A DNA stretch of 57,553 bases from Spirochaetaceae bacterium. Its GTDB lineage: Bacteria > Spirochaetota > Spirochaetia > SZUA-6 > Bin103. How positions within the stretch are numbered: the first letter of the stretch is position 1; every line of letters starts with the position of its first letter. The notes beneath the pieces are model-generated. The model saw only the letters and a list, made by a program, of their open reading frames with translations, ran no database searches and was not told the origin of the DNA. The position numbers and the translations under genes were made by a program. Positions 1 to 57,553 of this stretch are shown here, one piece after another. Location of the stretch: positions 1 through 57,553 of the forward strand of contig JAPPNY010000243.1 of assembly GCA_028818385.1 (NCBI GenBank), given 5' to 3'.

Positions 1-994
1 CGCGGGCGTGGCCGGCCGGGATGATGCGGTCGTCGGCGCCCCAGATCACCAGGGTCGGGACGGCGTCAATGATGCGGCGGGCGTCCTCGGCGTGATCGCC
101 GGCGTCGGTGAGCCGGCCTGCCAGCGCCTCCAGGCACTCCTGCACCCCGTCGAGCCGCTTGTACTTGAGCAGGTCCTCGACAAGCTGGCGGGTGACCAGC
201 GATTCATCGCCGAAGAGCTTGAGGACGTGCGGCTTGAGCTCCCGGCGGCTGCGGCTGCTGGTGAACCCCTGCAGGTACTCCGCGTCGATCTCCGGGCCGA
301 GGCCGGCGCTCGCGAGCAGGGTCAGCGAGCAGACGAGGTGCGGCTGCGATCGGGCCAGGTGCAGGGCGATCGCCCCGCCCATGGAATGTCCGACCAAGTC
401 GGCCTCCGTCACGCCCAGCTCCCGCAACGTGTCGTGCACGACCTCCGCCATGGACGCGAAGCTGCCGTCTCCCACCGCCTTCGTGGAGCGGCCGTGTCCG
501 GGCAGCTCCAGCGCGATGACGGTGCGGTCCGAGCTCAGCGCCCCTTGATTGAACAGCCAGTTGTCGAGATCGCCGCCGAAGCCGTGCAGCAGGACGGCCG
601 TCCGGGCCGCGGACCCCTGCCGCGCGAAGGCGATCGACAGCTCGCCGACCTGGACCGTCTCGACCTGGTCGCCGGCTTCCTCGGCGCCCGTCTCCTCGGG
701 CACGAAGCTCTCCTGAAACTGCTGCACGAAGGCGTCGACGTCCGCGTCGGCTATCTCATCGCCGGCGACCACGCCCAGCAGGGCGCCCACCGGCAGGGTG
801 TCGCCGGTCGCGGCCACGGCGCGGCGCAGGGTGCCGGCCTCGGCCGCCTCCACGGCGCCGGAGATCTTCTCCGTATCGACCAGCACCACCTCGGCGCCGG
901 ACTGCAGCGCGTCGCCTTCCGCCACCAGCCAGTCGCCGACCACGCCCTCGGTCATGGCGAGACCCCACTTGGGCATGGTGATCGCCGTGATCAT
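1..994 (-). CDS. acoC: Acetoin dehydrogenase E2-type protein: lipoyl domain fused to alpha/beta hydrolase (partial)
   Basis: This is the dihydrolipoyl acyltransferase component of an acetoin-type 2-oxoacid dehydrogenase complex. The frame runs off the left edge of the window, so the C-terminus is missing. Residues 1-78 form a biotinyl/lipoyl domain (MPKWGLAMTEG, then TEKISG with the lipoyl lysine at K43). After a linker, an alpha/beta hydrolase fold begins near residue 115. It has an oxyanion-hole HGFGG (137-141), the nucleophile elbow GHSMGG (S204), and a late IWGADD strand that should carry the acid residue. The last catalytic His lies outside the window. This lipoyl-hydrolase fusion is typical of AcoC rather than of pyruvate dehydrogenase E2. 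The ATG overlaps the acoB stop (ATGA), so the genes are translationally coupled. No E3 gene is visible here. Confidence 0.9.
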   Translation of the reverse strand, partial: MITAITMPKWGLAMTEGVVGDWLVAEGDALQSGAEVVLVDTEKISGAVEAAEAGTLRRAVAATGDTLPVGALLGVVAGDEIADADVDAFVQQFQESFVPEETGAEEAGDQVETVQVGELSIAFARQGSAARTAVLLHGFGGDLDNWLFNQGALSSDRTVIALELPGHGRSTKAVGDGSFASMAEVVHDTLRELGVTEADLVGHSMGGAIALHLARSQPHLVCSLTLLASAGLGPEIDAEYLQGFTSSRSRRELKPHVLKLFGDESLVTRQLVEDLLKYKRLDGVQECLEALAGRLTDAGDHAEDARRIIDAVPTLVIWGADDRIIPAGHAR

Positions 995-1992
995 GCGGCG
1001 GTCTCGCGCACGCAGGCGGCGATCTTCCCGGCCGAGGGCACGAAGTGTTTCTCCAGCTCGGGCGAGAACGGGACCGGCGTGTGTGGCGCCGTGACCATGC
1101 CGACCGGAGCCTTCAGGTCCGCGAATCCCTCGCGCGCCACGGAGGCGGCGACGTCGGCGGCGACGCTGCAGCGCGGGTTCGCCTCGTCCACGACCACCAG
1201 CCGGCCGGTGTTCTCCACGCTCTCCAGGACGGTGTCGGTGTCGATCGGGGACAGCGTGCGCAGGTCGATCACCTCGCACTCGATCCCGTCCTCTGCCAGT
1301 TGCTCCGCCGCGTCGACCGCCCGGTGCACCATCATCCCGTAGCCGACGACCGTGCAGTCGTCGCCTTCGCGCACGATGTTCGCCTCGCCGAACGGGATGG
1401 CGTACAGCTCCTCCGGCACCTCGCCGGTGACGTCGTAGATCTTCTTGTGCTCGCAGAAGACCACCGGGTCGTGGTCGCGGATCGACTCGATCATCAGCCC
1501 CTTCGCGTCATACGGCGAGGACGGGCACACCACCTTGATGCCGGGGACGTGGGTGAAGATGGGCGTCAGCGTCTGCGAGTGCTGGGCGGCCGCGGAGAGC
1601 CCCGCGCCGTACATGGTTCGGATGACCACCGGCGTTTCCGCCTTGCCGCCGAACATGTAGCGGAACTTGGCCGCCTGGTTGAAGATCTGGTCGAAACAGA
1701 CGCCCAGGAAGTCGATGAACATCAGCTCCGCGACCGGGCGCATGCCGCAGGTCGCCGCGCCGACGGCGGCGCCGACGAACGCGGCCTCCGACAGCGGCGT
1801 GTCGAGCACGCGGTCGCCGTACTTCTTGTAGAGGCCCTTGTAGAGCCCCATGGCGCCGCCCCACGCCTCGTCTTCACCCGGGCTGCCGGTGCCGCCGGCG
1901 ATGTCCTCGCCCATCAGGATCACGGTGGGGTCCCGCTCCATCTCCTGGTCGAACGCCTGGTTGATCGCCTCGCGAATCGATAGCTCTGCCAT
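991..1992 (-). CDS. acoB: Acetoin/pyruvate dehydrogenase E1 component, beta subunit
   Basis: The 333-aa product is a thiamine-diphosphate-dependent E1 beta subunit. It starts MAELSIREAINQAFDQEM and has the family hallmark VILMGEDIAGG near residue 25. The glutamate in GED is the residue that normally activates ThDP. Later segments typical of transketolase-like pyrimidine-binding and C-terminal domains include DTPLSEAAFVGAAVGAA and LRTLSPIDTDTVLESV. Length matches the family (about 325-340 aa). It lies 11 bp downstream of the alpha subunit and overlaps the E2 gene by 4 bp. Together with the alpha chain it should oxidatively cleave acetoin or a related 2-oxo substrate and pass the acyl group to the E2 lipoyl domain. 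Acetoin specificity is inferred from the acoX neighbour and the E2 architecture. Confidence 0.92.
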   Translation of the reverse strand: MAELSIREAINQAFDQEMERDPTVILMGEDIAGGTGSPGEDEAWGGAMGLYKGLYKKYGDRVLDTPLSEAAFVGAAVGAATCGMRPVAELMFIDFLGVCFDQIFNQAAKFRYMFGGKAETPVVIRTMYGAGLSAAAQHSQTLTPIFTHVPGIKVVCPSSPYDAKGLMIESIRDHDPVVFCEHKKIYDVTGEVPEELYAIPFGEANIVREGDDCTVVGYGMMVHRAVDAAEQLAEDGIECEVIDLRTLSPIDTDTVLESVENTGRLVVVDEANPRCSVAADVAASVAREGFADLKAPVGMVTAPHTPVPFSPELEKHFVPSAGKIAACVRETAA

Positions 1993-2003
1993 GTTCTCCT
2001 CGC

Positions 2004-2987
2004 CTAATAGCTGACGTAGACGTCGGTGAGGAGGTCGTCCGCGGTGGGTTGCGGCGCCTCCTGCGCGTCGGCCACGGCCCCGTCGATCAACGCCGCGACC
2101 TCCCGGTCGATGTCCTCAAGGTCGTCCTGCCCGAGCGTTCCGGCCCGCGTCACCTGCTGCACGAACTTCGCCAGGCAGTCGCGGTTGGCACGGATCTCCT
2201 CCACCTCTCCGGGCGCGCGGTAGGTCTGCGCGTCGCCTTCGTAGTGGCCGTAGAAGCGGACCATGCCGCACTCCAGGAGCCCCGGACCGCCTCCTGATCG
2301 GGCGCGCGCGATCATCGCGCCGGCCGCCTCGTGGACGGCGAAGAAGTCGGTGCCGTCCACGGTGACCCCCGGCATGCCGAAACCGGAGGCGCGGTCCACG
2401 TAGCTGTCGACGGCTACGGCGTAGTCGCGCGAGGTGGACTGCGCGTAGGCGTTGTTCTCCACCACGAAGATGGCCGGCAGGTCCCACACGGCGGCCAGGT
2501 TGAGGCTCTCCAGGAAGTTGCCGGCGTTGGAGGCGCCGTCGCCGACGAAGCTGACCGCCACGCTGCCGTCCTGCTTGAACTTGGACGCCAGCGCCGCGCC
2601 GCACACCAGCGGCGCACCCGCGCCGAGGATGCCGTTGGCGCCCATCATGCCCAGGTCCAGATCGGCGATGTGCATGGAGCCGCCCTTGCCGCGGCAGGTG
2701 CCGGTGGCGCGGCCGTAGAGCTCGGCGAACATGCCTTTGACGTCGACCCCCTTGGCGATGCAGTGGCCGTGCCCGCGGTGGGTGCTGGCGATGTGGTCGT
2801 CCTGCCGCAGGTTCATCATGATGCCGGTCGCGGCGGCTTCCTCGCCCGCATAGAGATGCACGAAGCCGGGCAGGTCGCCGGTGGCGAACTCCACGTGGAC
2901 CCGCTCCTCGAACTCCCGGATCGTCTTCATGGTCCGGTACGCCTGCAGCAGTTCCTCGCGGCCGAGCGGAACGGTTTCGTTGCTCAT
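2004..2987 (-). CDS. acoA: Acetoin/pyruvate dehydrogenase E1 component, alpha subunit
   Basis: The 327-aa ThDP-binding E1 alpha subunit carries the expected motifs. These are the N-terminal TIREFEERV helix, the GFVHLYAGEEA substrate-region motif, THRGHGHCIAKG, GKGGSMHIAD, and the ThDP/Mg motif GDGASNAGNFLESLNLAAVW...NN (roughly residues 150-178). Size fits the single-chain alpha subunits of acetoin and pyruvate dehydrogenases. It overlaps acoX upstream by the ATGA quartet at 2984-2987 and precedes acoB by 11 bp, so it is an inner gene of the minus-strand operon phyH-acoX-acoA-acoB-acoC. The partner is the E1 beta chain at 991-1992. Confidence 0.92.
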   Translation of the reverse strand: MSNETVPLGREELLQAYRTMKTIREFEERVHVEFATGDLPGFVHLYAGEEAAATGIMMNLRQDDHIASTHRGHGHCIAKGVDVKGMFAELYGRATGTCRGKGGSMHIADLDLGMMGANGILGAGAPLVCGAALASKFKQDGSVAVSFVGDGASNAGNFLESLNLAAVWDLPAIFVVENNAYAQSTSRDYAVAVDSYVDRASGFGMPGVTVDGTDFFAVHEAAGAMIARARSGGGPGLLECGMVRFYGHYEGDAQTYRAPGEVEEIRANRDCLAKFVQQVTRAGTLGQDDLEDIDREVAALIDGAVADAQEAPQPTADDLLTDVYVSY

Positions 2988-4033
2988 CGGTCCTCCCGTG
3001 GCCTGTCCTCTCGAAACAGGCCGTGCTCCGCGGCGTAGCGCATCACCGCGCCCACGTCCAGCGTGTCGAAGGCCTTGCGGACGAGGGTGATCTCCACCCG
3101 GTCGCCTGGCCGGACGTGTATCTCCCGCTCGCCATCCAGGGAGATCATGCCCGACTCGTCGTCCAGGGGGGTGGCCTCATCCGCAGCCAGCACCTCATGG
3201 TGCCTGACGCCGACCGGCCGTATCAATCCGGGCGCGATCGGCACCCGCAGCACGGTGCCCGCAACGGACGGGTCCTGTAACTGGACGCGAAGTCCGAGCG
3301 GGTCGCGCCGGCCCACCGGGTGCAGGAGGCCGGCGACGGCGGACAGGCCGATCGCCTCCGGATCGGCGAAGGTGACGAAGATCTCGCGCAGGTGCTCGCT
3401 CCGCCACAGCGCCCGCGCGCCCGCGTACGATTCGGTCGTCACGCACACGTCCACCAGCGCGATGTCCGACTGCTGAGAGCCGTTGATCGTGACCTTCAGG
3501 AGCTTGTTCGGGACCAGCGCGGCAGCGGCGGGGACGCGGCCGGTCACGGTCAGCCCCACCGCCAGTCCGGTGACGGTCGGCTCCCGGAATTCGGGAAAGG
3601 CGTTGTTGGTGCCGGTCGAGATGCCGGCGATCCACGCTCCGCCGCAGCACGCGGCCACCGCCCGGTGCGTGCCGTCGCCGCCCAGGACGACGATCGCCGT
3701 CACCCCCGCCGCGACCATCGCCCGGGTGGCGGCGAAGGTGTCTGCCACCGTGCCGGTGACCGGCGTGTCGGTGAACTCCAGGCACGGCAGGTCCGCGTGG
3801 CCCTGGTTGCGCTCGCGCTTCAGGCTGCGTGTCAGGTGCCTGCGGATGCCTCCGTCCTCGGGCATCATCAGCACTCGCGGCACCCCGCACGCGCCCAGCG
3901 CGGCCATGACCCGAAGCACGGTGTTGGCGCGGTCCGCGATCGGCATGCTGGTCGCGTTGGCGATCACCCTCCGGATGTCGGTGGCCGCTGCGGGATTGGC
4001 GATCACGCCAACCGTGGGGGGCGGATCTGGCAT
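2984..4033 (-). CDS. acoX: AcoX-like ATP-NAD kinase family protein
   Basis: This protein of about 349 aa shows the NAD-kinase/diacylglycerol-kinase fold signature. It has the N-terminal VGVIANPAAATDIRR and the diagnostic GGDGTHRAVAACCG glycine-rich motif, followed by STGTNNAFPEF. AcoX proteins are found in acetoin catabolic operons (acoXABC order in several proteobacteria), and their precise role is not settled. The gene order here, X then A, B and C, matches that arrangement and is the main reason to call the complex acetoin-type. The ATG at 4033 overlaps the stop of the upstream dioxygenase gene (TGATG); an in-frame TTG one codon earlier is possible. Confidence 0.85.
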   Translation of the reverse strand: MPDPPPTVGVIANPAAATDIRRVIANATSMPIADRANTVLRVMAALGACGVPRVLMMPEDGGIRRHLTRSLKRERNQGHADLPCLEFTDTPVTGTVADTFAATRAMVAAGVTAIVVLGGDGTHRAVAACCGGAWIAGISTGTNNAFPEFREPTVTGLAVGLTVTGRVPAAAALVPNKLLKVTINGSQQSDIALVDVCVTTESYAGARALWRSEHLREIFVTFADPEAIGLSAVAGLLHPVGRRDPLGLRVQLQDPSVAGTVLRVPIAPGLIRPVGVRHHEVLAADEATPLDDESGMISLDGEREIHVRPGDRVEITLVRKAFDTLDVGAVMRYAAEHGLFREDRPREDR

Positions 4034-4851
4034 CAAGCGGGCCGGTACTCGCCGTCCCGGTTCCAGCCCGGGTATTGCTCCTCCAGCGCCTGCAGCGTCT
4101 GAGCCGTGTAGTAGGGATGGCCGGCGGGCGGAAAGCGGAACAGCTCACGGTCGCGGGCGCCGAGGCCGCCGATGAAGTCGCGAAAGTGGGAGTCCCGGCC
4201 TACCTGCGTATAGTGGGCCGTGCCTTCCCAGTAGTGGTCGGCCCGGCCGAAGGCGAACTTCCAGACGTAGCGCTGGCCGCTCGGCCGCGTGTAGGCGGTG
4301 GCCGCGTGCCAGGTGTAGTTGTGGAAGATGGCCACCGAGCCGCCGGGCGCCACCATCGGCACCGCGCGGCTCGTGTCCTGCCCGTCGGCCGTGGCCAGGA
4401 AGCGGGTGGGCGCCTGGTCCTCGTCCACGTCCTCCAGGTAGAACCAGAAGATGATCTGGCCGTGGCCGCGGTCCTCCAGGGTCGGAGGCAGCAGCGAGTT
4501 GTTGCCGTTGTCGATGTGCGCCCGGTCGCCGTCGCCGCGGAACCCGGGGTAGGTGACCAGGCCCAGGCCGGGCCGGTACTGGATCCGGTCGGTCCCCAGC
4601 CAGCGGCCGGCAAAGGCGATGGCCTCGCGGTCGACGATGGCGCGGTTGAGCACCTGTTCCGGATAGGGAAAGAAGGAGCTGTCGCGGCGGTTGGCCGGCG
4701 GGTCGTCCCTCACCTGCACCCAAGGCTTGAGCAGACGGCGCAGGGCCGCTGCCATGGCAGCCCGTTGTTCTTCGGGGAAGTAGCGAGGGACGATGGCGTA
4801 GCCCCGCGTGCAGAGCTGGGCAAAGACCTCGTCGGTCAACCGCGGTCCCAT
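4033..4851 (-). CDS. Phytanoyl-CoA dioxygenase (PhyH) family protein
   Basis: The 272-aa protein resembles PhyH-type Fe(II)/2-oxoglutarate dioxygenases. The facial triad is visible as the HID pair in DRAHIDNGNNS and the distal His in NYTWHAATAY, followed by an Arg-containing segment (PSGQRYVWKF) able to bind the 2-oxoglutarate carboxylate. The start at 4851 is chosen because GAGGAGG lies just upstream. The longer open frame beyond it runs into the divergent promoter region and has no similarity. It heads the minus-strand operon and overlaps acoX by TGATG. PhyH-family proteins are very diverse, so the substrate cannot be named. Placement with acetoin genes suggests that it prepares or oxidises a small carbon substrate, which is inference. 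Confidence 0.85.
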   Translation of the reverse strand: MGPRLTDEVFAQLCTRGYAIVPRYFPEEQRAAMAAALRRLLKPWVQVRDDPPANRRDSSFFPYPEQVLNRAIVDREAIAFAGRWLGTDRIQYRPGLGLVTYPGFRGDGDRAHIDNGNNSLLPPTLEDRGHGQIIFWFYLEDVDEDQAPTRFLATADGQDTSRAVPMVAPGGSVAIFHNYTWHAATAYTRPSGQRYVWKFAFGRADHYWEGTAHYTQVGRDSHFRDFIGGLGARDRELFRFPPAGHPYYTAQTLQALEEQYPGWNRDGEYRPA

Positions 4852-4989
4852 GCTCGCCTCCTCGCGTGGCGACTCTAACCTCGATCCCATGCGCACGTCC
4901 TCACCGCAGGCGAGCAGCAGCCGTTGACCCCCCCCCGGAGGACGGTACGGTGCGTCCGAGCAATTCCGAACGTGAGGAGAAACGAGAGA

Positions 4990-6510
4990 ATGAGGACGAA
5001 AATACTGGCTGTATCTGCAGCCCTTGCCCTGGCCGGGCTTCCGCTGTTCGCGGAAGGAACTGCCGAAGGGGCGGCCGGGGAGCGTACCACGCTCACCGTC
5101 GAGCTGTTCGACCGCGGCAACATGGAAGGCAACTCGCTGACCGAGGGCCCGATCACCCAGTACATCCTGGAGAACTTCGCCGAGCCGAACAACATCGACT
5201 TCCAGTGGAAGGTGCTGCCGCGCGGCGAGGAGGAGAGCGGCCTCACCCTCTGGATGGCGGCCGGCGATGCGCCGGATCTCAGCTTCACGTACTCCTGGCC
5301 GCTCATCTTCAAGTTCGTCCAGGACGGAGGCGTGCGGCCGGTCGACGATCTCCTGGAGCAGCATGGCCAGGAGCTCGCGGCGTGGCTGGGAGACCACGTG
5401 CTTTCGTATGGGCAGGTCGGCGGTGTCCAGTACGCCATACCGTCTCCGCGCGAGACCATCGGCAACCACGGATTCTGGGTCAGAAAGGACTGGCTCGACG
5501 CGGTGGGGCTCGACGTCCCCGAAACCGCCGACGAGCTCCACCAGGCGCTGTTGACCATCAAGCAGCAGGATCCGGGCAACCTGGGTGGTGACCTGGTGCC
5601 CATGGCGATGAACGCCGGCCTGTGGGGGGAAGCGTTCACCAACCTCATGTCCTCCTTCATCGACCCGAGTGTCAGCGACGACGCCCGAGAACGAGCGGGT
5701 TACGGATGGCGGCTCTACCCGGGCAACACCCTGATGACGGCGCCCGGTTATCTCGATGGCCTCCGCTTCCTGAACAAGCTCCACAACGAAGGTCTGTTCC
5801 ACCCGGACTGGGCGCTCGACAACTACGAGACACGCAACTACTGGGCGCACATCAACGCCGGGCGCGCGGCGGTCTTCAGCGATCAAACGTGGACGTTGTT
5901 CAGCGGTGATTCCCTGGCGGGCGCACGGGATCTTCCCGGCGCCGAGTGGTGGCCGTTCGATTTCCGCAACGCCGACGGCAAGCGTGTCAAGCAAACCTAC
6001 ACCTCGGCGCAGGTACGGAACTTCATTCCGGCGACATCGAGCGACCCATCGGCGATCAACGTGATCAAGTACCTGACCTTCCTGATTCAGGACGACCCGC
6101 AGCTCTTCCTGCCGTATGGGGAGACCAGGGCTTCTGGCGGAGATTCCCCCGAGCTGATGTGGTTCGACAAGATTTTCGTGGTGATGGGCCGGGCATTCAG
6201 TGCGGACACGTATGTCGAAGACACCTCCGCCAGATTCCCCGAATACGCCGAGCGCATTCGTCTCAACATGGACATCTCGGTCCGTGATGGCCGACCGGAG
6301 GTGAAACTCGACGGCGTCAGCGAGACCGAAGCCCGGATGCAGGGCACCATCAGGGAAAAGCAGATTGAGTGGGTCGTCAGGATCATCGCCGCGGCACCGG
6401 AGGATGTCGACGGTCTCTACGCGCGGGCGGTCGAGGAGCTTGACGAGCTCGGCGCGGGAAAGATCTACGAAGAGCTGACGGCGTTGTACGATCAGACCTA
6501 CGGCAACTAG
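4990..6510 (+). CDS. ABC transporter extracellular solute-binding protein (cassette 1)
   Basis: The 506-aa periplasmic binding protein resembles the large LipO/YtcQ-type binding proteins that work with LplB/YtcP-type permeases. The N-terminal MRTKILAVSAALALAGLPLFA is a signal peptide of positive residues plus a hydrophobic core. It ends at an AxA-like site before EGTAEG, a style I associate with spirochaetes. The start at 4990 is set by GGAGAA about 10 bases upstream; the open frame continues further upstream but has no signal-peptide logic. Conserved binding-protein features include LTLWMAAGDAPDLSF and the tryptophan-rich hinge segments. It is followed by a terminator-like hairpin and then two permease genes, a layout that would give excess binding protein over permease. 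Substrate unknown, probably an oligosaccharide. Confidence 0.9.
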   Translation: MRTKILAVSAALALAGLPLFAEGTAEGAAGERTTLTVELFDRGNMEGNSLTEGPITQYILENFAEPNNIDFQWKVLPRGEEESGLTLWMAAGDAPDLSFTYSWPLIFKFVQDGGVRPVDDLLEQHGQELAAWLGDHVLSYGQVGGVQYAIPSPRETIGNHGFWVRKDWLDAVGLDVPETADELHQALLTIKQQDPGNLGGDLVPMAMNAGLWGEAFTNLMSSFIDPSVSDDARERAGYGWRLYPGNTLMTAPGYLDGLRFLNKLHNEGLFHPDWALDNYETRNYWAHINAGRAAVFSDQTWTLFSGDSLAGARDLPGAEWWPFDFRNADGKRVKQTYTSAQVRNFIPATSSDPSAINVIKYLTFLIQDDPQLFLPYGETRASGGDSPELMWFDKIFVVMGRAFSADTYVEDTSARFPEYAERIRLNMDISVRDGRPEVKLDGVSETEARMQGTIREKQIEWVVRIIAAAPEDVDGLYARAVEELDELGAGKIYEELTALYDQTYGN

Positions 6511-6549
6511 GCCGCACGAGGCCCGACCTGGCCTGAGTCAGCCCGCTCG

Positions 6550-6592
6550 CCCGGCCACCGATTCCGAGACACGGTGGCCGGGCTTTTCTTTC
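6550..6592 (+). terminator. Rho-independent terminator/attenuator after binding-protein gene
   Basis: An 11-bp perfect stem (CCCGGCCACCG at 6550-6560 pairing with CGGTGGCCGGG at 6572-6582) is followed by CTTTTCTTTC. It lies between the binding-protein gene and the permease genes, only 17 bases before the first permease start. It probably lowers read-through into the permeases rather than ending the operon completely. Confidence 0.85.
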
Positions 6593-6608
6593 GGTACGCG
6601 ATAGGGAA

Positions 6609-7568
6609 ATGAACGAAACCACGAGGGCCGCGACCGCCGGCCGGCGCGCCGCACCCGTGCGCGCCCGCCTGTCCGTCCGCCTGCGGCGCGACTGGTTTCT
6701 CTACGCGCTGTTGGCGCTACCGATCGGCTATTTCCTGTTGTTCCACTACGGCCCGATGTACGGGGTGGTCGTCGCGTTCCAGGACTACAACATCTTCAAG
6801 GGCATTCTCGAACAGGACACCTGGGTCGGCCTGGAGCACTTCCGCACCGTGTTCGGGATGAGCTACTTCCGCCAGGTGGTGCGCAACACGTTCGTGCTGA
6901 ACGGGCTGGAGCTGGTGCTGGGGTTTCCCGCGCCGATCATCCTGGCGCTGATGATCAACGAGCTGACCTCGCGGCGGTTCAAGAGGGCGGCGCAGACCAC
7001 GCTCTACCTTCCCCACTTCATATCGTGGACGATCGTCGGCGGGCTGGCCGTGCAGATGCTGGCCACCAACACCGGGCTGGTCAACACCGCGCTGGCGGCG
7101 ATCGGACTGGGCCCCATCCCGTTCCTCACCGACAAGTGGGTCTGGCTGTTCTCCTATACCGGCATCGCCATCTGGAAGTCGGCCGGCTGGGGAACCATCC
7201 TCTACCTGGCGGCGATGTCGAACATCAACGTGGACCTGTACGACGCGGCGGCCATCGACGGAGCGGGTCGCTGGCGCCAGACCTGGCACGTGACGCTGCC
7301 GGAGATCACCCCCACCATCGTCATCCTGCTGATCCTGACGGTCGGGCGTCTGATCCAGATCGGGCTGGAGCAGCCGTACATGCTCAAGAACGTGCTGGTG
7401 GCCGAGTTCGCCGACGTCATCAGCATCTTCGTCTACAACATCGGGCTGCGCACCGCGCAGTTCGAGATCGCCACGGCGGTGGGCCTGTTCCAGTCGGTGG
7501 TGGGGATGATCCTGCTGGTCGCCGCCAACACGGTGATCCGCCGCATGCGAGGCCGGGGCATATGGTAG
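6609..7568 (+). CDS. ABC transporter permease, LplB/YteP type (cassette 1)
   Basis: The 319-aa integral membrane protein has about six hydrophobic spans. It begins after a basic cytoplasmic leader with DWFLYALLALPIGYFLLFHY, then YGPMYGVVVAFQDYNIFKGI, the N-terminal signature of the LplB/YteP subgroup of carbohydrate permeases. The cytoplasmic EAA loop that docks to the ATPase is visible as YDAAAIDGAGRWRQTWHVTL near residues 210-230. The stop overlaps the next permease gene. No ATPase gene is present in the cassette, so a shared MsmX-like ATPase encoded elsewhere is expected for this family. Confidence 0.93.
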   Translation: MNETTRAATAGRRAAPVRARLSVRLRRDWFLYALLALPIGYFLLFHYGPMYGVVVAFQDYNIFKGILEQDTWVGLEHFRTVFGMSYFRQVVRNTFVLNGLELVLGFPAPIILALMINELTSRRFKRAAQTTLYLPHFISWTIVGGLAVQMLATNTGLVNTALAAIGLGPIPFLTDKWVWLFSYTGIAIWKSAGWGTILYLAAMSNINVDLYDAAAIDGAGRWRQTWHVTLPEITPTIVILLILTVGRLIQIGLEQPYMLKNVLVAEFADVISIFVYNIGLRTAQFEIATAVGLFQSVVGMILLVAANTVIRRMRGRGIW

Positions 7569-8437
7569 GGCGCAGGCTGACCGCGGGGCGGGTCGCGATC
7601 ACGGCGCTGGTCGCGCTTGCCGTGCTGGCGGCGGCGCTGCCGTTCGTGCACGTCATCGCGCTGTCGCTGAGCTCGAACAGCGCCATCCTGCGCGGCGCGG
7701 TCGGACTGCTCCCGGTGGAGCCGACGCTGAAGTTCTACGGGGAAGCGCTCGGCGACATCACCATCCTGCGCTCCCTGCTGGTGACGATCCGGGTCACCGT
7801 CATTTATACCGTGCTGGCTCTGGGGATGACCATTGCCGGCGCCTATCCGCTGTCCAAGCGGCGCCTGGCCGGACGCGGGTTCTTCCTGATGCTGATCCTG
7901 ATCACCATGTACTTCTCCGGAGGGTTGATCCCCCAGTACCTGCTGGTCCGGTCCCTGGGGCTGCTCAATACGACCTGGTCGCTGATCTTTCCCATCCTGA
8001 TCAGCGCCTTCAACCTCATCATCATGAAGACGTTCTTCGAGAGCGTGCCCGCGGAGATGGAGGACTCCGCCTACATCGACGGCGCCTCGGAAGCCACGAC
8101 GCTGCTGCGGATCTACCTGCCGCTGTCCAAGCCGGTGCTGGCCACCCTGGCGCTGTTCTATGCGGTGGCGCGGTGGAACACCTTCCAGGACGCGCTGTTC
8201 TACATCAATGAGCCGAAGATCTATCCGCTGCAGATGAAGCTGTCGTTCCTGGTGCTCAACGCCTCGGCCCGGGCGATCATGGAGCAGGAGCGGTCACAGG
8301 GCATCGCGGAGTTCGTCGCCGAAGAGGGCATCAAGGCGGCGACCATCATGGTTGCCACGGTGCCGATCCTGCTGGTGTACCCGTGGCTGCAGCGCTACTT
8401 CATCCGCGGCGTGATGATCGGCGCGATCAAGGGGTGA
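7562..8437 (+). CDS. ABC transporter permease, LplC/YtcP type (cassette 1)
   Basis: The 291-aa second permease subunit has several membrane spans, the YFSGGLIPQYLLVRSLGLLN segment characteristic of the YtcP/LplC subgroup, and an EAA loop (MEDSAYIDGASEATTLLRIY). I take the ATG at 7562, which overlaps the previous stop (ATGG TAG region). The frame is open further upstream, but that part only shadows the first permease. The 3' part at 8237-8293 has a 53/57-nt matching copy downstream at 9395-9451. It pairs with the preceding permease as the membrane channel of cassette 1 and is convergent with the CobW gene 6 bp away. Confidence 0.92.
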   Translation: MVGRRLTAGRVAITALVALAVLAAALPFVHVIALSLSSNSAILRGAVGLLPVEPTLKFYGEALGDITILRSLLVTIRVTVIYTVLALGMTIAGAYPLSKRRLAGRGFFLMLILITMYFSGGLIPQYLLVRSLGLLNTTWSLIFPILISAFNLIIMKTFFESVPAEMEDSAYIDGASEATTLLRIYLPLSKPVLATLALFYAVARWNTFQDALFYINEPKIYPLQMKLSFLVLNASARAIMEQERSQGIAEFVAEEGIKAATIMVATVPILLVYPWLQRYFIRGVMIGAIKG

Positions 8438-8443
8438 CGATGT

Positions 8444-9361
8444 CTATCGGTCCAGCGCCGCCATCCGGGCCGGCAGGTCCAGTGCCTGGAGATCCCGCCC
8501 GACGACGGTGATGCGCGAGTCCGCCGGCGGCTCCGGCCAATCCTCGATCTCCACCCCCGCGAGGGTGAGCTGCACCAGCTTCGGGCCAGCGTCGGTGTGC
8601 ACGACTCCCTTGGCCCGCTCCACTCCGCCGGCCAGCCCGTGCAGGAGTCTCCGTAACGCCGCCAGCGGCACCCGACGCGCGGGTTCGACCGTCAGGCTCT
8701 GGAACTCCTGGTCGTGGCCGGCGCGGTGGCCGCCGCCGGCGAAGTAGAACGGCCGTTCGTCGTAAATCACGCGCGGGTCGACGGCACAGCGCTCGGCGGC
8801 CAGCAGCAACGTCCCCGGGGGGCAGGTCGCCAGCAGGCGCCGCCGCACCGCCTCTCGCGTGGCCGCGTCGGCCAGGTCGATCTTGTTCATGATGACGGTG
8901 TTGGCCTGCTCCACCTGCCGCGGCAGCACCAGCAGGTGGTCGGCGTAGCGCAGATAGGTGCTGGCGTCCACCACGCACACCACGTTTCCCAGATGGATGT
9001 CGCCGGCCAGCTCCGGTGCCGCGAACAGCGCCGGAAACGCAGCCGGTTCGGCCAAGCCGGTGGTCTCCATCAGGATCGTGTCCGGCTGCTCATCGTCCAG
9101 CAGCGCGCTCAGCGCCTCCTGCAGCGGCGCGCTCAGGGTGCAGCACACGCATCCCGAGGCCAGCTCCGCGACCGCGTAGCGACCGCGGTCCACCAGGGCG
9201 CCGTCCACTGTCACGGCGCCGAAGTCGTTCACCACGACGGCGGGTCGCGTGCCTGCCGGAAGCGCCGCCAGCAGCCGGTCCAGCAACGTGGTCTTCCCGG
9301 AACCGAGAAACCCCGACAGCACGTGTACCGGCACCGTGGCGTCCGACCGCATCAGCGCCAT
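8444..9361 (-). CDS. CobW/P47K family G3E GTPase
   Basis: The 305-aa protein has the G3E P-loop GFLGSGKTT (17-25), a Walker B-like segment around ETTGLAEP, the metal-binding GCVCCTL motif (C71, C73, C74), NKIDLAD as the guanine-specificity motif, and a C-terminal CobW_C-like domain. Members are GTP-dependent metal chaperones (zinc, cobalt, iron) that hand metal to client enzymes. Client and metal are not evident here. Nearby metal-dependent enzymes (M19 dipeptidase, amidohydrolase) are possible clients by proximity only. It is convergent with the cassette 1 permease and divergent from the esterase gene. A second CobW-family gene lies at 36734-37849. Confidence 0.9.
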   Translation of the reverse strand: MALMRSDATVPVHVLSGFLGSGKTTLLDRLLAALPAGTRPAVVVNDFGAVTVDGALVDRGRYAVAELASGCVCCTLSAPLQEALSALLDDEQPDTILMETTGLAEPAAFPALFAAPELAGDIHLGNVVCVVDASTYLRYADHLLVLPRQVEQANTVIMNKIDLADAATREAVRRRLLATCPPGTLLLAAERCAVDPRVIYDERPFYFAGGGHRAGHDQEFQSLTVEPARRVPLAALRRLLHGLAGGVERAKGVVHTDAGPKLVQLTLAGVEIEDWPEPPADSRITVVGRDLQALDLPARMAALDR

Positions 9362-9394
9362 GTGCAGAGCCTCATCAGGTCACCGTCATCTTAC

Positions 9395-9451
9395 AAGCTG
9401 TCGTTCCCGGTGCTCAACGCGCCGGCCCGTGCGATCATGGAGCAGGAGCGG
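9395..9451 (+). repeat. Displaced fragment of a permease gene (copy of 8237-8293)
   Basis: These 57 bases match 8237-8293 inside the LplC-type permease at 53 positions. Read in the same frame they would encode KLSFPVLNAPARAIMEQER. No permease sequence flanks the fragment on either side. It ends 4 bases before the esterase start codon and supplies the purine-rich GGAGCAGGAG stretch ahead of it. It looks like the residue of a deleted or recombined permease copy. Confidence 0.85.
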
Positions 9452-9455
9452 CCCC

Positions 9456-10499
9456 ATGGAGAAGACGTCGGCGGATGCCGGCACCAACAGCACGATCAGG
9501 AGCCACTTCGAGCTGGCCGCCGACGGGTTGGAGCCCGCGCTCCGGTGGGCTGCGGGGTCACCGGCGGAGCATGCCGAGTGGCGCAGAGCCTTCTCGGGGC
9601 GGCTGAAGCGCCTGGCCGGAAAGCGGCCCCGGAGGGTGCCGCTGGAGATCAGGTGGGACGAGGCCGCCGACCTGGGGACCGTCATGAGGCGCAAGGTCTA
9701 CGTGCGCTCGGAGGCCCAGTACTGGGTGCCCGCCTACTACTTCGTCCCCAAGCAGGTGCGCGAGAAGACGCCGGCGATCCTCTGCCTGCACGGCCACAGC
9801 GGCATCCTTCCCTATATCCGCGAGGGCGACGCGGCCCAGCTCCGTCAGAGCCGGGAGGGGGATCTGGACTACGCCGTCCACCTGGCCGAGCAGGGATACA
9901 TCACGCTGGCGGCGGTGCAGCGCGGCTGGAACGAGACCGCGCTTCCCGAGGACCAGGCCAAAGGCACCCACAGTTGCCACCGCGTCACCATGGACGCCTT
10001 CCTGCTCGGCATGACCCCGGTGGGCCTGCGGTGCTGGGACGCCTCGCGCCTGGTCGACTTCCTGGAGACGCAGGAGCCGGTCGACCGCGAGCGGATCGGC
10101 GTCGCCGGGCTGTCGGGCGGCGGCACGACCGGCCTGTTCCTGACCGCGCTGGAGCCGCGGATCGCCCTGGCCATGATCGGCGGCTACTACTGCACGTTCC
10201 GGGACTCGATCTTCTCCATCCATCACTGCATCTGCAACTGCGTGCCCGACATGATGCGATGGGGCGAGATGCGCGAGATCGCGGCCGTGTTCGCGCCCAA
10301 GCCCATGCTGATCATCGCGGGCACCCGCGACACGATCTTTCCCATCGCGGCCACCAGGCGAGCCTTCCGGGAGCTGGCCGAGGTCTACGAGCTGCTCGGC
10401 GCACCCGGCAACCTCGACCGTGACTTCTTCAACGGCCCGCACGCCTGGAACCACCGCAAGACGGTCCCGTTCCTCCGCCGCCACTGGGGCCGGCTGTGA
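9456..10499 (+). CDS. Dienelactone hydrolase/acetyl-xylan-esterase-like alpha/beta hydrolase
   Basis: The 347-aa protein has an alpha/beta hydrolase core. ILCLHGHSG (oxyanion-hole strand) lies near residue 110, the nucleophile elbow GLSGGG near 218-223, and a late APKPMLIIAGTRDTIFP strand carries the probable acid Asp. NGPHAWNH near the C-terminus provides the catalytic His. The architecture resembles the large acetyl-esterase/dipeptidyl-type hydrolases (DUF/AXE1-like) found beside sugar transporters. ATG 9456 is chosen because GGAGCAGGAGCGG is just upstream and the protein similarity begins soon after. It has no signal peptide, so it is cytosolic and probably deacylates imported sugars or peptides. 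Exact substrate unknown. Confidence 0.82.
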   Translation: MEKTSADAGTNSTIRSHFELAADGLEPALRWAAGSPAEHAEWRRAFSGRLKRLAGKRPRRVPLEIRWDEAADLGTVMRRKVYVRSEAQYWVPAYYFVPKQVREKTPAILCLHGHSGILPYIREGDAAQLRQSREGDLDYAVHLAEQGYITLAAVQRGWNETALPEDQAKGTHSCHRVTMDAFLLGMTPVGLRCWDASRLVDFLETQEPVDRERIGVAGLSGGGTTGLFLTALEPRIALAMIGGYYCTFRDSIFSIHHCICNCVPDMMRWGEMREIAAVFAPKPMLIIAGTRDTIFPIAATRRAFRELAEVYELLGAPGNLDRDFFNGPHAWNHRKTVPFLRRHWGRL

Positions 10500-10515
10500 C
10501 CGGCCGGACCGTCAG

Positions 10516-10731
10516 CTAATCGGCGTGCCTCGACAGGAGATCTCTTACCGCGGGAACGAGCTCGTTGGGTATCTCCATTACGGTTTGTGTCTTGTCTGCA
10601 AGGGACTCCTCGTCCTCTGCTACCGCCTGTTCCTCGGTCTGGGATTCGTAGTGCTCCAGCAGCCGACGAACGCGCGCCTCGTCCCATCCGGGCGGGAAGC
10701 CAGAGTCTTCCTTCATCTCGCGCATCTGCAC
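10516..10731 (-). CDS. Small conserved protein, possible antitoxin-like, function unknown
   Basis: The 71-aa acidic protein has the core GWDEARVRRLLEHYESQTEEQ followed by AVAEDEE and ending MEIPNELVPAVRDLLSRH. I recognise this pattern (WDE..V...L.HYE.QTEEEAVAEDE...MEVP.ELVPAVR.L) from small proteins of unknown function in cyanobacteria and other phyla, sometimes beside toxin genes. No toxin partner is present here. Three possible starts exist (GTG 10731, ATG 10725, ATG 10716); the last gives MKEDSGFPPGW. It is convergent with the esterase gene. Confidence 0.65.
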   Translation of the reverse strand: MQMREMKEDSGFPPGWDEARVRRLLEHYESQTEEQAVAEDEESLADKTQTVMEIPNELVPAVRDLLSRHAD

Positions 10732-10825
10732 CGTCGAACGTAATCCTGGGAGAAGGGAGCATCAAGACGGAGCGGGAGACCTCGGAAGGCTCCGTCTATG
10801 ATCTCAACCGAGGAGAGACCACAAA

Positions 10826-12340
10826 GTGAGCACGCGCCGGCCGCATCGGCTGATCCTCTGCAACGACGGCAACGCCATCGCCGGCCCGACGCGCGAGGCG
10901 CCGCTCGGCGAGCGGGGTCTGGTGGAGCTGGCGATCGATCCGTTGCGGGACACGCTGGTCGACACGCTGTACTGGCAGCTCGGCACCGACCCGTACTTCG
11001 GCACGCCCACGCACCGCCTCACCGACCACTACAGCCACGACACGGCCGTCGGTCCGCGCTGGGGCGCTCAGACGGAGCGCTTCGGCACCGCGTCGGAGTG
11101 GCGGGTGTACGAGAACACGCGGGCGCTGATGGAGGCCGGCACCGACCCGCCGGCGGTGCTGATCGAGCACGGCCACCGCGCCGGCCTGCAGGTGTTCCTG
11201 TCGATGCGGGTCAACGACGTGCACGACCGCAACCTGCCCGGCGGCCTGGACGATCCGCTGATGTCGCCGATGAAGCGCGACAACCGCGACTGGATCCTGG
11301 GCGGCGACGGCCTGCGCCGGACCGCTCTCGACTTCGCCGTGCCGGCGGTGCGCGACTACAAGCTGGCGCTGGCCGAGGAGGCGATCGACCGCTACGACCT
11401 GGACGGCCTGGACTGGGACTTCTGCCGCGTGCCGGTCTTCTTCCGGCCCGGCGAGGTGGGGCGCGGGACGGCGCTGATGACCGACCTGGTCGGCCGGCTC
11501 AAGGCGGCGCTCGCGCGCAAGAGCGAGCGGGCGGGGCGGCAGGTCTTGTTCTCCGCGCGGGTGCCGGGATCGCTCGACGGGGCGCTTGCGGCCGGGCTGG
11601 ACGTGCGCACCTGGATCGAGAGGGGGCTGATCGACGTGGTGGTGGTCGGCCACGCCACCGGCTCCCGGTTCCGGCTGCCCGTGGAGGAGTACGTGGCCGC
11701 GGCGCGCGGCACGGACGTGGAGGTGATCGCCCAGAACCTGGGCCTGTTCATGCAGCCGCGCCCGTGCTGGGCCGGGCTGCTGTTCGGCGAGCGCGACTAC
11801 TACTCCACCGAGATGTGCCGGGCGGTGGCGGCCGTGCATCACCGCGCGGGGGCGGACGGCCTCTACCTGTTCAACAACCACTACCTACAGGTCACCCGCG
11901 ACGCCGGCTACGACCGCCAGCCGTGGCGGGAGATCGCGGATCCGGCGATCATCGCGCGCCGCGACAAACACTACCTGGTCGATCAGCGGGAGACGGCGGG
12001 CGGGCCGCTGCCGATCGCCCTGCACGGACCGGGCGACCGTGCCGAGCTGCGGATCGATGTCGCCGACGACCCCGCCGACGGCGGACAGGCCACGCTGCGC
12101 CTGCTGATTGAGCAGCTCACCGCGCGGGACGGCATCGCCATCGAGCTGAACGGCGCCGCCCTCGACCCGGACCGGGCACGGCGGCGCATCCACTTCAACG
12201 ACGCCTGGCTGGACCTGGACGTCACCGGGCACCTACGCCAGGGGTGGAACGCTTTGTCCGTGCGGGTGGTCGCCCGCAACGACCGCGTCGGCTGCCCGCT
12301 CAACCTGGCCAGCGTGGAGGTGCCGGTCCGGTACCCGTAG
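10826..12340 (+). CDS. Glycosidase-like TIM-barrel protein, function unknown
   Basis: The 504-aa cytosolic protein resembles family-10-like (GHL-type) putative glycoside hydrolases. Visible elements are LILCNDGNAI at the N-terminus, HRAGLQVFLSMRVNDVHD, and YDLDGLDWDFCRVPVFF, a beta-strand 4-like acidic motif. Later come GLIDVVVVGHATG and a C-terminal beta-sandwich-like region from about residue 390 (RAELRIDVADDP onward). The GTG start at 10826 has AGGAGAG ten bases upstream. It belongs to the same broad group as the tandem pair at 19537-22849 (shared layout SNDGN/CNDGN, ERGADGVCL/YDLDGLDWD, GLVDVVAPY/GLIDVVVVG), but is clearly diverged. Substrate cannot be told. Confidence 0.75.
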   Translation: MSTRRPHRLILCNDGNAIAGPTREAPLGERGLVELAIDPLRDTLVDTLYWQLGTDPYFGTPTHRLTDHYSHDTAVGPRWGAQTERFGTASEWRVYENTRALMEAGTDPPAVLIEHGHRAGLQVFLSMRVNDVHDRNLPGGLDDPLMSPMKRDNRDWILGGDGLRRTALDFAVPAVRDYKLALAEEAIDRYDLDGLDWDFCRVPVFFRPGEVGRGTALMTDLVGRLKAALARKSERAGRQVLFSARVPGSLDGALAAGLDVRTWIERGLIDVVVVGHATGSRFRLPVEEYVAAARGTDVEVIAQNLGLFMQPRPCWAGLLFGERDYYSTEMCRAVAAVHHRAGADGLYLFNNHYLQVTRDAGYDRQPWREIADPAIIARRDKHYLVDQRETAGGPLPIALHGPGDRAELRIDVADDPADGGQATLRLLIEQLTARDGIAIELNGAALDPDRARRRIHFNDAWLDLDVTGHLRQGWNALSVRVVARNDRVGCPLNLASVEVPVRYP

Positions 12341-12359
12341 CGCGCCACGCCCCTGCTCG

Positions 12360-13376
12360 TCAGTCGCCGATGACCGAGCGGAAGAGCCCGATCAGGTTGC
12401 CGCCCAGGACCATGCGGACTTCCTCGTTGCCGAATCCCCGGCGGCAGAGCTCGCGGGTCACGTTGACCAGCTTGTCGTAGCTGTCGAGCTCCTCCGGGAT
12501 GCCCAGGTAGCCGCTCGCAGGCCGGCCGTGGGCGCGGCGGAAGTCGTCGGTGAGGTAGAGGTAGTCGCAGCCGAGTGCGACGCGCTCCACGCCGATCACC
12601 TCGGCCAGGTACTCGATATGGGTGACCACGTCGGCGGCCGTCGCCGGGCGCGCCGGGTGCAGGTAGTGGCTGAAGAAGTGCAGGCCGACCACGCCGCCGG
12701 TCGCAGCGACCGCCCGGAGCTGATCGTCGTCCAGATCGCCCGCCCCCGGGAAGGCCCCGCGCGGCGTGCCGTGCAGGAAGGCCACCGGCCGGGAGCTCAG
12801 CTCCATGACCTGGAAGAAGGTCTTCCTGCCGCAGTGCCCGGGATCGATCAGGACGCCGAGGCGGTTCATCTCCCGCACGGCTTCCCTGCCGAAGTCGGTC
12901 AAGCCTTCGCACGCCGGAGGGTCGCGCCGGTCGCAGATGTCGTTGCCGCCGGCCCAGGTGAGCTGCAGCACGCGCAGTCCCAGCCCGTAGGCCTCGTGCA
13001 GCAGCCCCAGGTCGCGCTCGATGGGCTTGCCGCCCTCGAAGCCCAGCAGCACCGCGGAGCGTTCCGTCTCGTGGGCGCGCACGATGTCCTCCGCGCCCCG
13101 CGCCAGCAGGAGCGCGTCGGGGTGGGCGTCGACGATCGCGCGGATGCTGCGCATCTCCCGCCACGCCGGTTCCGTGAAGCCGGTGTACTCGTGCAGGGAC
13201 CGCTCCCGGTCCTCGACGTCCGAAAAGACACGGGCGTCCACGGAGGCCAGGGTCACCTTGCCGGCCAGGCCGGCGCGGTGCATGGCCAGCAGGTGCTCCT
13301 CGTCGCAGTAGTGGTCGTGCCCGACGAAGACCGGGGAGGACCGGTGCAGCTCTTCCGCCCGCGCGGCGTCGCTCAT
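12360..13376 (-). CDS. Membrane dipeptidase (peptidase family M19)
   Basis: The 338-aa zinc dipeptidase-like protein has the likely metal ligands H20/H22 in VGHDHYCDE, E114 in GFEGGK, H181 in LIDPGHCG, and H202 in FLHGTPRG, plus D286-region GCDYLYL. The first ligand pair is HxH where the family usually has HxD. Renal-type M19 enzymes hydrolyse dipeptides, D-amino-acid dipeptides or related amides. No signal peptide is present. It is last of a three-gene minus-strand operon (beta-propeller glycosidase, amidohydrolase, dipeptidase) and overlaps the amidohydrolase stop by ATGA. Confidence 0.88.
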   Translation of the reverse strand: MSDAARAEELHRSSPVFVGHDHYCDEEHLLAMHRAGLAGKVTLASVDARVFSDVEDRERSLHEYTGFTEPAWREMRSIRAIVDAHPDALLLARGAEDIVRAHETERSAVLLGFEGGKPIERDLGLLHEAYGLGLRVLQLTWAGGNDICDRRDPPACEGLTDFGREAVREMNRLGVLIDPGHCGRKTFFQVMELSSRPVAFLHGTPRGAFPGAGDLDDDQLRAVAATGGVVGLHFFSHYLHPARPATAADVVTHIEYLAEVIGVERVALGCDYLYLTDDFRRAHGRPASGYLGIPEELDSYDKLVNVTRELCRRGFGNEEVRMVLGGNLIGLFRSVIGD

Positions 13377-14332
13377 CGCCGCGGGGTCAGGCCCGGCGGC
13401 GCGCCCTTCATGAAGGCGAGGGCGTTGCCGCCCAGGATGCCTGCCGCCGTATCGCCGCTGAACCTGCCGGGAGCCCGCACGGCGGCGATCCGCGCGGCCA
13501 TGTCGTCGCCCTGCGCGAAGTGGGGCCAGTCGGTGCCGAACATGACCCGGTCCGCGCCGGCCGCCTCGACCAGCGCCTCCAGCGCCGGGGAGCCTGGGTC
13601 CAGCGCTCCCAGGTCGGCGTACACGTGTGGATACTCGGCGATCAGGGCGCCGGCCTCCGCCGCGTGCTCGGGCGTGAAGGTGCGCGCGCCGGCGTGCGCC
13701 AGGGAGATGTTGATCGACGGGAACGCGTCGAAGGTCCGGCGCAGGTGGCCGGCGTAGTCCTCCCAGTCGCGCACCCGTGGCCGCACCTCACGGTGTCCCG
13801 GCGCGATCGCCTCGAGCGGCTCGGGCTCGTCTATCCCCAGGTACCAGAACGAGGTGTCGATGATCACCGGGGCCTCGAACTCCGCCGCCAGGGCGATGAT
13901 CCGCCGGCAGCGGGGATCATCCGCGATCTCGCCCCAGAAGGAGGTGACGAGCTTGAGCCCGGCCGCGCCGGCCTCCAGGTTCCGGCGAGCCAGCGCCATG
14001 TGGTCCGGCACCGCCGGCCCCAGGTGGCAGGGGAACCAGTAGAAGCGCTCCCCGCAGCGCTGCATGGCGTCGAGCGGGTAGGTCTCGTTCATCGTGGCCC
14101 GGACGCTCTCCTGGGCGATTCCCTTCCGCGACAGGTCCGACGGGATGTCCTCCGGGCTCCAGCTTATGTAGAACGCCTGGTCGATGCCGCAGGCGTCCAT
14201 CAGCGCGATAAAGTCCTCGGCGCTGGTCGGCTTCGGGGTGCCGTCCTCCTTCCACACGCTGTAGCGCTGCGGCCGGCCGGCCGCGTCGAACGGCTGGATG
14301 AGATGGATGTGGGCGTCGATCACGGGCGGCAT
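13373..14332 (-). CDS. Amidohydrolase family 2 metal-dependent hydrolase
   Basis: The 319-aa TIM-barrel amidohydrolase starts MPPVIDAHIHLIQPF, giving the HxH metal site on strand 1. It continues with GLKLVTSFWGEIADDPRCR, PVIIDTSFW, NISLAHAGARTF, and the C-terminal VMFGTDWPHFAQG motif holding the catalytic Asp. These features are those of Amidohydro_2 proteins (decarboxylases, lactonases, 2-pyrone hydrolases). ATG 14332 is chosen because AGGAGG lies 9 bases upstream. An ATG at 14353 overlapping the previous stop is possible but has no ribosome-binding site. The open frame beyond is a shadow of the upstream gene. Confidence 0.85.
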   Translation of the reverse strand: MPPVIDAHIHLIQPFDAAGRPQRYSVWKEDGTPKPTSAEDFIALMDACGIDQAFYISWSPEDIPSDLSRKGIAQESVRATMNETYPLDAMQRCGERFYWFPCHLGPAVPDHMALARRNLEAGAAGLKLVTSFWGEIADDPRCRRIIALAAEFEAPVIIDTSFWYLGIDEPEPLEAIAPGHREVRPRVRDWEDYAGHLRRTFDAFPSINISLAHAGARTFTPEHAAEAGALIAEYPHVYADLGALDPGSPALEALVEAAGADRVMFGTDWPHFAQGDDMAARIAAVRAPGRFSGDTAAGILGGNALAFMKGAPPGLTPRR

Positions 14333-14349
14333 GGGCGAGGTCCTCCTGG

Positions 14350-15777
14350 TCATTCGATGAGGGTGAAAGCGTACAGCTCCGCGTCGCGGAGGCGGAACTC
14401 CAGCCGCGCGACCCGGCCGCGCAGGGACGCCGGCGTGCCGGTCCAGCGCACCTCCTGGGTCACGCCGGCGCCGGTCAGCGGCCGGCAGTCGCGAAAGAAG
14501 AAGCCGGGCACCGGCAGGCCGGCCTCGTCCAGCAGGCGCACGCGCAGCTCGCCGCGGACCTGCGCGTTGAGCGTCAGCCGGGTGGCGTTCCAGGCGAACG
14601 GACGCGTGCGCAGCGTGCCCGGCTGCTCCGCGCCCGCGTCGTAGGAGACGAACCCGTCGCGGCGCAGGGTCGCCACGCCGAGCTGGCGGTCGCCGTCCCA
14701 GATGCCCATCTTGTGGCCGCGCGCGTAGCCTGAGTAGTAGATCAGCTCGCGGTCGCCGACCGTCACGCACTCGCCCGCCCACGCCATGGCGTGGTCCCAG
14801 CTCCCCGGCCGGCGGTCGCGGTCCAGCAGGACGCCGTCCTGCCGGGTCCAGTACTCGCCGTCGCGGCTGGTGCAGAGCTCCGTCCAGCCGATGCCGTGCA
14901 CGGGACCGTCCGGGTCGGCCGGCAGGTCGTCGCGCAGCACGCGCAGGAGCCCCAGGTAGAGCGACCCGCGCATGACCGGCTGCATGCCGTAGAACTCCCG
15001 CATCGGCCCCTCCTCCTCGGGGTCACAGACCACGATCGGGCGAAACGGCGTCCAGCGGCGCAGGTCGGTGCTGGTGGTCTGGGCGACCAGGCGGCGATAG
15101 CCCTCACCGTGGAAGGGCGGCTTGCCGGTGAAGCCGTCGTCGGGCCGGCCGGAGTAGCCGGCGGTGACCAGGTAGCGCTTCCGCAGCGGGTCCCAGCAGC
15201 CGTTCAGCCGGTCCTCCATGCGGCGCGCGGTGTCCAGGTACACGGGGTTGTCGGGATCGTCGGTCCAGTGGAATCCGTCGGGCGAGTACGCGGCGGAGAA
15301 GCGGTCGCCGCCGGTGTAGAGCAGCACGAAGCGCCGCTCCGGGTCGATGACGGCGCTTGCCGGATGCCGGGCATTGTCGACCAGGCACATGCAGTAGGCT
15401 CCGCGGCGCACGACGTTGTTGGCGCGCGACCCGGCGATCTCGACGATGCCCAGCTCCGGGAAGCGCCAGGTCAGGCCGTCGTCCGACTCGGCGTAGCCGT
15501 AGCTGCGGCGCTCGGAGCCGGTGAAGCCGGCGTCGTACCACATCCGGAACGGCGCGCCGCGGTTGTCCGGATCGTGGAACACCCGGGGAAAGAACAGCAC
15601 CTGCGTGTGCCGGGTGCCGGGGCCGGACTCCAGGACCGGCCGCGGCAGCCGGCGTGCCTGGTGGGGGGTGCGGGTGAGGGCGCTGGTCCGCTCGATCAGG
15701 TAATCGTCGATGAACAGGTGGGTTCCACCGGCCAGCTCGATCGGCTGCCCCGGCAGCCCGCGCCACGCGTCATCCAT
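14350..15777 (-). CDS. Five-bladed beta-propeller glycosidase-like protein
   Basis: The 475-aa protein has repeated GH32/43/117-like blade motifs: FRMWYDAGF, YAESDDGLTW, FVLLYTGGDRFSAAYSPDG, TSTDLRRWTPF, CTSRDGEYW, and YYSGYARGHKMGIWDG. The N-terminal GTHLFIDDYLIE motif is common in this group of uncharacterised glycosidase-like proteins. A C-terminal beta-sandwich (from about residue 395) ends the protein. Start 15777 is preceded by AAGGAGG. It heads the operon with the amidohydrolase and dipeptidase genes and is divergent from ABC cassette 2, which suggests joint use of an imported saccharide or derivative. No secretion signal is seen. Confidence 0.82.
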   Translation of the reverse strand: MDDAWRGLPGQPIELAGGTHLFIDDYLIERTSALTRTPHQARRLPRPVLESGPGTRHTQVLFFPRVFHDPDNRGAPFRMWYDAGFTGSERRSYGYAESDDGLTWRFPELGIVEIAGSRANNVVRRGAYCMCLVDNARHPASAVIDPERRFVLLYTGGDRFSAAYSPDGFHWTDDPDNPVYLDTARRMEDRLNGCWDPLRKRYLVTAGYSGRPDDGFTGKPPFHGEGYRRLVAQTTSTDLRRWTPFRPIVVCDPEEEGPMREFYGMQPVMRGSLYLGLLRVLRDDLPADPDGPVHGIGWTELCTSRDGEYWTRQDGVLLDRDRRPGSWDHAMAWAGECVTVGDRELIYYSGYARGHKMGIWDGDRQLGVATLRRDGFVSYDAGAEQPGTLRTRPFAWNATRLTLNAQVRGELRVRLLDEAGLPVPGFFFRDCRPLTGAGVTQEVRWTGTPASLRGRVARLEFRLRDAELYAFTLIE

Positions 15778-15892
15778 CAGAACCTCCTTCGAGCCGGCCG
15801 CCCGCACGTTGCCAAGCCTGGCCCGCGCCGGTTAGCGTAACCTACTGGGCGGATCGCCCCGAGGGAGGCGGGGCCCCGGCGCAGGAGGCAGC

Positions 15893-16858
15893 ATGGCAGG
15901 CATTTCCGTGGCAGCGCGCGCACGCGCGGCCAGGCTGCGGGAATCGTCCCTGTTCCGGCGCTTCTACCGCGACCGCCACTACCTGGCGCTGCTGCTGCCC
16001 GGCATCGCCTACTTCGTCATTTTCCAGTACATCCCGATCTACGGCCTGCAGGTCGCCTTCAAGGACTTCTCGTTCCGCGGGGGCATCCTGGGCAGCCCCT
16101 GGGCCGACCAGTTCGGCATGGCCAACTTCATCCGCTTCTTTTCGGTCTACAACGTCGGCCGGCTGATCGCGAACACCTTCCTGCTCAACCTCTACTCGCT
16201 GATCTTCGCCTTTCCCGTGCCGATCGTGCTGGCGGTCATGCTGCACGAGTCGCCGAGCGCGCCGTTCCGGCGCAGCATCCAGACGGTGACCTATCTCCCC
16301 AATTTCATCTCGATCGTCGCGATCATCGGCATCATGCGGATGATGCTCTCGCCGGGCTCGGGCAGCGTGAATCGCCTGCTCGGGCTGGCCGGCATCGAGC
16401 CGATCTACTTCATGATCGAGCCGGGCTGGTTCCGGCCGCTGTACGTGATCTCCGGGATCTGGCAGACGGCCGGGTTCGGGGCGATCGTCTACCTGGCCGC
16501 GCTCGCCTCGATCAATCCCGAGTTGTACGAGGCGGCGATCATCGACGGCACGGGGCGCATCCAGCGGATCCGGCACGTATCCATCCCCGGCATCCTGCCG
16601 GTGGTGGCCATCCTGTTCATCTTCAACATGGGCAACATGCTGAGCAGCGGCTTCGAGAAGGTGCTGCTCATGCAGCACGGCACCAACCTGGAGGTTTCCG
16701 ACGTCATCGGCACGTTCATCTATCGCGTCGGTCTGACGACCGTCGGGAACTACGATCTGGCGACCGCAGTCGGCCTGTTCAACACCGTGATCAATTTCAC
16801 GCTGCTGGTCACGGCCAACGCGCTAGTCAGGCGCGTCGCGGGAACGGGCCTGTGGTAG
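15893..16858 (+). CDS. ABC transporter permease, LplB/YteP type (cassette 2)
   Basis: The 321-aa permease is paralogous to the one at 6609-7568. The N-terminal spans contain HYLALLLPGIAYFVIFQYIP and the YGLQVAFKDFSFRGGI signature. The EAA loop reads YEAAIIDGTGRIQRIRHVSI. GCAGGAGG precedes the ATG by a few bases. It is transcribed divergently from the glycosidase operon across a short 115-bp region, so the two units probably share regulation. Its 3' end overlaps the next permease. Confidence 0.93.
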   Translation: MAGISVAARARAARLRESSLFRRFYRDRHYLALLLPGIAYFVIFQYIPIYGLQVAFKDFSFRGGILGSPWADQFGMANFIRFFSVYNVGRLIANTFLLNLYSLIFAFPVPIVLAVMLHESPSAPFRRSIQTVTYLPNFISIVAIIGIMRMMLSPGSGSVNRLLGLAGIEPIYFMIEPGWFRPLYVISGIWQTAGFGAIVYLAALASINPELYEAAIIDGTGRIQRIRHVSIPGILPVVAILFIFNMGNMLSSGFEKVLLMQHGTNLEVSDVIGTFIYRVGLTTVGNYDLATAVGLFNTVINFTLLVTANALVRRVAGTGLW

Positions 16859-17751
16859 CGGGCACGGGCGTGCGGCGCATGCAGGCGTTCGACGTGCTAA
16901 ACCACCTGCTGCTGCTGCTGATCGGCGTGGCCTGCTTCTATCCGCTGGTGCACGTCCTGTCGCTGTCGCTGTCGAGCGAGCGGGCGATCGTGCAGGGCAT
17001 CACCTGGTTTCCGCGCGACATCGACCTGATCTCCTACAAGTTCATGCTCACCCATAACCGCATCATCGGCGGCTACGCCAACACGATCCTGTACACGGCG
17101 ACCGGCACCTTCATCAGCGTGGCGCTGACCGCGATGACCGCCTATCCGCTGTCGAGGCGCCGGCTGTTCGCGCGCGTGCCGATCACGTTCATGATCGTGT
17201 TCACCATGCTCTTCTCCGGCGGCCTGATCCCGACCTACCTGCTGGTACGGGCGCTGGGGCTCCTGGACACCATGTGGGCGCTGGTCCTGCCGCCGGCGAT
17301 CGCGGTCTGGAACCTGATCATCCTGCGCACCTTCTTCCAGAACCTGCCGGAGGAGATGGAGGAGGCGGCCCGGATCGACGGCGCGGGCGTGCTCCGCACC
17401 CTGCGGACCGTGATCATGCCCCTGTCCAAGGCGGCGCTGGCCACCATCGGCCTGTTCTACGCCATCGGCCTCTGGAACCAGTACTTCGCGCCGCTGGTCT
17501 ATCTGCGCGACATCGACAAGATGCCGCTGCAGATCATCGTGCGCGACATGATCTGGGGGGACATCATGCGGCAGCGGGCCATCTCCAACAGGAACCCGTT
17601 CGCCGAAGAATTGACTGACTTCTCGGTCATGCTGCAACTCGAAAAACTGAAGTGGACGGCGCTGTTCGTCTCCATCGTGCCGCTGCTGCTGGTCTATCCG
17701 TTCATTCAGAGATACTTCGTCAGGGGGGTGATCATCGGAGCACTGAAATAG
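16852..17751 (+). CDS. ABC transporter permease, LplC/YtcP type (cassette 2)
   Basis: The 299-aa permease starts with GTG at 16852 overlapping the preceding stop. It shows spans such as LNHLLLLLIGVACFYPLVHV, the subgroup motif MLFSGGLIPTYLLVRALGLL, and the EAA loop MEEAARIDGAGVLRTLRTVI. It forms a heterodimer with the preceding permease by family analogy. Unlike cassette 1, the binding-protein gene lies downstream of the permeases. No ATPase gene is encoded in the unit. Confidence 0.92.
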   Translation: MVAGTGVRRMQAFDVLNHLLLLLIGVACFYPLVHVLSLSLSSERAIVQGITWFPRDIDLISYKFMLTHNRIIGGYANTILYTATGTFISVALTAMTAYPLSRRRLFARVPITFMIVFTMLFSGGLIPTYLLVRALGLLDTMWALVLPPAIAVWNLIILRTFFQNLPEEMEEAARIDGAGVLRTLRTVIMPLSKAALATIGLFYAIGLWNQYFAPLVYLRDIDKMPLQIIVRDMIWGDIMRQRAISNRNPFAEELTDFSVMLQLEKLKWTALFVSIVPLLLVYPFIQRYFVRGVIIGALK

Positions 17752-17779
17752 ACTCGAAAAGACAGACAGAAACCCGGCA

Positions 17780-17792
17780 GGATCGATGATCC
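17780..17792 (+). other. Small hairpin between permease and binding-protein genes
   Basis: GGATC-GAT-GATCC forms a perfect 5-bp stem with a 3-base loop in the 82-bp gap between the cassette 2 permease and binding-protein genes. It has no U-tract. It could be an mRNA-processing or stability element, but this is weak. Confidence 0.3.
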
Positions 17793-17833
17793 GGTCCTGA
17801 CACACTCACACCTGACACTCACAAGGAGCAACG

Positions 17834-19426
17834 ATGCAAACGATAGTCAGACGACTGCTGCCGATCGCGGCGCTGCTGGCGCTGCTGGCGGCGCCGGCCG
17901 TCGCGCAGACCGTGACCTACACGATCGTCAGCGACAGCATCCAGAAGACCTTCGAGGAACCGATGTTCGTCGAGCTGGAGAAGATCACCGGCGTGCGCCT
18001 GGAGCCGCGGCTGTTCCCGGAAGACGACATTCCCAATCACTACGCGCTGATGGCCGCCGCCGACGACCTGCCCGACCTGGCCGCGCGGCTGCCGGGCAAC
18101 CTGTCCCTGCAGTTCGGCCTGGAAGGGCTGCTGATGGGGCTGCGTGATCTCGAGGAGTACCGGCCCAACTTCGTCGACACCATCGAACGGTACAAGTTCG
18201 ACTTCGACACGTTCCTGGCCCGCGCCGGCACGGCGGACGGCGACTACTTCGTGTCGCCGACGCTGGGCGGCTGGTACAAGAACATCAAGAACGCGATCAT
18301 CTACCGGAGCGACATCTTCGCCGAGCACGGCATCGAGGTGCCCACGACCAGCGAGGAGCTCGCCGACGTGCTGAAGCAGCTCAAGGAGCTCTATCCGGAC
18401 AGCATCCCGTACATGACGTTCCGCGACTGGTGGTGGCCGTTCTTCGTGATGTTCGGCGTGTACGACTATCCTCAGGGAGAGGACTACTACCACCAGACCG
18501 CCTACCAGGACGCGCTGCGCTACATCGCCGACCTGTACGCGGCCGGCGCCGTCGACCAGGAGTTTCCGACCCGCCAATACGCGGAGTGGAACAAGGCGCT
18601 CAACGAGGAAGCGACGACCTTCATGGAGGGCACGCACGGCTACTCCTTCCACGGCAACGCGCCGACGCTGCTCGGCATCAGCAGCGAGGAGAACGCGGCA
18701 GCCGCCGCCGATCCCTTCGGGCCAGCCGGCCAGGCCGTGCTGGACAAGCTCAACGCGAAATTCGCGTTCATGAGCATTCCCACGCACGGCAGCGCCAAGC
18801 GCGTGAGCCCGCCGTCCAGCAACGTGAACCCCTTCGGCATCGGTTTCAACGCCAACATCGAGATGCCCGAGGTGGCCGCGAATTGGCTGGACTTCTTCTA
18901 TTCCGAGTACGGAGCCGCCTGGACGGGAATCGCCTCACCCGAAGGGGTCAAGTGGGTCAACACCAACGCCGCCGCCGGCGACGTCATGTGGCCGTCGTTC
19001 GGCGACGCAACGGTGGAGCGGCGGCCGGCGACCGCGGAGGAGATTGAAGCCTCCTACAGCACGTACGAGCGCGCGTTCCTGTTGTTCCGCAGGTTCAACC
19101 ACGACTTCCCGACCCTTCCGCAGGTCATGGAGCACAGCGGCCAGACCGCGGTGCGCCGCGTGGACGTGTTCGCCATGGACGACTCCCAGAAGGAGCAGGA
19201 GGTGACCCTGGTCGCTCAGATCAATCCGGTCGTCCAGGAGTGGGAGGACAACTTCATCCTTGGCAGGCGGAACGTGGACGACGACTGGGGCGACTACCTG
19301 GCCGCGCTTGACCGCGCCGGCCTGCAGGACTTGCTGGCGCTGCGTGCCGACACGCTGAAGCGCGCCGACAGCCACATCATCGAGCCCGTACCGAACAAGG
19401 ACGGCCGCTCGACCCTGGCGCCGTAG
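17834..19426 (+). CDS. ABC transporter extracellular solute-binding protein (cassette 2)
   Basis: The 530-aa binding protein has a clear signal peptide, MQTIVRRLLPIAALLALLAA followed by PAVAQ, with an AVA cleavage site. There is no lipobox cysteine, so it is periplasmic. AAGGAG lies 8 bases ahead of the ATG. Body motifs typical of the large LipO/YtcQ-like proteins include NHYALMAAADDLPDL and EEYRPNFVDTIERY. It closes cassette 2 and is followed by a short hairpin. Nearby glycosidase-like proteins suggest a glycan or sugar-derivative ligand, but the ligand cannot be read from sequence. Confidence 0.9.
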   Translation: MQTIVRRLLPIAALLALLAAPAVAQTVTYTIVSDSIQKTFEEPMFVELEKITGVRLEPRLFPEDDIPNHYALMAAADDLPDLAARLPGNLSLQFGLEGLLMGLRDLEEYRPNFVDTIERYKFDFDTFLARAGTADGDYFVSPTLGGWYKNIKNAIIYRSDIFAEHGIEVPTTSEELADVLKQLKELYPDSIPYMTFRDWWWPFFVMFGVYDYPQGEDYYHQTAYQDALRYIADLYAAGAVDQEFPTRQYAEWNKALNEEATTFMEGTHGYSFHGNAPTLLGISSEENAAAAADPFGPAGQAVLDKLNAKFAFMSIPTHGSAKRVSPPSSNVNPFGIGFNANIEMPEVAANWLDFFYSEYGAAWTGIASPEGVKWVNTNAAAGDVMWPSFGDATVERRPATAEEIEASYSTYERAFLLFRRFNHDFPTLPQVMEHSGQTAVRRVDVFAMDDSQKEQEVTLVAQINPVVQEWEDNFILGRRNVDDDWGDYLAALDRAGLQDLLALRADTLKRADSHIIEPVPNKDGRSTLAP

Positions 19427-19434
19427 CGCCGCAG

Positions 19435-19458
19435 ACCGCCGCTTCGCGCGGCGGTTTC
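19435..19458 (+). terminator. Probable terminator hairpin after cassette 2
   Basis: ACCGCCGC (19435-19442) pairs with GCGGCGGT (19448-19455) around a 5-base loop, followed by a short TTCGTC. The U-tract is poor, so strength is uncertain. Confidence 0.5.
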
Positions 19459-19536
19459 GTCATGGGACGCCCGGGCGGAGCCGGCACGGCCGGCTCCGCA
19501 TCGGGCCTCTCCCGTATCTCTTTCACGGAACCATTC

Positions 19537-21195
19537 ATGACTCTCATCACCGACTTCTCGATCGCGCAGCCGGCAGACCGGCTGATCACCGACGACCGAA
19601 CGACGTTCGGCCCGATCTCCAGGCCGAAGCCCGGCGCGTGGCGCCTGATCGACTACGAGACCGAGCTGTTCGGCGGCCGGTTCCTGCAGGCATCCGACCG
19701 GCAGGCCGCCGTGCTGACGGTGCCGCTCGGATGCGACGGGTGGCACGCGGTGTCGATCGGCATCGCCGGCAGCGGCGTCAAGCGGGGGCCGGCCTCGATC
19801 GAGGTGCGGCTCGACGGCGACGAGCACTGGCAGTACCTGCGCGCCGAGGGGTGGATCGACTACGTGGAGGAGCCGTGGATCATCGCCGACCTCACCGGCC
19901 GGTCGCTGCAGGTGCGCTTCCCGCAGCAGGTGCCAGGGCCGGTGCTGGCGCGCCTGTGCTCGGTACGGGCGGTTCCCGTCAGCGACGGGAACGTGCGCGA
20001 GCTCCAGGACGACCCGCCGCGTCCGCTGGTGTTCTCGAACGACGGCAACATGTTCAACGGCGCGGAGCCGGGCACGGAGATCGTGGAGCAGGCGTTCCGC
20101 CGGTTCGCGGGCAGCCCGTGGACCATGGGCTGCTACGGCGTGGGCGGCGCCGACTGCGTCCACTACGACACCAAGGTCGGGAACATCATCGGCCAGGACG
20201 CCTGGGATTCCGAGGAGGGCTACCTGGGCAGCTACGACGTGGTCACCGCCATGATCGACATGGGGCTCGACCCCCTGCAGGTGGCGATCGACAGCGCGCA
20301 CCGCTGGGGTCTGGGGATCGTCGCCTACCTGCGCGTGCAGCTCTGGATCTGCGAGCCTCCGCTGGACCAGCAGTTCCGCTCCTCTTTCTACGCCGCGCAT
20401 CCCGAATACTGCTGCGTGGAGGCCGACGGGGTCGTCGACCACAGCAAGCTGAGCGTCGCCTTTCCCGAGGTGCGCGGGCAGCTCAACGGCATCATGCGCG
20501 AGTGCCTGGAGCGCGGCGCCGACGGGGTGTGCCTGTGCTTCGCGCGCGGCTTCCCGCTGGTGCGCTACGAGCAGCCGGTGCTGGACCGCTACCGGGAGCG
20601 CTATGGCGGTGACGCGCGCGAGCTGGACGACCGCGACGAGCGGCTGCGTGCCGTGTGGGCGGATATCACGACCGAGTGGATCCGGGAGATCCGCGAGCTG
20701 CTGGACGAGTTCGGGCCGTCGGAGCGGTACGAGCGGCGCAAGCTGGCGCTGATCGCCGGCCCTGACATGGAGTGGTGCCTGGGGTTCGGGATCGACGTGG
20801 GCGCCTGGGGGCGGGCGGGACTGGTCGACGTCGTCGCGCCGTACCCGCGCGGCATCGAAAAGCGGGAGGACATCTGCGAACTGCTGACCGCAGGAGTGGG
20901 CGAGTATGCCCGGGCACTGGAGGGGACGGACGTGGAGCTGGTGCCGTCACTGGGCAGCTTCGCCGATCACGGGATGACGGTCCGGGAAGTGCGCACGCGC
21001 GCCGACGGCTGTTACCGGCAGGGCGCCACCGGCCTGAGCCGCTGGGACACCGATCCCTGGATGGTCCACCTGGGACTGGAGAGCGCCGTCGCGCAGCGGC
21101 TGTGGGTCGATCACTACATGCCGCCGGCTGCCAACGCCGTGGTGTCCACGGCCGGCCTGAACCGACTCCGCTTCAACCCGCGCATCGGCGTGTGA
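19537..21195 (+). CDS. Uncharacterised TIM-barrel (glycosidase-like) protein, tandem copy 1
   Basis: The 552-aa protein has two parts. Residues 1-150 are a beta-rich domain (GGRFLQASDRQAAVLTVPL, then EVRLDGDEHWQYL). From about 165 to the end lies a barrel-like region starting FSNDGNMFNGAEPG and including GLGIVAYLRVQLW, ERGADGVCLCFARG, ALIAGPDMEWCLG, GLVDVVAPYPRG and VDHYMPPAAN. No signal peptide. The ATG at 19537 is used because similarity with the neighbouring copy begins exactly there; the ribosome-binding site is weak. It is probably a carbohydrate-active or related enzyme; I do not recognise a characterised homologue. It sits downstream of cassette 2 and is followed 5 bp later by copy 2. 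Confidence 0.8.
   Translation: MTLITDFSIAQPADRLITDDRTTFGPISRPKPGAWRLIDYETELFGGRFLQASDRQAAVLTVPLGCDGWHAVSIGIAGSGVKRGPASIEVRLDGDEHWQYLRAEGWIDYVEEPWIIADLTGRSLQVRFPQQVPGPVLARLCSVRAVPVSDGNVRELQDDPPRPLVFSNDGNMFNGAEPGTEIVEQAFRRFAGSPWTMGCYGVGGADCVHYDTKVGNIIGQDAWDSEEGYLGSYDVVTAMIDMGLDPLQVAIDSAHRWGLGIVAYLRVQLWICEPPLDQQFRSSFYAAHPEYCCVEADGVVDHSKLSVAFPEVRGQLNGIMRECLERGADGVCLCFARGFPLVRYEQPVLDRYRERYGGDARELDDRDERLRAVWADITTEWIREIRELLDEFGPSERYERRKLALIAGPDMEWCLGFGIDVGAWGRAGLVDVVAPYPRGIEKREDICELLTAGVGEYARALEGTDVELVPSLGSFADHGMTVREVRTRADGCYRQGATGLSRWDTDPWMVHLGLESAVAQRLWVDHYMPPAANAVVSTAGLNRLRFNPRIGV
19543..19924 (+). repeat. 382-bp perfect direct repeat, copy A (copy B at 21206-21587)
   Basis: I compared both copies base by base: 19543-19924 and 21206-21587 are identical, offset 1663 bp. 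Outside this block the genes differ at many third positions. A second shorter identical block (134 bp) is 20530-20663 versus 22193-22326. Confidence 0.95.
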
Positions 21196-21199
21196 CCCC

Positions 21200-22849
21200 G
21201 TGACCCTCATCACCGACTTCTCGATCGCGCAGCCGGCAGACCGGCTGATCACCGACGACCGAACGACGTTCGGCCCGATCTCCAGGCCGAAGCCCGGCGC
21301 GTGGCGCCTGATCGACTACGAGACCGAGCTGTTCGGCGGCCGGTTCCTGCAGGCATCCGACCGGCAGGCCGCCGTGCTGACGGTGCCGCTCGGATGCGAC
21401 GGGTGGCACGCGGTGTCGATCGGCATCGCCGGCAGCGGCGTCAAGCGGGGGCCGGCCTCGATCGAGGTGCGGCTCGACGGCGACGAGCACTGGCAGTACC
21501 TGCGCGCCGAGGGGTGGATCGACTACGTGGAGGAGCCGTGGATCATCGCCGACCTCACCGGCCGGTCGCTGCAGGTGCGCTTCCCGCGACAGGTGCGGGG
21601 GCCGGTGCTGGCGCGCCTGTGCTCGGTGCGGGCCGTTCCCGTGCGCGACGAGCACGTGCGGGAGCTTGCCGCCGAGCGGCCGCGGCCGCCGATGTTCATC
21701 CACGACAGCGCCGTCGCCGAGCCGGGCGCCGAGGCGATCGAACGGCTGTTCCGGCCGTACGCCGGCAGCGTGTGGACGTCGGGCTGCTACGGCGTGTGCG
21801 GCGCCGACTGCGTCGACTACCCCACCGAGGTCGGGAACATCAACGGCCAGGACGCCTGGGATGCCGAGGAGGGCTACCTGGGCAGCTACGACGTGATCAC
21901 CCGGATGATGGCGATGGGGCTCGACCCCTTGCAGGTGGCGATCGACAGCGCGCACGGAGCGGGGCTGGCGCTGATCGTCTACCTGCGCGTGCAGCTCTGG
22001 ACCTGCGAGCCGCCGCTGGACCACCAGTTCCGCTCCCGCTTCTACGCCGCGCACCCGGAGTACTGCTGCGTGGAGGCCGACGGGGTCGCCGACCACAGCA
22101 AGCTGAGCGTCGCGTTCCCGGAGGTGCGCGGGCAGCTCAACGGCATCATGCGCGAGGCCCTGGAACGCGGCGCCGACGGGGTCTGCCTGTGCTTCGCGCG
22201 CGGCTTCCCGCTGGTGCGCTACGAGCAGCCGGTGCTGGACCGCTACCGGGAGCGCTATGGCGGTGACGCGCGCGAGCTGGACGACCGCGACGAGCGGCTG
22301 CGTGCCGTGTGGGCGGAGATCACGACCGAGTGGATCCGGGAGATCCGGGAGTTGCTGGACGGGTTCGGCCCGTCGGAGCGGTACGAGCGGCGCAAGCTGG
22401 CGCTAATCGCGGGCCCGGACATGGAGTGGTGCCTGGGCTACGGGATCGACGTGGGCGCCTGGGGAAGGGCGGGGCTGGTCGACGTCGTCGCACCGTACCC
22501 GCGCGGCATCGAGCGGCGGGAGGACGTCGGTGAGCTCCTGGTCGACGGAGTGGGGCAGTACGCGAAGGCGCTGCAAGGGACGGACGTGGATCTGGTCCCG
22601 TCAATCGGCAGCTTCGCCGATCACGCGATGACGGTCCGGGAGGTGCGCACGCGCGCCGACGGCTGCTACCGCCAGGGCGCCACCGGCCTGAGCCGCTGGG
22701 ACACCGATCACTGGATGATCCACCTGGGGCTGGAGAGCGCCGCAGCGCAGCGGCTGTGGGTCGATCACTACATGCCGCCCGCCGCCAACATCGTGGTCTC
22801 CACCGCCGGCCTCAACCGGGTCCGCTTCAATCCCCGCATCGGCGTCTGA
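21200..22849 (+). CDS. Uncharacterised TIM-barrel (glycosidase-like) protein, tandem copy 2
   Basis: The 549-aa paralogue of the preceding gene begins with GTG instead of ATG, 5 bp after its stop. The first 129 residues are identical to copy 1 and the rest is roughly 85% alike. Differences cluster in residues 130-200 (VHDSAV-type segment replacing SNDGNMFNG) and around the predicted barrel loops, for example HGAGLALIVYLR versus HRWGLGIVAYLR. This suggests two enzymes with the same fold and different substrate preference. The barrel landmarks ERGADGVCLCFARG, AGPDMEWCLG and GLVDVVAPYPRG are kept. Confidence 0.8.
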   Translation: MTLITDFSIAQPADRLITDDRTTFGPISRPKPGAWRLIDYETELFGGRFLQASDRQAAVLTVPLGCDGWHAVSIGIAGSGVKRGPASIEVRLDGDEHWQYLRAEGWIDYVEEPWIIADLTGRSLQVRFPRQVRGPVLARLCSVRAVPVRDEHVRELAAERPRPPMFIHDSAVAEPGAEAIERLFRPYAGSVWTSGCYGVCGADCVDYPTEVGNINGQDAWDAEEGYLGSYDVITRMMAMGLDPLQVAIDSAHGAGLALIVYLRVQLWTCEPPLDHQFRSRFYAAHPEYCCVEADGVADHSKLSVAFPEVRGQLNGIMREALERGADGVCLCFARGFPLVRYEQPVLDRYRERYGGDARELDDRDERLRAVWAEITTEWIREIRELLDGFGPSERYERRKLALIAGPDMEWCLGYGIDVGAWGRAGLVDVVAPYPRGIERREDVGELLVDGVGQYAKALQGTDVDLVPSIGSFADHAMTVREVRTRADGCYRQGATGLSRWDTDHWMIHLGLESAAAQRLWVDHYMPPAANIVVSTAGLNRVRFNPRIGV

Positions 22850-22898
22850 CCGACCGAGTGGACCGCGGGCGCGCCTCCGTAGGGTGACAGAGCGGTGT

Positions 22899-22927
22899 TT
22901 GATAGAAAATCGCAAAAATGATATAGT
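22899..22927 (+). promoter_or_regulatory. Sigma-70-like promoter for the HigA-like gene
   Basis: TTGATA (22899-22904), a 17-base spacer and TATAGT (22922-22927) form a near-consensus promoter in an AT-rich patch of otherwise GC-rich DNA. The predicted transcript start (about 22933-22935) lies only a few bases before the first in-frame ATG at 22938, so the mRNA may be nearly leaderless. Confidence 0.7.
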
Positions 22928-22937
22928 CAGGTCCCGC

Positions 22938-23258
22938 ATGGCGTGGACTGTCGAAGCAGGAGAATCCGGGAGCAACATAGATCGGCTGCACACGAAGTGG
23001 AGCAGCGATCCAGAGTATCGGCACGCTTATGACGAACTTGGCCCGGAGTTTGAGATTGCCCGTGCAGTGATTCTGGCTCGCAAGGGCGCAGGCCTCACGC
23101 AGGAACAGCTCGCCAAGCGGATGAACACGACGCAGTCGGTCATTGCGCGTCTGGAAGGCGGGCGCACTTCTCCGTCCACGACGACGCTGATGCGGTTCGC
23201 AAAGGCTACCGGTACACGCCTGAGGATCAGCTTTGAGGCTACCGGCGACGCGGTCTGA
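22938..23258 (+). CDS. HigA/XRE-family helix-turn-helix antitoxin-like regulator (orphan)
   Basis: The 106-aa protein has an N-terminal KWSSDPEYRHAYDELGPEFE segment common in HigA-type antitoxins. An XRE helix-turn-helix follows (AGLTQEQLAKRMNTTQSVIA, then RLEGGRTSPSTTTL) and then a short TGTRLRISFE tail. No HigB/RelE toxin gene is found on either side, so it appears to be an orphan. The start is uncertain: ATG 22938 follows the predicted transcription start by only a few bases, while an AGGAG at 22958-22962 hints that initiation could be further inside at a non-ATG codon. Confidence 0.82.
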   Translation: MAWTVEAGESGSNIDRLHTKWSSDPEYRHAYDELGPEFEIARAVILARKGAGLTQEQLAKRMNTTQSVIARLEGGRTSPSTTTLMRFAKATGTRLRISFEATGDAV

Positions 23259-23321
23259 CAGGTCCGGCGCTCACTCGATAGCGGACTCATGATCGAACCG
23301 CTGGTCGAATCCCTCTCGATT

Positions 23322-23398
23322 ACCGCTATGGCGGTGATTTTCGCGTAGATCGCTTGACGACGTGCGATTAAGGCAGGAACATGCCGCTATGCCGGTAA
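23322..23398 (+). promoter_or_regulatory. Probable HipB operator pair and promoter
   Basis: Two near-identical elements, CCGCTATGGCGGTGA (within 23322-23337) and CCGCTATGCCGGTAA (within 23384-23398), each with partial dyad symmetry, flank a TTGACG (23354-23359) that could be a -35 box with a weak GAACAT at 23377-23382. The arrangement suits autoregulation by the adjacent HipB-like protein. This is inferred from sequence only. Confidence 0.5.
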
Positions 23399-23405
23399 GA
23401 GAGAC

Positions 23406-23648
23406 ATGAAGATCCTCACTGCTCAGTCGCTTGGCGATGTGTTGAGGTACCACCGCCGCCGCAGCGGACTGAGCCAGCATGCACTGGCCGACCTTGCAGG
23501 CATCGGCAAGACCTCGGTCTTCGACATCGAGAAGGGGAAGCCGACGGTACGCATGGCGACGCTGATGGCGGTCCTGCGCGTCCTCAATGTCGATCTGATG
23601 CTGGATGGACCGCTAATGGCGGAGTGTCGTGCCAATCTGGGCGCCTAG
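23406..23648 (+). CDS. hipB: HipB-like XRE regulator of a HipBST-type toxin-antitoxin system
   Basis: The 80-aa protein is almost entirely a helix-turn-helix domain: LGDVLRYHRRRSGLSQHALA, then DLAGIGKTSVFDIEKGKPTV. It ends with a short strand-forming tail (LNVDLMLDGPL) typical of HipB. It lies 29 bp upstream of the HipS-like gene in the same direction. In HipBST systems HipB binds operator DNA and helps repress the operon, while neutralisation of the kinase can be done by HipS. Two matching operator-like repeats lie just upstream. Confidence 0.85.
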   Translation: MKILTAQSLGDVLRYHRRRSGLSQHALADLAGIGKTSVFDIEKGKPTVRMATLMAVLRVLNVDLMLDGPLMAECRANLGA

Positions 23649-23677
23649 CGCTGGAACGCGGGCGGGGTGAGCGAGCC

Positions 23678-23989
23678 GTGAGGAGAGCCACAGTCCACTT
23701 GATGGGCGCGCCGGCCGGAGTCCTCGAGGAGCGCGAGCCGGGGCGGTTCGTGTTCCGGTACCGGGATGCCTACGACGGGCCGCCGGTCTCGCTCACCATG
23801 CCGGTTGCGAGGCAGGAGCACTCGTTCAATCGGTTTCCCCCGTTCTTCGAGGGGTTGCTGCCCGAGGGCGAAATGCTGGAGGGGCTGCTGCGCCAGCGCA
23901 AGCTCGATCGCGACGACATGTTCGCGCAGCTTATGGCGGTGGGCGAGGAGGTGGTCGGCGCGGTAACGGTGGTCGAGGACACAGCTTGA
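23678..23989 (+). CDS. hipS: HipS-like protein (detached HipA N-subdomain 1)
   Basis: The 103-aa protein corresponds to the N-terminal subdomain of HipA. Features are a beta strand RRATVHLMGAPAGVLEE, FVFRYRDAYDGPPVSLTMPV, then the highly typical FNRFPPFFEGLLPEGEMLE, and LDRDDMFAQLMAVGEEVVGA. In ordinary HipA this is fused to the kinase. Here it ends at a stop overlapped by the kinase start (TTGA). That is the hipB-hipS-hipT order described for E. coli O127, where HipS acts as antitoxin. GTG 23678 is chosen because homology starts there. The open frame further upstream has no HipA similarity. Confidence 0.85.
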   Translation: MRRATVHLMGAPAGVLEEREPGRFVFRYRDAYDGPPVSLTMPVARQEHSFNRFPPFFEGLLPEGEMLEGLLRQRKLDRDDMFAQLMAVGEEVVGAVTVVEDTA

Positions 23990-24939
23990 ACCGTTGCCCC
24001 ATCACCTACGAACCGTGCGGCGACGACCGGTACTCCCGTGCGGGGCTGCGTTTGCTGTCGCCCAATTTGAAGTACCTGCACGATTTTCCCTACGCCGCCG
24101 AACGGCAGCGGCAGGAGTCGGTCATCCGGGCGGGCAGGATGTCCATCCCGGGAGTGCAGCCGAAGCTGAGCGTACGCCTCGACGCCACGGTGGGCATGTT
24201 CCGGGTCGTCGATCGGGGCGGACGGTACGTCCTCAAGCCGCAGCACCACGTGTACCCGAGTTTGCCGGAGAACGAGGGCCTGACCGTGCATCTGGCAGGG
24301 ATGTGCGGGATCGAGGTGCCGGTGAGCGGGATGGTGCGCTGCGCCGATGGAACCTGGTCGTACTTCGTTCGCCGCTTTGACCGCGCGGGGCACAACCGCA
24401 AGGTCCCGGTGGAGGACTTCGCGCAGCTTGCCGGCCGCAACCGCGACACGAAGTACGACTGCAGCATGGAGCGCTTGGTGGATCTGCTCGATGCCCATTG
24501 CACGTTCCCGGCCGTCGAGAAGGTGAAGCTGCTGAAGCGGAGCCTGTTCAACTTCCTGGTCGGGAACGAGGACATGCACCTCAAGAACCACTCGCTGATT
24601 ACCAGGCAGGGAAAGGTCGAGCTGGCGCCCGCGTACGACTTCCTCAGTTCCACGGTCGCCTACCTGGCTCTCGGCAAGCGACCCGACATCATCATGGAGA
24701 CCGCTCTGCCTCTGGGAGGCGAACAGCGAGGCCTGACCCGCAGGTCATGGATCGCCTACTTCGGCGGCGAGCGCCTGGGCCTTCCCGACAAGGTCGTCGG
24801 CACGGTCCAGGCGGAGCTGGCGGAGGCCGCTCCGGCGTGGCGGCGGCGTATAGGCGACTCCTTCCTGCCGCCGGAGCATCGGGAGCTCTATCTCGCGCTG
24901 CTCGGCAAACGCCTGGCGGTCCTTGACCTGAACGGATGA
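23986..24939 (+). CDS. hipT: HipT-like serine/threonine kinase toxin
   Basis: The 317-aa kinase starts at TTG 23986 (overlapping the hipS stop) with RCPITYEPC and YSRAGLRLLSPNLK, a HipT-type N-terminus. The glycine-rich loop reads SIPGVQPK (53-60), the S-hydrophobic-x motif where HipT kinases autophosphorylate; here the third position is Pro. The catalytic and metal residues are present as GNEDMHLKN (D196, N201) and APAYDF (D218). HipT of E. coli phosphorylates tryptophanyl-tRNA synthetase; the target of this protein is unknown. All catalytic motifs appear intact, so it should be an active toxin held by HipS/HipB. Confidence 0.87.
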   Translation: MNRCPITYEPCGDDRYSRAGLRLLSPNLKYLHDFPYAAERQRQESVIRAGRMSIPGVQPKLSVRLDATVGMFRVVDRGGRYVLKPQHHVYPSLPENEGLTVHLAGMCGIEVPVSGMVRCADGTWSYFVRRFDRAGHNRKVPVEDFAQLAGRNRDTKYDCSMERLVDLLDAHCTFPAVEKVKLLKRSLFNFLVGNEDMHLKNHSLITRQGKVELAPAYDFLSSTVAYLALGKRPDIIMETALPLGGEQRGLTRRSWIAYFGGERLGLPDKVVGTVQAELAEAAPAWRRRIGDSFLPPEHRELYLALLGKRLAVLDLNG

Positions 24940-24996
24940 GCGGTTCCTCCGGCCGGTCGCCGTACCCGTCCGCGGGCGTGCTACTCTTGCGTTCCG

Positions 24997-25515
24997 GTGT
25001 CGTCTCCCCGCGAGGATCGGGGTCACGGATACCCCGACCTGAAACCGCTGCTCGACGTGTACCTGGCCGAGGTGCGCGACGGGCTCGGGACGGACGTGTC
25101 CGCGGTGGCCCTCTACGGGTCGGTTGCCCGCGGCCAGGCGCGCGCGGCCAGCGACATCGACCTGTTCGTGGTCCATCGCGGCGAGCGGGCTGCCGTGTTC
25201 GAGGTCTTCCTCGATGTCGCGCTTCGGTTGCGGGACCATCCGCTGGCAGCGGAGCTGCAGGCGCGCGGCGCCCCGACCGAGCCGTATCCCGTGTTCCGTT
25301 CCGAGGAGGAATTGGCGGACACGCCATGGCTCCTGCTGGACGTCTGCGACCACGGCATCATCCTGTTCGATCCACGCGAGGTTCTGGCGCGCAAGCTGGC
25401 CAGCCTGCGTGCACGCCTGCGCGAGCTCGGCTCTCGCCGCATCGAGCTGGCCGACGGCTCCTGGTATTGGGATCTGAAGCCCGACATGCGCCCCGGCGAG
25501 GTCATCGCCCTGTAG
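24997..25515 (+). CDS. MNT-type nucleotidyltransferase (MntA-like antitoxin)
   Basis: The 172-aa protein carries the minimal nucleotidyltransferase signature GS-x10-DxD: G41 S42 in ALYGSVARGQ and D53/D55 in ASDIDLFVV. A third acidic residue is less clear. Paired MNT proteins can be antitoxins that AMPylate an adjacent HEPN ribonuclease. The HEPN-like gene follows 16 bp downstream in the same direction, although many characterised pairs have the HEPN gene first. The start is GTG 24997 without a strong ribosome-binding site. Confidence 0.85.
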   Translation: MSSPREDRGHGYPDLKPLLDVYLAEVRDGLGTDVSAVALYGSVARGQARAASDIDLFVVHRGERAAVFEVFLDVALRLRDHPLAAELQARGAPTEPYPVFRSEEELADTPWLLLDVCDHGIILFDPREVLARKLASLRARLRELGSRRIELADGSWYWDLKPDMRPGEVIAL

Positions 25516-25531
25516 CGGCGGACCGGCTGTC

Positions 25532-25969
25532 ATGGACAACGGGGAGCGCGGGCGGAGACTGATGGCGATGGCGAGTGAGTATCTGCAGGACATGGAGGCT
25601 TCCTACGCCCGCAAGTCGTGGAACGCCGTGGTCCGTCGCGCACAGGAAGTCGTCGAGCTGTCCCTGAAAGGGGTGCTCAGCTATCTGGGTGTGGACTTCC
25701 CGAAGGTACACGATCCGGCCGCCGTGTTCGTCGCCACCGTGTCCGCCAGGGGCATGGCGTTGGGCGAGGAGGAGGCGGCGGATGTAACCGCCGTCTCGGC
25801 CAGACTTGCCCGCAAACGGGCGCCTGCGTTCTATTTCGAGCACACCGAGAACGCCTCCGCGGCCGAAGAGGCAGCGGCTGACGCGCGCCGGATCCACGGG
25901 CTGTGCACCCGCTTGGTCGCGACCATCCCGGCGGTGTCCTCGGAGCCCAACGGTCCGGCTTCCGAGTGA
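25532..25969 (+). CDS. HEPN domain protein, partner of the nucleotidyltransferase
   Basis: The 145-aa all-helical protein resembles HEPN domains of the COG1895/COG2250 type: YLQDMEASYARKSWNAVVRR, then AQEVVELSLKGVLSYLGVDF. The second half contains RKRAPAFYFEH. This gives an R (96), a Y and an H (104) in roughly the place of the HEPN RNase motif, but the R-to-H spacing (seven residues between) is longer than the standard R-x4-6-H. It may be a degenerate or non-toxic HEPN. It is adjacent to the nucleotidyltransferase and the two likely form a complex. Confidence 0.78.
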   Translation: MDNGERGRRLMAMASEYLQDMEASYARKSWNAVVRRAQEVVELSLKGVLSYLGVDFPKVHDPAAVFVATVSARGMALGEEEAADVTAVSARLARKRAPAFYFEHTENASAAEEAAADARRIHGLCTRLVATIPAVSSEPNGPASE

Positions 25970-26029
25970 CGCGAGCGCCCGCACCAACCGGACACATCGC
26001 ACCGTGAAGTCACCACGAGGTGAGCCCCC

Positions 26030-26521
26030 GTGAGCCGGTCTTGTCCCTCGATCCATGAGCTGACGCCGGAGCATCGTGACTGGAACGATTATTTCGACCT
26101 GATCGACAGCGAGGGTCAGGTGCGATGGGCGTTCGATGCGCGATTCGAACGGTTTCCGCGCCACTACGTGATGGCAAAGAGGGATGGTCGCGTCGTGGGA
26201 TTCATGATGTATGTCGTCTGGGACATCGGTCCCCATGATCGAACTCACCCACCTCTGGTCGTCGATGGGCAGACGCTCACGGAAGCGAAGATCGTCGCCT
26301 TCGGAGTGAAGGAGGCGTATCGCCGCCAGGGCATCGGCAGGGCGCTCCAGGAGCACGTGATTCGCCGAGCCAGGGAGCTCGGCTGCTACCAGGTGCGCTC
26401 GGTGAGCGGCGCAGACCACGCCGCGAACCGGCAGCTCAAGCTGGCCATGGGATTCGCCGTGGAGCCGATGGAGCGCGACAAGCCGACGCTGGCGTTCATC
26501 ATGCCCCTCAGACCCCGGTAG
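26030..26521 (+). CDS. GNAT-family N-acetyltransferase
   Basis: The 163-aa single-domain GNAT has motif A as VKEAYRRQGIGRALQEHVI with the acetyl-CoA pyrophosphate loop RRQGIGR. It is followed by the C-terminal ANRQLKLAMGF helix and strand. GTG 26030 is preceded by GAGGTGA. Substrate unknown. GNAT proteins near toxin-antitoxin genes are sometimes toxins (TacT-like), but this one has no DUF1778 antitoxin partner, so a general acetyltransferase is more likely. Confidence 0.85.
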   Translation: MSRSCPSIHELTPEHRDWNDYFDLIDSEGQVRWAFDARFERFPRHYVMAKRDGRVVGFMMYVVWDIGPHDRTHPPLVVDGQTLTEAKIVAFGVKEAYRRQGIGRALQEHVIRRARELGCYQVRSVSGADHAANRQLKLAMGFAVEPMERDKPTLAFIMPLRPR

Positions 26522-26571
26522 CGGAGGGCTCCTACAGCGTCACGGCGATCGTCGTATGATGCGGGGCAACC

Positions 26572-29500
26572 ATGGGACGAACTCAGCTCGCACCTGAACT
26601 GTTCGAGACGATCGACTGGCGCTGCATCGGGCCGCACCGCGGCGGCCGGGTGGTTGCGGTCGCCGGGGACCCCTCGCATGCCCAGACCTTCTATTTCGGC
26701 GCCTGCGCGGGAGGCGTCTGGAAGACCACCGACGGCGGCACCTACTGGGAGAACGTCTCCGACGGCTCCTTCGGGACCGCCGCCGTGGGCGCGATCGCAG
26801 TCGCCGACGCCGATCCCAACGTCCTCTACGCCGGCACGGGAGAGGCGTGCATCCGCGTGGACGTCTCGCACGGCGACGGCGTCTACCGCTCCACCGATGG
26901 CGGCGCGACCTGGAGCAACGTCGGCCTGACCGACACCCGCCACATCGGCCGCATCCGCATCCACCCGGAGGACCCGGACCTGGTCTACGTGGCCGCCCTC
27001 GGCCACGCCTTCGGACCCAACGAGCAGCGCGGCGTCTTCCGCTCGCGCGACGGCGGCGCCACCTGGGAGCACGTGCTCCACCGCGACGCCGAGACGGGCG
27101 CCATCGACCTGGTCATCGACCCCACCAACCCGCGCGTCCTGTACGCCGCGCTCTGGCAGGTGATCCGCCGGCCGTGGATCCTGGAGTCCGGCGGCCCCGG
27201 CAGCGGCATCTTCAAGTCCACCGACGGCGGCGACACGTGGACGGAGATCTCCGCCAACCCCGGCCTGCCGGAGGGCATCAAGGGCCGCATCGGCCTCGCA
27301 TGCTCGCCCGCGAAGGCCGGGCGGGTCTGGGCGATCGTCGAGGCGGAGAAGGGCGCGCTGCTCCGCTCCGAGGACGGCGGCGCCAACTGGGAGGTGGCGA
27401 GCGCCGAGCGCGATCTGCGCCAGCGCCCCTGGTACTACCACCACGTGTTCGCCGACCCGCAGGACGCCGACACCGTGTGGGTGCTCAACCTGTCCGCCTG
27501 GAAGTCCACCGACGCCGGCAAGACCTTCACGACGGTGCCGACCCCACACGGCGACAACCACGACCTGTGGATCGACCCGGCCGACCCGCGCCGCATGATC
27601 GAGGGCAACGACGGCGGCGCCTGCGTCTCCTTCAACGGCGGCGACACCTGGTCGACGATCTACAACCAGCCGACCTCGCAGTTCTACCACCTCACCACCG
27701 ACACACGGTTCCCGTACCGGGTGTACGGCACGCAGCAGGACAACTCTGCGATCAGCGTGCCCAGCCGCTCGGACAAGGGCATCATCCGCATGGGCGACTG
27801 CTACACGGTCGGCCACTCGGAGAGCGGCCACATCCAGGTTCGCCCCGACAACCCGAACATCGTCTACTCCGGCGCCATCGGCAGCGCCCCCGGCGGCGGC
27901 GGCGTGCTGCTGCGGTACGACCACGCGACCGCGCAGATCCGCATCATCACCGCCTGGCCGGAGGAATACTCCGGCTACGGCCCCAAGGACCTCAAGTACC
28001 GCTTCCAGTGGACGTATCCGATCCTGATCTCGCCGCACGACCCCGACGTGCTCTACATCGCCGGCAACGTGCTGTTCCGCTCCACCGACGACGGCGCGAG
28101 CTGGGAGGTGATCAGCCCCGACCTGACCCGCGACGACCCGAGCAAGCAGGAGGCCTCCGGCGGCCCGATCACCAAGGACACCACCGGCGCCGAGCACTAC
28201 TGCACGATCTTCGCCTTCGTCGAGTCCACGCATCAGCAGGGGCTGTTCTGGGCCGGCTCCGACGACGGGCTCATGCACCTGTCCCGCGACGGCGGCGCCA
28301 ACTGGCAGGAGATCACGCCGCCCGATCTGCCCAAGTGGGCGACCGTGGCCACGATCGAGCTGTCGCCGCACGATGAGGCGACCGCCTACGTGGCCGCCTT
28401 CCGCTACAAGCTCGACGACTACCGGCCCTACCTGTTCAAGACCGCCGACTACGGCGCGACCTGGACGCAGATCACGGGCAACCTGCCGGAGGACGACTTC
28501 ACGCGCGTCATACGCGAGGACCCGGAGCGTCCCGGGCTGCTGTATGCCGGCACCGAGCGCGGCATCCACGTCTCCTCGGACGACGGCGCCTCGTGGCAGC
28601 CGTTCCAGTGCAACCTGCCGGTGGCGCCGATCCACGACCTGGCCATCCGCGGCGATGACCTGATCGCGGCCACCCACGGCCGCTCGTTCTGGATCACCGA
28701 CGGCCTGGCGTTGCTGCGGCAGTTGGCGGCAGGCGAGGTCGCCCCGGTGCACCTGTTCGCGCCTGCCCCCACGCTGCGCATGGCGGGTGAGGCCGACCCG
28801 ACGGCTGCCTCGCCCAAGCAATACATGGTCGGGCTCGGCCAGCCGGGCACCCTCTACGTCGCGCAGAAGCCCGGCGGGGGCTTCGAGCGCCGCGCGCTCG
28901 ACTGCGGCGTCAATCCCCGCGCGGGCGTGGTCCTGCATTACCACCTCCAGGAGGAGCCGGAAGGCGAGGTCACCCTGTCGTTCCACGACGCGGAGGGGCA
29001 GGAGATTCGCACGTTCTCCAGCGTGGAGCCGGAAACGCCCTCTGAGGAGGACAAGGAGAAGGGGAAGGAGGAGCCGCCCAAGGATCCGGTGGTGCCGGCA
29101 AAGGCCGGCATGAACCGCTTCGCCTGGGACATGCGCTACCCCGGCTCGCATCCGATCACCGGGACCACCGACCGCCCGGTGGGGCCGGTCGCTTCGCCCG
29201 GCCGCTACGAGGCGCGCCTCACCGTGGCCGGCACCACCCACCGCCAGGCGTTCGAGATCCGCAAGGACCCGCGCCTGGAGGCGACGCAGGAGGATCTGGA
29301 TGCGCAGTTCGAGCTGGCGATCCGGATCCGCGACAAGGTCTCGGAGGCCAACGACGCGGTCAGCGAGCTGCGCAGCACGACGCGGCAGGTGGACGAGTGG
29401 GCGGGGCGCGCCAAGGACGGCCCAGGCGAGCAGGCGGTCGCCGACGCGGCGCGCGCGCTCAAGCAGGAGCTCACGGCGATCGAGGAGGAGTTGGTCGAGC

Positions 29501-29790
29501 CGCGTGCCGAGGGGGCGCTGAACCGCCTCAACCACCCGGTCAAGCTGGTCGTCAAGCTGAGCGCGCTGACCAGCGTGGTGACCAACGCCGACGTGGCGCC
29601 GCCGAAGCAGGCGTACGACGTGTACGACCATCTGGCCGGCCAGATCGACGCGCAGCTCGCCCGGCTCAGGGACACCCTGGATAGCCGGCTCCCGCCGTTC
29701 GCGGACCTGCTGCGCGAGCACCAGGTGCCGGCAGTGGTTCCCGGCAGCGAGCCGGTGGCGGACGCGCCGGCTGCCCTTCGCTCGGCCTGA
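26572..29790 (+). CDS. Large BNR/Asp-box repeat (sortilin/VPS10-like) protein
   Basis: The 1072-aa protein has many Asp-box blades of the S-x-DGG-x-TW type (TTDGGTYW, STDGGATW, SRDGGATW, STDGGDTW, SEDGGANW, STDDGASW, SRDGGANW). They form one or two beta propellers over residues 1-720. A beta-sandwich and a coiled-coil-like C-terminal segment (about 905-1050, LAIRIRDKVSEANDAVSELR) follow. This is the architecture of bacterial 'glycosyl hydrolase'-annotated VPS10/sortilin-like proteins, for which no hydrolase activity is established. No signal peptide is seen, so it would be cytosolic unless the start is misjudged. It precedes the chaperone operon by 25 bp in the same direction. Confidence 0.85.
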   Translation: MGRTQLAPELFETIDWRCIGPHRGGRVVAVAGDPSHAQTFYFGACAGGVWKTTDGGTYWENVSDGSFGTAAVGAIAVADADPNVLYAGTGEACIRVDVSHGDGVYRSTDGGATWSNVGLTDTRHIGRIRIHPEDPDLVYVAALGHAFGPNEQRGVFRSRDGGATWEHVLHRDAETGAIDLVIDPTNPRVLYAALWQVIRRPWILESGGPGSGIFKSTDGGDTWTEISANPGLPEGIKGRIGLACSPAKAGRVWAIVEAEKGALLRSEDGGANWEVASAERDLRQRPWYYHHVFADPQDADTVWVLNLSAWKSTDAGKTFTTVPTPHGDNHDLWIDPADPRRMIEGNDGGACVSFNGGDTWSTIYNQPTSQFYHLTTDTRFPYRVYGTQQDNSAISVPSRSDKGIIRMGDCYTVGHSESGHIQVRPDNPNIVYSGAIGSAPGGGGVLLRYDHATAQIRIITAWPEEYSGYGPKDLKYRFQWTYPILISPHDPDVLYIAGNVLFRSTDDGASWEVISPDLTRDDPSKQEASGGPITKDTTGAEHYCTIFAFVESTHQQGLFWAGSDDGLMHLSRDGGANWQEITPPDLPKWATVATIELSPHDEATAYVAAFRYKLDDYRPYLFKTADYGATWTQITGNLPEDDFTRVIREDPERPGLLYAGTERGIHVSSDDGASWQPFQCNLPVAPIHDLAIRGDDLIAATHGRSFWITDGLALLRQLAAGEVAPVHLFAPAPTLRMAGEADPTAASPKQYMVGLGQPGTLYVAQKPGGGFERRALDCGVNPRAGVVLHYHLQEEPEGEVTLSFHDAEGQEIRTFSSVEPETPSEEDKEKGKEEPPKDPVVPAKAGMNRFAWDMRYPGSHPITGTTDRPVGPVASPGRYEARLTVAGTTHRQAFEIRKDPRLEATQEDLDAQFELAIRIRDKVSEANDAVSELRSTTRQVDEWAGRAKDGPGEQAVADAARALKQELTAIEEELVEPRAEGALNRLNHPVKLVVKLSALTSVVTNADVAPPKQAYDVYDHLAGQIDAQLARLRDTLDSRLPPFADLLREHQVPAVVPGSEPVADAPAALRSA

Positions 29791-29814
29791 GGAGTCAAGG
29801 ACGCCCGCGGATCG

Positions 29815-32610
29815 ATGCCGGGCAGGCAGCGAGGAAAGAGCCGCAAGCAGAAGAAACGGACCCCGCAGCAGCGATCCCGGCAGCGAGGCCTCGATCCCCA
29901 GCGTGCGCTGGCCGAGGCGCGCCGGAGCCTGGACGACGGCGATCCCCGCAAGGCCCTGGAGCTGCTCCGGCGGGTGTCACGGCAGGACGGCGCGCCGGCC
30001 GTGCCGCCGCTGTGGCTCTTCTGCGCCACAGTCGAACGCGCGCGGCAATTGCACCGCAAGGGATCGGCGAACGAGGCGGCGGCGCTGCGGAACCGCGCCG
30101 CGGAGCAGCGCGTAGCGATCGACGTCGAGGCGCTCTCGGAAGAAGACCTGGTCCGCTACCTGAGCTGTCTGGAGGCGGGCGACGCCGTGGCGGTTTACGC
30201 CGAGCACCTCGCCGTCGGGCCGCCGGTGCCCGCGGCCGAGCGGGCGGTGGCCGACCGCCTGGTGATCGACCGCGGCTGGGATGGCATCGAGCACCTCGCC
30301 GCGGAGCACCCGCTCCGGCGGGACGCCGAGCCGGTACGGCGCAGCCTGGACGCCATGGACGCCGGTGACTGGGAGGGCGCCGCACGTCTCCTGGCGGGCG
30401 TGGCGCGCCGCTCACCGTTCGCTCCCTGGCGGCTGTTCTGCAAGGCCATGGGATGCTTCGCCGCCGGTGACGAGCAGGGTCTGCGGCGTAGCGTCGACCT
30501 GCTGCCGGACGACTTCGCGCTGCGCGGCACGGTTGCCGAGCTCAGGCGCTCCGCCACCGGTGGCGGGCCGGCGGGACCGGACGCGGTGCGGAGGGCGCTC
30601 GGCACCGGGGCCGCGCCGGTTGCGGCTTCCGCGGCCAGCCTGAGCCGGGCGATCCACGCCGACAACCAGCGTGAGGTCGAGCGTCACCTGGTCAGCCTGG
30701 CCGACGCCGTCTACCCGGAGGACCCCGTCCAGGCGCGGATCGACCTGCTGATGATCACCGCCACGGCGACGATCCAGGGCCCGCTGGCGGTCGGCTCGTT
30801 CGCTCGCATGGTCGGCGTCGTCGTGCCCCGCGACCGCGTCTACATCGTCATGGCCCAGGCCGGCCTGCTGATGCAGGAGCTGGAGGCCGGCGACATGTGG
30901 GATCCTTCGGTTGCCGAGGACTACCTCGACGAGCTGCCGGTCGCGTTCCCCCGCCTGGCCGATCAGGAGATCGCGCGTTCCTGCGTGCTGGAGTCGCTCG
31001 CGCGCGCCGGAGTCAGCGCGGGGATCGGCCCTCACCTCCTCGATCCGGAGTCGGTGGAGTCGCTCACGGTCCTGCTGGGCACGCGCCCCGAGGATCCGGC
31101 CACGATGCTGGTCGACCTTCTGATGGCCAGCCTGGCCGCCGATCCGGAGTCGCCGACCGCATACCGTTCTCTGCTCGATCTGCTGCGCAGGCCCTCGCTC
31201 GCCAGCACCGGACGGGTGCGGAACACCCTGGAGGAGCTGGCGAAGAGCCACCCCGACGACCCGGAGCCGTGGCTGGACATGGTCACCCTGGACTACGCCC
31301 GGAATGCGTACCGGCGCGCGGAGACGGCGCTGGCCGAGGCGCGGCGGCGCGCCCCGTACGACGAGCGGATCCTCGACCTGCAGGCAACCGGGTTTCTCAA
31401 ATCCGCCGCCCAGAGCTGCAAGCGGGGTCGGTTCGAGCTCGCGGAGCGGGACCTGGAGCGCGCCGCGAATCTGCGGCGCCGGAAGCTGGAGCCGATCCTG
31501 CGCGTCAAGCGCCTGGTGCTGGACGTGGTCCGGGATGGCAAGAACGCCGTCGCGGCAGCCGCACCCCACCTGCGGGAACTGCCGCCGGGTGAGCGACTGA
31601 GAACGCTGGCCGTGGCGATCCACGACCTGGACGAGAACATCAACCTGTCGAATCCCGATTTCACGGAGGCCTCCGCGTTGCGGCAGACTCTGGCGCGCGG
31701 TGCCAGAGCCATCAGGAAGCTCGAACCCGACGAGGCGCTCGGGCTGATCGCCGATCTGCCGTCCGACTGCCGTGTGCTCTACGGGCATCTGCGGATCGCC
31801 CCCGTGCTGGCCCCCTGCTGGGGAGCGGTGATGGCCCGGCTCGACGGCGACCGCCTCCTGGCGTGCTTCGACACGCTGCTCGCCTGCGGCGGGCAAGGAG
31901 CGGTGCGCGCCGAGCTGGATCGCCGCCTGCGCGGCCGCCGCGCGCGTGGCCGCGACTCGCTGCTGCGATTCTACCGCGCGGTGATCCGCTACCAGGAAGG
32001 CGACGACCACGACTCCAAGCGCTTTGCCGAAGTCCTGAAGCGGGCCGACCCCGGCGAGCGCCAGCGCATGCGGGCCGCGGCGTCCAGACTCGCACAGACC
32101 GCCGACGGGCCGCTGCGGCTTGCGTTGCAGCGCTTCGACTTCGACGTTCTGGATCTTGTCGTGCCGCCGTTGCCGGCGATGCTGGACGAGCTCATCAACC
32201 GCACGCAGCCACCCGTGAGTCCGGCCCCGATCGCGTCGCCCGAACCGGCGGAACCCGACGAACCCGCGGAACCAGAGTCGCCGGTCCCGGAGCTGATGGC
32301 GGCGCTGCGCAAGGCCGCGCGGGACGGACGGTTGGACCCGTCAGCGCAGGGGCTGCTCTTCGCGGACGACGCGATCATGGTCATCGTCGAACGCCTGGAG
32401 ACCATGATCGACGGCGCCGGCCTTCGCGGAGCCCCGCCGGAGGTCATGCGAGAGGTCGCCGGCGCCGCGCGTGCCGATCCGGAAATGGGTCGCATGCTGG
32501 ACGAGTTGGCCGACTGGTGCACGACCGGACAGCGTGAAGTATCGCCGGAGCTGGCCGCCATGCTGTTCACCACCCCGACCGGCGCCGACGCCGGCAAGGA
32601 GCGACGCTGA
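29815..32610 (+). CDS. Helical-repeat (TPR-like) protein heading a chaperone operon
   Basis: The 931-aa protein has a very basic N-terminus (GKSRKQKKRTPQQRSRQRG). A long run of alpha-helical, TPR-like pairs follows, for example ALAEARRSLDDGDPRKALEL, AETALAEARRRAPYDERIL and FELAERDLERAANLRRRKLE. An acidic, proline-rich linker near residue 800 (EPAEPDEPAEPESP) precedes a final helical domain. I do not recognise a named family. Its stop overlaps the J-domain gene start (TGATG), so it is coupled to the J protein, GrpE and Hsp70 genes. It may be a client adaptor or scaffold for the Hsp70, which is inference from gene order. Confidence 0.8.
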   Translation: MPGRQRGKSRKQKKRTPQQRSRQRGLDPQRALAEARRSLDDGDPRKALELLRRVSRQDGAPAVPPLWLFCATVERARQLHRKGSANEAAALRNRAAEQRVAIDVEALSEEDLVRYLSCLEAGDAVAVYAEHLAVGPPVPAAERAVADRLVIDRGWDGIEHLAAEHPLRRDAEPVRRSLDAMDAGDWEGAARLLAGVARRSPFAPWRLFCKAMGCFAAGDEQGLRRSVDLLPDDFALRGTVAELRRSATGGGPAGPDAVRRALGTGAAPVAASAASLSRAIHADNQREVERHLVSLADAVYPEDPVQARIDLLMITATATIQGPLAVGSFARMVGVVVPRDRVYIVMAQAGLLMQELEAGDMWDPSVAEDYLDELPVAFPRLADQEIARSCVLESLARAGVSAGIGPHLLDPESVESLTVLLGTRPEDPATMLVDLLMASLAADPESPTAYRSLLDLLRRPSLASTGRVRNTLEELAKSHPDDPEPWLDMVTLDYARNAYRRAETALAEARRRAPYDERILDLQATGFLKSAAQSCKRGRFELAERDLERAANLRRRKLEPILRVKRLVLDVVRDGKNAVAAAAPHLRELPPGERLRTLAVAIHDLDENINLSNPDFTEASALRQTLARGARAIRKLEPDEALGLIADLPSDCRVLYGHLRIAPVLAPCWGAVMARLDGDRLLACFDTLLACGGQGAVRAELDRRLRGRRARGRDSLLRFYRAVIRYQEGDDHDSKRFAEVLKRADPGERQRMRAAASRLAQTADGPLRLALQRFDFDVLDLVVPPLPAMLDELINRTQPPVSPAPIASPEPAEPDEPAEPESPVPELMAALRKAARDGRLDPSAQGLLFADDAIMVIVERLETMIDGAGLRGAPPEVMREVAGAARADPEMGRMLDELADWCTTGQREVSPELAAMLFTTPTGADAGKERR

Positions 32611-32909
32611 TGCTGGCTCACTACCTGACGCTGGACCTCTCTCTCGACGCTTCGCAGGAAGAGATACGCCGGCGGTACCTGGAACTGACCCGCGCCCATC
32701 CCCCCAGCCGCGATCCCGATCGCTTCCGGCGCATCGCCGCCGCCTACGAAGCGCTGCAGGACGATCGTTCGCGCGTGCGCACGGCCATCCTCGGGATGGC
32801 GTCCTACGCTGACTGGGAGCTGGCGCTGGACGCGCTGGTGGAGGCTCGCCAGGGATCGCGCAAGACACCCGGCCTGCACGAGCTGCTGGCCGCGGAAGGT
32901 CTGTCGTGA
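32610..32909 (+). CDS. J-domain protein with HPP instead of HPD
   Basis: The 99-aa protein consists of a J-like domain only. Helix I/II are ASQEEIRRRYLELTRA, the loop is HPPSRDPDRF (H30, P31, P32), and helix III is RIAAAYEALQDDRSRVRTAI. A short C-terminal helical tail (DWELALDALVEARQ) replaces the Gly/Phe and zinc regions of DnaJ. In J proteins the HPD aspartate is needed to trigger Hsp70 ATP hydrolysis; here it is Pro, with a later Asp in SRDPD. It may therefore bind without stimulating, or use a non-standard contact. It overlaps its neighbours by TGATG on both sides. Confidence 0.85.
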   Translation: MLAHYLTLDLSLDASQEEIRRRYLELTRAHPPSRDPDRFRRIAAAYEALQDDRSRVRTAILGMASYADWELALDALVEARQGSRKTPGLHELLAAEGLS

Positions 32910-33691
32910 TGAGACCGGCCGACATCCGGAAGACCGGCGCCGATGGGAGTCAGGACGGGAACCGTGATCGGGACATGGCCGGCAACTGGAAGGAGCGGGC
33001 GCTGGACGACTTCAGGCGGTGGCTGGACGAACTGGAGGAGATTCCGCCGGCCGGGGCAGAACAGGAGCCGCCGTCCTGCGACCTGCACGACCTGTTCGCC
33101 GAGCTCGCCGCCCTGCGCCAGGAGGTGCGGCTGCAGAACCGGGAGCAGTCGCGGGCCGGCCGGGAGCTGGCCAATGCCGCGGCGCGCTACGACGCGATCG
33201 ACCGCACGACGCGGCGGCGTGACGAGGAGCTGTCGGCACTCGAACAACGCGTCTCGCGGGCCGCCGAGGATCGCTGCCTGCTGTCGGTGCTGGACCTGCG
33301 TGACGCCCTGGTGCGCGGTCGCGAGGCGGCGCGGAAGCTGCGCAAGGCGGGGAAGAAGGCCGGCAAGACCGCCGGGAAGAAGGCGGGACGAAAGCGGGCG
33401 CTCCGGCCCAAGCCGTTTCGCCGCCTGCAGCCGGCGATCGCGGGAGTCGTGGACGGCTACGAGCTTGCGCTCAGACGCTGCGACCGAGCGCTGGCGCGGT
33501 ATGGCGTGCGGGCCGTGTCCGCCCTGGGCGGGCGTTTCGATGCCCGTACCATGCACGCCGTGGAGACGCGCCGGGTCGCGGATCGTGAGGACGGCGTGGT
33601 CGTGGACGAATTCGTCAGTGGTTTCACGCGCGATGGCGAGTTGTTGCGCCTGGCCGAGGTCGCGGTGAACCGCGTGCAAGGAGCGGAGTGA
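32909..33691 (+). CDS. GrpE-like nucleotide exchange factor
   Basis: The 260-aa protein has an N-terminal coiled coil ([20 protein letters not shown] onward to about residue 120), a Lys/Ala-rich insert ([18 protein letters not shown]) and a C-terminal GrpE-type beta domain. The latter reads [20 protein letters not shown], then [20 protein letters not shown]. This equals the GrpE pattern G-x-F-D-x-x-x-H-x-A-V ... V-x-x-x-x-x-x-G-Y-x-x-x-x-x-x-L-R. The central part is unlike GrpE and the basic insert is unusual. Start ATG 32909 overlaps the J-protein stop. It should exchange ADP on the Hsp70 encoded next. Confidence 0.82.
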
Positions 33692-35451
33692 TGGCGCTGG
33701 ATCGGGAGCCGATCATCGGCATCGACCTGGGCACCACCAACTCGGAGGTGGCGATCATCGACGGCGGAACGCCGCGCATCGTCGGCAGCGGGGACGATGC
33801 GATCCTGCCCTCGTGCGTGGGGCTGGACGAGTCGGGCGGCGTGATCGTGGGTCGCGAAGCGCGCAACCAGCAGGCGGTCGCCCCGGAGCGCACCGTGCTG
33901 TCCATCAAGCGCCTGATGGGCTCCGACACGCGCGTGCGGATGGGGCCGGAAGCGTACCGTCCCCAGGAGATCTCCGCGTTCATCCTGAGAGCACTCAGGG
34001 AGCGGGCGGCCGGCGCCCTGGGCCGGCCGGTCGGCAAGGCGGTAATCACGGTACCGGCGTACTTCACGGACGCTCAGCGGCAGGCCACGCGCGAGGCGGG
34101 ACAGATCGCCGGTTTGGAGGTCGTGCGGATCATCAACGAACCCACCGCTGCCGCCCTGGCCTACCATGCCGGCGACGAAGGGCAGCGCAGGATCCTGGTC
34201 TACGACCTTGGCGGCGGCACGTTCGACGTCTCGGTGGTAAAGATCGAGAGCGGGGTCGTCGAGGTGCTCGCTACCAGCGGTGACAACCACCTGGGCGGCG
34301 ACGACTTCGACGCGATCGTCCTGGATCGCCTGAACGATCATCTCGAAGGCGAGATGGGGCTTGGCGACGCCCGCGAGGACCGCCTGCTGCAGGCACGCCT
34401 GCGGCGGACGGCGGAGCGGGCCAAGGTCGAGCTGTCCCGCCAGCCGTACGCCCTCGTCGAAGAAGACCACGTGGCCACCGTGCGCGGCGCGGCGAAGCAC
34501 CTCTCCTGGGAGTTGAGCCGCGCCGACTTCGAGGGCGCGATCGAGGAGTTGCTGGGCCGGACCATGCAGGCGGTGACCACCGCGCTCGACGACGCGGCGG
34601 TCCGCCCGAGCGATCTCGATCGCGTGCTGCTGGTCGGCGGATCGACGCGCATTCCACGCATCGCGCAACTCCTGGCCGAGCGCCTGGGACAGGAGCCGCA
34701 TGGCGAAGTGGATCCGGACCTGTGCGTGGCGCTCGGGGCCGGCATCCAGGCCGGTATCGAAATGGGACACGACATGCCGGCCGTGCTGGTCGACATCACC
34801 CCGTACACGTTCGGCACCCGTGTCCTTGGGGAACTGCACGGGCGTCCGTACCCGGATCAGTTCGTGCCCCTGATCCGGCGCAACTCGAAGCTCCCGGCCA
34901 CGCACACCGAGACGTTCTACACCGTGTTCGACGACCAGGAGAGGGTGGAGATCAAGGTATTTCAGGGCGAGGATCCCGACGCCTTGAAGAACGTCGAGAT
35001 CGGCACCTTCATGATCGAGGGTCTGAATCAGCAGCAGGGGGCGAGGGAGCGAGGCATCCTGTTCACGTACCACCTGGACCTCGACGGCATGCTCAACGTC
35101 CATGCCGTGGAACGGGCTACCGGCCGGGAGATCAGGGGCGTGATCGAACGGGCCATGGGCGGATCCACCGAGGAGGCGCTCAGCGCCTCGAAAGAGCGGG
35201 TCGCCGCCCGCTGGGGCGCAGAGGAAGAGGACGCCGAGGCGCCCGAGCAGACCGACGACCTGCAGGCGCCGCCGGAGATCCGCGAGACCCTGGAACGGGC
35301 CGAATCCGTCCTCGAAACCGCCCCGGAAGAAGATCGGGACGAGATCGCCGACCTGATGAAAGACCTGCGCGATGCCGTGACGGCCGGGGATACGGAGTGG
35401 GCGGCCAAGGCCAGGCAGGAGCTGGACGAGATCCTGTTCTACCTGGAGTAG
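33691..35451 (+). CDS. Hsp70-family chaperone (DnaK paralogue)
   Basis: The 586-aa Hsp70 has the three family signatures: [15 protein letters not shown] (about 8-22), [14 protein letters not shown] (about 171-184), and [17 protein letters not shown] (about 312-328). The substrate-binding beta domain begins near 375 ([14 protein letters not shown]) and has the usual [15 protein letters not shown]. The helical lid is shorter than in DnaK (about 640 aa) and ends in FYLE with no disordered tail. Upstream TGATG coupling to GrpE and the non-standard J protein suggests a dedicated Hsp70 machine rather than the housekeeping dnaK operon. Confidence 0.92.
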
Positions 35452-35456
35452 CGGAA

Positions 35457-35795
35457 GTGCAGCACTGCCCGACCTGCGGCGCCCGCTACCGCGGAGGATC
35501 GCGATGCCATCGCTGCCAGACCGACCTGCATCAGGTGCTGCTGATCGAACAGGCCGCCGCCGCCTTGCGGTGGCAGGCGCGCCAAGCGCTCCGGGACGGC
35601 CGCGGCGTTCAGGCCCGCGACGACGCCGAGCGCGCCTGCGCCCTGCACCGCTGCTCCGATTCCCTGGCCGTACGCGCCGTCGTCGCGTTGCGCGAGCGGG
35701 ACTATCCGCTGGCGCTCCGGCTCTGGTTGGAATACGAGGGCAGCAGAGCGAATGACGGCGATCGTCGTATGGTCAGGCCCGAGGCGGCTCGATGA
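35457..35795 (+). CDS. Zinc-ribbon protein of the chaperone operon
   Basis: The 112-aa protein starts at GTG 35457, 5 bp after the Hsp70 stop. An N-terminal zinc ribbon (CPTC...CHRC; C4, C7, C17, C20) is followed by helical TPR-like sequence (AAAALRWQARQALRDGRGVQ). The C-terminus is overlapped by the creatininase-family gene (ATGA). Function unknown. Its place behind Hsp70 suggests a client-binding or regulatory accessory that supplies the zinc-finger element missing from the J protein (inference). Confidence 0.75.
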   Translation: MQHCPTCGARYRGGSRCHRCQTDLHQVLLIEQAAAALRWQARQALRDGRGVQARDDAERACALHRCSDSLAVRAVVALRERDYPLALRLWLEYEGSRANDGDRRMVRPEAAR

Positions 35796-36724
35796 GCAGA
35801 CCGTTGGGAGTACCTGAAGTGCGCTGGGAACGCATGTTCCCGGACGAGCTGGAGGCTGCGTTCGAGCGCTGCCCGGTCCTCTACTTGCCCTACGGGCTGT
35901 GCGAGCCGCACGGTCCGCAGAGCGCCCTGGGCTGCGACGGCCTGCGCGCGCACGCGATCTGCCGCAGGGCCGCGACCGCCCACGGCGGCGTGGTCGCCCC
36001 GCCGCACTACTGGCACATCCACGAGAGCGGCGGCTTCGGTATCTGGGCCAGCCGCAAGGTGGGCGAGATGGCGCGCCCGTGGCTGACGGCCGTGCCGCCG
36101 TGGCTGTTCTTCAAGACCCTCTGCTACCACGTGCGCGCGGCCGACCAGCTCGGCTTCCGGGCCGCCGTGCTCTACTCCGGCCACGGCGGCCCGCACGCGG
36201 AGGACGTTGCGCGGTTCGTCGAGCTGATCCAGCCGCGGGTCGGCGCGCGTCTGGCCTTCGTGGTCGAGGGCGCCGACCTGAAGGACCCGTCGAGCCCGTT
36301 CGCGTACGCCGAGTGGGCGGACCACGCCGGCAAGGGCGAGACCTCGCAGCTCTGGGCGGTCGAGCCGGACGCGGTCGACCTGTCGCGCCTGCCCGCGGCG
36401 GATGAGCCGGGCCCGCACTTCGCGATGGATCCCAGCGCCGCCGAGGCCGCCCGGCGCAGCGGCGAGGCGCTGCTCCGCCACAAGACCGCCTGGCTCGGCC
36501 GCGTGGGCGCCGGCCTGCTGGCCGAGTACGAGCGGCTCGCCCCGGAGGTAAGGCTCCTCACCTACGCCGAGGTCGAGTCGCTCTGGTCCGAGGTGGTCGC
36601 CCCCGAGTTTCCGACCTTCGCCTGCATGCAGGACGGCGACGGCACGGTCGCGCCCGACTCCCGCTGGCACGCCAACTGGCGCGTCCCGAAGGAGTCGAGG
36701 AGCGACTTCAGGGCGGGGAGGTAA
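35792..36724 (+). CDS. Creatininase-family amidohydrolase
   Basis: The 310-aa protein has the creatininase metal-binding pattern: YLPYGLCEPHGPQSALGCDG (E38, H40, D49), SGHGG (H131) and KGETSQL (E183). Family members hydrolyse cyclic or linear amides (creatinine, N-formyl groups, mycofactocin precursor). The specific substrate is not evident. It overlaps the zinc-ribbon gene by ATGA and may be co-transcribed with the chaperone genes, although no functional link is obvious. Confidence 0.87.
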   Translation: MSRPLGVPEVRWERMFPDELEAAFERCPVLYLPYGLCEPHGPQSALGCDGLRAHAICRRAATAHGGVVAPPHYWHIHESGGFGIWASRKVGEMARPWLTAVPPWLFFKTLCYHVRAADQLGFRAAVLYSGHGGPHAEDVARFVELIQPRVGARLAFVVEGADLKDPSSPFAYAEWADHAGKGETSQLWAVEPDAVDLSRLPAADEPGPHFAMDPSAAEAARRSGEALLRHKTAWLGRVGAGLLAEYERLAPEVRLLTYAEVESLWSEVVAPEFPTFACMQDGDGTVAPDSRWHANWRVPKESRSDFRAGR

Positions 36725-36733
36725 GCGGGCGGC

Positions 36734-37849
36734 TCAGAGGGCTGCCATCCGGGCCGGCTGCGGTGGCTCCGGATGAAATGCAGCCGAGCGGATGATGGCG
36801 AGGGTGGCTCCGCCGGCGGATGCTGCGACCGCGCCTTCGAGGATCCTCTGCAGACGCTCCGCGCCGATTTCGGCACGTGCGTTGACGACCACGTAGAGCC
36901 GGCGGTCGCTGAGCCGTTCGAGCTGACCCAGCTCACCGAGCAGCGCCTGCTCGGGTGCCTCGTCCCCGGCGGTGTGGCTGACCTTGACGTCGTACAGGTG
37001 ATCCCGGATCAGGAACTTCACGTGGCCGACGGCTTCCGCGTCGGCGCTGACTTCGGTGACAACGGCGCGCACCAGGCGGCCGGCGGCTGCTCGGGCGCCT
37101 CCCTCGGCTGCGTCCACTCGGACTTCCGCGTCGAGCCAGGCAAGCGCTTCCTCGCCGGCGCTGTAGCGTGCGTAGTCGATGCCCAGATCGCAGGCGCCGG
37201 CGGCTGCGGTGGCCGGATGTTCGGGATCGCAGAGCGCGTCGACCCATCCGGCCACGCCGGCGGGCGTGCGTCCGTCCTGGCAGAGCAGCGTCTGTCCGGG
37301 GCCGGGGATGCCGGATCCGTTGCCGGAAGTGGCCAGCGAGGGCGGATCGGTCACCAGATCCCACTTGCTCGCCACCAGCAACGGTGCCTCGCGGAGCTGT
37401 TCCAGGAACAGATACGCGATGTCGCCCGACCACGGTAGCGGCTCGCCCGACTGGAGGCGAATCAGCACCCGGGCGTCCACCATCGCTGTGAACGACACCC
37501 GATCGACCGGTCCGGACGCCGACCCGAGCAGCGGCCGGACTACGGTGGCGACCAAGTCGGCGCATGAGCCCACGGCTTCGGCGAACACGTGCTGCGCGCC
37601 GTCGCGGCGCGCGTAGGCAAGCAGCTCGACCAGTTGATCGTATCGACAGCAGAAGCAGCCACCCGTCACCTCGCGGGTCGGATGCGAGCCGCGCAGGAAC
37701 GCCGTGTCGATCAGCAGCGTGCCCTGGTCGTTGGTGATCACCGACGCCGCCTCGCCACGCTGCCGCAGCAGCTCGCAGGCACTGCGGATGGCCGTGGTCT
37801 TGCCGCTGCCCAGGAACCCGCCGACCAGATGGACCTTCACGGCCGCCAT
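36734..37849 (-). CDS. CobW/P47K family G3E GTPase (second copy)
   Basis: The 371-aa protein starts MAAVKVHLVGGFLGSGKTTA (P-loop GGFLGSGKT at 10-18), with the switch region ITNDQG, the metal motif GGCFCC (C65, C67, C68), an EAVGS Walker B-like turn, and a SKWD motif in place of the usual NKxD. It has a longer C-terminal region than the first CobW protein (305 aa) and is only distantly alike. ATG 37849 is used because similarity begins there, although a TTG 14 codons upstream keeps the frame open. It is convergent with the creatininase gene (gap 9 bp). Confidence 0.87.
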   Translation of the reverse strand: MAAVKVHLVGGFLGSGKTTAIRSACELLRQRGEAASVITNDQGTLLIDTAFLRGSHPTREVTGGCFCCRYDQLVELLAYARRDGAQHVFAEAVGSCADLVATVVRPLLGSASGPVDRVSFTAMVDARVLIRLQSGEPLPWSGDIAYLFLEQLREAPLLVASKWDLVTDPPSLATSGNGSGIPGPGQTLLCQDGRTPAGVAGWVDALCDPEHPATAAAGACDLGIDYARYSAGEEALAWLDAEVRVDAAEGGARAAAGRLVRAVVTEVSADAEAVGHVKFLIRDHLYDVKVSHTAGDEAPEQALLGELGQLERLSDRRLYVVVNARAEIGAERLQRILEGAVAASAGGATLAIIRSAAFHPEPPQPARMAAL

Positions 37850-37974
37850 GGTATCAACACCCGGAAACCTGTCGATGGAGAGGTCGACCAACCGGAGGGC
37901 CCCTCAAGACGGAGCCGCGGGCATCCCCGACTGTTGCGACGCTACCGCGAAGGACAACTGCCCTGAGATCCCAC

Positions 37975-38006
37975 TTGACAAGGCGATCATGCTTGATGTA
38001 TCAAGC
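37975..38006 (+). promoter_or_regulatory. Promoter with perfect palindromic operator for the Argonaute operon
   Basis: TTGACA (37975-37980) is a consensus -35 box. About 17 bases on, a -10-like GTATCA (37998-38003) lies inside the perfect dyad GCTTGAT-GT-ATCAAGC (37991-38006). The first gene starts at 38011 and encodes an XRE repressor-like protein, so autorepression through this site is likely. Confidence 0.7.
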
Positions 38007-38010
38007 GTCC

Positions 38011-38367
38011 ATGGCCACACGAATGGACAGGTTGGGACAGATGCTGGCCGATGGCCGCAGAGGGGTGAAGCTAACCCTACGGGCAGTCGAGGACACAGTC
38101 GGCATCTCAAACGCCTATCTCAGTCAACTTGAGAACGGCAAAGTCCGGTCACCCTCACCGGTGGTTCTGCACAAGTTGAGCGAACTATACCGGCTGCCAT
38201 ACGCGACCGTGATGCTGGAGGCTGGCTATCCGGTTCCAAAGAACGTGAGGCCAAGCTCCCAAGGGAGCCGGCTCGCGGCACGAGTCGGGAAAGTGACTGA
38301 AGACGAGGAAGACGCGCTCGTCGAGTACCTGATGTTCCTGCGATCTAGGCCAAAGCGGGGGGAGTGA
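38011..38367 (+). CDS. XRE-family helix-turn-helix regulator of the Argonaute operon
   Basis: The 118-aa protein starts at ATG 38011 (MATRMDRLGQMLADGRRG). Its XRE domain (LTLRAVEDTVGISNAYLSQL, then ENGKVRSPSPVVLHKLSELY) is followed by a short C-terminal helical segment (EDEEDALVEYLMFLRSR). The palindromic promoter lies immediately upstream. The next gene starts 3 bp after its stop with GGGGGGAG as ribosome-binding site, so it is the first gene of the low-GC operon. It most likely senses or limits expression of the nuclease/Argonaute genes. Confidence 0.87.
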   Translation: MATRMDRLGQMLADGRRGVKLTLRAVEDTVGISNAYLSQLENGKVRSPSPVVLHKLSELYRLPYATVMLEAGYPVPKNVRPSSQGSRLAARVGKVTEDEEDALVEYLMFLRSRPKRGE

Positions 38368-38370
38368 GTC

Positions 38371-39315
38371 ATGGTCTGGTCCGTCTCCACGGCGAGGATG
38401 TTTGAGCGCTGCCAGCGTCAGTGGTTCTATGCGACCAAGATTGCGAGTGCGCGTGCAAGAGACCACGTTCGTCAGCGAGCCTACCGACTGAGCAAGCTGC
38501 AGAGCGTAAGTGGGTGGAGGGGAAGTGTGGTAGATCAAGTGTTGAGCAACGACGTGATACCGGCCATCGGTCGCGGGGTCTCAGTCTCGAAGGACGTGGC
38601 AATCAGTTCCGCGATGAGAACGTTCGACCGACAGCTCGACATCGCTCGTCAGCATCGTATTATGGATGCGGATGTAAGGCCGAGTAGTCGCCGAGGTGAG
38701 CTGATAGCGCTCCACTGCCTTGAATACCAAGGCGAGGTCGACGAAGACGAGATCGGGCGAGCCAGGGACGAGGTCGCGAGCGCGATCGAGGCGTTCTTCG
38801 AGATGGACGACCTGATTGCACGATTGCGGAGAGCCGACCGCTTGATTTCCCAACGTCTCATTTCCTTCGAGCACTCGAAAGTCACGGTACGGGCCGTGCC
38901 CGATGTGATCGCGTTTTTCAGAACGGACCCGCCGGCGATAATCGACTGGAAAGTCCATGCCTTCGGCTGGCGGGACGCTTGGTTACAACTCGCCGTGTAC
39001 GCGTGCGCTCTTGAGCGCTGCAATCCGCACAAAGACTTTCCGGTAACGTCGCACACGTTCGACGCCACCGATGTCGACTTACTGGAAGTGCAATTGCTTA
39101 GTCGCACGGTCAGAAGCCACCAGCTTGAGGACGAGCACTTCTCGCGGGCAGAAGCGTACATAGCACAGAGTGCGGAAGCCATGAACCTCGCGGCAGGTGC
39201 GTTCCATAGCGCGGCGACGAGCCTGGATCCTTTTCAGTATCCGGTTGCCTATTATCCCGAAACATGTCAACGCTGTGTTTACCGATCGTTATGCTGGGAG
39301 GAAGGCGAGCAGTAA
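38371..39315 (+). CDS. Cas4/AddB-like Fe-S PD-(D/E)XK nuclease
   Basis: The 314-aa protein starts MVWSVSTARMFERCQRQWFY. The first Cys (C14) and C-terminal C299, C302 and C308 (CQRCVYRSLC) give the four-cysteine Fe-S cluster layout of Cas4 and AddB nucleases. The PD-(D/E)XK core is visible as VPDVIAF (D178), IIDWK (D192, K194) and the RecB-type QLAVYA helix (Q206, Y210). It should cut or trim DNA ends. The stop overlaps the Argonaute start (TAATG), so both are made together. Base composition is markedly lower in GC than the flanks. It is not part of a CRISPR locus, since no cas1/cas2 or array is present. Confidence 0.88.
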   Translation: MVWSVSTARMFERCQRQWFYATKIASARARDHVRQRAYRLSKLQSVSGWRGSVVDQVLSNDVIPAIGRGVSVSKDVAISSAMRTFDRQLDIARQHRIMDADVRPSSRRGELIALHCLEYQGEVDEDEIGRARDEVASAIEAFFEMDDLIARLRRADRLISQRLISFEHSKVTVRAVPDVIAFFRTDPPAIIDWKVHAFGWRDAWLQLAVYACALERCNPHKDFPVTSHTFDATDVDLLEVQLLSRTVRSHQLEDEHFSRAEAYIAQSAEAMNLAAGAFHSAATSLDPFQYPVAYYPETCQRCVYRSLCWEEGEQ

Positions 39316-41696
39316 TGGATATCCAAACGAATATATACCCCGTGCTGAACATCAGTGACCTAGGCTTTCGCTACGATACATACCGGATTCGGAACCTAAG
39401 GCGCGACCAGGACGAGTATTTTCAGAACAAAGAAGGCTTGGTTCGGATCCTGAGCTTCAAGTTGGGCGCGCCCGTGCAGGTCGTAGAATACGCAGGTGAG
39501 CCATCCTTGATCGTCCCGAGTGACACCTTGGACGTTCCTGAAAAGGTGTCTTTGGTGCGTACGGCTGTATACCTCGAGCCCACAGCTCGGAATACAGAGA
39601 TCGACTTCTCGCTTCGTACTTCGGAGAACAACGCGATCTGCCTGAGGATCGTACAGTTCATCCTTCAGTCACCACTCTGGAACAACGTCCGTCTGTGGCA
39701 GCCGTCTGCAGGGGGGCCGTTCTTCGAAAAGAAAGTCGCGGAAGACGAGAAGGGCATTGGCCGGTATTCCGGCTTTTCCGTGCGAGCCGTTGTTGGGCCA
39801 TCGGGCCGCATAGGACTGTGCGTAGACGTTCGAAGCAAGTTCCTCCGAACTGAATCCGTTCCGGTGCGACTAGATCGGTTGAGGTTCCGGGAGTTCGACG
39901 GTAAGCACTGCGTATACCGTTACGGGCATCGATGGTACGAGATTCGCGTAGACGGCCTGTCAGATCTGACCGTTAGCGAAGAAGAGATAAACCGGGGAGC
40001 AAAGACAATATCGCTACTTGATTACATAACCGATCAGTGCCGGAAGCCGCTGCCGGCGGACTTGGCCGCGTTGCCTCATGACGCATCGGTCCTGCGGTAC
40101 AGGAACAACCGCGGTGAGGATCGGGGCGCGGCCGCAGGTTTGTGCTACCCAGTCTGTGACAACCAGCAGGAAGTGGCGCGCCGGCTTCATTCACGTGCAA
40201 TTGTTGCTCCTGACTCTCGACATGCGATGATAAACTCAGCCGTGCAGCGTTACCTCAAGAGTCTACGGTTCAAAGATGTGGTGCTCCGGGTTGGTGACCG
40301 GGCGGAGCGAGTTCCCCGGCAGAACTTCCTGGTTCCTGATATGGAGTTTGGTAAGGGCTGCAAACTGAGCGTGCGGGGGACTGATGGTACCAATCACGTG
40401 AAGCTTGACAACCTTGGAAGCAGACGCATAGGTCTTTTGCGACGTGACGATGTGGGATTCTTCGTTAAGGAGCCGTTTAGGAAACAATACTTGGTTTTGC
40501 CGGAGTCCGTGTTTGAGAGCTGGGGCTCGCGGTACATTCGTGATCTAACGCAGGCGGTTGACGAGCTCTATCCGGAGGGACGTGGATACAGACCAGAGAT
40601 CGTCACCTACCGGGATCGCGGCCCGCGGACTTACCGCGACCAAGGAGCGGCGATCATTGATTCGCTAAACGATCATCTCCTGGATTCGGCTTACGCATTG
40701 GTGATGGTGCACCGGACCAACGATCAACGGTTGAGAGATCATGATGCCCTAGCTGCGATGGTAATTCGGGAGTTGCGGGAGCGCGACATTTACAGCGCAG
40801 TAAGCCACTCGGAGATGGGAAGGCGTTGCTACATCACAGCATCCGATGAGAAAGGGGAGCTGTGTTACAGAATTGCCCCGCGGGAGAGGAGCAGGTTTCT
40901 TGGTTATTTGCGCAATGTCGCTCTCAACAAGATTCTGCTCACGAATGGTTTTTGGCCGTTCGTACTGGCATCTAAAACGCACGCGGATGTCACCATCGGC
41001 ATTGACGTCAAGAATCAGACCGCAGGCTTCACCGTTGTTGGTAGTGGCGGCGCATTCGTGCGAACCGTCTGTAGCGTGTCCCGGCAGAAGGAGAAGCTAC
41101 TCAAAGCTCAAGTCACATCGCATCTTATGGATCTGCTGCGTGACGAACATGTGCGGATGGGGGCGCCGTTGCGCGCGGTTGTGATTCATCGGGACGGAAG
41201 GTGCTGGCAACCGGAGATTGATGGTGCATCTGCCGCGATATCATCCCTCAAGAGAGATGGGATCGTCGCAAGCGACGGGACTCTGACAATTCTCGAGATT
41301 GCAAAGTCCGCGCCTGTTCGACTGCGTCTGTTTGACTTTCGAAGGGGTCATCGTGGGCGAACGGATGTCGGTAACCCGGAGGTGGGAACGTACACAGTCA
41401 TCAACGGCATAGACGGGTTCTTGTGTTCCACCGGCCGCGCGTTCCCTCGTAGGGGAAGTGTGCAACCGCTGCATGTCCGGTGTGTGACGGAAGGTTTGCC
41501 TTTCAAGGAAGCTCTTGAGGATGTTTACGCTTTGACAACGTTGGCATGGACACGTCCGGAAGACTGTTCGAGGTATCCCATTACGCTGAAGCTGACGGAT
41601 CGATGGCTCGGCGAGGAGGCTAGCGAGTTCGACGAGGATTCTCTCAGGTACGTCGAGGAAGACGTACAAGAACCGGAAAGGAGAGCAAGCGCATGA
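39315..41696 (+). CDS. Long prokaryotic Argonaute with apparently complete DEDD site
   Basis: The 793-aa protein shows the Argonaute layout. There are N/L1-like segments (residues 1-150) and a PAZ-like region (about 150-290). A MID domain (about 430-550) ends in LRNVALNKILLTNGFWPFVL. The PIWI domain follows (about 555-765). PIWI landmarks are VTIGIDVKN (D564), SRQKEKL (E593, candidate finger glutamate), VVIHRDGR (D627), LEIAKSAPVRL, NPEVGTYTV, GFLCSTGRAF, DVYALTTLAW, and YPITLKLTDRW (D762). These give a plausible DEDD tetrad, so it is predicted to be a guide-directed nuclease. ATG 39315 has GGGAGG upstream; the open frame before it is a shadow of the nuclease gene. It overlaps both neighbours by 1-4 bp. 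A 25-residue acidic tail follows PIWI. Classification from motifs only. Confidence 0.85.
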   Translation: MDIQTNIYPVLNISDLGFRYDTYRIRNLRRDQDEYFQNKEGLVRILSFKLGAPVQVVEYAGEPSLIVPSDTLDVPEKVSLVRTAVYLEPTARNTEIDFSLRTSENNAICLRIVQFILQSPLWNNVRLWQPSAGGPFFEKKVAEDEKGIGRYSGFSVRAVVGPSGRIGLCVDVRSKFLRTESVPVRLDRLRFREFDGKHCVYRYGHRWYEIRVDGLSDLTVSEEEINRGAKTISLLDYITDQCRKPLPADLAALPHDASVLRYRNNRGEDRGAAAGLCYPVCDNQQEVARRLHSRAIVAPDSRHAMINSAVQRYLKSLRFKDVVLRVGDRAERVPRQNFLVPDMEFGKGCKLSVRGTDGTNHVKLDNLGSRRIGLLRRDDVGFFVKEPFRKQYLVLPESVFESWGSRYIRDLTQAVDELYPEGRGYRPEIVTYRDRGPRTYRDQGAAIIDSLNDHLLDSAYALVMVHRTNDQRLRDHDALAAMVIRELRERDIYSAVSHSEMGRRCYITASDEKGELCYRIAPRERSRFLGYLRNVALNKILLTNGFWPFVLASKTHADVTIGIDVKNQTAGFTVVGSGGAFVRTVCSVSRQKEKLLKAQVTSHLMDLLRDEHVRMGAPLRAVVIHRDGRCWQPEIDGASAAISSLKRDGIVASDGTLTILEIAKSAPVRLRLFDFRRGHRGRTDVGNPEVGTYTVINGIDGFLCSTGRAFPRRGSVQPLHVRCVTEGLPFKEALEDVYALTTLAWTRPEDCSRYPITLKLTDRWLGEEASEFDEDSLRYVEEDVQEPERRASA

Positions 41697-42058
41697 GTGA
41701 CCCGGCGCTTTATACGAACCTTTACACCAGACTTCGCGATTGTGCAGAGTTGATTGATGATGTGATAGTGGATCTTGAAGCGCGATCGACGGCTGAACCA
41801 AGCCGAAGAACGGCCTTGAGTGGGCTATTGCGTGCGTTGGGTACAGCTCCACAATCGAATATCGATGCCACAATGGTGTGGAACGTGCTGCGGGAGCAGA
41901 GGGCGGTAATGAGGGCCGACTGGAAGGGTGTCGCGGACGCACTCGAGCGAGGCGACAATTCGGTTCGCGTGATTGAACGCCTGGAGCATCTCGCGCGTGT
42001 TCTCGAGGTTGAGCGCGCGGAGATACACTCGAGGATTCATGGGCCGAATGCTAGGTGA
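41693..42058 (+). CDS. Small helical protein of the Argonaute operon, function unknown
   Basis: The 121-aa protein starts at ATG 41693, overlapping the Argonaute stop (ATGA). It is predicted almost wholly alpha-helical, for example LYTRLRDCAELIDDVIVDLE and VIERLEHLARVLEVERAEIH, with no recognisable catalytic motif. Its end overlaps the start of the metallopeptidase gene by about 20 bp. The coupling and helical character suggest a structural partner or inhibitor of one of the neighbours, in the manner of a small antitoxin or adaptor. That is inference; I recognise no family. Confidence 0.75.
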   Translation: MSDPALYTNLYTRLRDCAELIDDVIVDLEARSTAEPSRRTALSGLLRALGTAPQSNIDATMVWNVLREQRAVMRADWKGVADALERGDNSVRVIERLEHLARVLEVERAEIHSRIHGPNAR

Positions 42059-43184
42059 GTACTTCGAAGCTACTGTGCCGCAGTTGATCGAACGTGCAAG
42101 GTTGCTGAAAGGAAAGATCCCGCGGGGGTTGCCAAGAGACTACGAGACGCTAATTAGCGCATGCGCGCGTGCGCTCGATGAAATTGTACAACGGCTCTAC
42201 CAGTTGGAGACTGTCGCGAGATCGGGGAGGGCCGCTCTGCAACACGCACAACTGCGAAAATTCCGACGGGCCGTCGCCGATCTCGATGACGTCGAGACGA
42301 CAGGGATCGCGGTCTTGAATCGAGCCCATGATGACGATCACCAAGCGAATCGACTCCTGTATCGTATTTGCAAGGAAATCGGGTACCCGTGGGTGACACC
42401 TACGGTAACGACACTGTCGACGGGCTACTTCTATATCCATACAAAGCTAAACCTGATGTTCATTCCACCTGCGGAAGGTAGTTTCCTGTTGCATCTTCCG
42501 GACTTGTATCACGAGCTCGCACATCCACTGCTCACACGACAGAACCATCCCGTACTCGAGAGGTTTGTCGATTGTTTCTTGAGGTGTACCGCAAAGACGC
42601 ACGATTACTTTGCAGGCAGACGGGAGACGGAAGAGACCCGGCGTGGGCCGCGGGGATTTAAGGAGAGTATCGATCGTTGGGAGATTCTCTGGACAAAGTA
42701 TTGGCTGATGGAGTTCTTCTGCGACTTATTCGCTGCGGCGACGTTGGGCCCAGCGTTCGCATGGGCTCACTTGCATCTGTATCTCAAGATGGGAGCTGAT
42801 GCATTTACAGTGTCGTCTGCAGTCCATCCTGCGGATGATGCGCGGATGCGCGCTGTGTTGGGGGCGTTACGTCTATTGGGATTCGGCGATTCTGCGCATG
42901 AGATCGAGACCCGTTGGAACGATGCGTCGCGATTATCGGACAGCTCTGGGAACGCGGATTACATACACTGCTATCCGGACGAGCTGATCAACTTCGTCGT
43001 GGAGAAGGCAATCGAGGGCGTAGGAGCCATGGGCTGCCGTCTCGCGTCGGAGGACACTGACGATTGCATTCACTCGTTGCTGAACGGCGCTTGGAGGAGA
43101 TTTTGGACAGATCCCGGAGAGTACCATCGTTGGGAGGCGGAGGCAGTGAAAGCGAATATAGTCGGGGATAGGGGCGACGGTTAG
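42039..43184 (+). CDS. HExxH metallopeptidase-like protein of the Argonaute operon
   Basis: The 381-aa protein has an N-terminal helical half (1-115). A zincin core follows: LHLPDLYHELAHPLL with H158-E159-L160-A161-H162, and a downstream EFFCD (E225, D229) matching the ExxxD third-ligand motif of gluzincins. A conserved-looking SSAVHPADDARMR (H263) comes about 35 residues later. This order (HExxH, ExxxD, HP..xxR) is seen in uncharacterised bacterial zinc peptidase-like proteins. No signal peptide or membrane span is visible, so it acts in the cytosol. It is the last gene of the operon with Argonaute and the Fe-S nuclease. ATG 42039 is preceded by GAGG; ATG 42048 is an alternative. Substrate unknown. 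Confidence 0.82.
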   Translation: MGRMLGEYFEATVPQLIERARLLKGKIPRGLPRDYETLISACARALDEIVQRLYQLETVARSGRAALQHAQLRKFRRAVADLDDVETTGIAVLNRAHDDDHQANRLLYRICKEIGYPWVTPTVTTLSTGYFYIHTKLNLMFIPPAEGSFLLHLPDLYHELAHPLLTRQNHPVLERFVDCFLRCTAKTHDYFAGRRETEETRRGPRGFKESIDRWEILWTKYWLMEFFCDLFAAATLGPAFAWAHLHLYLKMGADAFTVSSAVHPADDARMRAVLGALRLLGFGDSAHEIETRWNDASRLSDSSGNADYIHCYPDELINFVVEKAIEGVGAMGCRLASEDTDDCIHSLLNGAWRRFWTDPGEYHRWEAEAVKANIVGDRGDG

Positions 43185-43522
43185 TGTGCGAGTAAGTGAG
43201 ACCTGAGGTGACTCTAACGGTGGCAATGTCTGTAGGGCAACATGGCAGGGAGTCGTTCCGCTATGCTTGAGGCGGGCGTTGAGTTGGGTAGTTCCCCCGG
43301 GGGGGATTCTCATCTGGACGGTCAATCATTACGCTGCGGCGTGGGTAGGTGCGCAATCACACGGGCTAGACAACGTTCGATGAACACGGTGAGCAGGAGC
43401 GGGTGGGGGTTGGGAACTGGACGGTGTGGTTATGTAGCGCGGGAGCGTTGGCGGGGGGAACGCGATGCTCGGGGTGCGCTGCGGCGATTAATTAGGCGGG
43501 CCGTTCGTTGGTAAGACAGCCA
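43185..43522. other. Intergenic gap between Argonaute operon and methyltransferase
   Basis: These 338 bases contain no convincing gene. A 90-codon open frame (43242-43514, plus strand) has no ribosome-binding site and an unprotein-like Arg/Gly-rich composition. There is no clear terminator or tRNA. A run of G/C around 43297-43306 (CCCCCGGGGGG) could form a small hairpin. GC content rises from left to right, so this is likely the boundary of the low-GC insert. Confidence 0.6.
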
Positions 43523-46393
43523 ATGGAGCGCAAGAAACTTGTCGAGGTGGCGCTTCCGCTGGAGGCCATCAACGCAGCGGCGGCGCGGGAGAAGTCGATT
43601 CGCCACGGACATCCGAGCACCTTGCACTTGTGGTGGGCGCGGCGCCCGCTGGCGGCGGCACGGGCGGTGCTGTTCGCGCAGATGGTGGACGATCCGGCCA
43701 GCCGGCCGGAGCTGTTTGCCACCGTGGAGGAACAGGATCGCGAACGCGAGCGGCTGTTCCGCCTGATCGAGGAGCTGGTGAAGTGGGAGAACACGATCAA
43801 CGAAACGGTATTACAGGCGGCTCGCGACGAGATCCGGGAGGGCTGGCGACGTACGTGTGCTGACAACGCGGACCATCCACGCGCTGCCGAGCTGTTTGAT
43901 CCGGAACGGCTGCCCGCGTTCCACGACCCGTTTGCCGGTGGGGGGTCGCTGCCGCTGGAGGCGCAACGCCTGGGGATGGAGGCGCATGCGAGTGACCTGA
44001 ATCCGGTGGCGGTGCTGATCAACAAGGCAATGATCGAGATCCCGCCGAGGTTCGCCGCGCGGCCGCCGGTGAACCGCGAGTCACGGACGGACTCTGGTCT
44101 GGTGTCCGGCGATTGGAGAGGGGCGCAGGGGCTGGCCGAGGACGTGCGCTTCTACGGGCGGTGGATGCGGGACGAGGCGGAGAAGCGGATCGGGCACCTG
44201 TACCCGAAGGTTGAGATCACTGCAGACATGGTGGAGGAACGACCGGACCTGAAGCCATACGAGGCGCGGAAGCTGACCGTGATCGCGTGGCTGTGGGCGC
44301 GGACGGTGAAGAGTCCAAATCCGGCGTTTGCCGACGTGGACGTGCCACTGGCGTCGACGTTCATGCTGTCGAAGAAGATGGGCAAGGAGGTGTACGTCGA
44401 GCCGGTGATCGAGGGTCGGGAGTACCGGTTCACGGTGAAGGTGGGTACGCCACCGGATGCGGCAGGGGCCAGAGCCGGAACGAAGCTGTCACGCGGTGCA
44501 TTTCGATGCCTTATGTCGAGCGTGCCTATCAGGTACTCCTACATCGACGAAGAAGCAAATGCTGGACGAATGGGCGCGCGCTTGATGGCGATCGTGGTTC
44601 AGGGTGAAAGGGCGAGACTATACTTGTCTCCCACGGACAAAGCCGTTGCTGTCGCTCAGAGCGCAGAACCAGAGTGGAAACCCAACGCTCCCAGCCGTGG
44701 AACTTGGGCAAGTAACGCCCAAGGTCGACGATATGGATTCCGCACCTTCGGAGACTACTTCACTCGCCGGCAGCTTGTCGCGCTGACGACCTTTTCCGAT
44801 CTGGTGGGAGAGATGATGGAGCATGTCCGGCGCGACGCCGCAGCTGCGGGACTGACTGACGACGGCCGACCGCTGCGTGACGGGGGCACCTGCGCCACTG
44901 CGTATGCGGAGGCGGTAGCGGTGTATCTGGCTTGTGCCGTAAGCCGCATGGTCAATTACTCGGCGACTTTGTGTGTATGGAGTTCTCATCCGAAGGACGA
45001 ACTAGCAAAGCAGGTTTTCCTCCGGCAGGCGCTCGCTATGACGTGGGACTTCGCCGAGACCAATCCCTTTTCTTTAGCAGGAGGTACCTTCGCCGTTAAC
45101 ATCGACTACTTGGGAAAGGCGGTCACTCGATTACCTGGATGCGGGAAAGGAGTGTCGTCACAAGTAGATGCAACTCGCGATGGAGTGCGGAATCACGTGG
45201 TATCTACGGATCCGCCGTACTATGACAATGTCGGCTATGCGGACCTGTCGGACTTCTTTTACGTTTGGCTGAGACGCTCCCTAAAGCGATTATTCCCTGA
45301 TCTCTTTTTGACTCTTGCTGTGCCGAAGACCGACGAGCTCATCGCCAGCCCATACCGCCACGGGAGCAAGACCGCCGCGGAGAAGTTCTTCCTCGACGGT
45401 ATGACCCTGTCGCTGCGCCGTCTCGCAGCTCAGTCGCATCGCCTGTTCCCAGTCTATTACGCCTTCAAGCAGTCAGAGGATAAGGCGAACACTGGACCGA
45501 CCAGAACCGGCTGGGAGACATTCCTGGACGCCTTGATCGAATCCGGCTTCGCGATTACCGGCACATGGCCGCTGCGAACGGAACTCATTACCAATCTGAA
45601 GAAGAAATCGAGCGTCCTTGCTTCCAGTATCATCCTCGTGTGCCGCAAGCGCTCGGCGGACGCTCCGGTCACCACCCGCCGGGACTTCCTGACCGCGCTC
45701 AAGGCCGAGCTGCCTCCCGCACTGACCCAACTACAGCGCGGCAACATCGCCCCCGTCGACCTCGCGCAGGCGGCGATCGGGCCGGGGATGGCGGTTTACA
45801 CACGCTACGCGAAGGTACTCGACGCCTCGGGTAGCCATGTCTCGGTGGGGGATGCGCTGGCGCTGATCAATCAGACCCTGGACGAAATCCTGGCTGAGCA
45901 GGAGGGGGACTTCGACGCCGACAGTCGCTGGGCGCTGGTGTGGTTCGAGCAACACGGCTTCGACGCCGGTGACTACGGGGTTGCCGAGACCTTGTCCAAG
46001 GCCAAGAACACCAGCGTGGCAGGCATGGTGGATGCAGGGATCCTCCGCTCGGGGGGTGGGAAGGTTCGGCTGCTACGCCCGCAGGAGTTGCCGTCGGACT
46101 GGGATCCTGCGCGAGATGACCGTCTCACCGCATGGGAGACCGTCCATCACGTGATCCGCGTGCTGGAAAGCGGCGAGGAGGCCGCTGCCGGGCTGGTTCG
46201 CAAGCTGGGCGGCTTCGCCGAGGTCGCCCGCGAGCTGTGCTATCGCCTCTACACCGTGTGCGAGCGCAAGAAGCGCGCGGCGGAGGCGCTGGCGTACAAC
46301 GGGCTGGTGCAGAGCTGGCCGGAGATCAGCCGGCTTGCGCGATCGGAAGCAACATCCGAACAGGCTGAGCTGTTTGCGGACGGTACAGGGTAG
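43523..46393 (+). CDS. DUF1156/COG1743-type adenine-specific DNA methyltransferase
   Basis: The 956-aa protein begins with the DUF1156 hallmark AAREKSIRHGHPSTLHLWWA, then RRPLAAARAVLFAQ. It contains the SAM-binding motif I DPFAGGGSLPLEAQRLG (about 135-150) and the catalytic motif IV STDPPYYDNVGYADLSDFFY (about 561-580, DPPY class). This indicates an N6-adenine (or N4-cytosine) methylase. COG1743 proteins recur in defence islands with ATPases and SNF2 helicases (often with DUF499). Here two ATPases and a helicase follow. Start ATG 43523 is the first before the conserved block. A middle section (about 44.5-45.6 kb) has lower GC than its ends, suggesting recombination within the gene. Confidence 0.88.
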   Translation: MERKKLVEVALPLEAINAAAAREKSIRHGHPSTLHLWWARRPLAAARAVLFAQMVDDPASRPELFATVEEQDRERERLFRLIEELVKWENTINETVLQAARDEIREGWRRTCADNADHPRAAELFDPERLPAFHDPFAGGGSLPLEAQRLGMEAHASDLNPVAVLINKAMIEIPPRFAARPPVNRESRTDSGLVSGDWRGAQGLAEDVRFYGRWMRDEAEKRIGHLYPKVEITADMVEERPDLKPYEARKLTVIAWLWARTVKSPNPAFADVDVPLASTFMLSKKMGKEVYVEPVIEGREYRFTVKVGTPPDAAGARAGTKLSRGAFRCLMSSVPIRYSYIDEEANAGRMGARLMAIVVQGERARLYLSPTDKAVAVAQSAEPEWKPNAPSRGTWASNAQGRRYGFRTFGDYFTRRQLVALTTFSDLVGEMMEHVRRDAAAAGLTDDGRPLRDGGTCATAYAEAVAVYLACAVSRMVNYSATLCVWSSHPKDELAKQVFLRQALAMTWDFAETNPFSLAGGTFAVNIDYLGKAVTRLPGCGKGVSSQVDATRDGVRNHVVSTDPPYYDNVGYADLSDFFYVWLRRSLKRLFPDLFLTLAVPKTDELIASPYRHGSKTAAEKFFLDGMTLSLRRLAAQSHRLFPVYYAFKQSEDKANTGPTRTGWETFLDALIESGFAITGTWPLRTELITNLKKKSSVLASSIILVCRKRSADAPVTTRRDFLTALKAELPPALTQLQRGNIAPVDLAQAAIGPGMAVYTRYAKVLDASGSHVSVGDALALINQTLDEILAEQEGDFDADSRWALVWFEQHGFDAGDYGVAETLSKAKNTSVAGMVDAGILRSGGGKVRLLRPQELPSDWDPARDDRLTAWETVHHVIRVLESGEEAAAGLVRKLGGFAEVARELCYRLYTVCERKKRAAEALAYNGLVQSWPEISRLARSEATSEQAELFADGTG

Positions 46394-46464
46394 GGACAGG
46401 ATGATGAGGTGGGCCGCATCGAAACACGCCGTACGCGAAGACGCTGCCCGCCCGGGTTGAGGAA

Positions 46465-48024
46465 ATGTCGCTGATCGCCAGGGAGCTGCAGGAGGTCTGG
46501 GACGCGCTGGGTGCGGGCAACGGCCACCGCGACGACGCGCTGGCGGAGGTGCGGATCAGGAACCTGCGCGGCATCCGGGATCTGCGGGTGCCCTTCGACT
46601 ATCCTGTCTGTGTGCTTGCCGGCCCCAACGGGTGCGGCAAGTCGACGGTCCTTCTGGCGTGCGCGTGCGCCTATCGTGTGCCCGGTCGCGGACCGCGGGA
46701 TTTCGTTCCCAGTACGCTCTTTCCGAACTTCACCAATCGGCAGCAGCCGACATGTTCCGACAGTGCGCCGCGGACCGAGCTCGAATTCCATTACCTGCAC
46801 CGAGGTGACCGCGTCTCCATGGCGTGGCGGCGCGGCAAGTCCTGGAACCGGAGCTTCCTGGGCCGCGCGGGTGGCACGCAGCCGGAGCGGCAGGTCTACC
46901 TGCGGACGCTCGCCAACCTGACCAATCCGTCGGAGGTGCGCAGCATCTTGCAGCTCGCCAGGAAACCGTTCCAGACGCGGGCGCTCAGCCCCGAGATGCT
47001 GATCTTCGCCCATCGTGTCCTGCCGTGGCGCTACCGCAGCCTGTCCGTCATCAGCGCCAGCGCGGCGAACGACCTTCTGTTCGCGGCGCTGGACGATGCC
47101 GCGAACACCGGCTACTCGGAGTTCCACATGTCGTCCGGGGAACGGAGCATCCTGCGTATCTCGAAGGACATCTCCCGTCTCCGGAACGGGCTGGTCCTCG
47201 TCGACGAGGTGGACACCGGTCTCCATCCCCATACCCAGCAGCAGACCATGCTCGAGTTGCAGCGCAGCGCTCTGCGCAACGACCTGCAGATCATCGTCGC
47301 CTCACACAGTCCCGTAATCCTGGACAGCGTGCCTCCTCGCGCTCGCATCTTTCTGGAACGCGACGAGACGGCCGGAGACGTTCGCCGCGCGCCTCTCTAC
47401 CGCGACATCTTTCAGAAGGCGCTCTACGGCCAGTCCCGAGACCAACTGTCGGTGCTCTGTGAGGATGAGGTCGCAGAGGGCGTGATACGCGGCGTGCTCG
47501 ACGTGCTGAACGTCAAGCTCGGACTGCGCCACGAGGACGTGATCATCGGCAGGAATACCGGCCGCAACGAGTTTGCGGGCCACGTGCGCACGCTGGGGAA
47601 GTTCGCCAAGCTCCGGGACTTCATCCTGGTACTGGACGGCGACTCCCGTGACCTGGAGCGTTCGTTGCAGGCAATCGCCGAGGAATATGGGCACCACGTG
47701 CAGCCGCTGTTTCTTCCCGGAGATGCTCCTCCGGAGCAGTGGCTTTGGGAGATGATCGGACGGCGACGGGACGACTATGCGAGCAGGCTCGGTCTGGCAG
47801 GCTCCGACCTGGAGCGCGCGATGCATGACCTGCAGCAACTCGTGGAGGGATCGGTGCGGCAGCGCGACGCCGCGAAAGCGACCGTCGGAGCACTGGCTTC
47901 CGATCTCGGGCGAACCGTTCCCGACCTCGCCCGGATCGTCGGCCAGCGGGAAGCCGAGGCGAACGCCATTCCCGAACTGCTGGCGGCCATGACCGAACAG
48001 ATCAACGCCTGGAGGCGGCTATAG
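46465..48024 (+). CDS. OLD-like ATPase with TOPRIM domain
   Basis: The 519-aa protein has an ABC-type ATPase head with Walker A GPNGCGKST (53-61), signature SSGER (223-227), Walker B LVLVDEVDTGLHP (E248) and switch His in VASHSP (H281). A TOPRIM-like nuclease domain follows, with E333 in VLCEDEVAEGV and the D391/D393 pair in FILVLDGDSRD. This is the layout of the OLD/GajA/AriA group of anti-phage proteins, in which ATPase dimers control DNA or RNA cleavage. It lies 71 bp after the methyltransferase in the same direction, and a convergent ATPase gene ends 1 bp from its stop. Confidence 0.85.
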   Translation: MSLIARELQEVWDALGAGNGHRDDALAEVRIRNLRGIRDLRVPFDYPVCVLAGPNGCGKSTVLLACACAYRVPGRGPRDFVPSTLFPNFTNRQQPTCSDSAPRTELEFHYLHRGDRVSMAWRRGKSWNRSFLGRAGGTQPERQVYLRTLANLTNPSEVRSILQLARKPFQTRALSPEMLIFAHRVLPWRYRSLSVISASAANDLLFAALDDAANTGYSEFHMSSGERSILRISKDISRLRNGLVLVDEVDTGLHPHTQQQTMLELQRSALRNDLQIIVASHSPVILDSVPPRARIFLERDETAGDVRRAPLYRDIFQKALYGQSRDQLSVLCEDEVAEGVIRGVLDVLNVKLGLRHEDVIIGRNTGRNEFAGHVRTLGKFAKLRDFILVLDGDSRDLERSLQAIAEEYGHHVQPLFLPGDAPPEQWLWEMIGRRRDDYASRLGLAGSDLERAMHDLQQLVEGSVRQRDAAKATVGALASDLGRTVPDLARIVGQREAEANAIPELLAAMTEQINAWRRL

Positions 48025-48025
48025 G

Positions 48026-49492
48026 CTACGCGACGCCTGTCCTGATCGCTTCAATCCGGTTGGCTATCTTCGCCCAGTCGTTGTAGAGCGACTCGGTGAT
48101 CTCGCCATAGCCGGCCGGGAAGTTGCCGGCCTCCCTGTCCAGGACCATTTCCTCGACGGTGGATCCCGAGCCGTCGTCGGACGGCGTGAACATCCACGCA
48201 CCCACGTCCGCTGAAGACAGGGCGACCTCCGATCCCGCGATTCCCTTCCGCGCGTTCTCGGGAAGCTCCGACAGCCGGACCAGGTTGGCCAGAGCCTCCA
48301 ATATCCACTCACTATGGGTCGTCAGCATCACGCGCACGCCGGAGCGAACCAGGCGGGCCAACTCGCCGGCGAACGCTGCCTGCATCGCGGGATGCAGATG
48401 CGACTCCGGCTCCTCGATGATCAGGACGTCGCTGGGGCGAACCAGATGCCGCAGATACAGCACCACAGGAGCCAGTTCGGAAATCATGGAAGAGGTACGC
48501 ATCAGCGGCAGGTCGGTGTCCCAATCGGTTGGACGATAGGCGAACGACGGATAGCCGGTCTCGGACTGCTTCAGCCGAATGGCTCCCGCCAGGAAGTTCT
48601 TTTCCAGACGACGTGCCATCCTGTCCGGCACCTTCTTTTTTCTCTGACCCATCGCGATAAGATCATTCAGGAAGTCGGCCAGTACTCCGGACAGGATGGG
48701 CACACGGGTCGAACGACGCAGCCCGGCTGTCGTTGCGCCTTGGATCAGTGTGCTGACGACCACCTGGTGACTGTGCATCACGCCGGTGCGATCGGCCGGC
48801 AGGTAGTACGCGCCGCGAATCAGGGGACCCATCACCGAATTGCACATGACATCCAGGAGTCCGTACAGCAGGAATAGTCCACCTCGTTCCTCATCCGGGA
48901 TACCGCCGCTCGTCGCCGGCAGCGTCGGCACGTGTCCGGATAGCCGTGCAGGTCCGCTGCCGAATTCGAAGGTGTATCGCGTCTGCTCGTCGCCGAGCGA
49001 TGCCGGGATGCTGATGGTCGCCGTGGATCCTTCTTCGGTGCTTCCCCGACGGACCAGATCGTCCATGTCATCGACCCCGAAGCAGCGGCTCACTTCCCGC
49101 GCGAAGTGCTCCTCGGCGCCGGTGAGTTCCTCCAACGCCGTGCGAATAGTTCTCGCCAAGTCGTCGGGCAGTGGCCGGCGTTGTTCCTTGCCGCCGGTAG
49201 ACCACCACTCGGCGATGCGGGCTGCAAGCTTCTCTTCGTCCGGCAGCGCGGTGACCGATGCATCGGAGAACCAATACGTGCGCCGCTGAAGATCGGACTC
49301 GGACCGAACGGGCGGGCCGAAGCACCGGTGCAAGGCGTACACGAGCATCGCGAGGTAGGACTTGCCGGTGTTGCTTGGTCCGGCGAACACCGTGAGCGGG
49401 CGCACGTCAACGCTCGCACGCACGATAGGACCGAAGTCGGCTACATCGATCCGGTAGTCGCCATCGTGGGCGCGAGCTTCGCTTCGACTCAC
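48026..49492 (-). CDS. AAA/RecF-like ATPase (OLD-type head, no TOPRIM)
   Basis: The 488-aa ATPase has Walker A GPSNTGKS (38-45) after the typical ADFGPIVRASVDVRPLTVFA strand pair, a Walker B DVLIIEEPESHLHPAMQ, and LTTHSEWILEAL as the switch region. There is no TOPRIM. The C-terminal region (GYGEITESLYNDWAKIANRI) is a typical ending for these AAA_15/AAA_21-type proteins. The GTG start at 49492 is the most upstream with no strong ribosome-binding site. It is on the opposite strand between the OLD-like ATPase and helicase genes, so it may be an independent insertion in the defence locus or a separately regulated component. Confidence 0.83.
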   Translation of the reverse strand: MSRSEARAHDGDYRIDVADFGPIVRASVDVRPLTVFAGPSNTGKSYLAMLVYALHRCFGPPVRSESDLQRRTYWFSDASVTALPDEEKLAARIAEWWSTGGKEQRRPLPDDLARTIRTALEELTGAEEHFAREVSRCFGVDDMDDLVRRGSTEEGSTATISIPASLGDEQTRYTFEFGSGPARLSGHVPTLPATSGGIPDEERGGLFLLYGLLDVMCNSVMGPLIRGAYYLPADRTGVMHSHQVVVSTLIQGATTAGLRRSTRVPILSGVLADFLNDLIAMGQRKKKVPDRMARRLEKNFLAGAIRLKQSETGYPSFAYRPTDWDTDLPLMRTSSMISELAPVVLYLRHLVRPSDVLIIEEPESHLHPAMQAAFAGELARLVRSGVRVMLTTHSEWILEALANLVRLSELPENARKGIAGSEVALSSADVGAWMFTPSDDGSGSTVEEMVLDREAGNFPAGYGEITESLYNDWAKIANRIEAIRTGVA

Positions 49493-49585
49493 CTGGAAAC
49501 TCCGAGGATTCTGAACGACCGCGTCGCCGAACGACGACCGCGAGCGGCATCGGGCGCCGGTCCGCAGTTTCCTACACCGGGGCGA

Positions 49586-49629
49586 TGTGCGCTACCCCGG
49601 CGGTGTGCGCTACCCCGGCGGTGTGCGCC
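49586..49629. repeat. 18-bp tandem repeat upstream of the helicase gene
   Basis: TGTGCGCTACCCCGGCGG occurs twice in tandem (49586-49603 and 49604-49621), followed by a partial third copy (TGTGCGCC). It lies in the 173-bp divergent region between the AAA ATPase and helicase genes, so it could hold regulatory sites or be a slippage-prone tract. Confidence 0.85.
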
Positions 49630-49665
49630 GGGATGCTCGGCACGTGAGCGGGTATCATCGCCGGA

Positions 49666-52600
49666 GTGAAGCTGGAAGACTTGCAGGCGCCGGCCGCAGT
49701 GCGCGGCATCGTGGCCGATTCCCTGGTCACGGTGGTGACCGCGCGCTGGATCGGCGCGGACGCGGTGGAACTCGTCTACCGGACGGCTGACGGCGAGCTG
49801 GGCAGCCAGATCCTCTACCGCGACGACGAAGCGCGGCTGGAGATCGTCGAGCAGGGACGGCCGTGGAGCTTCGACGGCGACGGCGATCTCTTTCGGCTGG
49901 TGTCGGAGGCGCTGCGCATCAACCTCGCCCATTTGTTCGACCCGGCGCTGGCGGTCCACACCTCGCAAGTGGAGCCGCTGCCGCATCAGATCACCGCGGT
50001 CTACGAGGCGATGCTGCCGCGGCAGCCGCTGCGGTTCCTGCTCGCCGACGATCCCGGTGCCGGCAAGACCATCATGACCGGCCTGCTGATGAAGGAGCTG
50101 ATCGCCCGCGGCGACCTGCAGCGCTGTCTGGTGGTCTGTCCGGGCAGCCTGGCCGAGCAGTGGCAGGACGAGCTGTACCGGCGCTTCCACCTCGGCTTCG
50201 AGATCCTCACCAACGACAAGCTGGCCGCGGCGCGCACCGGAAACTGGTTCCTGGAGACCGACCTCGCCATCGCCCGGCTGGACAAGCTGGCGCGTGACAC
50301 CGCGCTGCAGGAGAAGCTGCAGGCGCCCGACTGCCGCTGGGACCTGGTGGTGTGCGACGAGGCGCACAAGATGTCGGCGACCTTCACCGGGGGCGAGATC
50401 CGCTACACCAAGCGCTACCACCTGGGGCAGTTGCTCGGCGGCCTGACCCGTCACTTCCTGCTGCTGACCGCCACGCCGCACAACGGCAAGGAGGAGGACT
50501 TCCAGCTCTTCATGGCGCTGCTGGACGGCGACCGCTTCGAGGGACGGTTCCGGGACGGCGTACACATGGCGGACGTGTCCGACCTGATGCGGCGGATGGT
50601 GAAGGAGCGCCTGCTCAAGTTCGAGGGCACGCCGCTGTTTCCCGAGCGCGTCGCCCACACCATCCCGTATCGGCTCTCCGATGAGGAGGCGCACCTCTAC
50701 AACGAGGTCAGCAACTACGTGCGCGAGGAGTTCAACCGCGCCGAGGCGCTGGAGAACAACCAGCGCGCCGGTGCCGTGGGGTTCGCGCTGACGCTGCTGC
50801 AACGCCGGCTGGCGTCCTCGCCGGAGGCGATCTACCAGTCGCTGCGGCGGCGCCGGGAGCGGCTGGATAGCCGGCTGCGCGAGCTGGAGCTGCTGCGCCG
50901 GGGCGGTCAGGCCTTGGCCCGCATCGGGCTGTCGCGCGACATCGAGCTGGACGCCGACGAGTTCGAGGACCTGGAGGACGCGCCGGCCGACGAGCAGGAG
51001 CAGGCGGCCGAGGAGATCCTCGACCAGGCGACGGCGGCCCGGTCGATCGCGGAGCTGAAGACCGAGATCGGGACGCTGCGGCAGGTGGAGCAGATCGCGC
51101 ACCGGGTGCGGCGCAGCGGCAACGACGCGAAGTGGCAGCAACTCACGGGGCTGCTCGACGAGATCCTGCCTTCCGATGGCACGGCGCGCTCGACCGCACA
51201 GGAGGGACATGCGCAGAAGCTGGTCATCTTCACCGAGCACCGCGACACGCTGGCGTATCTGCGCGGGCGCATCGCCACGGTGCTCGGGCGCGAGCAGGCG
51301 ATCGTGGTGATCCACGGCGGCATGGGGCGCGAGGAGCGCAGCAAGGCGCAGGAGGCGTTCCGCCACGATCCGGGCGTGCAGATCCTGCTGGCGACCGACG
51401 CGGCGGGCGAGGGGATCAACCTGCAGCGCGCCCACCTGATGGTGAACTACGACCTGCCGTGGAACCCGAACCGGCTGGAGCAGCGCTTCGGCCGCATCCA
51501 CCGGATCGGCCAGACCGAGGTGTGCCACCTGTGGAACCTGGTCGCGGAGGAGACGCGCGAGGGCGACGTCTACCGCCGGCTGCTGGAGAAGCTGGAGCAG
51601 GCGCGCGAGGCGCTCGGCGGGCAGGTGTTCGACGCGCTCGGCAAGCTGCAGTTCTCCGGCCGGCCGCTGCGCGACCTGCTGATGGAGGCGATCCGCTACG
51701 GGGAGCAGCCGGAGGTGCGCGCGCGGCTGACCACGGTGCTGGATGACACCCTCGACCGCGGGAAGCTGCAGGAGCTGCTGGACGATCAGGCGCTGGCGCC
51801 GGATGCCATGGACGCCACGCGCGTGCAGCGGGTGCGGGAGGAGATGGAGCGGGCGGCGGCACGGCGGCTGCAGCCGCACTACATCGAGTCGTTCTTTCGC
51901 GCGGCGTTCGCGCGCCTGGGCGGGTCGCTCCGGCAGCGGGAGCCGCGGCGCTACGAGATCACCCACGTGCCGGGCGCGGTGCGCAGCCGCGACCGGCTGA
52001 TCGGCACGGGCGAGCCGGTGGTGGCGCGCTACGAGCGCATCGCCTTCGAGAAGGGGCTGCTGTCCCCGCCGGGCAAGGCGCCGGCGGAGTTCCTCTGTCC
52101 GGGGCATCCGCTGCTGGACTCGGTGATCGACCTGACGCTGGAGCGCCATCGTGACCTGCTGAAGCGGGGCACGGTGCTGGTCGACGACCGGGACCCGGGA
52201 ACCGCGCCGCGCGTGCTTTTCTACCTGGAGCACGCCATCCAGGACGAGAGCCGCACGCGCAGTGGCGACCGGCGGGTGGTCTCGAAGCGGCTGCTCTACG
52301 TGGAGCTGGCCGAGGCTGAGGCGCCGCGCCACCTGCACTATGCGCCGTACCTGGACTACCGGCCGTTGGCCGAGGATGAGCCGGGCATCGATGCCATTCT
52401 GGAGCGGCCCGAGTGCGCTTGGGTCACCGGCGACCTGGAGCGCAAGGCGCAGGAGCACGCGGTCATCCACGTCGTTCCCGAGCACCTGCGGGAGATCAAG
52501 CCGGCCAGGATCGACCTCATCGGCAAGACGGAGGCCGCCGTCAAGGACCGGCTGACCAAGGAGATCGCCTACTGGGATCACCGCTTCCTCCAGATCCAGG

Positions 52601-53199
52601 CTCAGGAGCAGGCCGGCAAGCCCGGCGCCCGGCTGAACTCCGGCGAGGCGCGCCGCCGCGCCGAGGATCTGCGGACCCGGCTTCGCCAGCGGCTTAAGAG
52701 GCTCGAATTGGAGGCGAAGCTCTCGGCGCTGCCGCCGGTGGTCCTGGGCGGCGTGCTGGTCGTCCCGCGGGGCCTGATCGCGGCCATCAGCGGGAAGCCC
52801 GCCGAGCGCCAAGCGACCGATACCCAGGAATCCGCCGCGCGGGCGAGGGCGATCATCATGGAGACCGAGCGCACGCTCGGCTTCGAGCCCACCGACCGGG
52901 AGACCGAGAAGCTCGGCTACGACATCGAGAGCCGTATCCCCGGCACCGGCCGGTTACGGTTCATCGAGGTCAAGGGCCGCGTCCACGGCGCCGACACCAT
53001 CACGGTGACCCGAAACGAGATCCTTTACTCGATGAACAAGCCGGAGGACTACCGCCTGGCCATCGTCGAGTTCCTGGACGACGGCTCCCACCGCGTTCAC
53101 TACCTCCGCGAACCGTTCCACCGTGAGCCCGATTTCGACGCCTCCAGCGTCAACTACTCCTTCAGAGACCTCCTCGCCCGCGCCGAACCCCCGTCATAG
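49666..53199 (+). CDS. SNF2-family helicase with C-terminal DUF3883
   Basis: The 1177-aa protein has superfamily 2 motifs: LPHQITAV (Q-like), LLADDPGAGKTIM (Walker A, about 126-138), VVCDEAHKM (DEAH box), and LLTATPHNGKEED (motif III). In the C-terminal RecA lobe are ILLATDAAGEGINLQ and RFGRIHRIGQT (motifs V and VI). From about residue 1060 a DUF3883 domain follows (ETERTLGFEPTD ... RFIEVKGRV ... TVTRNE), whose EVKG resembles a degenerate PD-(D/E)XK core. Helicases of this type accompany COG1743 methylases in defence loci. The GTG start at 49666 follows the tandem repeats. Its last ~600 bp are duplicated in decayed form at 54603-55182. Confidence 0.88.
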   Translation: MKLEDLQAPAAVRGIVADSLVTVVTARWIGADAVELVYRTADGELGSQILYRDDEARLEIVEQGRPWSFDGDGDLFRLVSEALRINLAHLFDPALAVHTSQVEPLPHQITAVYEAMLPRQPLRFLLADDPGAGKTIMTGLLMKELIARGDLQRCLVVCPGSLAEQWQDELYRRFHLGFEILTNDKLAAARTGNWFLETDLAIARLDKLARDTALQEKLQAPDCRWDLVVCDEAHKMSATFTGGEIRYTKRYHLGQLLGGLTRHFLLLTATPHNGKEEDFQLFMALLDGDRFEGRFRDGVHMADVSDLMRRMVKERLLKFEGTPLFPERVAHTIPYRLSDEEAHLYNEVSNYVREEFNRAEALENNQRAGAVGFALTLLQRRLASSPEAIYQSLRRRRERLDSRLRELELLRRGGQALARIGLSRDIELDADEFEDLEDAPADEQEQAAEEILDQATAARSIAELKTEIGTLRQVEQIAHRVRRSGNDAKWQQLTGLLDEILPSDGTARSTAQEGHAQKLVIFTEHRDTLAYLRGRIATVLGREQAIVVIHGGMGREERSKAQEAFRHDPGVQILLATDAAGEGINLQRAHLMVNYDLPWNPNRLEQRFGRIHRIGQTEVCHLWNLVAEETREGDVYRRLLEKLEQAREALGGQVFDALGKLQFSGRPLRDLLMEAIRYGEQPEVRARLTTVLDDTLDRGKLQELLDDQALAPDAMDATRVQRVREEMERAAARRLQPHYIESFFRAAFARLGGSLRQREPRRYEITHVPGAVRSRDRLIGTGEPVVARYERIAFEKGLLSPPGKAPAEFLCPGHPLLDSVIDLTLERHRDLLKRGTVLVDDRDPGTAPRVLFYLEHAIQDESRTRSGDRRVVSKRLLYVELAEAEAPRHLHYAPYLDYRPLAEDEPGIDAILERPECAWVTGDLERKAQEHAVIHVVPEHLREIKPARIDLIGKTEAAVKDRLTKEIAYWDHRFLQIQAQEQAGKPGARLNSGEARRRAEDLRTRLRQRLKRLELEAKLSALPPVVLGGVLVVPRGLIAAISGKPAERQATDTQESAARARAIIMETERTLGFEPTDRETEKLGYDIESRIPGTGRLRFIEVKGRVHGADTITVTRNEILYSMNKPEDYRLAIVEFLDDGSHRVHYLREPFHREPDFDASSVNYSFRDLLARAEPPS

Positions 53200-53206
53200 G
53201 ATCCAA

Positions 53207-53362
53207 ATGAGGGTAGTGAAACGGTACGGTGCGTCGCGGGACCTCCTGCAGGATGTGCATCAATCTCCGGATCCGGATTGTGCGGACGGCGACCGGAGCA
53301 ACCTTCTGGAATTCCTCCGCAAAGCCCTTGGGGTCGAGCACTTCGACGATGACCGACGTTGA
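53207..53362 (+). CDS. Possible 51-aa small ORF ahead of the AlbA_2 gene
   Basis: ATG 53207 opens a short frame (MRVVKRYGASRDLLQDVHQS ...) ending SNLLEFLRKALGVEHFDDDR. It begins 7 bp after the helicase stop and overlaps the AlbA_2 gene start by 14 bp, as coupled small genes do. The ribosome-binding site is weak and I recognise no family; it could equally be leader sequence. Confidence 0.3.
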   Translation: MRVVKRYGASRDLLQDVHQSPDPDCADGDRSNLLEFLRKALGVEHFDDDRR

Positions 53363-54587
53363 TCTCGTTCGACAGATCCGCCTCGGTGAAGACGGTCGTT
53401 TGGAGTACATGCAGATCTTCTTCGCCGGAGACCGCGTTACTGCACCCAAGAGGGAAAAGGTAGGCGACACACTCGCGGCGTTGGCCAACGGACGTGGAGG
53501 CACTTTCGTCCTGGGTGTCGATGACAAGACCCACGAGATCCTCGGTATTCCGCTGGGACGGCTGGACACGGCGGCGCGCTGGATTCGGGAGATCTGCAAC
53601 GATCTGATCAAGCCACCGTTGGACAACGCTGACATTCGCAAGGTCGAACTTCGCAGAGACGATGGGGAGCTCGTGCCGATCATCCGCGTGGATGTGCCCC
53701 GTAGTCTGTTCGTTCACGGAAGTCCGGGAGGATATTATCGTCGTCTGGGAGACTCGACGCGTCCGCTTCAAGCAGAGTCGTTGGCTCGGCTGTTCCAGGA
53801 GCGAAGCCAGAGTCGCGTAATCAGGTTCGACGAATCGGTGGTGCCGTGGACGACGCCAGATCACCTGGACGGTGACTTGACGCATCGATTCTCGCGCGAC
53901 AATGTCGGCGCGACGGAGGCCACGCTACGCAAGCTCAGGATCGTGGGAGACGACTCGGAAGGTGTCGCGCGACTGACGCTCGCGGGCGTTCTCCTCTGTA
54001 CTTCCGATCCGCAACAGTGGCTGCCGCACGCTCAGATTCAGGCGGTGAGTTACGCGGGCGAACGCCATGACGTCAACTATCAAAGTGACGCCCGAGACGT
54101 GGGCGGGTCACTGGATACACAGATTGCGGAGGCTCTGCACTTTGTGCGCCGGAACATTCTGATCCGTGCGACAAAGAATACCGCACGGGTCGAGCGCCCG
54201 CAATTCAGCGATCGAGCCGTGTTCGAGGCGCTGGTGAATGCCGTGGCCCATCGGGACTACTCAATGGCTGGCGCGCGCGTGCGCCTGCACTTGTTTGCCG
54301 ATCGGCTGGAGCTCTACGTGCCCGGAGAACTGGCAAATACCCTGACTACAGACAGCCTGCATCTGCGGCAAGCGAACCGTAATGAGCTAATCGTCTCGCT
54401 GCTTGGACGCTGTCCTGCGCCAAAGGGGATTGGACGCTCGCATCTGATGGACCGTCGTGGGGACGGCGTGCCTATCATCCTTCGGGAGAGCCAGGAGCTC
54501 GCGGGAAGGCCGCCGGAGTACACCCTGATCGATGACAGTGAACTACGCCTAATCATTTGGGCGGCAAGCTCCGCTGACGCGACTTGA
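53349..54587 (+). CDS. Schlafen/AlbA_2 domain ATP-binding protein (COG2865 type)
   Basis: The 412-aa protein has an AlbA_2 (Slfn) domain with EDGRLEYMQIFFAGDRVTAP, then TLAALANGRGGTFVLGVDD. YYRRLGDSTRPLQAESLARL and the C-terminal ATP-binding helix region FEALVNAVAHRDYSMAGARV with VPGELANTLTTDSL follow, the usual COG2865 layout. AlbA_2 proteins act as transcription regulators or, in Schlafen relatives, tRNA/DNA nucleases, and many are found in defence islands. It is inserted after the helicase gene and followed by a duplicated helicase end. GC content is lower than that of the helicase, consistent with later arrival. Confidence 0.83.
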   Translation: MTDVDLVRQIRLGEDGRLEYMQIFFAGDRVTAPKREKVGDTLAALANGRGGTFVLGVDDKTHEILGIPLGRLDTAARWIREICNDLIKPPLDNADIRKVELRRDDGELVPIIRVDVPRSLFVHGSPGGYYRRLGDSTRPLQAESLARLFQERSQSRVIRFDESVVPWTTPDHLDGDLTHRFSRDNVGATEATLRKLRIVGDDSEGVARLTLAGVLLCTSDPQQWLPHAQIQAVSYAGERHDVNYQSDARDVGGSLDTQIAEALHFVRRNILIRATKNTARVERPQFSDRAVFEALVNAVAHRDYSMAGARVRLHLFADRLELYVPGELANTLTTDSLHLRQANRNELIVSLLGRCPAPKGIGRSHLMDRRGDGVPIILRESQELAGRPPEYTLIDDSELRLIIWAASSADAT

Positions 54588-54602
54588 TCGAGAAGTGACA
54601 TG

Positions 54603-55182
54603 TCAGCCAGCATCGAGCTCGTCGGGAGACGGAAGCCGCGGTCAAGGACCGGCTGACCAAGAGATCGCCTACTGTTTCGCTGCATCCTGCAGATCCAGGC
54701 GGGGAGCAGGCCGGCAAGCCGGCGTCCGGCGGGCTGGTCGTCCCGCGGGGTCTGATCGCGGCCATCAACGGGAAGCCCGCCGAGCCCGAGCGCCACGCCA
54801 CCGACACACAGGAGTCCGCCGCGCGGGCGAGGGCGATCATCATGGAGACCGAGCGCACGCTCGGCTTCGATCCCACCGACCGGGAGACCGAGAAGCTGGG
54901 CTACGACATCGAGAGCCGCATCCCCGGTACGGGCCGTCTACGTTCATCGAGGTCAAGGGCCGCGTCCACGGCGCGGACACCATCACGGTCACCCGCAACG
55001 AGGTCCTCTACTCGATGAACAAGCCGGAGGACTACCGCCTGGCCATCGTCGAATTCCTGGACGATGGCGCCCACCGGGTGCACTACCTGCGCGAGCCGTT
55101 CCGTCGCGAGCCCGACTTCGACGCCGCCAGTGTCAACTACTCCTTCAAGGATCTCCTCGCCCGCGCCGAGCCGCCGTGCTGA
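54603..55182 (+). pseudogene. Decayed duplicate of the helicase 3' end (DUF3883 part)
   Basis: The sequence from about 54603 parallels 52500-53199 of the helicase gene: GACGGAAGCCGCGGTCAAGG versus GACGGAGGCCGCCGTCAAGG, and the same DUF3883 coding block. It has frameshifts and an internal deletion of roughly 110-140 bp near 54705-54735. Only the last part (FIEVKGRVHGADTITVTRNE, then YRLAIVEF) is still readable in one frame. It has no start and is a remnant. The two copies flank the AlbA_2 gene as an imperfect direct repeat. Confidence 0.85.
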
Positions 55183-55216
55183 CGCAACGCACTACGGGCG
55201 GCGGTCCGCGGCCTCG

Positions 55217-55456
55217 CTACAGGCCGATCAGGAGAGCGAGCAGCAGCGCCGTGGAACACACGAAGATGGTGGAAGTGTAGAGGACTCCCTTGGCGAGCCT
55301 TACGGCATCCCTGTCGAAGGTGACTTCGCCGGGCTTCAGTTCCGGGGTTGCTTCCTCCGGGCCCGCGGCGGTCTGGTTCCTGTCGCGGATCCGCCCAGCA
55401 TTCACTGAGATCGCCATGTCGGCACCGATGGCCGTTCCGATCACTTCTCCTATCAT
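55217..55456 (-). CDS. Small membrane protein, one C-terminal transmembrane helix
   Basis: The 79-aa protein has an Ala/Gly-rich N-terminus (MIGEVIGTAIGADMAISVNA), a polar, acidic middle (GPEEATPELKPGEVTFDRD) and a single hydrophobic helix at the end (TSTIFVCSTALLLALLIGL). It resembles a tail-anchored small protein. ATG 55456 is preceded by AAGGAGC, and a strong promoter (TTGACA-18-TATTAT) lies just upstream. It is divergent from the XRE-ImmA gene with overlapping promoters. No family recognised; a toxin-like or membrane-effector role is possible but unsupported. Confidence 0.7.
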   Translation of the reverse strand: MIGEVIGTAIGADMAISVNAGRIRDRNQTAAGPEEATPELKPGEVTFDRDAVRLAKGVLYTSTIFVCSTALLLALLIGL

Positions 55457-55478
55457 TCTTGCTTGCTCCTTGGACAGT

Positions 55479-55512
55479 TTACATAATAGAACATTAGCTT
55501 GTATGTTGTCAA
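55479..55512. promoter_or_regulatory. Overlapping divergent promoters
   Basis: On the minus strand, TTGACA (55512-55507), an 18-base spacer and TATTAT (55488-55483) form a near-consensus promoter for the small membrane protein. On the plus strand, TTACAT (55479-55484), 17 bases and TATGTT (55502-55507) could serve the XRE-ImmA gene. The two overlap. An imperfect inverted repeat AACAT...ATGTT (55490-55507) inside them is a candidate operator for the XRE domain. Confidence 0.65.
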
Positions 55513-55542
55513 CCGGAGAGAGATCTTGAGGAGGGGGCGCCA

Positions 55543-56607
55543 TTGATCGGCAACAGACTCAAGCTGGCTCGCGGGGCTGCCGGCCTGTCCCTTCGAGCCC
55601 TGGAGGGCCGCATCGGCGGACGGGTGACGGCTCAGGCGATCGGCAAGTACGAACGGAACGAGTCGATGCCGAGTTCCGGCGTGCTCATTGCGTTGGCGGA
55701 TGCCTTGGGCGTCTCCGTCGAGTACCTGACCAGCGATCAGGATCTGGTGCTTGAGGCGGTTGAGTTCCGGAAGAAGGCGATTTCTCGAAAGAAGGAAGAA
55801 GTGCGCGTCCAGGCGCGGATAGTCGACCTTGTGGAGCGGTATCTTACTGTGGAGGAACTACTTGCACTGCCGAGCGTCGACTGGAACAAGCCTCGGGAGG
55901 CTCCCTATCCCGTGGTCGACGATCTCGCGGAGGTCGAACAGTCGGCATTCAGTCTGCGCACGCACTGGGATCTCGGGCGGAATCCGATTCCCAGCATGGT
56001 CGAGCTCCTGGAGGAGTGTGGGATCAAGGTCCTTGCATTCGATCTGAGCGCGATCGGCGGCCTGACGGCGTACGCACGGCGGGGCGGAAACCGTGTCGCT
56101 TCCGTGATAGTTGTAAACTCCAAGGACTCGGGGGAGCGCCAGCGCTTCACCCTGGCTCACGAGTTGGGTCACCTGGTGCTGGCCGTGGACGCCGACGTGA
56201 ACCCTGAGCCTGCGGCCCACCGTTTCGCCGGGGCGTTCCTCATGCCGGCGGATGTCCTGCGGATGGAAGTCGGCCGGCGACGGACATCGATCGGCTGGAG
56301 CGAGCTGTTCAGCCTGAAGCGGCTCTTCGGCGTGAGCGTGCAGGCGCTCGTCTATCGGTGCCGAGACCTCGGCATCATCAACGAGGCGCTGTTCAGGCGA
56401 CTCTTTCAGAACATGTCCAGGCAGGGCTGGCGGAGCCCCCCGTACCGGGAGCCTCAGGCGATCCCACGCGAGGAGCCCACCCGGTTCGAGCGTCTGTGCT
56501 CCCGGGCACTGGCCGAGAACGTGATCTCGGAGGCGAAGGCTGCGGAGCTGCTCGGCACTTCGGTCCGCGAGCTCCATGAGCGCATGGAGCAGCCCCCGCG
56601 CCAGTAG
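55543..56607 (+). CDS. XRE regulator fused to ImmA/IrrE metallopeptidase
   Basis: The 354-aa protein has an N-terminal XRE helix-turn-helix (GNRLKLARGAAGLSLRALEG, about 1-65), a linker and an ImmA/IrrE-like zinc peptidase domain with FTLAHELGHLVL (HExxH) near residue 205 and EPAAHRFAGAFLMP, the family's usual following motif. Such XRE-ImmA fusions act as repressors that cleave themselves or partners, and many are antitoxins of adjacent toxins. The start is TTG 55543 with GAGGAGG ahead of it. The PIN-like gene follows 15 bp later in the same direction. Confidence 0.88.
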   Translation: MIGNRLKLARGAAGLSLRALEGRIGGRVTAQAIGKYERNESMPSSGVLIALADALGVSVEYLTSDQDLVLEAVEFRKKAISRKKEEVRVQARIVDLVERYLTVEELLALPSVDWNKPREAPYPVVDDLAEVEQSAFSLRTHWDLGRNPIPSMVELLEECGIKVLAFDLSAIGGLTAYARRGGNRVASVIVVNSKDSGERQRFTLAHELGHLVLAVDADVNPEPAAHRFAGAFLMPADVLRMEVGRRRTSIGWSELFSLKRLFGVSVQALVYRCRDLGIINEALFRRLFQNMSRQGWRSPPYREPQAIPREEPTRFERLCSRALAENVISEAKAAELLGTSVRELHERMEQPPRQ

Positions 56608-56622
56608 CAGGCCGCCGAACCG

Positions 56623-57168
56623 TTGCGATCCGAACACCGCGAGCCCCTGCGTGTCTGCGTGTCCGATACGTCGGTGCTGATCGATCTGGATCGCGGTTCA
56701 CTCGTCGAAGCCGTTTTCGGCCTTCCCGTGGAGTTCGTAGTCCCGGACCTGTTGTACGAACGGGAGCTGCGCCAGCACGGCGGCGAGGAGCTGCGTGAGC
56801 TCGGGCTGAGGGTCGAGGGACTGGAGGACGGGTCGGGGGTGGTGCGTGCGCTTGGCTACCGGGGCCTCGAACCAGCGCTTTCTCTCGTCGACAGCTTCGC
56901 CCTTGCCCTCGCGGTGGAGAACCGCTGGACACTGCTGACCGGCGATCGTGTCCTGAGGCATCTGGCACGCTCGGAGGATGTGGATTGCCACGGTCTGCTG
57001 TGGGTGCTCGACCTGATGGTCGAGGCCCGGGTGGTCGATCGGCGTACCCTATACTCTGGGCTTGAGGCGATAGGCGATCATCCTCGGTGCCGGCTTCCGC
57101 GAGCCGAGGTGAACAAGAGGCTTCAACCCGGAATATTCGCGCTGGGGATGGAAAGTTGGCTGAACTGA
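56623..57168 (+). CDS. PIN-domain-like protein, partner of the XRE-ImmA protein
   Basis: The 181-aa protein has a PIN-like ribonuclease core: VCVSDTSVLIDLDRG (first acidic site), VVPDLLYERELR (second), and the SLVDSFALALAVENRWTLLT segment, then GDRVLRHLA (third and fourth acidic sites). The order XRE-ImmA then PIN-like gene is a recurrent toxin-antitoxin or mobile-element module. TTG 56623 is the first in-frame start after the upstream stop and is not certain. Confidence 0.82.
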   Translation: MRSEHREPLRVCVSDTSVLIDLDRGSLVEAVFGLPVEFVVPDLLYERELRQHGGEELRELGLRVEGLEDGSGVVRALGYRGLEPALSLVDSFALALAVENRWTLLTGDRVLRHLARSEDVDCHGLLWVLDLMVEARVVDRRTLYSGLEAIGDHPRCRLPRAEVNKRLQPGIFALGMESWLN

Positions 57169-57369
57169 GGCTCGGAGGCGGTTCGAGGGTCGGATCAGCA
57201 ACCGGCGGGGACGGAGGTTGCTGCTCGTGATCCAGGGAGGCTCGATGGGCGATCCGTGGGGCGCAACTGGCCGCCTCGGACGGTGTGCGAGGCGTGCCGG
57301 GAGATGAGCCGGACCCAGCACGCCCCGTAGGAGGACGCCGGCGAGCGGATCGGAGTGCCGGGCTGCGGA
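57169..57369. other. Intergenic region before the transposase remnant
   Basis: No gene is seen here. A hairpin near 57361-57382 (GGGCTGCGGATCAGCCC) spans the 3' end of the transposase frame and may be its terminator or part of an IS end. Confidence 0.5.
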
Positions 57370-57553
57370 TCAGCCCGGCGCCCAGTCGAGCGCGCCGAGC
57401 TTGCCCCACAGCCGCAGCCAATCGGCGGCCGCGTCCTGGGCGATAACGAACGTCAGCCTGCGCCCGTGGCGGACCACGCGGCTGGCCACCCGCAGGACCC
57501 GCTCGCGCAACCGGCGCAGACTCCAGCCGGTGCCGGTGGCCTGCTCCATCACG
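57370..57553 (-). mobile_element. C-terminal end of an IS1380-like DDE transposase (partial)
   Basis: The frame enters from the right edge and ends at 57370. The readable 60 residues, GWSLRRLRERVLRVASRVVR then HGRRLTFVIAQDA, match the C-terminal pattern of IS1380-family transposases (RLRER...VVRHGRR). Only the 3' end is in the window, so completeness of the element cannot be judged. It borders the defence island. Confidence 0.65.

What the first reader, a model, noticed from the sequence alone, without database searches (positions are those of the whole stretch)
37975..43184. Low-GC five-gene cassette built around a long prokaryotic Argonaute with an intact-looking catalytic site
The sequence shows an XRE regulator, an Fe-S PD-(D/E)XK nuclease, a 793-aa Argonaute (D564, E593, D627, D762), a 121-aa helical protein and a HExxH peptidase. 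They are joined by 3-20 bp gaps or overlaps, behind a palindromic promoter, in DNA visibly lower in GC than both flanks. Known pAgo partners include nucleases, SIR2, TIR and helicases. I do not recall a described system combining a Cas4/AddB-like nuclease and a cytosolic metallopeptidase with a long, catalytically competent pAgo. An attractive model is that Argonaute and the nuclease generate or use guides from invading DNA while the peptidase is a second, protein-cleaving effector or releases an inhibitor.
Basis: partly seen in the sequence, partly recalled or inferred. Interest (0 to 1): 0.95.

Follow-up and report, generated by a model that had tools for sequence, protein, structure and literature searches.

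The report
Argonaute cassette with built-in protease module
This bacterial DNA holds a five-gene cassette, whose four core genes stand in the same order in all 20 copies analysed from about ten phyla, that joins an Argonaute of a kind predicted to cut RNA using DNA guides to a nuclease, a small protein and a predicted protein-cutting enzyme, and it is likely an immune system in which the Argonaute would switch the protease on.

Summary
The Argonaute belongs with PliAgo/RslAgo, long Argonautes published as DNA-guided RNA cutters ("D-R pAgos", PMC9360449). That paper already describes the upstream Cas4-like nuclease and the HTH gene, so Argonaute plus nuclease is not new. The parts of it that I read do not mention the last two genes: a ~120-aa protein (HEL) and a 381-aa predicted metallopeptidase (PEP), which match no Pfam, NCBIfam, PADLOC or PHROGs family. 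Nuclease-Ago-HEL-PEP stand in this order in 20 of 20 analysed loci from about ten phyla, including the plasmid operon of RslAgo itself. Two loci with a sigma-70 gene in place of XRE also carry HEL-PEP. By profile and fold comparison PEP is an M48-like gluzincin rather than an ImmA/CapP-type (M78) peptidase. HEL-PEP also occurs without a neighbouring Argonaute in three Chloroflexota loci, so it is a module in its own right. XRE sits behind a conserved TGCTTGA-type operator that, in 15 cassette-bearing genomes, is nearly confined to the cassette. Best reading: a self-repressed immune operon in which DNA-guided RNA recognition likely licenses a dedicated protease. The protease's trigger and substrate are inferred, not shown.

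The parts
37975..38007 (+). Promoter/operator: -35-like TTGACA at 37975-37980 and dyad TGCTTGATGTATCAAGC at 37990-38006, directly before the XRE start
   Evidence: Read; one such site in the window. Within 130 nt upstream of XRE, GCTTGA is present in 17 of 17 loci and GCTTGACA in 16 of 17 (the window is the miss); GCTTGACA is in 62 of 8500 random stretches of the same loci. Strict pattern in 15 genomes: 10 distinct sites, 8 at a cassette promoter, 1 at a second XRE beside a cassette, 1 elsewhere; reversed-pattern control 0.
38011..38367 (+). XRE-family regulator, 118 aa, likely autorepressor
   Evidence: HTH_3 E 5.9e-9; weak PADLOC capH match E 9.2e-6 and NCBIfam ClgR 6.1e-6, far below its cut-off; found in 17 of 20 loci.
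38371..39315 (+). Cas4/AddB-like PD-(D/E)XK nuclease with four Fe-S-type cysteines, 314 aa
   Evidence: PDDEXK_1 E 1.9e-12; PADLOC Aga_Cas4-like_Nuc E 1e-106. C14, D178, D192-x-K194, Q206, C299, C302, C308 invariant in 18 of 18.
39315..41696 (+). Long Argonaute of the PliAgo (D-R pAgo) group, 793 aa, DEDD intact
   Evidence: PADLOC pAgo_II E 1e-276; profile matches PliAgo chains over 2-787 or 3-787 at 717-724 bits; DEDD and K759 in 20 of 20. Two of the 120 listed relatives are fused to the nuclease, P0004 and P0017.
41693..42058 (+). HEL: small, probably helical partner protein, 121 aa, no known family
Evidence: No Pfam, PADLOC, NCBIfam or PHROGs match. Between AGO and PEP in 20 of 20 loci; a HEL-like frame precedes PEP also in Ago-less loci.
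42039..43184 (+). PEP: predicted M48-like gluzincin metallopeptidase with N-terminal helical bundle, 381 aa; HELAH at 158-162, E225-xxx-D229, H263-P264...R269
   Evidence: H158, E159, H162, E225, D229, H263, P264, R269 invariant in the 31 sequences, their counterparts in the 11; model pLDDT 90.5; domain model aligns best with gluzincins; profile-profile 94% to M48, 25% to M78.

Best explanation
This is a likely horizontally spread immune cassette whose four core genes keep their order in 20 of 20 analysed loci, in which a PliAgo-group Argonaute with an intact DEDD site, predicted to cut RNA with DNA guides, likely works with a Cas4-like nuclease and would switch on a predicted M48-like protease through its small partner protein. 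Shown here: gene order, intact motifs in all three enzymes, the operator, largely matching Ago and PEP trees, and HEL-PEP as a pair that also exists without Ago. Inferred steps: (1) XRE binds the dyad over the -35/-10 region and keeps the operon nearly silent. (2) On invasion the nuclease makes or trims single-stranded DNA that becomes the 5'-phosphate guide. (3) Ago finds and cuts complementary invader transcripts. (4) Target recognition changes the Ago-HEL-PEP assembly and frees PEP, a soluble gluzincin held in check by HEL and/or its own N-terminal bundle. (5) PEP then cuts one or a few proteins, most likely a regulator (XRE here; the HTH-like protein beside the sigma factor in the sister branch) or a host protein, turning RNA recognition into a transcriptional or dormancy response.
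For: Ago identity: profile match to PliAgo structures over nearly the full length. RslAgo (WP_013921749.1), shown biochemically to cut RNA with DNA guides (PMC9360449; section 6 read, accession), is itself the Ago of this cassette on pRUNSL03, followed by HEL and PEP. Unit: nuclease-AGO-HEL-PEP in 20 of 20 loci; in 5 of 5 plasmid records with a PEP match an Ago match lies 0.4-0.7 kb away. Distance correlation AGO-PEP 0.95 over 190 pairs, 0.93 within the 16 XRE loci. Ago and PEP trees share the deep split and the close groups W+L001, L018+L019 and Binatota-Nitrospirota-Latescibacterota-Rhizobium plasmid. Swappable regulator: XRE in 17, sigma-70 plus ~180-aa protein in 2, none found in 1, with HEL-PEP kept throughout. 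PEP: gluzincin by motifs, model and profile. Precedent for an RNA-activated protease that cuts a sigma-factor inhibitor beside an RNA-cutting effector: type III-E CASP (PMC10028731, passages).
Confidence: 0.45

Rival explanations
1. PEP is a derepressor: in response to invader or damaged DNA it cuts the XRE repressor and turns the Ago operon on, as CapP does to CapH and IrrE/PprI to DdrO (and ImmA to ImmR, recalled). Ago and nuclease are then the only effectors.
For: XRE is a small repressor-like protein (weak capH match) behind a conserved operator. In L011 and L016 a second XRE (43% and 46% identical to the cassette XRE) beside the cassette is followed by an ORF with an ImmA-like HExxH region (HETGH, HELGH); the L011 one is a PF06114 hit, the L016 one is my reading. 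CapH+CapP control immune operons by ssDNA-triggered cleavage (PMC13373217 passages; PprI, PMC10904395 passages).
Against: PEP is M48-like rather than M78. HEL-PEP persists where no XRE was found: L018, L019, L020 and the Ago-less stretches L037 and L038 and L110. XRE-PEP distance correlation is among the weakest of the cassette pairs (0.57; XRE-AGO 0.55; partial given AGO 0.19). The sigma-branch ~180-aa protein has only marginal HTH likeness.
Confidence: 0.3
2. PEP activates the nuclease by cutting it, like the nuclease-protease pairs of Hachiman, AVAST and canu; the nuclease then destroys DNA.
For: Nuclease and PEP are both in 20 of 20 loci; proteolytic activation of pro-nucleases recurs in bacterial immunity (PMC12799240, abstract and passages).
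Against: Those nucleases are MBL-fold and the proteases trypsin-like or caspase. The Fe-S-type nuclease has no obvious gating extension (my reading). In two relatives nuclease and Ago are one chain.
Confidence: 0.1
3. HEL-PEP is a toxin-antitoxin-like addiction pair carried along by the cassette, with HEL as antitoxin and PEP as a growth-inhibiting protease, with no mechanistic tie to Ago.
For: HEL lies directly before PEP in 20 of 20 loci, often with overlapping frames, and the pair exists without Ago.
Against: Retention in one position in 20 of 20 loci and largely matching trees are more than expected for a passenger; no match in 50,697 phage records, and in 72,556 plasmid records 5 matches, all beside an Ago.
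Confidence: 0.12
4. The neighbours are chance company in a defence island.
For: The locus lies beside Hma-like genes.
Against: Same order in 20 of 20 loci from about ten phyla.
Confidence: 0.02

Closest known systems
D-R pAgo operons of the PliAgo group (PliAgo, RslAgo; PMC9360449)
   Same: Near full-length Ago similarity, DEDD and K759, upstream Cas4-like PD-(D/E)XK nuclease, HTH regulator; RslAgo's own operon is this cassette.
   Different: The sections I read name only nuclease, HTH regulator or sigma-70 as partners; HEL and PEP are not mentioned (peptidase 0, protease 0 occurrences in the main text). I could not see its figures or supplements.
Type III-E CASP/Craspase (Cas7-11-Csx29-Csx30-sigma; PMC10028731)
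   Same: Programmable RNA cutter encoded with a protease, small proteins and, in one branch here, a sigma-70 factor.
   Different: Argonaute with DNA guides instead of Cas7-11 with crRNA; M48-like metallopeptidase instead of TPR-CHAT; RNA-activated proteolysis not shown here.
CapH/CapP, DdrO/PprI (PMC13373217, PMC10904395)
   Same: Small HTH repressor and metallopeptidase in one defence or stress-response system.
   Different: PEP is M48-like with an N-terminal helical bundle and a HEL partner; it is kept where XRE is absent.
M48 peptidases and minigluzincins (selecase, proabylysin)
   Different: None of 31 members matches a Pfam peptidase family; extra helical N-terminus and C-terminus.
Nuclease-protease pairs of Hachiman/AVAST/canu (PMC12799240)
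   Same: Nuclease and protease in one immune locus.
   Different: Different nuclease and protease folds; no sign of a gated nuclease.

Membership tests
D-R pAgo, PliAgo group | Long pAgo with canonical DEDD tetrad | tested here: met
   41 of 41; 20 of 20
D-R pAgo, PliAgo group | Full-length relationship to PliAgo | tested here: met
   723.6 bits over 2-787 of the profile
D-R pAgo, PliAgo group | MID pocket residues called absolutely conserved in the group (H498, Y530), and K759 | tested here: met
   Window: H498, Y531, K759; across loci H498 in 16 of 20 (missing in L018, L019, L020, L036), Y531 in 19 of 20, K759 in 20 of 20
D-R pAgo, PliAgo group | Remaining residues of the RHSY pocket (R467, S501) | tested here: not met
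   Window has R467 but M501; R467 in 6 of 20, serine at 501 in 0 of 20. The paper claims absolute conservation only for the H and the Y, so this does not exclude membership
D-R pAgo, PliAgo group | Upstream PD-(D/E)XK nuclease and HTH regulator | tested here: met
D-R pAgo, PliAgo group | DNA-guided cleavage of RNA | not testable with these tools
   Shown in print for RslAgo, which sits in the same cassette
CapH/CapP type regulator pair | M78 (ImmA/IrrE) peptidase | tested here: not met
   No PF06114 match among 31 members at E<=10; hhalign 25% over 14 columns against 94% over 166 for M48. Fold search neither supports nor excludes it
CapH/CapP type regulator pair | Peptidase cuts the HTH repressor | not testable with these tools
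   Needs purified proteins
CASP/Craspase (type III-E) | TPR-CHAT protease with Cas7-11 effector | tested here: not met
   Proteins are Argonaute and an M48-like gluzincin; works-like claim only
CASP/Craspase (type III-E) | Target-RNA-activated proteolysis | not testable with these tools
   Proposed, not shown
M48 peptidase family | HExxH, ExxxD third-ligand region, HP....R motif, profile similarity | tested here: met
   broad profile 94%, narrow profile 51%; against the broad profile 8 column-shuffled and 1 reversed control gave <=0.2%
M48 peptidase family | Recognised by the Pfam M48 model | tested here: not met
   0 of 31; so 'M48-like', not an M48 member

The most novel reading that the evidence does not exclude
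The first Argonaute-guided, RNA-activated protease: DNA-guided recognition of an invader transcript by a D-R pAgo switches on the HEL-PEP protease, which cuts a transcription regulator (XRE in one branch, the HTH-like partner of sigma-70 in the other), an Argonaute counterpart of CRISPR Craspase that arose independently.
Probability: 0.25. Interest if true: 0.95.

Novelty: new variant of a known kind. Interest (0 to 1): 0.77.

Why it matters
What DNA-guided, RNA-cutting Argonautes do in cells is an open question, raised as such by the authors of PMC9360449 (section 12). If such operons regularly carry a dedicated protease pair, the published biochemistry has looked at half of the system. It offers a direct test (RslAgo with its own HEL and PEP), a new family of soluble gluzincins, and possibly a programmable, RNA-triggered protease that needs only short DNA guides.

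Tried and rejected
Full-length PEP model against PDB gave only helical-bundle matches in the listed rows apart from a weak selecase row, so I folded the peptidase domain alone and searched again: Foldseek still gave nothing at E<=0.001, but the VIA second look ranked metallopeptidases first. IrrE/ImmA structures were not listed there; that is no evidence of difference. Sequence search of PDB with the PEP profile: best E 0.021, helical proteins. Viral-contig scans with PEP and Ago profiles: no relatives. Phage records: no match. Contig-length matching of the two protein lists: 24 lengths shared between two lists cut at 120, only a hint. I first favoured a CapP/CapH-type switch; it was demoted after finding sigma-70 and regulator-less loci with HEL-PEP and the M48 likeness. 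TIOX110 upstream region: no XRE found. Literature searches for a pAgo-linked protease or peptidase: in a library of CC0/CC BY/CC BY-SA papers only; several lists were capped (20 of 4,989, 20 of 333, 20 of 45, 10 of 21), and the unlisted papers were not seen. Word counts in PMC9360449, PMC6299218, PMC2743648 and PMC11442185 were 0 for protease and peptidase; the single 'protease' in PMC10620215 is a reagent description. Supplements could not be read. Of PMC10904395, PMC10028731, PMC10620215, PMC13373217, PMC2743648, PMC11442185 and PMC6299218 I saw passages; of PMC12799240 the abstract, section list and passages.

Full report
What is there. Five co-directional genes lie at 38011-43184: XRE regulator, Cas4-like nuclease (NUC), long Argonaute (AGO), a 121-aa protein (HEL) and a 381-aa protein with HELAH (PEP). 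They are separated by 3 bp or overlap. GC is 0.55-0.59 against about 0.70 on the left and 0.60-0.67 on the right.

The Argonaute. PADLOC's pAgo_II model matches at 1e-276 and its Aga_Cas4-like_Nuc model matches the nuclease at 1e-106, so this pair is known. A profile of 41 sequences matches the crystallised PliAgo over 2-787 at 717-724 bits. PMC9360449 (outline, sections 6, 8 and 12 read, other passages) shows that PliAgo, RslAgo, PnyAgo and HpeAgo use DNA guides to cut RNA, and that their operons carry a Cas4-like nuclease plus an HTH regulator (PliAgo group) or a sigma-70 factor (PnyAgo group). In the window Ago the catalytic D564, E593, D627 and D762 and the guide-binding K759, H498, Y531 and R467 are present; the fourth MID residue is M501 instead of serine. 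Across the 20 loci R467 is kept in 6 and serine 501 in none; the paper claims absolute conservation only for the histidine and the tyrosine.

The nuclease. C14, C299, C302, C308 and D178, D192-x-K194, Q206 are invariant in 18 of 18, as expected for an active Cas4/AddB-type enzyme (family knowledge). Two of the 120 listed Ago relatives are single nuclease-Ago chains of 1109 and 1104 aa.

Conservation of the unit. One scan of genome contigs gave 16 loci, the plasmid collection 5 with near full-length matches, and genome surveys 2 more (L036, L044). With the window that is 24. Twenty were analysed. I dropped L002 (contig ends in HEL), L005 (near copy of L004), L007 (contig ends at the Ago) and L014 (the Ago is cut at the start of the contig). 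L005 and L014 do have HEL and PEP. In 20 of 20 NUC-AGO-HEL-PEP stand in this order (PEP of L016 is cut by the contig end; PEP of L006 may be broken); XRE is present in 17. L018 and L019 (Spirosoma and Emticicia plasmids) have a sigma-70 gene and a ~180-aa protein in its place; in L020 I found neither. The phyla are Pseudomonadota, Planctomycetota, Acidobacteriota, Verrucomicrobiota, Nitrospirota, Latescibacterota, Binatota, Cyanobacteriota, Chloroflexota and Bacteroidota; the window's own host is unknown to me. The Ago on pRUNSL03 (L017) is WP_013921749.1, the characterised RslAgo. The 2 remaining plasmid records with Ago matches are haloarchaeal, match over 30% of the query only, and have no PEP match.

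How tightly PEP is tied to Ago. In four taxon samples (386, 385, 343 and 350 genomes; each includes one genome chosen because it holds the cassette) PEP matches at E below 1e-30 occur in 10 genomes. In 7 an Ago lies beside it; in 3 (G1187, G1128, G1283, the last with PEP fragments only) no Ago match exists in the genome. Three further weak matches of 83-87 residues (G631, G882, G1454) also have no Ago match. An Ago search of the same 343 Planctomycetota genomes found exactly the two genomes with full-length PEP, one of them the chosen centre. A scan of 50 genomes of the order of G1128 gave 4 with PEP: G1128, G1187, G1488 and the fragments of G1283.

HEL-PEP as a module. In the Ago-less stretches a HEL-like frame directly precedes PEP: L038 E 1.6e-5, L037 E 0.0025, L110 (contig of G1488) E 1.9e-4. 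No XRE match was found there. Near the pair lie two genes shared by all three, one with weak response-regulator likeness and one that I read as GHKL-like. So the pair can work without Ago, and probably was recruited by it, or the reverse.

Regulation. Within 130 nt upstream of XRE, GCTTGA occurs in 17 of 17 loci and GCTTGACA, which carries the -35 TTGACA, in 16 of 17; the window is the exception. Random 130-nt stretches of the same loci hold GCTTGACA in 62 of 8500. A strict form of the dyad in 15 genomes gave 10 distinct sites: 8 at a cassette promoter, 1 near a second XRE beside a cassette, 1 elsewhere; the reversed pattern gave none. The pattern was written from these promoters, so its presence there is by construction; its rarity elsewhere is the result. 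Seven of the 15 genomes had no exact match. I infer autorepression. In L011 and L016 a second XRE is followed by an ORF with an ImmA-like HExxH region (the L011 one is a PF06114 hit), which keeps the derepressor rival alive.

Spread. The Ago and PEP trees share the deep split and the groups W+L001, L018+L019 and Binatota-Nitrospirota-Latescibacterota-Rhizobium plasmid; other joins differ (L008+L017 only in the Ago tree), several inner branches are weak and some long branches meet. Distance correlations are highest for AGO-PEP (0.95 over 190 pairs; nuclease-AGO 0.94); XRE pairs are lowest. Such correlation shows co-inheritance, not contact.

Mechanism. What was kept in all 20 loci is nuclease, Ago, HEL and PEP; the regulator changes. 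With a biochemically proven DNA-guided RNA cutter in the same cassette, the most economical model is that RNA recognition by Ago controls PEP through HEL, with the regulator or a host protein as substrate. The parallel is type III-E CASP, where target RNA activates a protease that cuts a sigma-factor inhibitor (PMC10028731, passages). Guide making by the nuclease was already suggested by PMC9360449 (section 12). Steps 1-5 of the model are inferred.

Novelty. Argonaute with Cas4-like nuclease and HTH is published. I found no mention of HEL or PEP in the papers and searches named under Tried and rejected; figures and supplements were not seen, several result lists were capped, and subscription papers are mostly missing. 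I therefore call it a new variant of a known kind with a strong open question.

Noticed in passing
43523-53199: Hma-like genes directly downstream: HmaB (43523-46393), an ATPase of HEC-04/PtuA likeness (46465-48024), a divergent ATPase-like ORF (48026-49492, minus; my reading) and HmaA (49666-53199). In L010 HmaA- and HmaB-like genes flank the Ago cassette, and L015 has an HmaA-like gene nearby.
   Followed up: partly
52749-53194 and 54727-55177: The 3' end of the HmaA gene is duplicated at 90-95% identity on the far side of a Schlafen/AlbA_2-HATPase gene (53229-54587), as if that gene was inserted with a partial duplication.
   Followed up: partly
55543-57168: A one-chain XRE plus ImmA-type peptidase (spr1629 repressor/antitoxin-like, E 3.3e-31, under its cut-off; the HExxH is my reading) directly before an ORF that I read as a PIN-domain toxin.
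   Followed up: partly
L011:4366-5638 and L016:3325-4557: A second XRE, 43-46% identical to the cassette regulator, is followed by an ImmA-like peptidase ORF beside the Ago cassette; the L011 one has the same operator nearby.
   Followed up: partly
L017, L018 (annotated); L008, L011, L016 (my reading): Multiubiquitin/ThiF (E1-like) modules lie beside several Ago cassettes, suggesting shared defence islands.
   Followed up: no
L041:1201-4057, L042:8766-10097, L043:1950-3374 and 8821-10431: Longer proteins (about 420-560 aa) share the E...D...HP..R part of PEP, with no Pfam match in the one tested: PEP seems to be one branch of a larger gluzincin superfamily.
   Followed up: partly
L018:6472-7017, L019:6474-7016: The ~180-aa protein after the sigma-70 gene is related in the two loci (26% identity) and has marginal HTH likeness; it could be an anti-sigma factor or a degenerate XRE.
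   Followed up: partly
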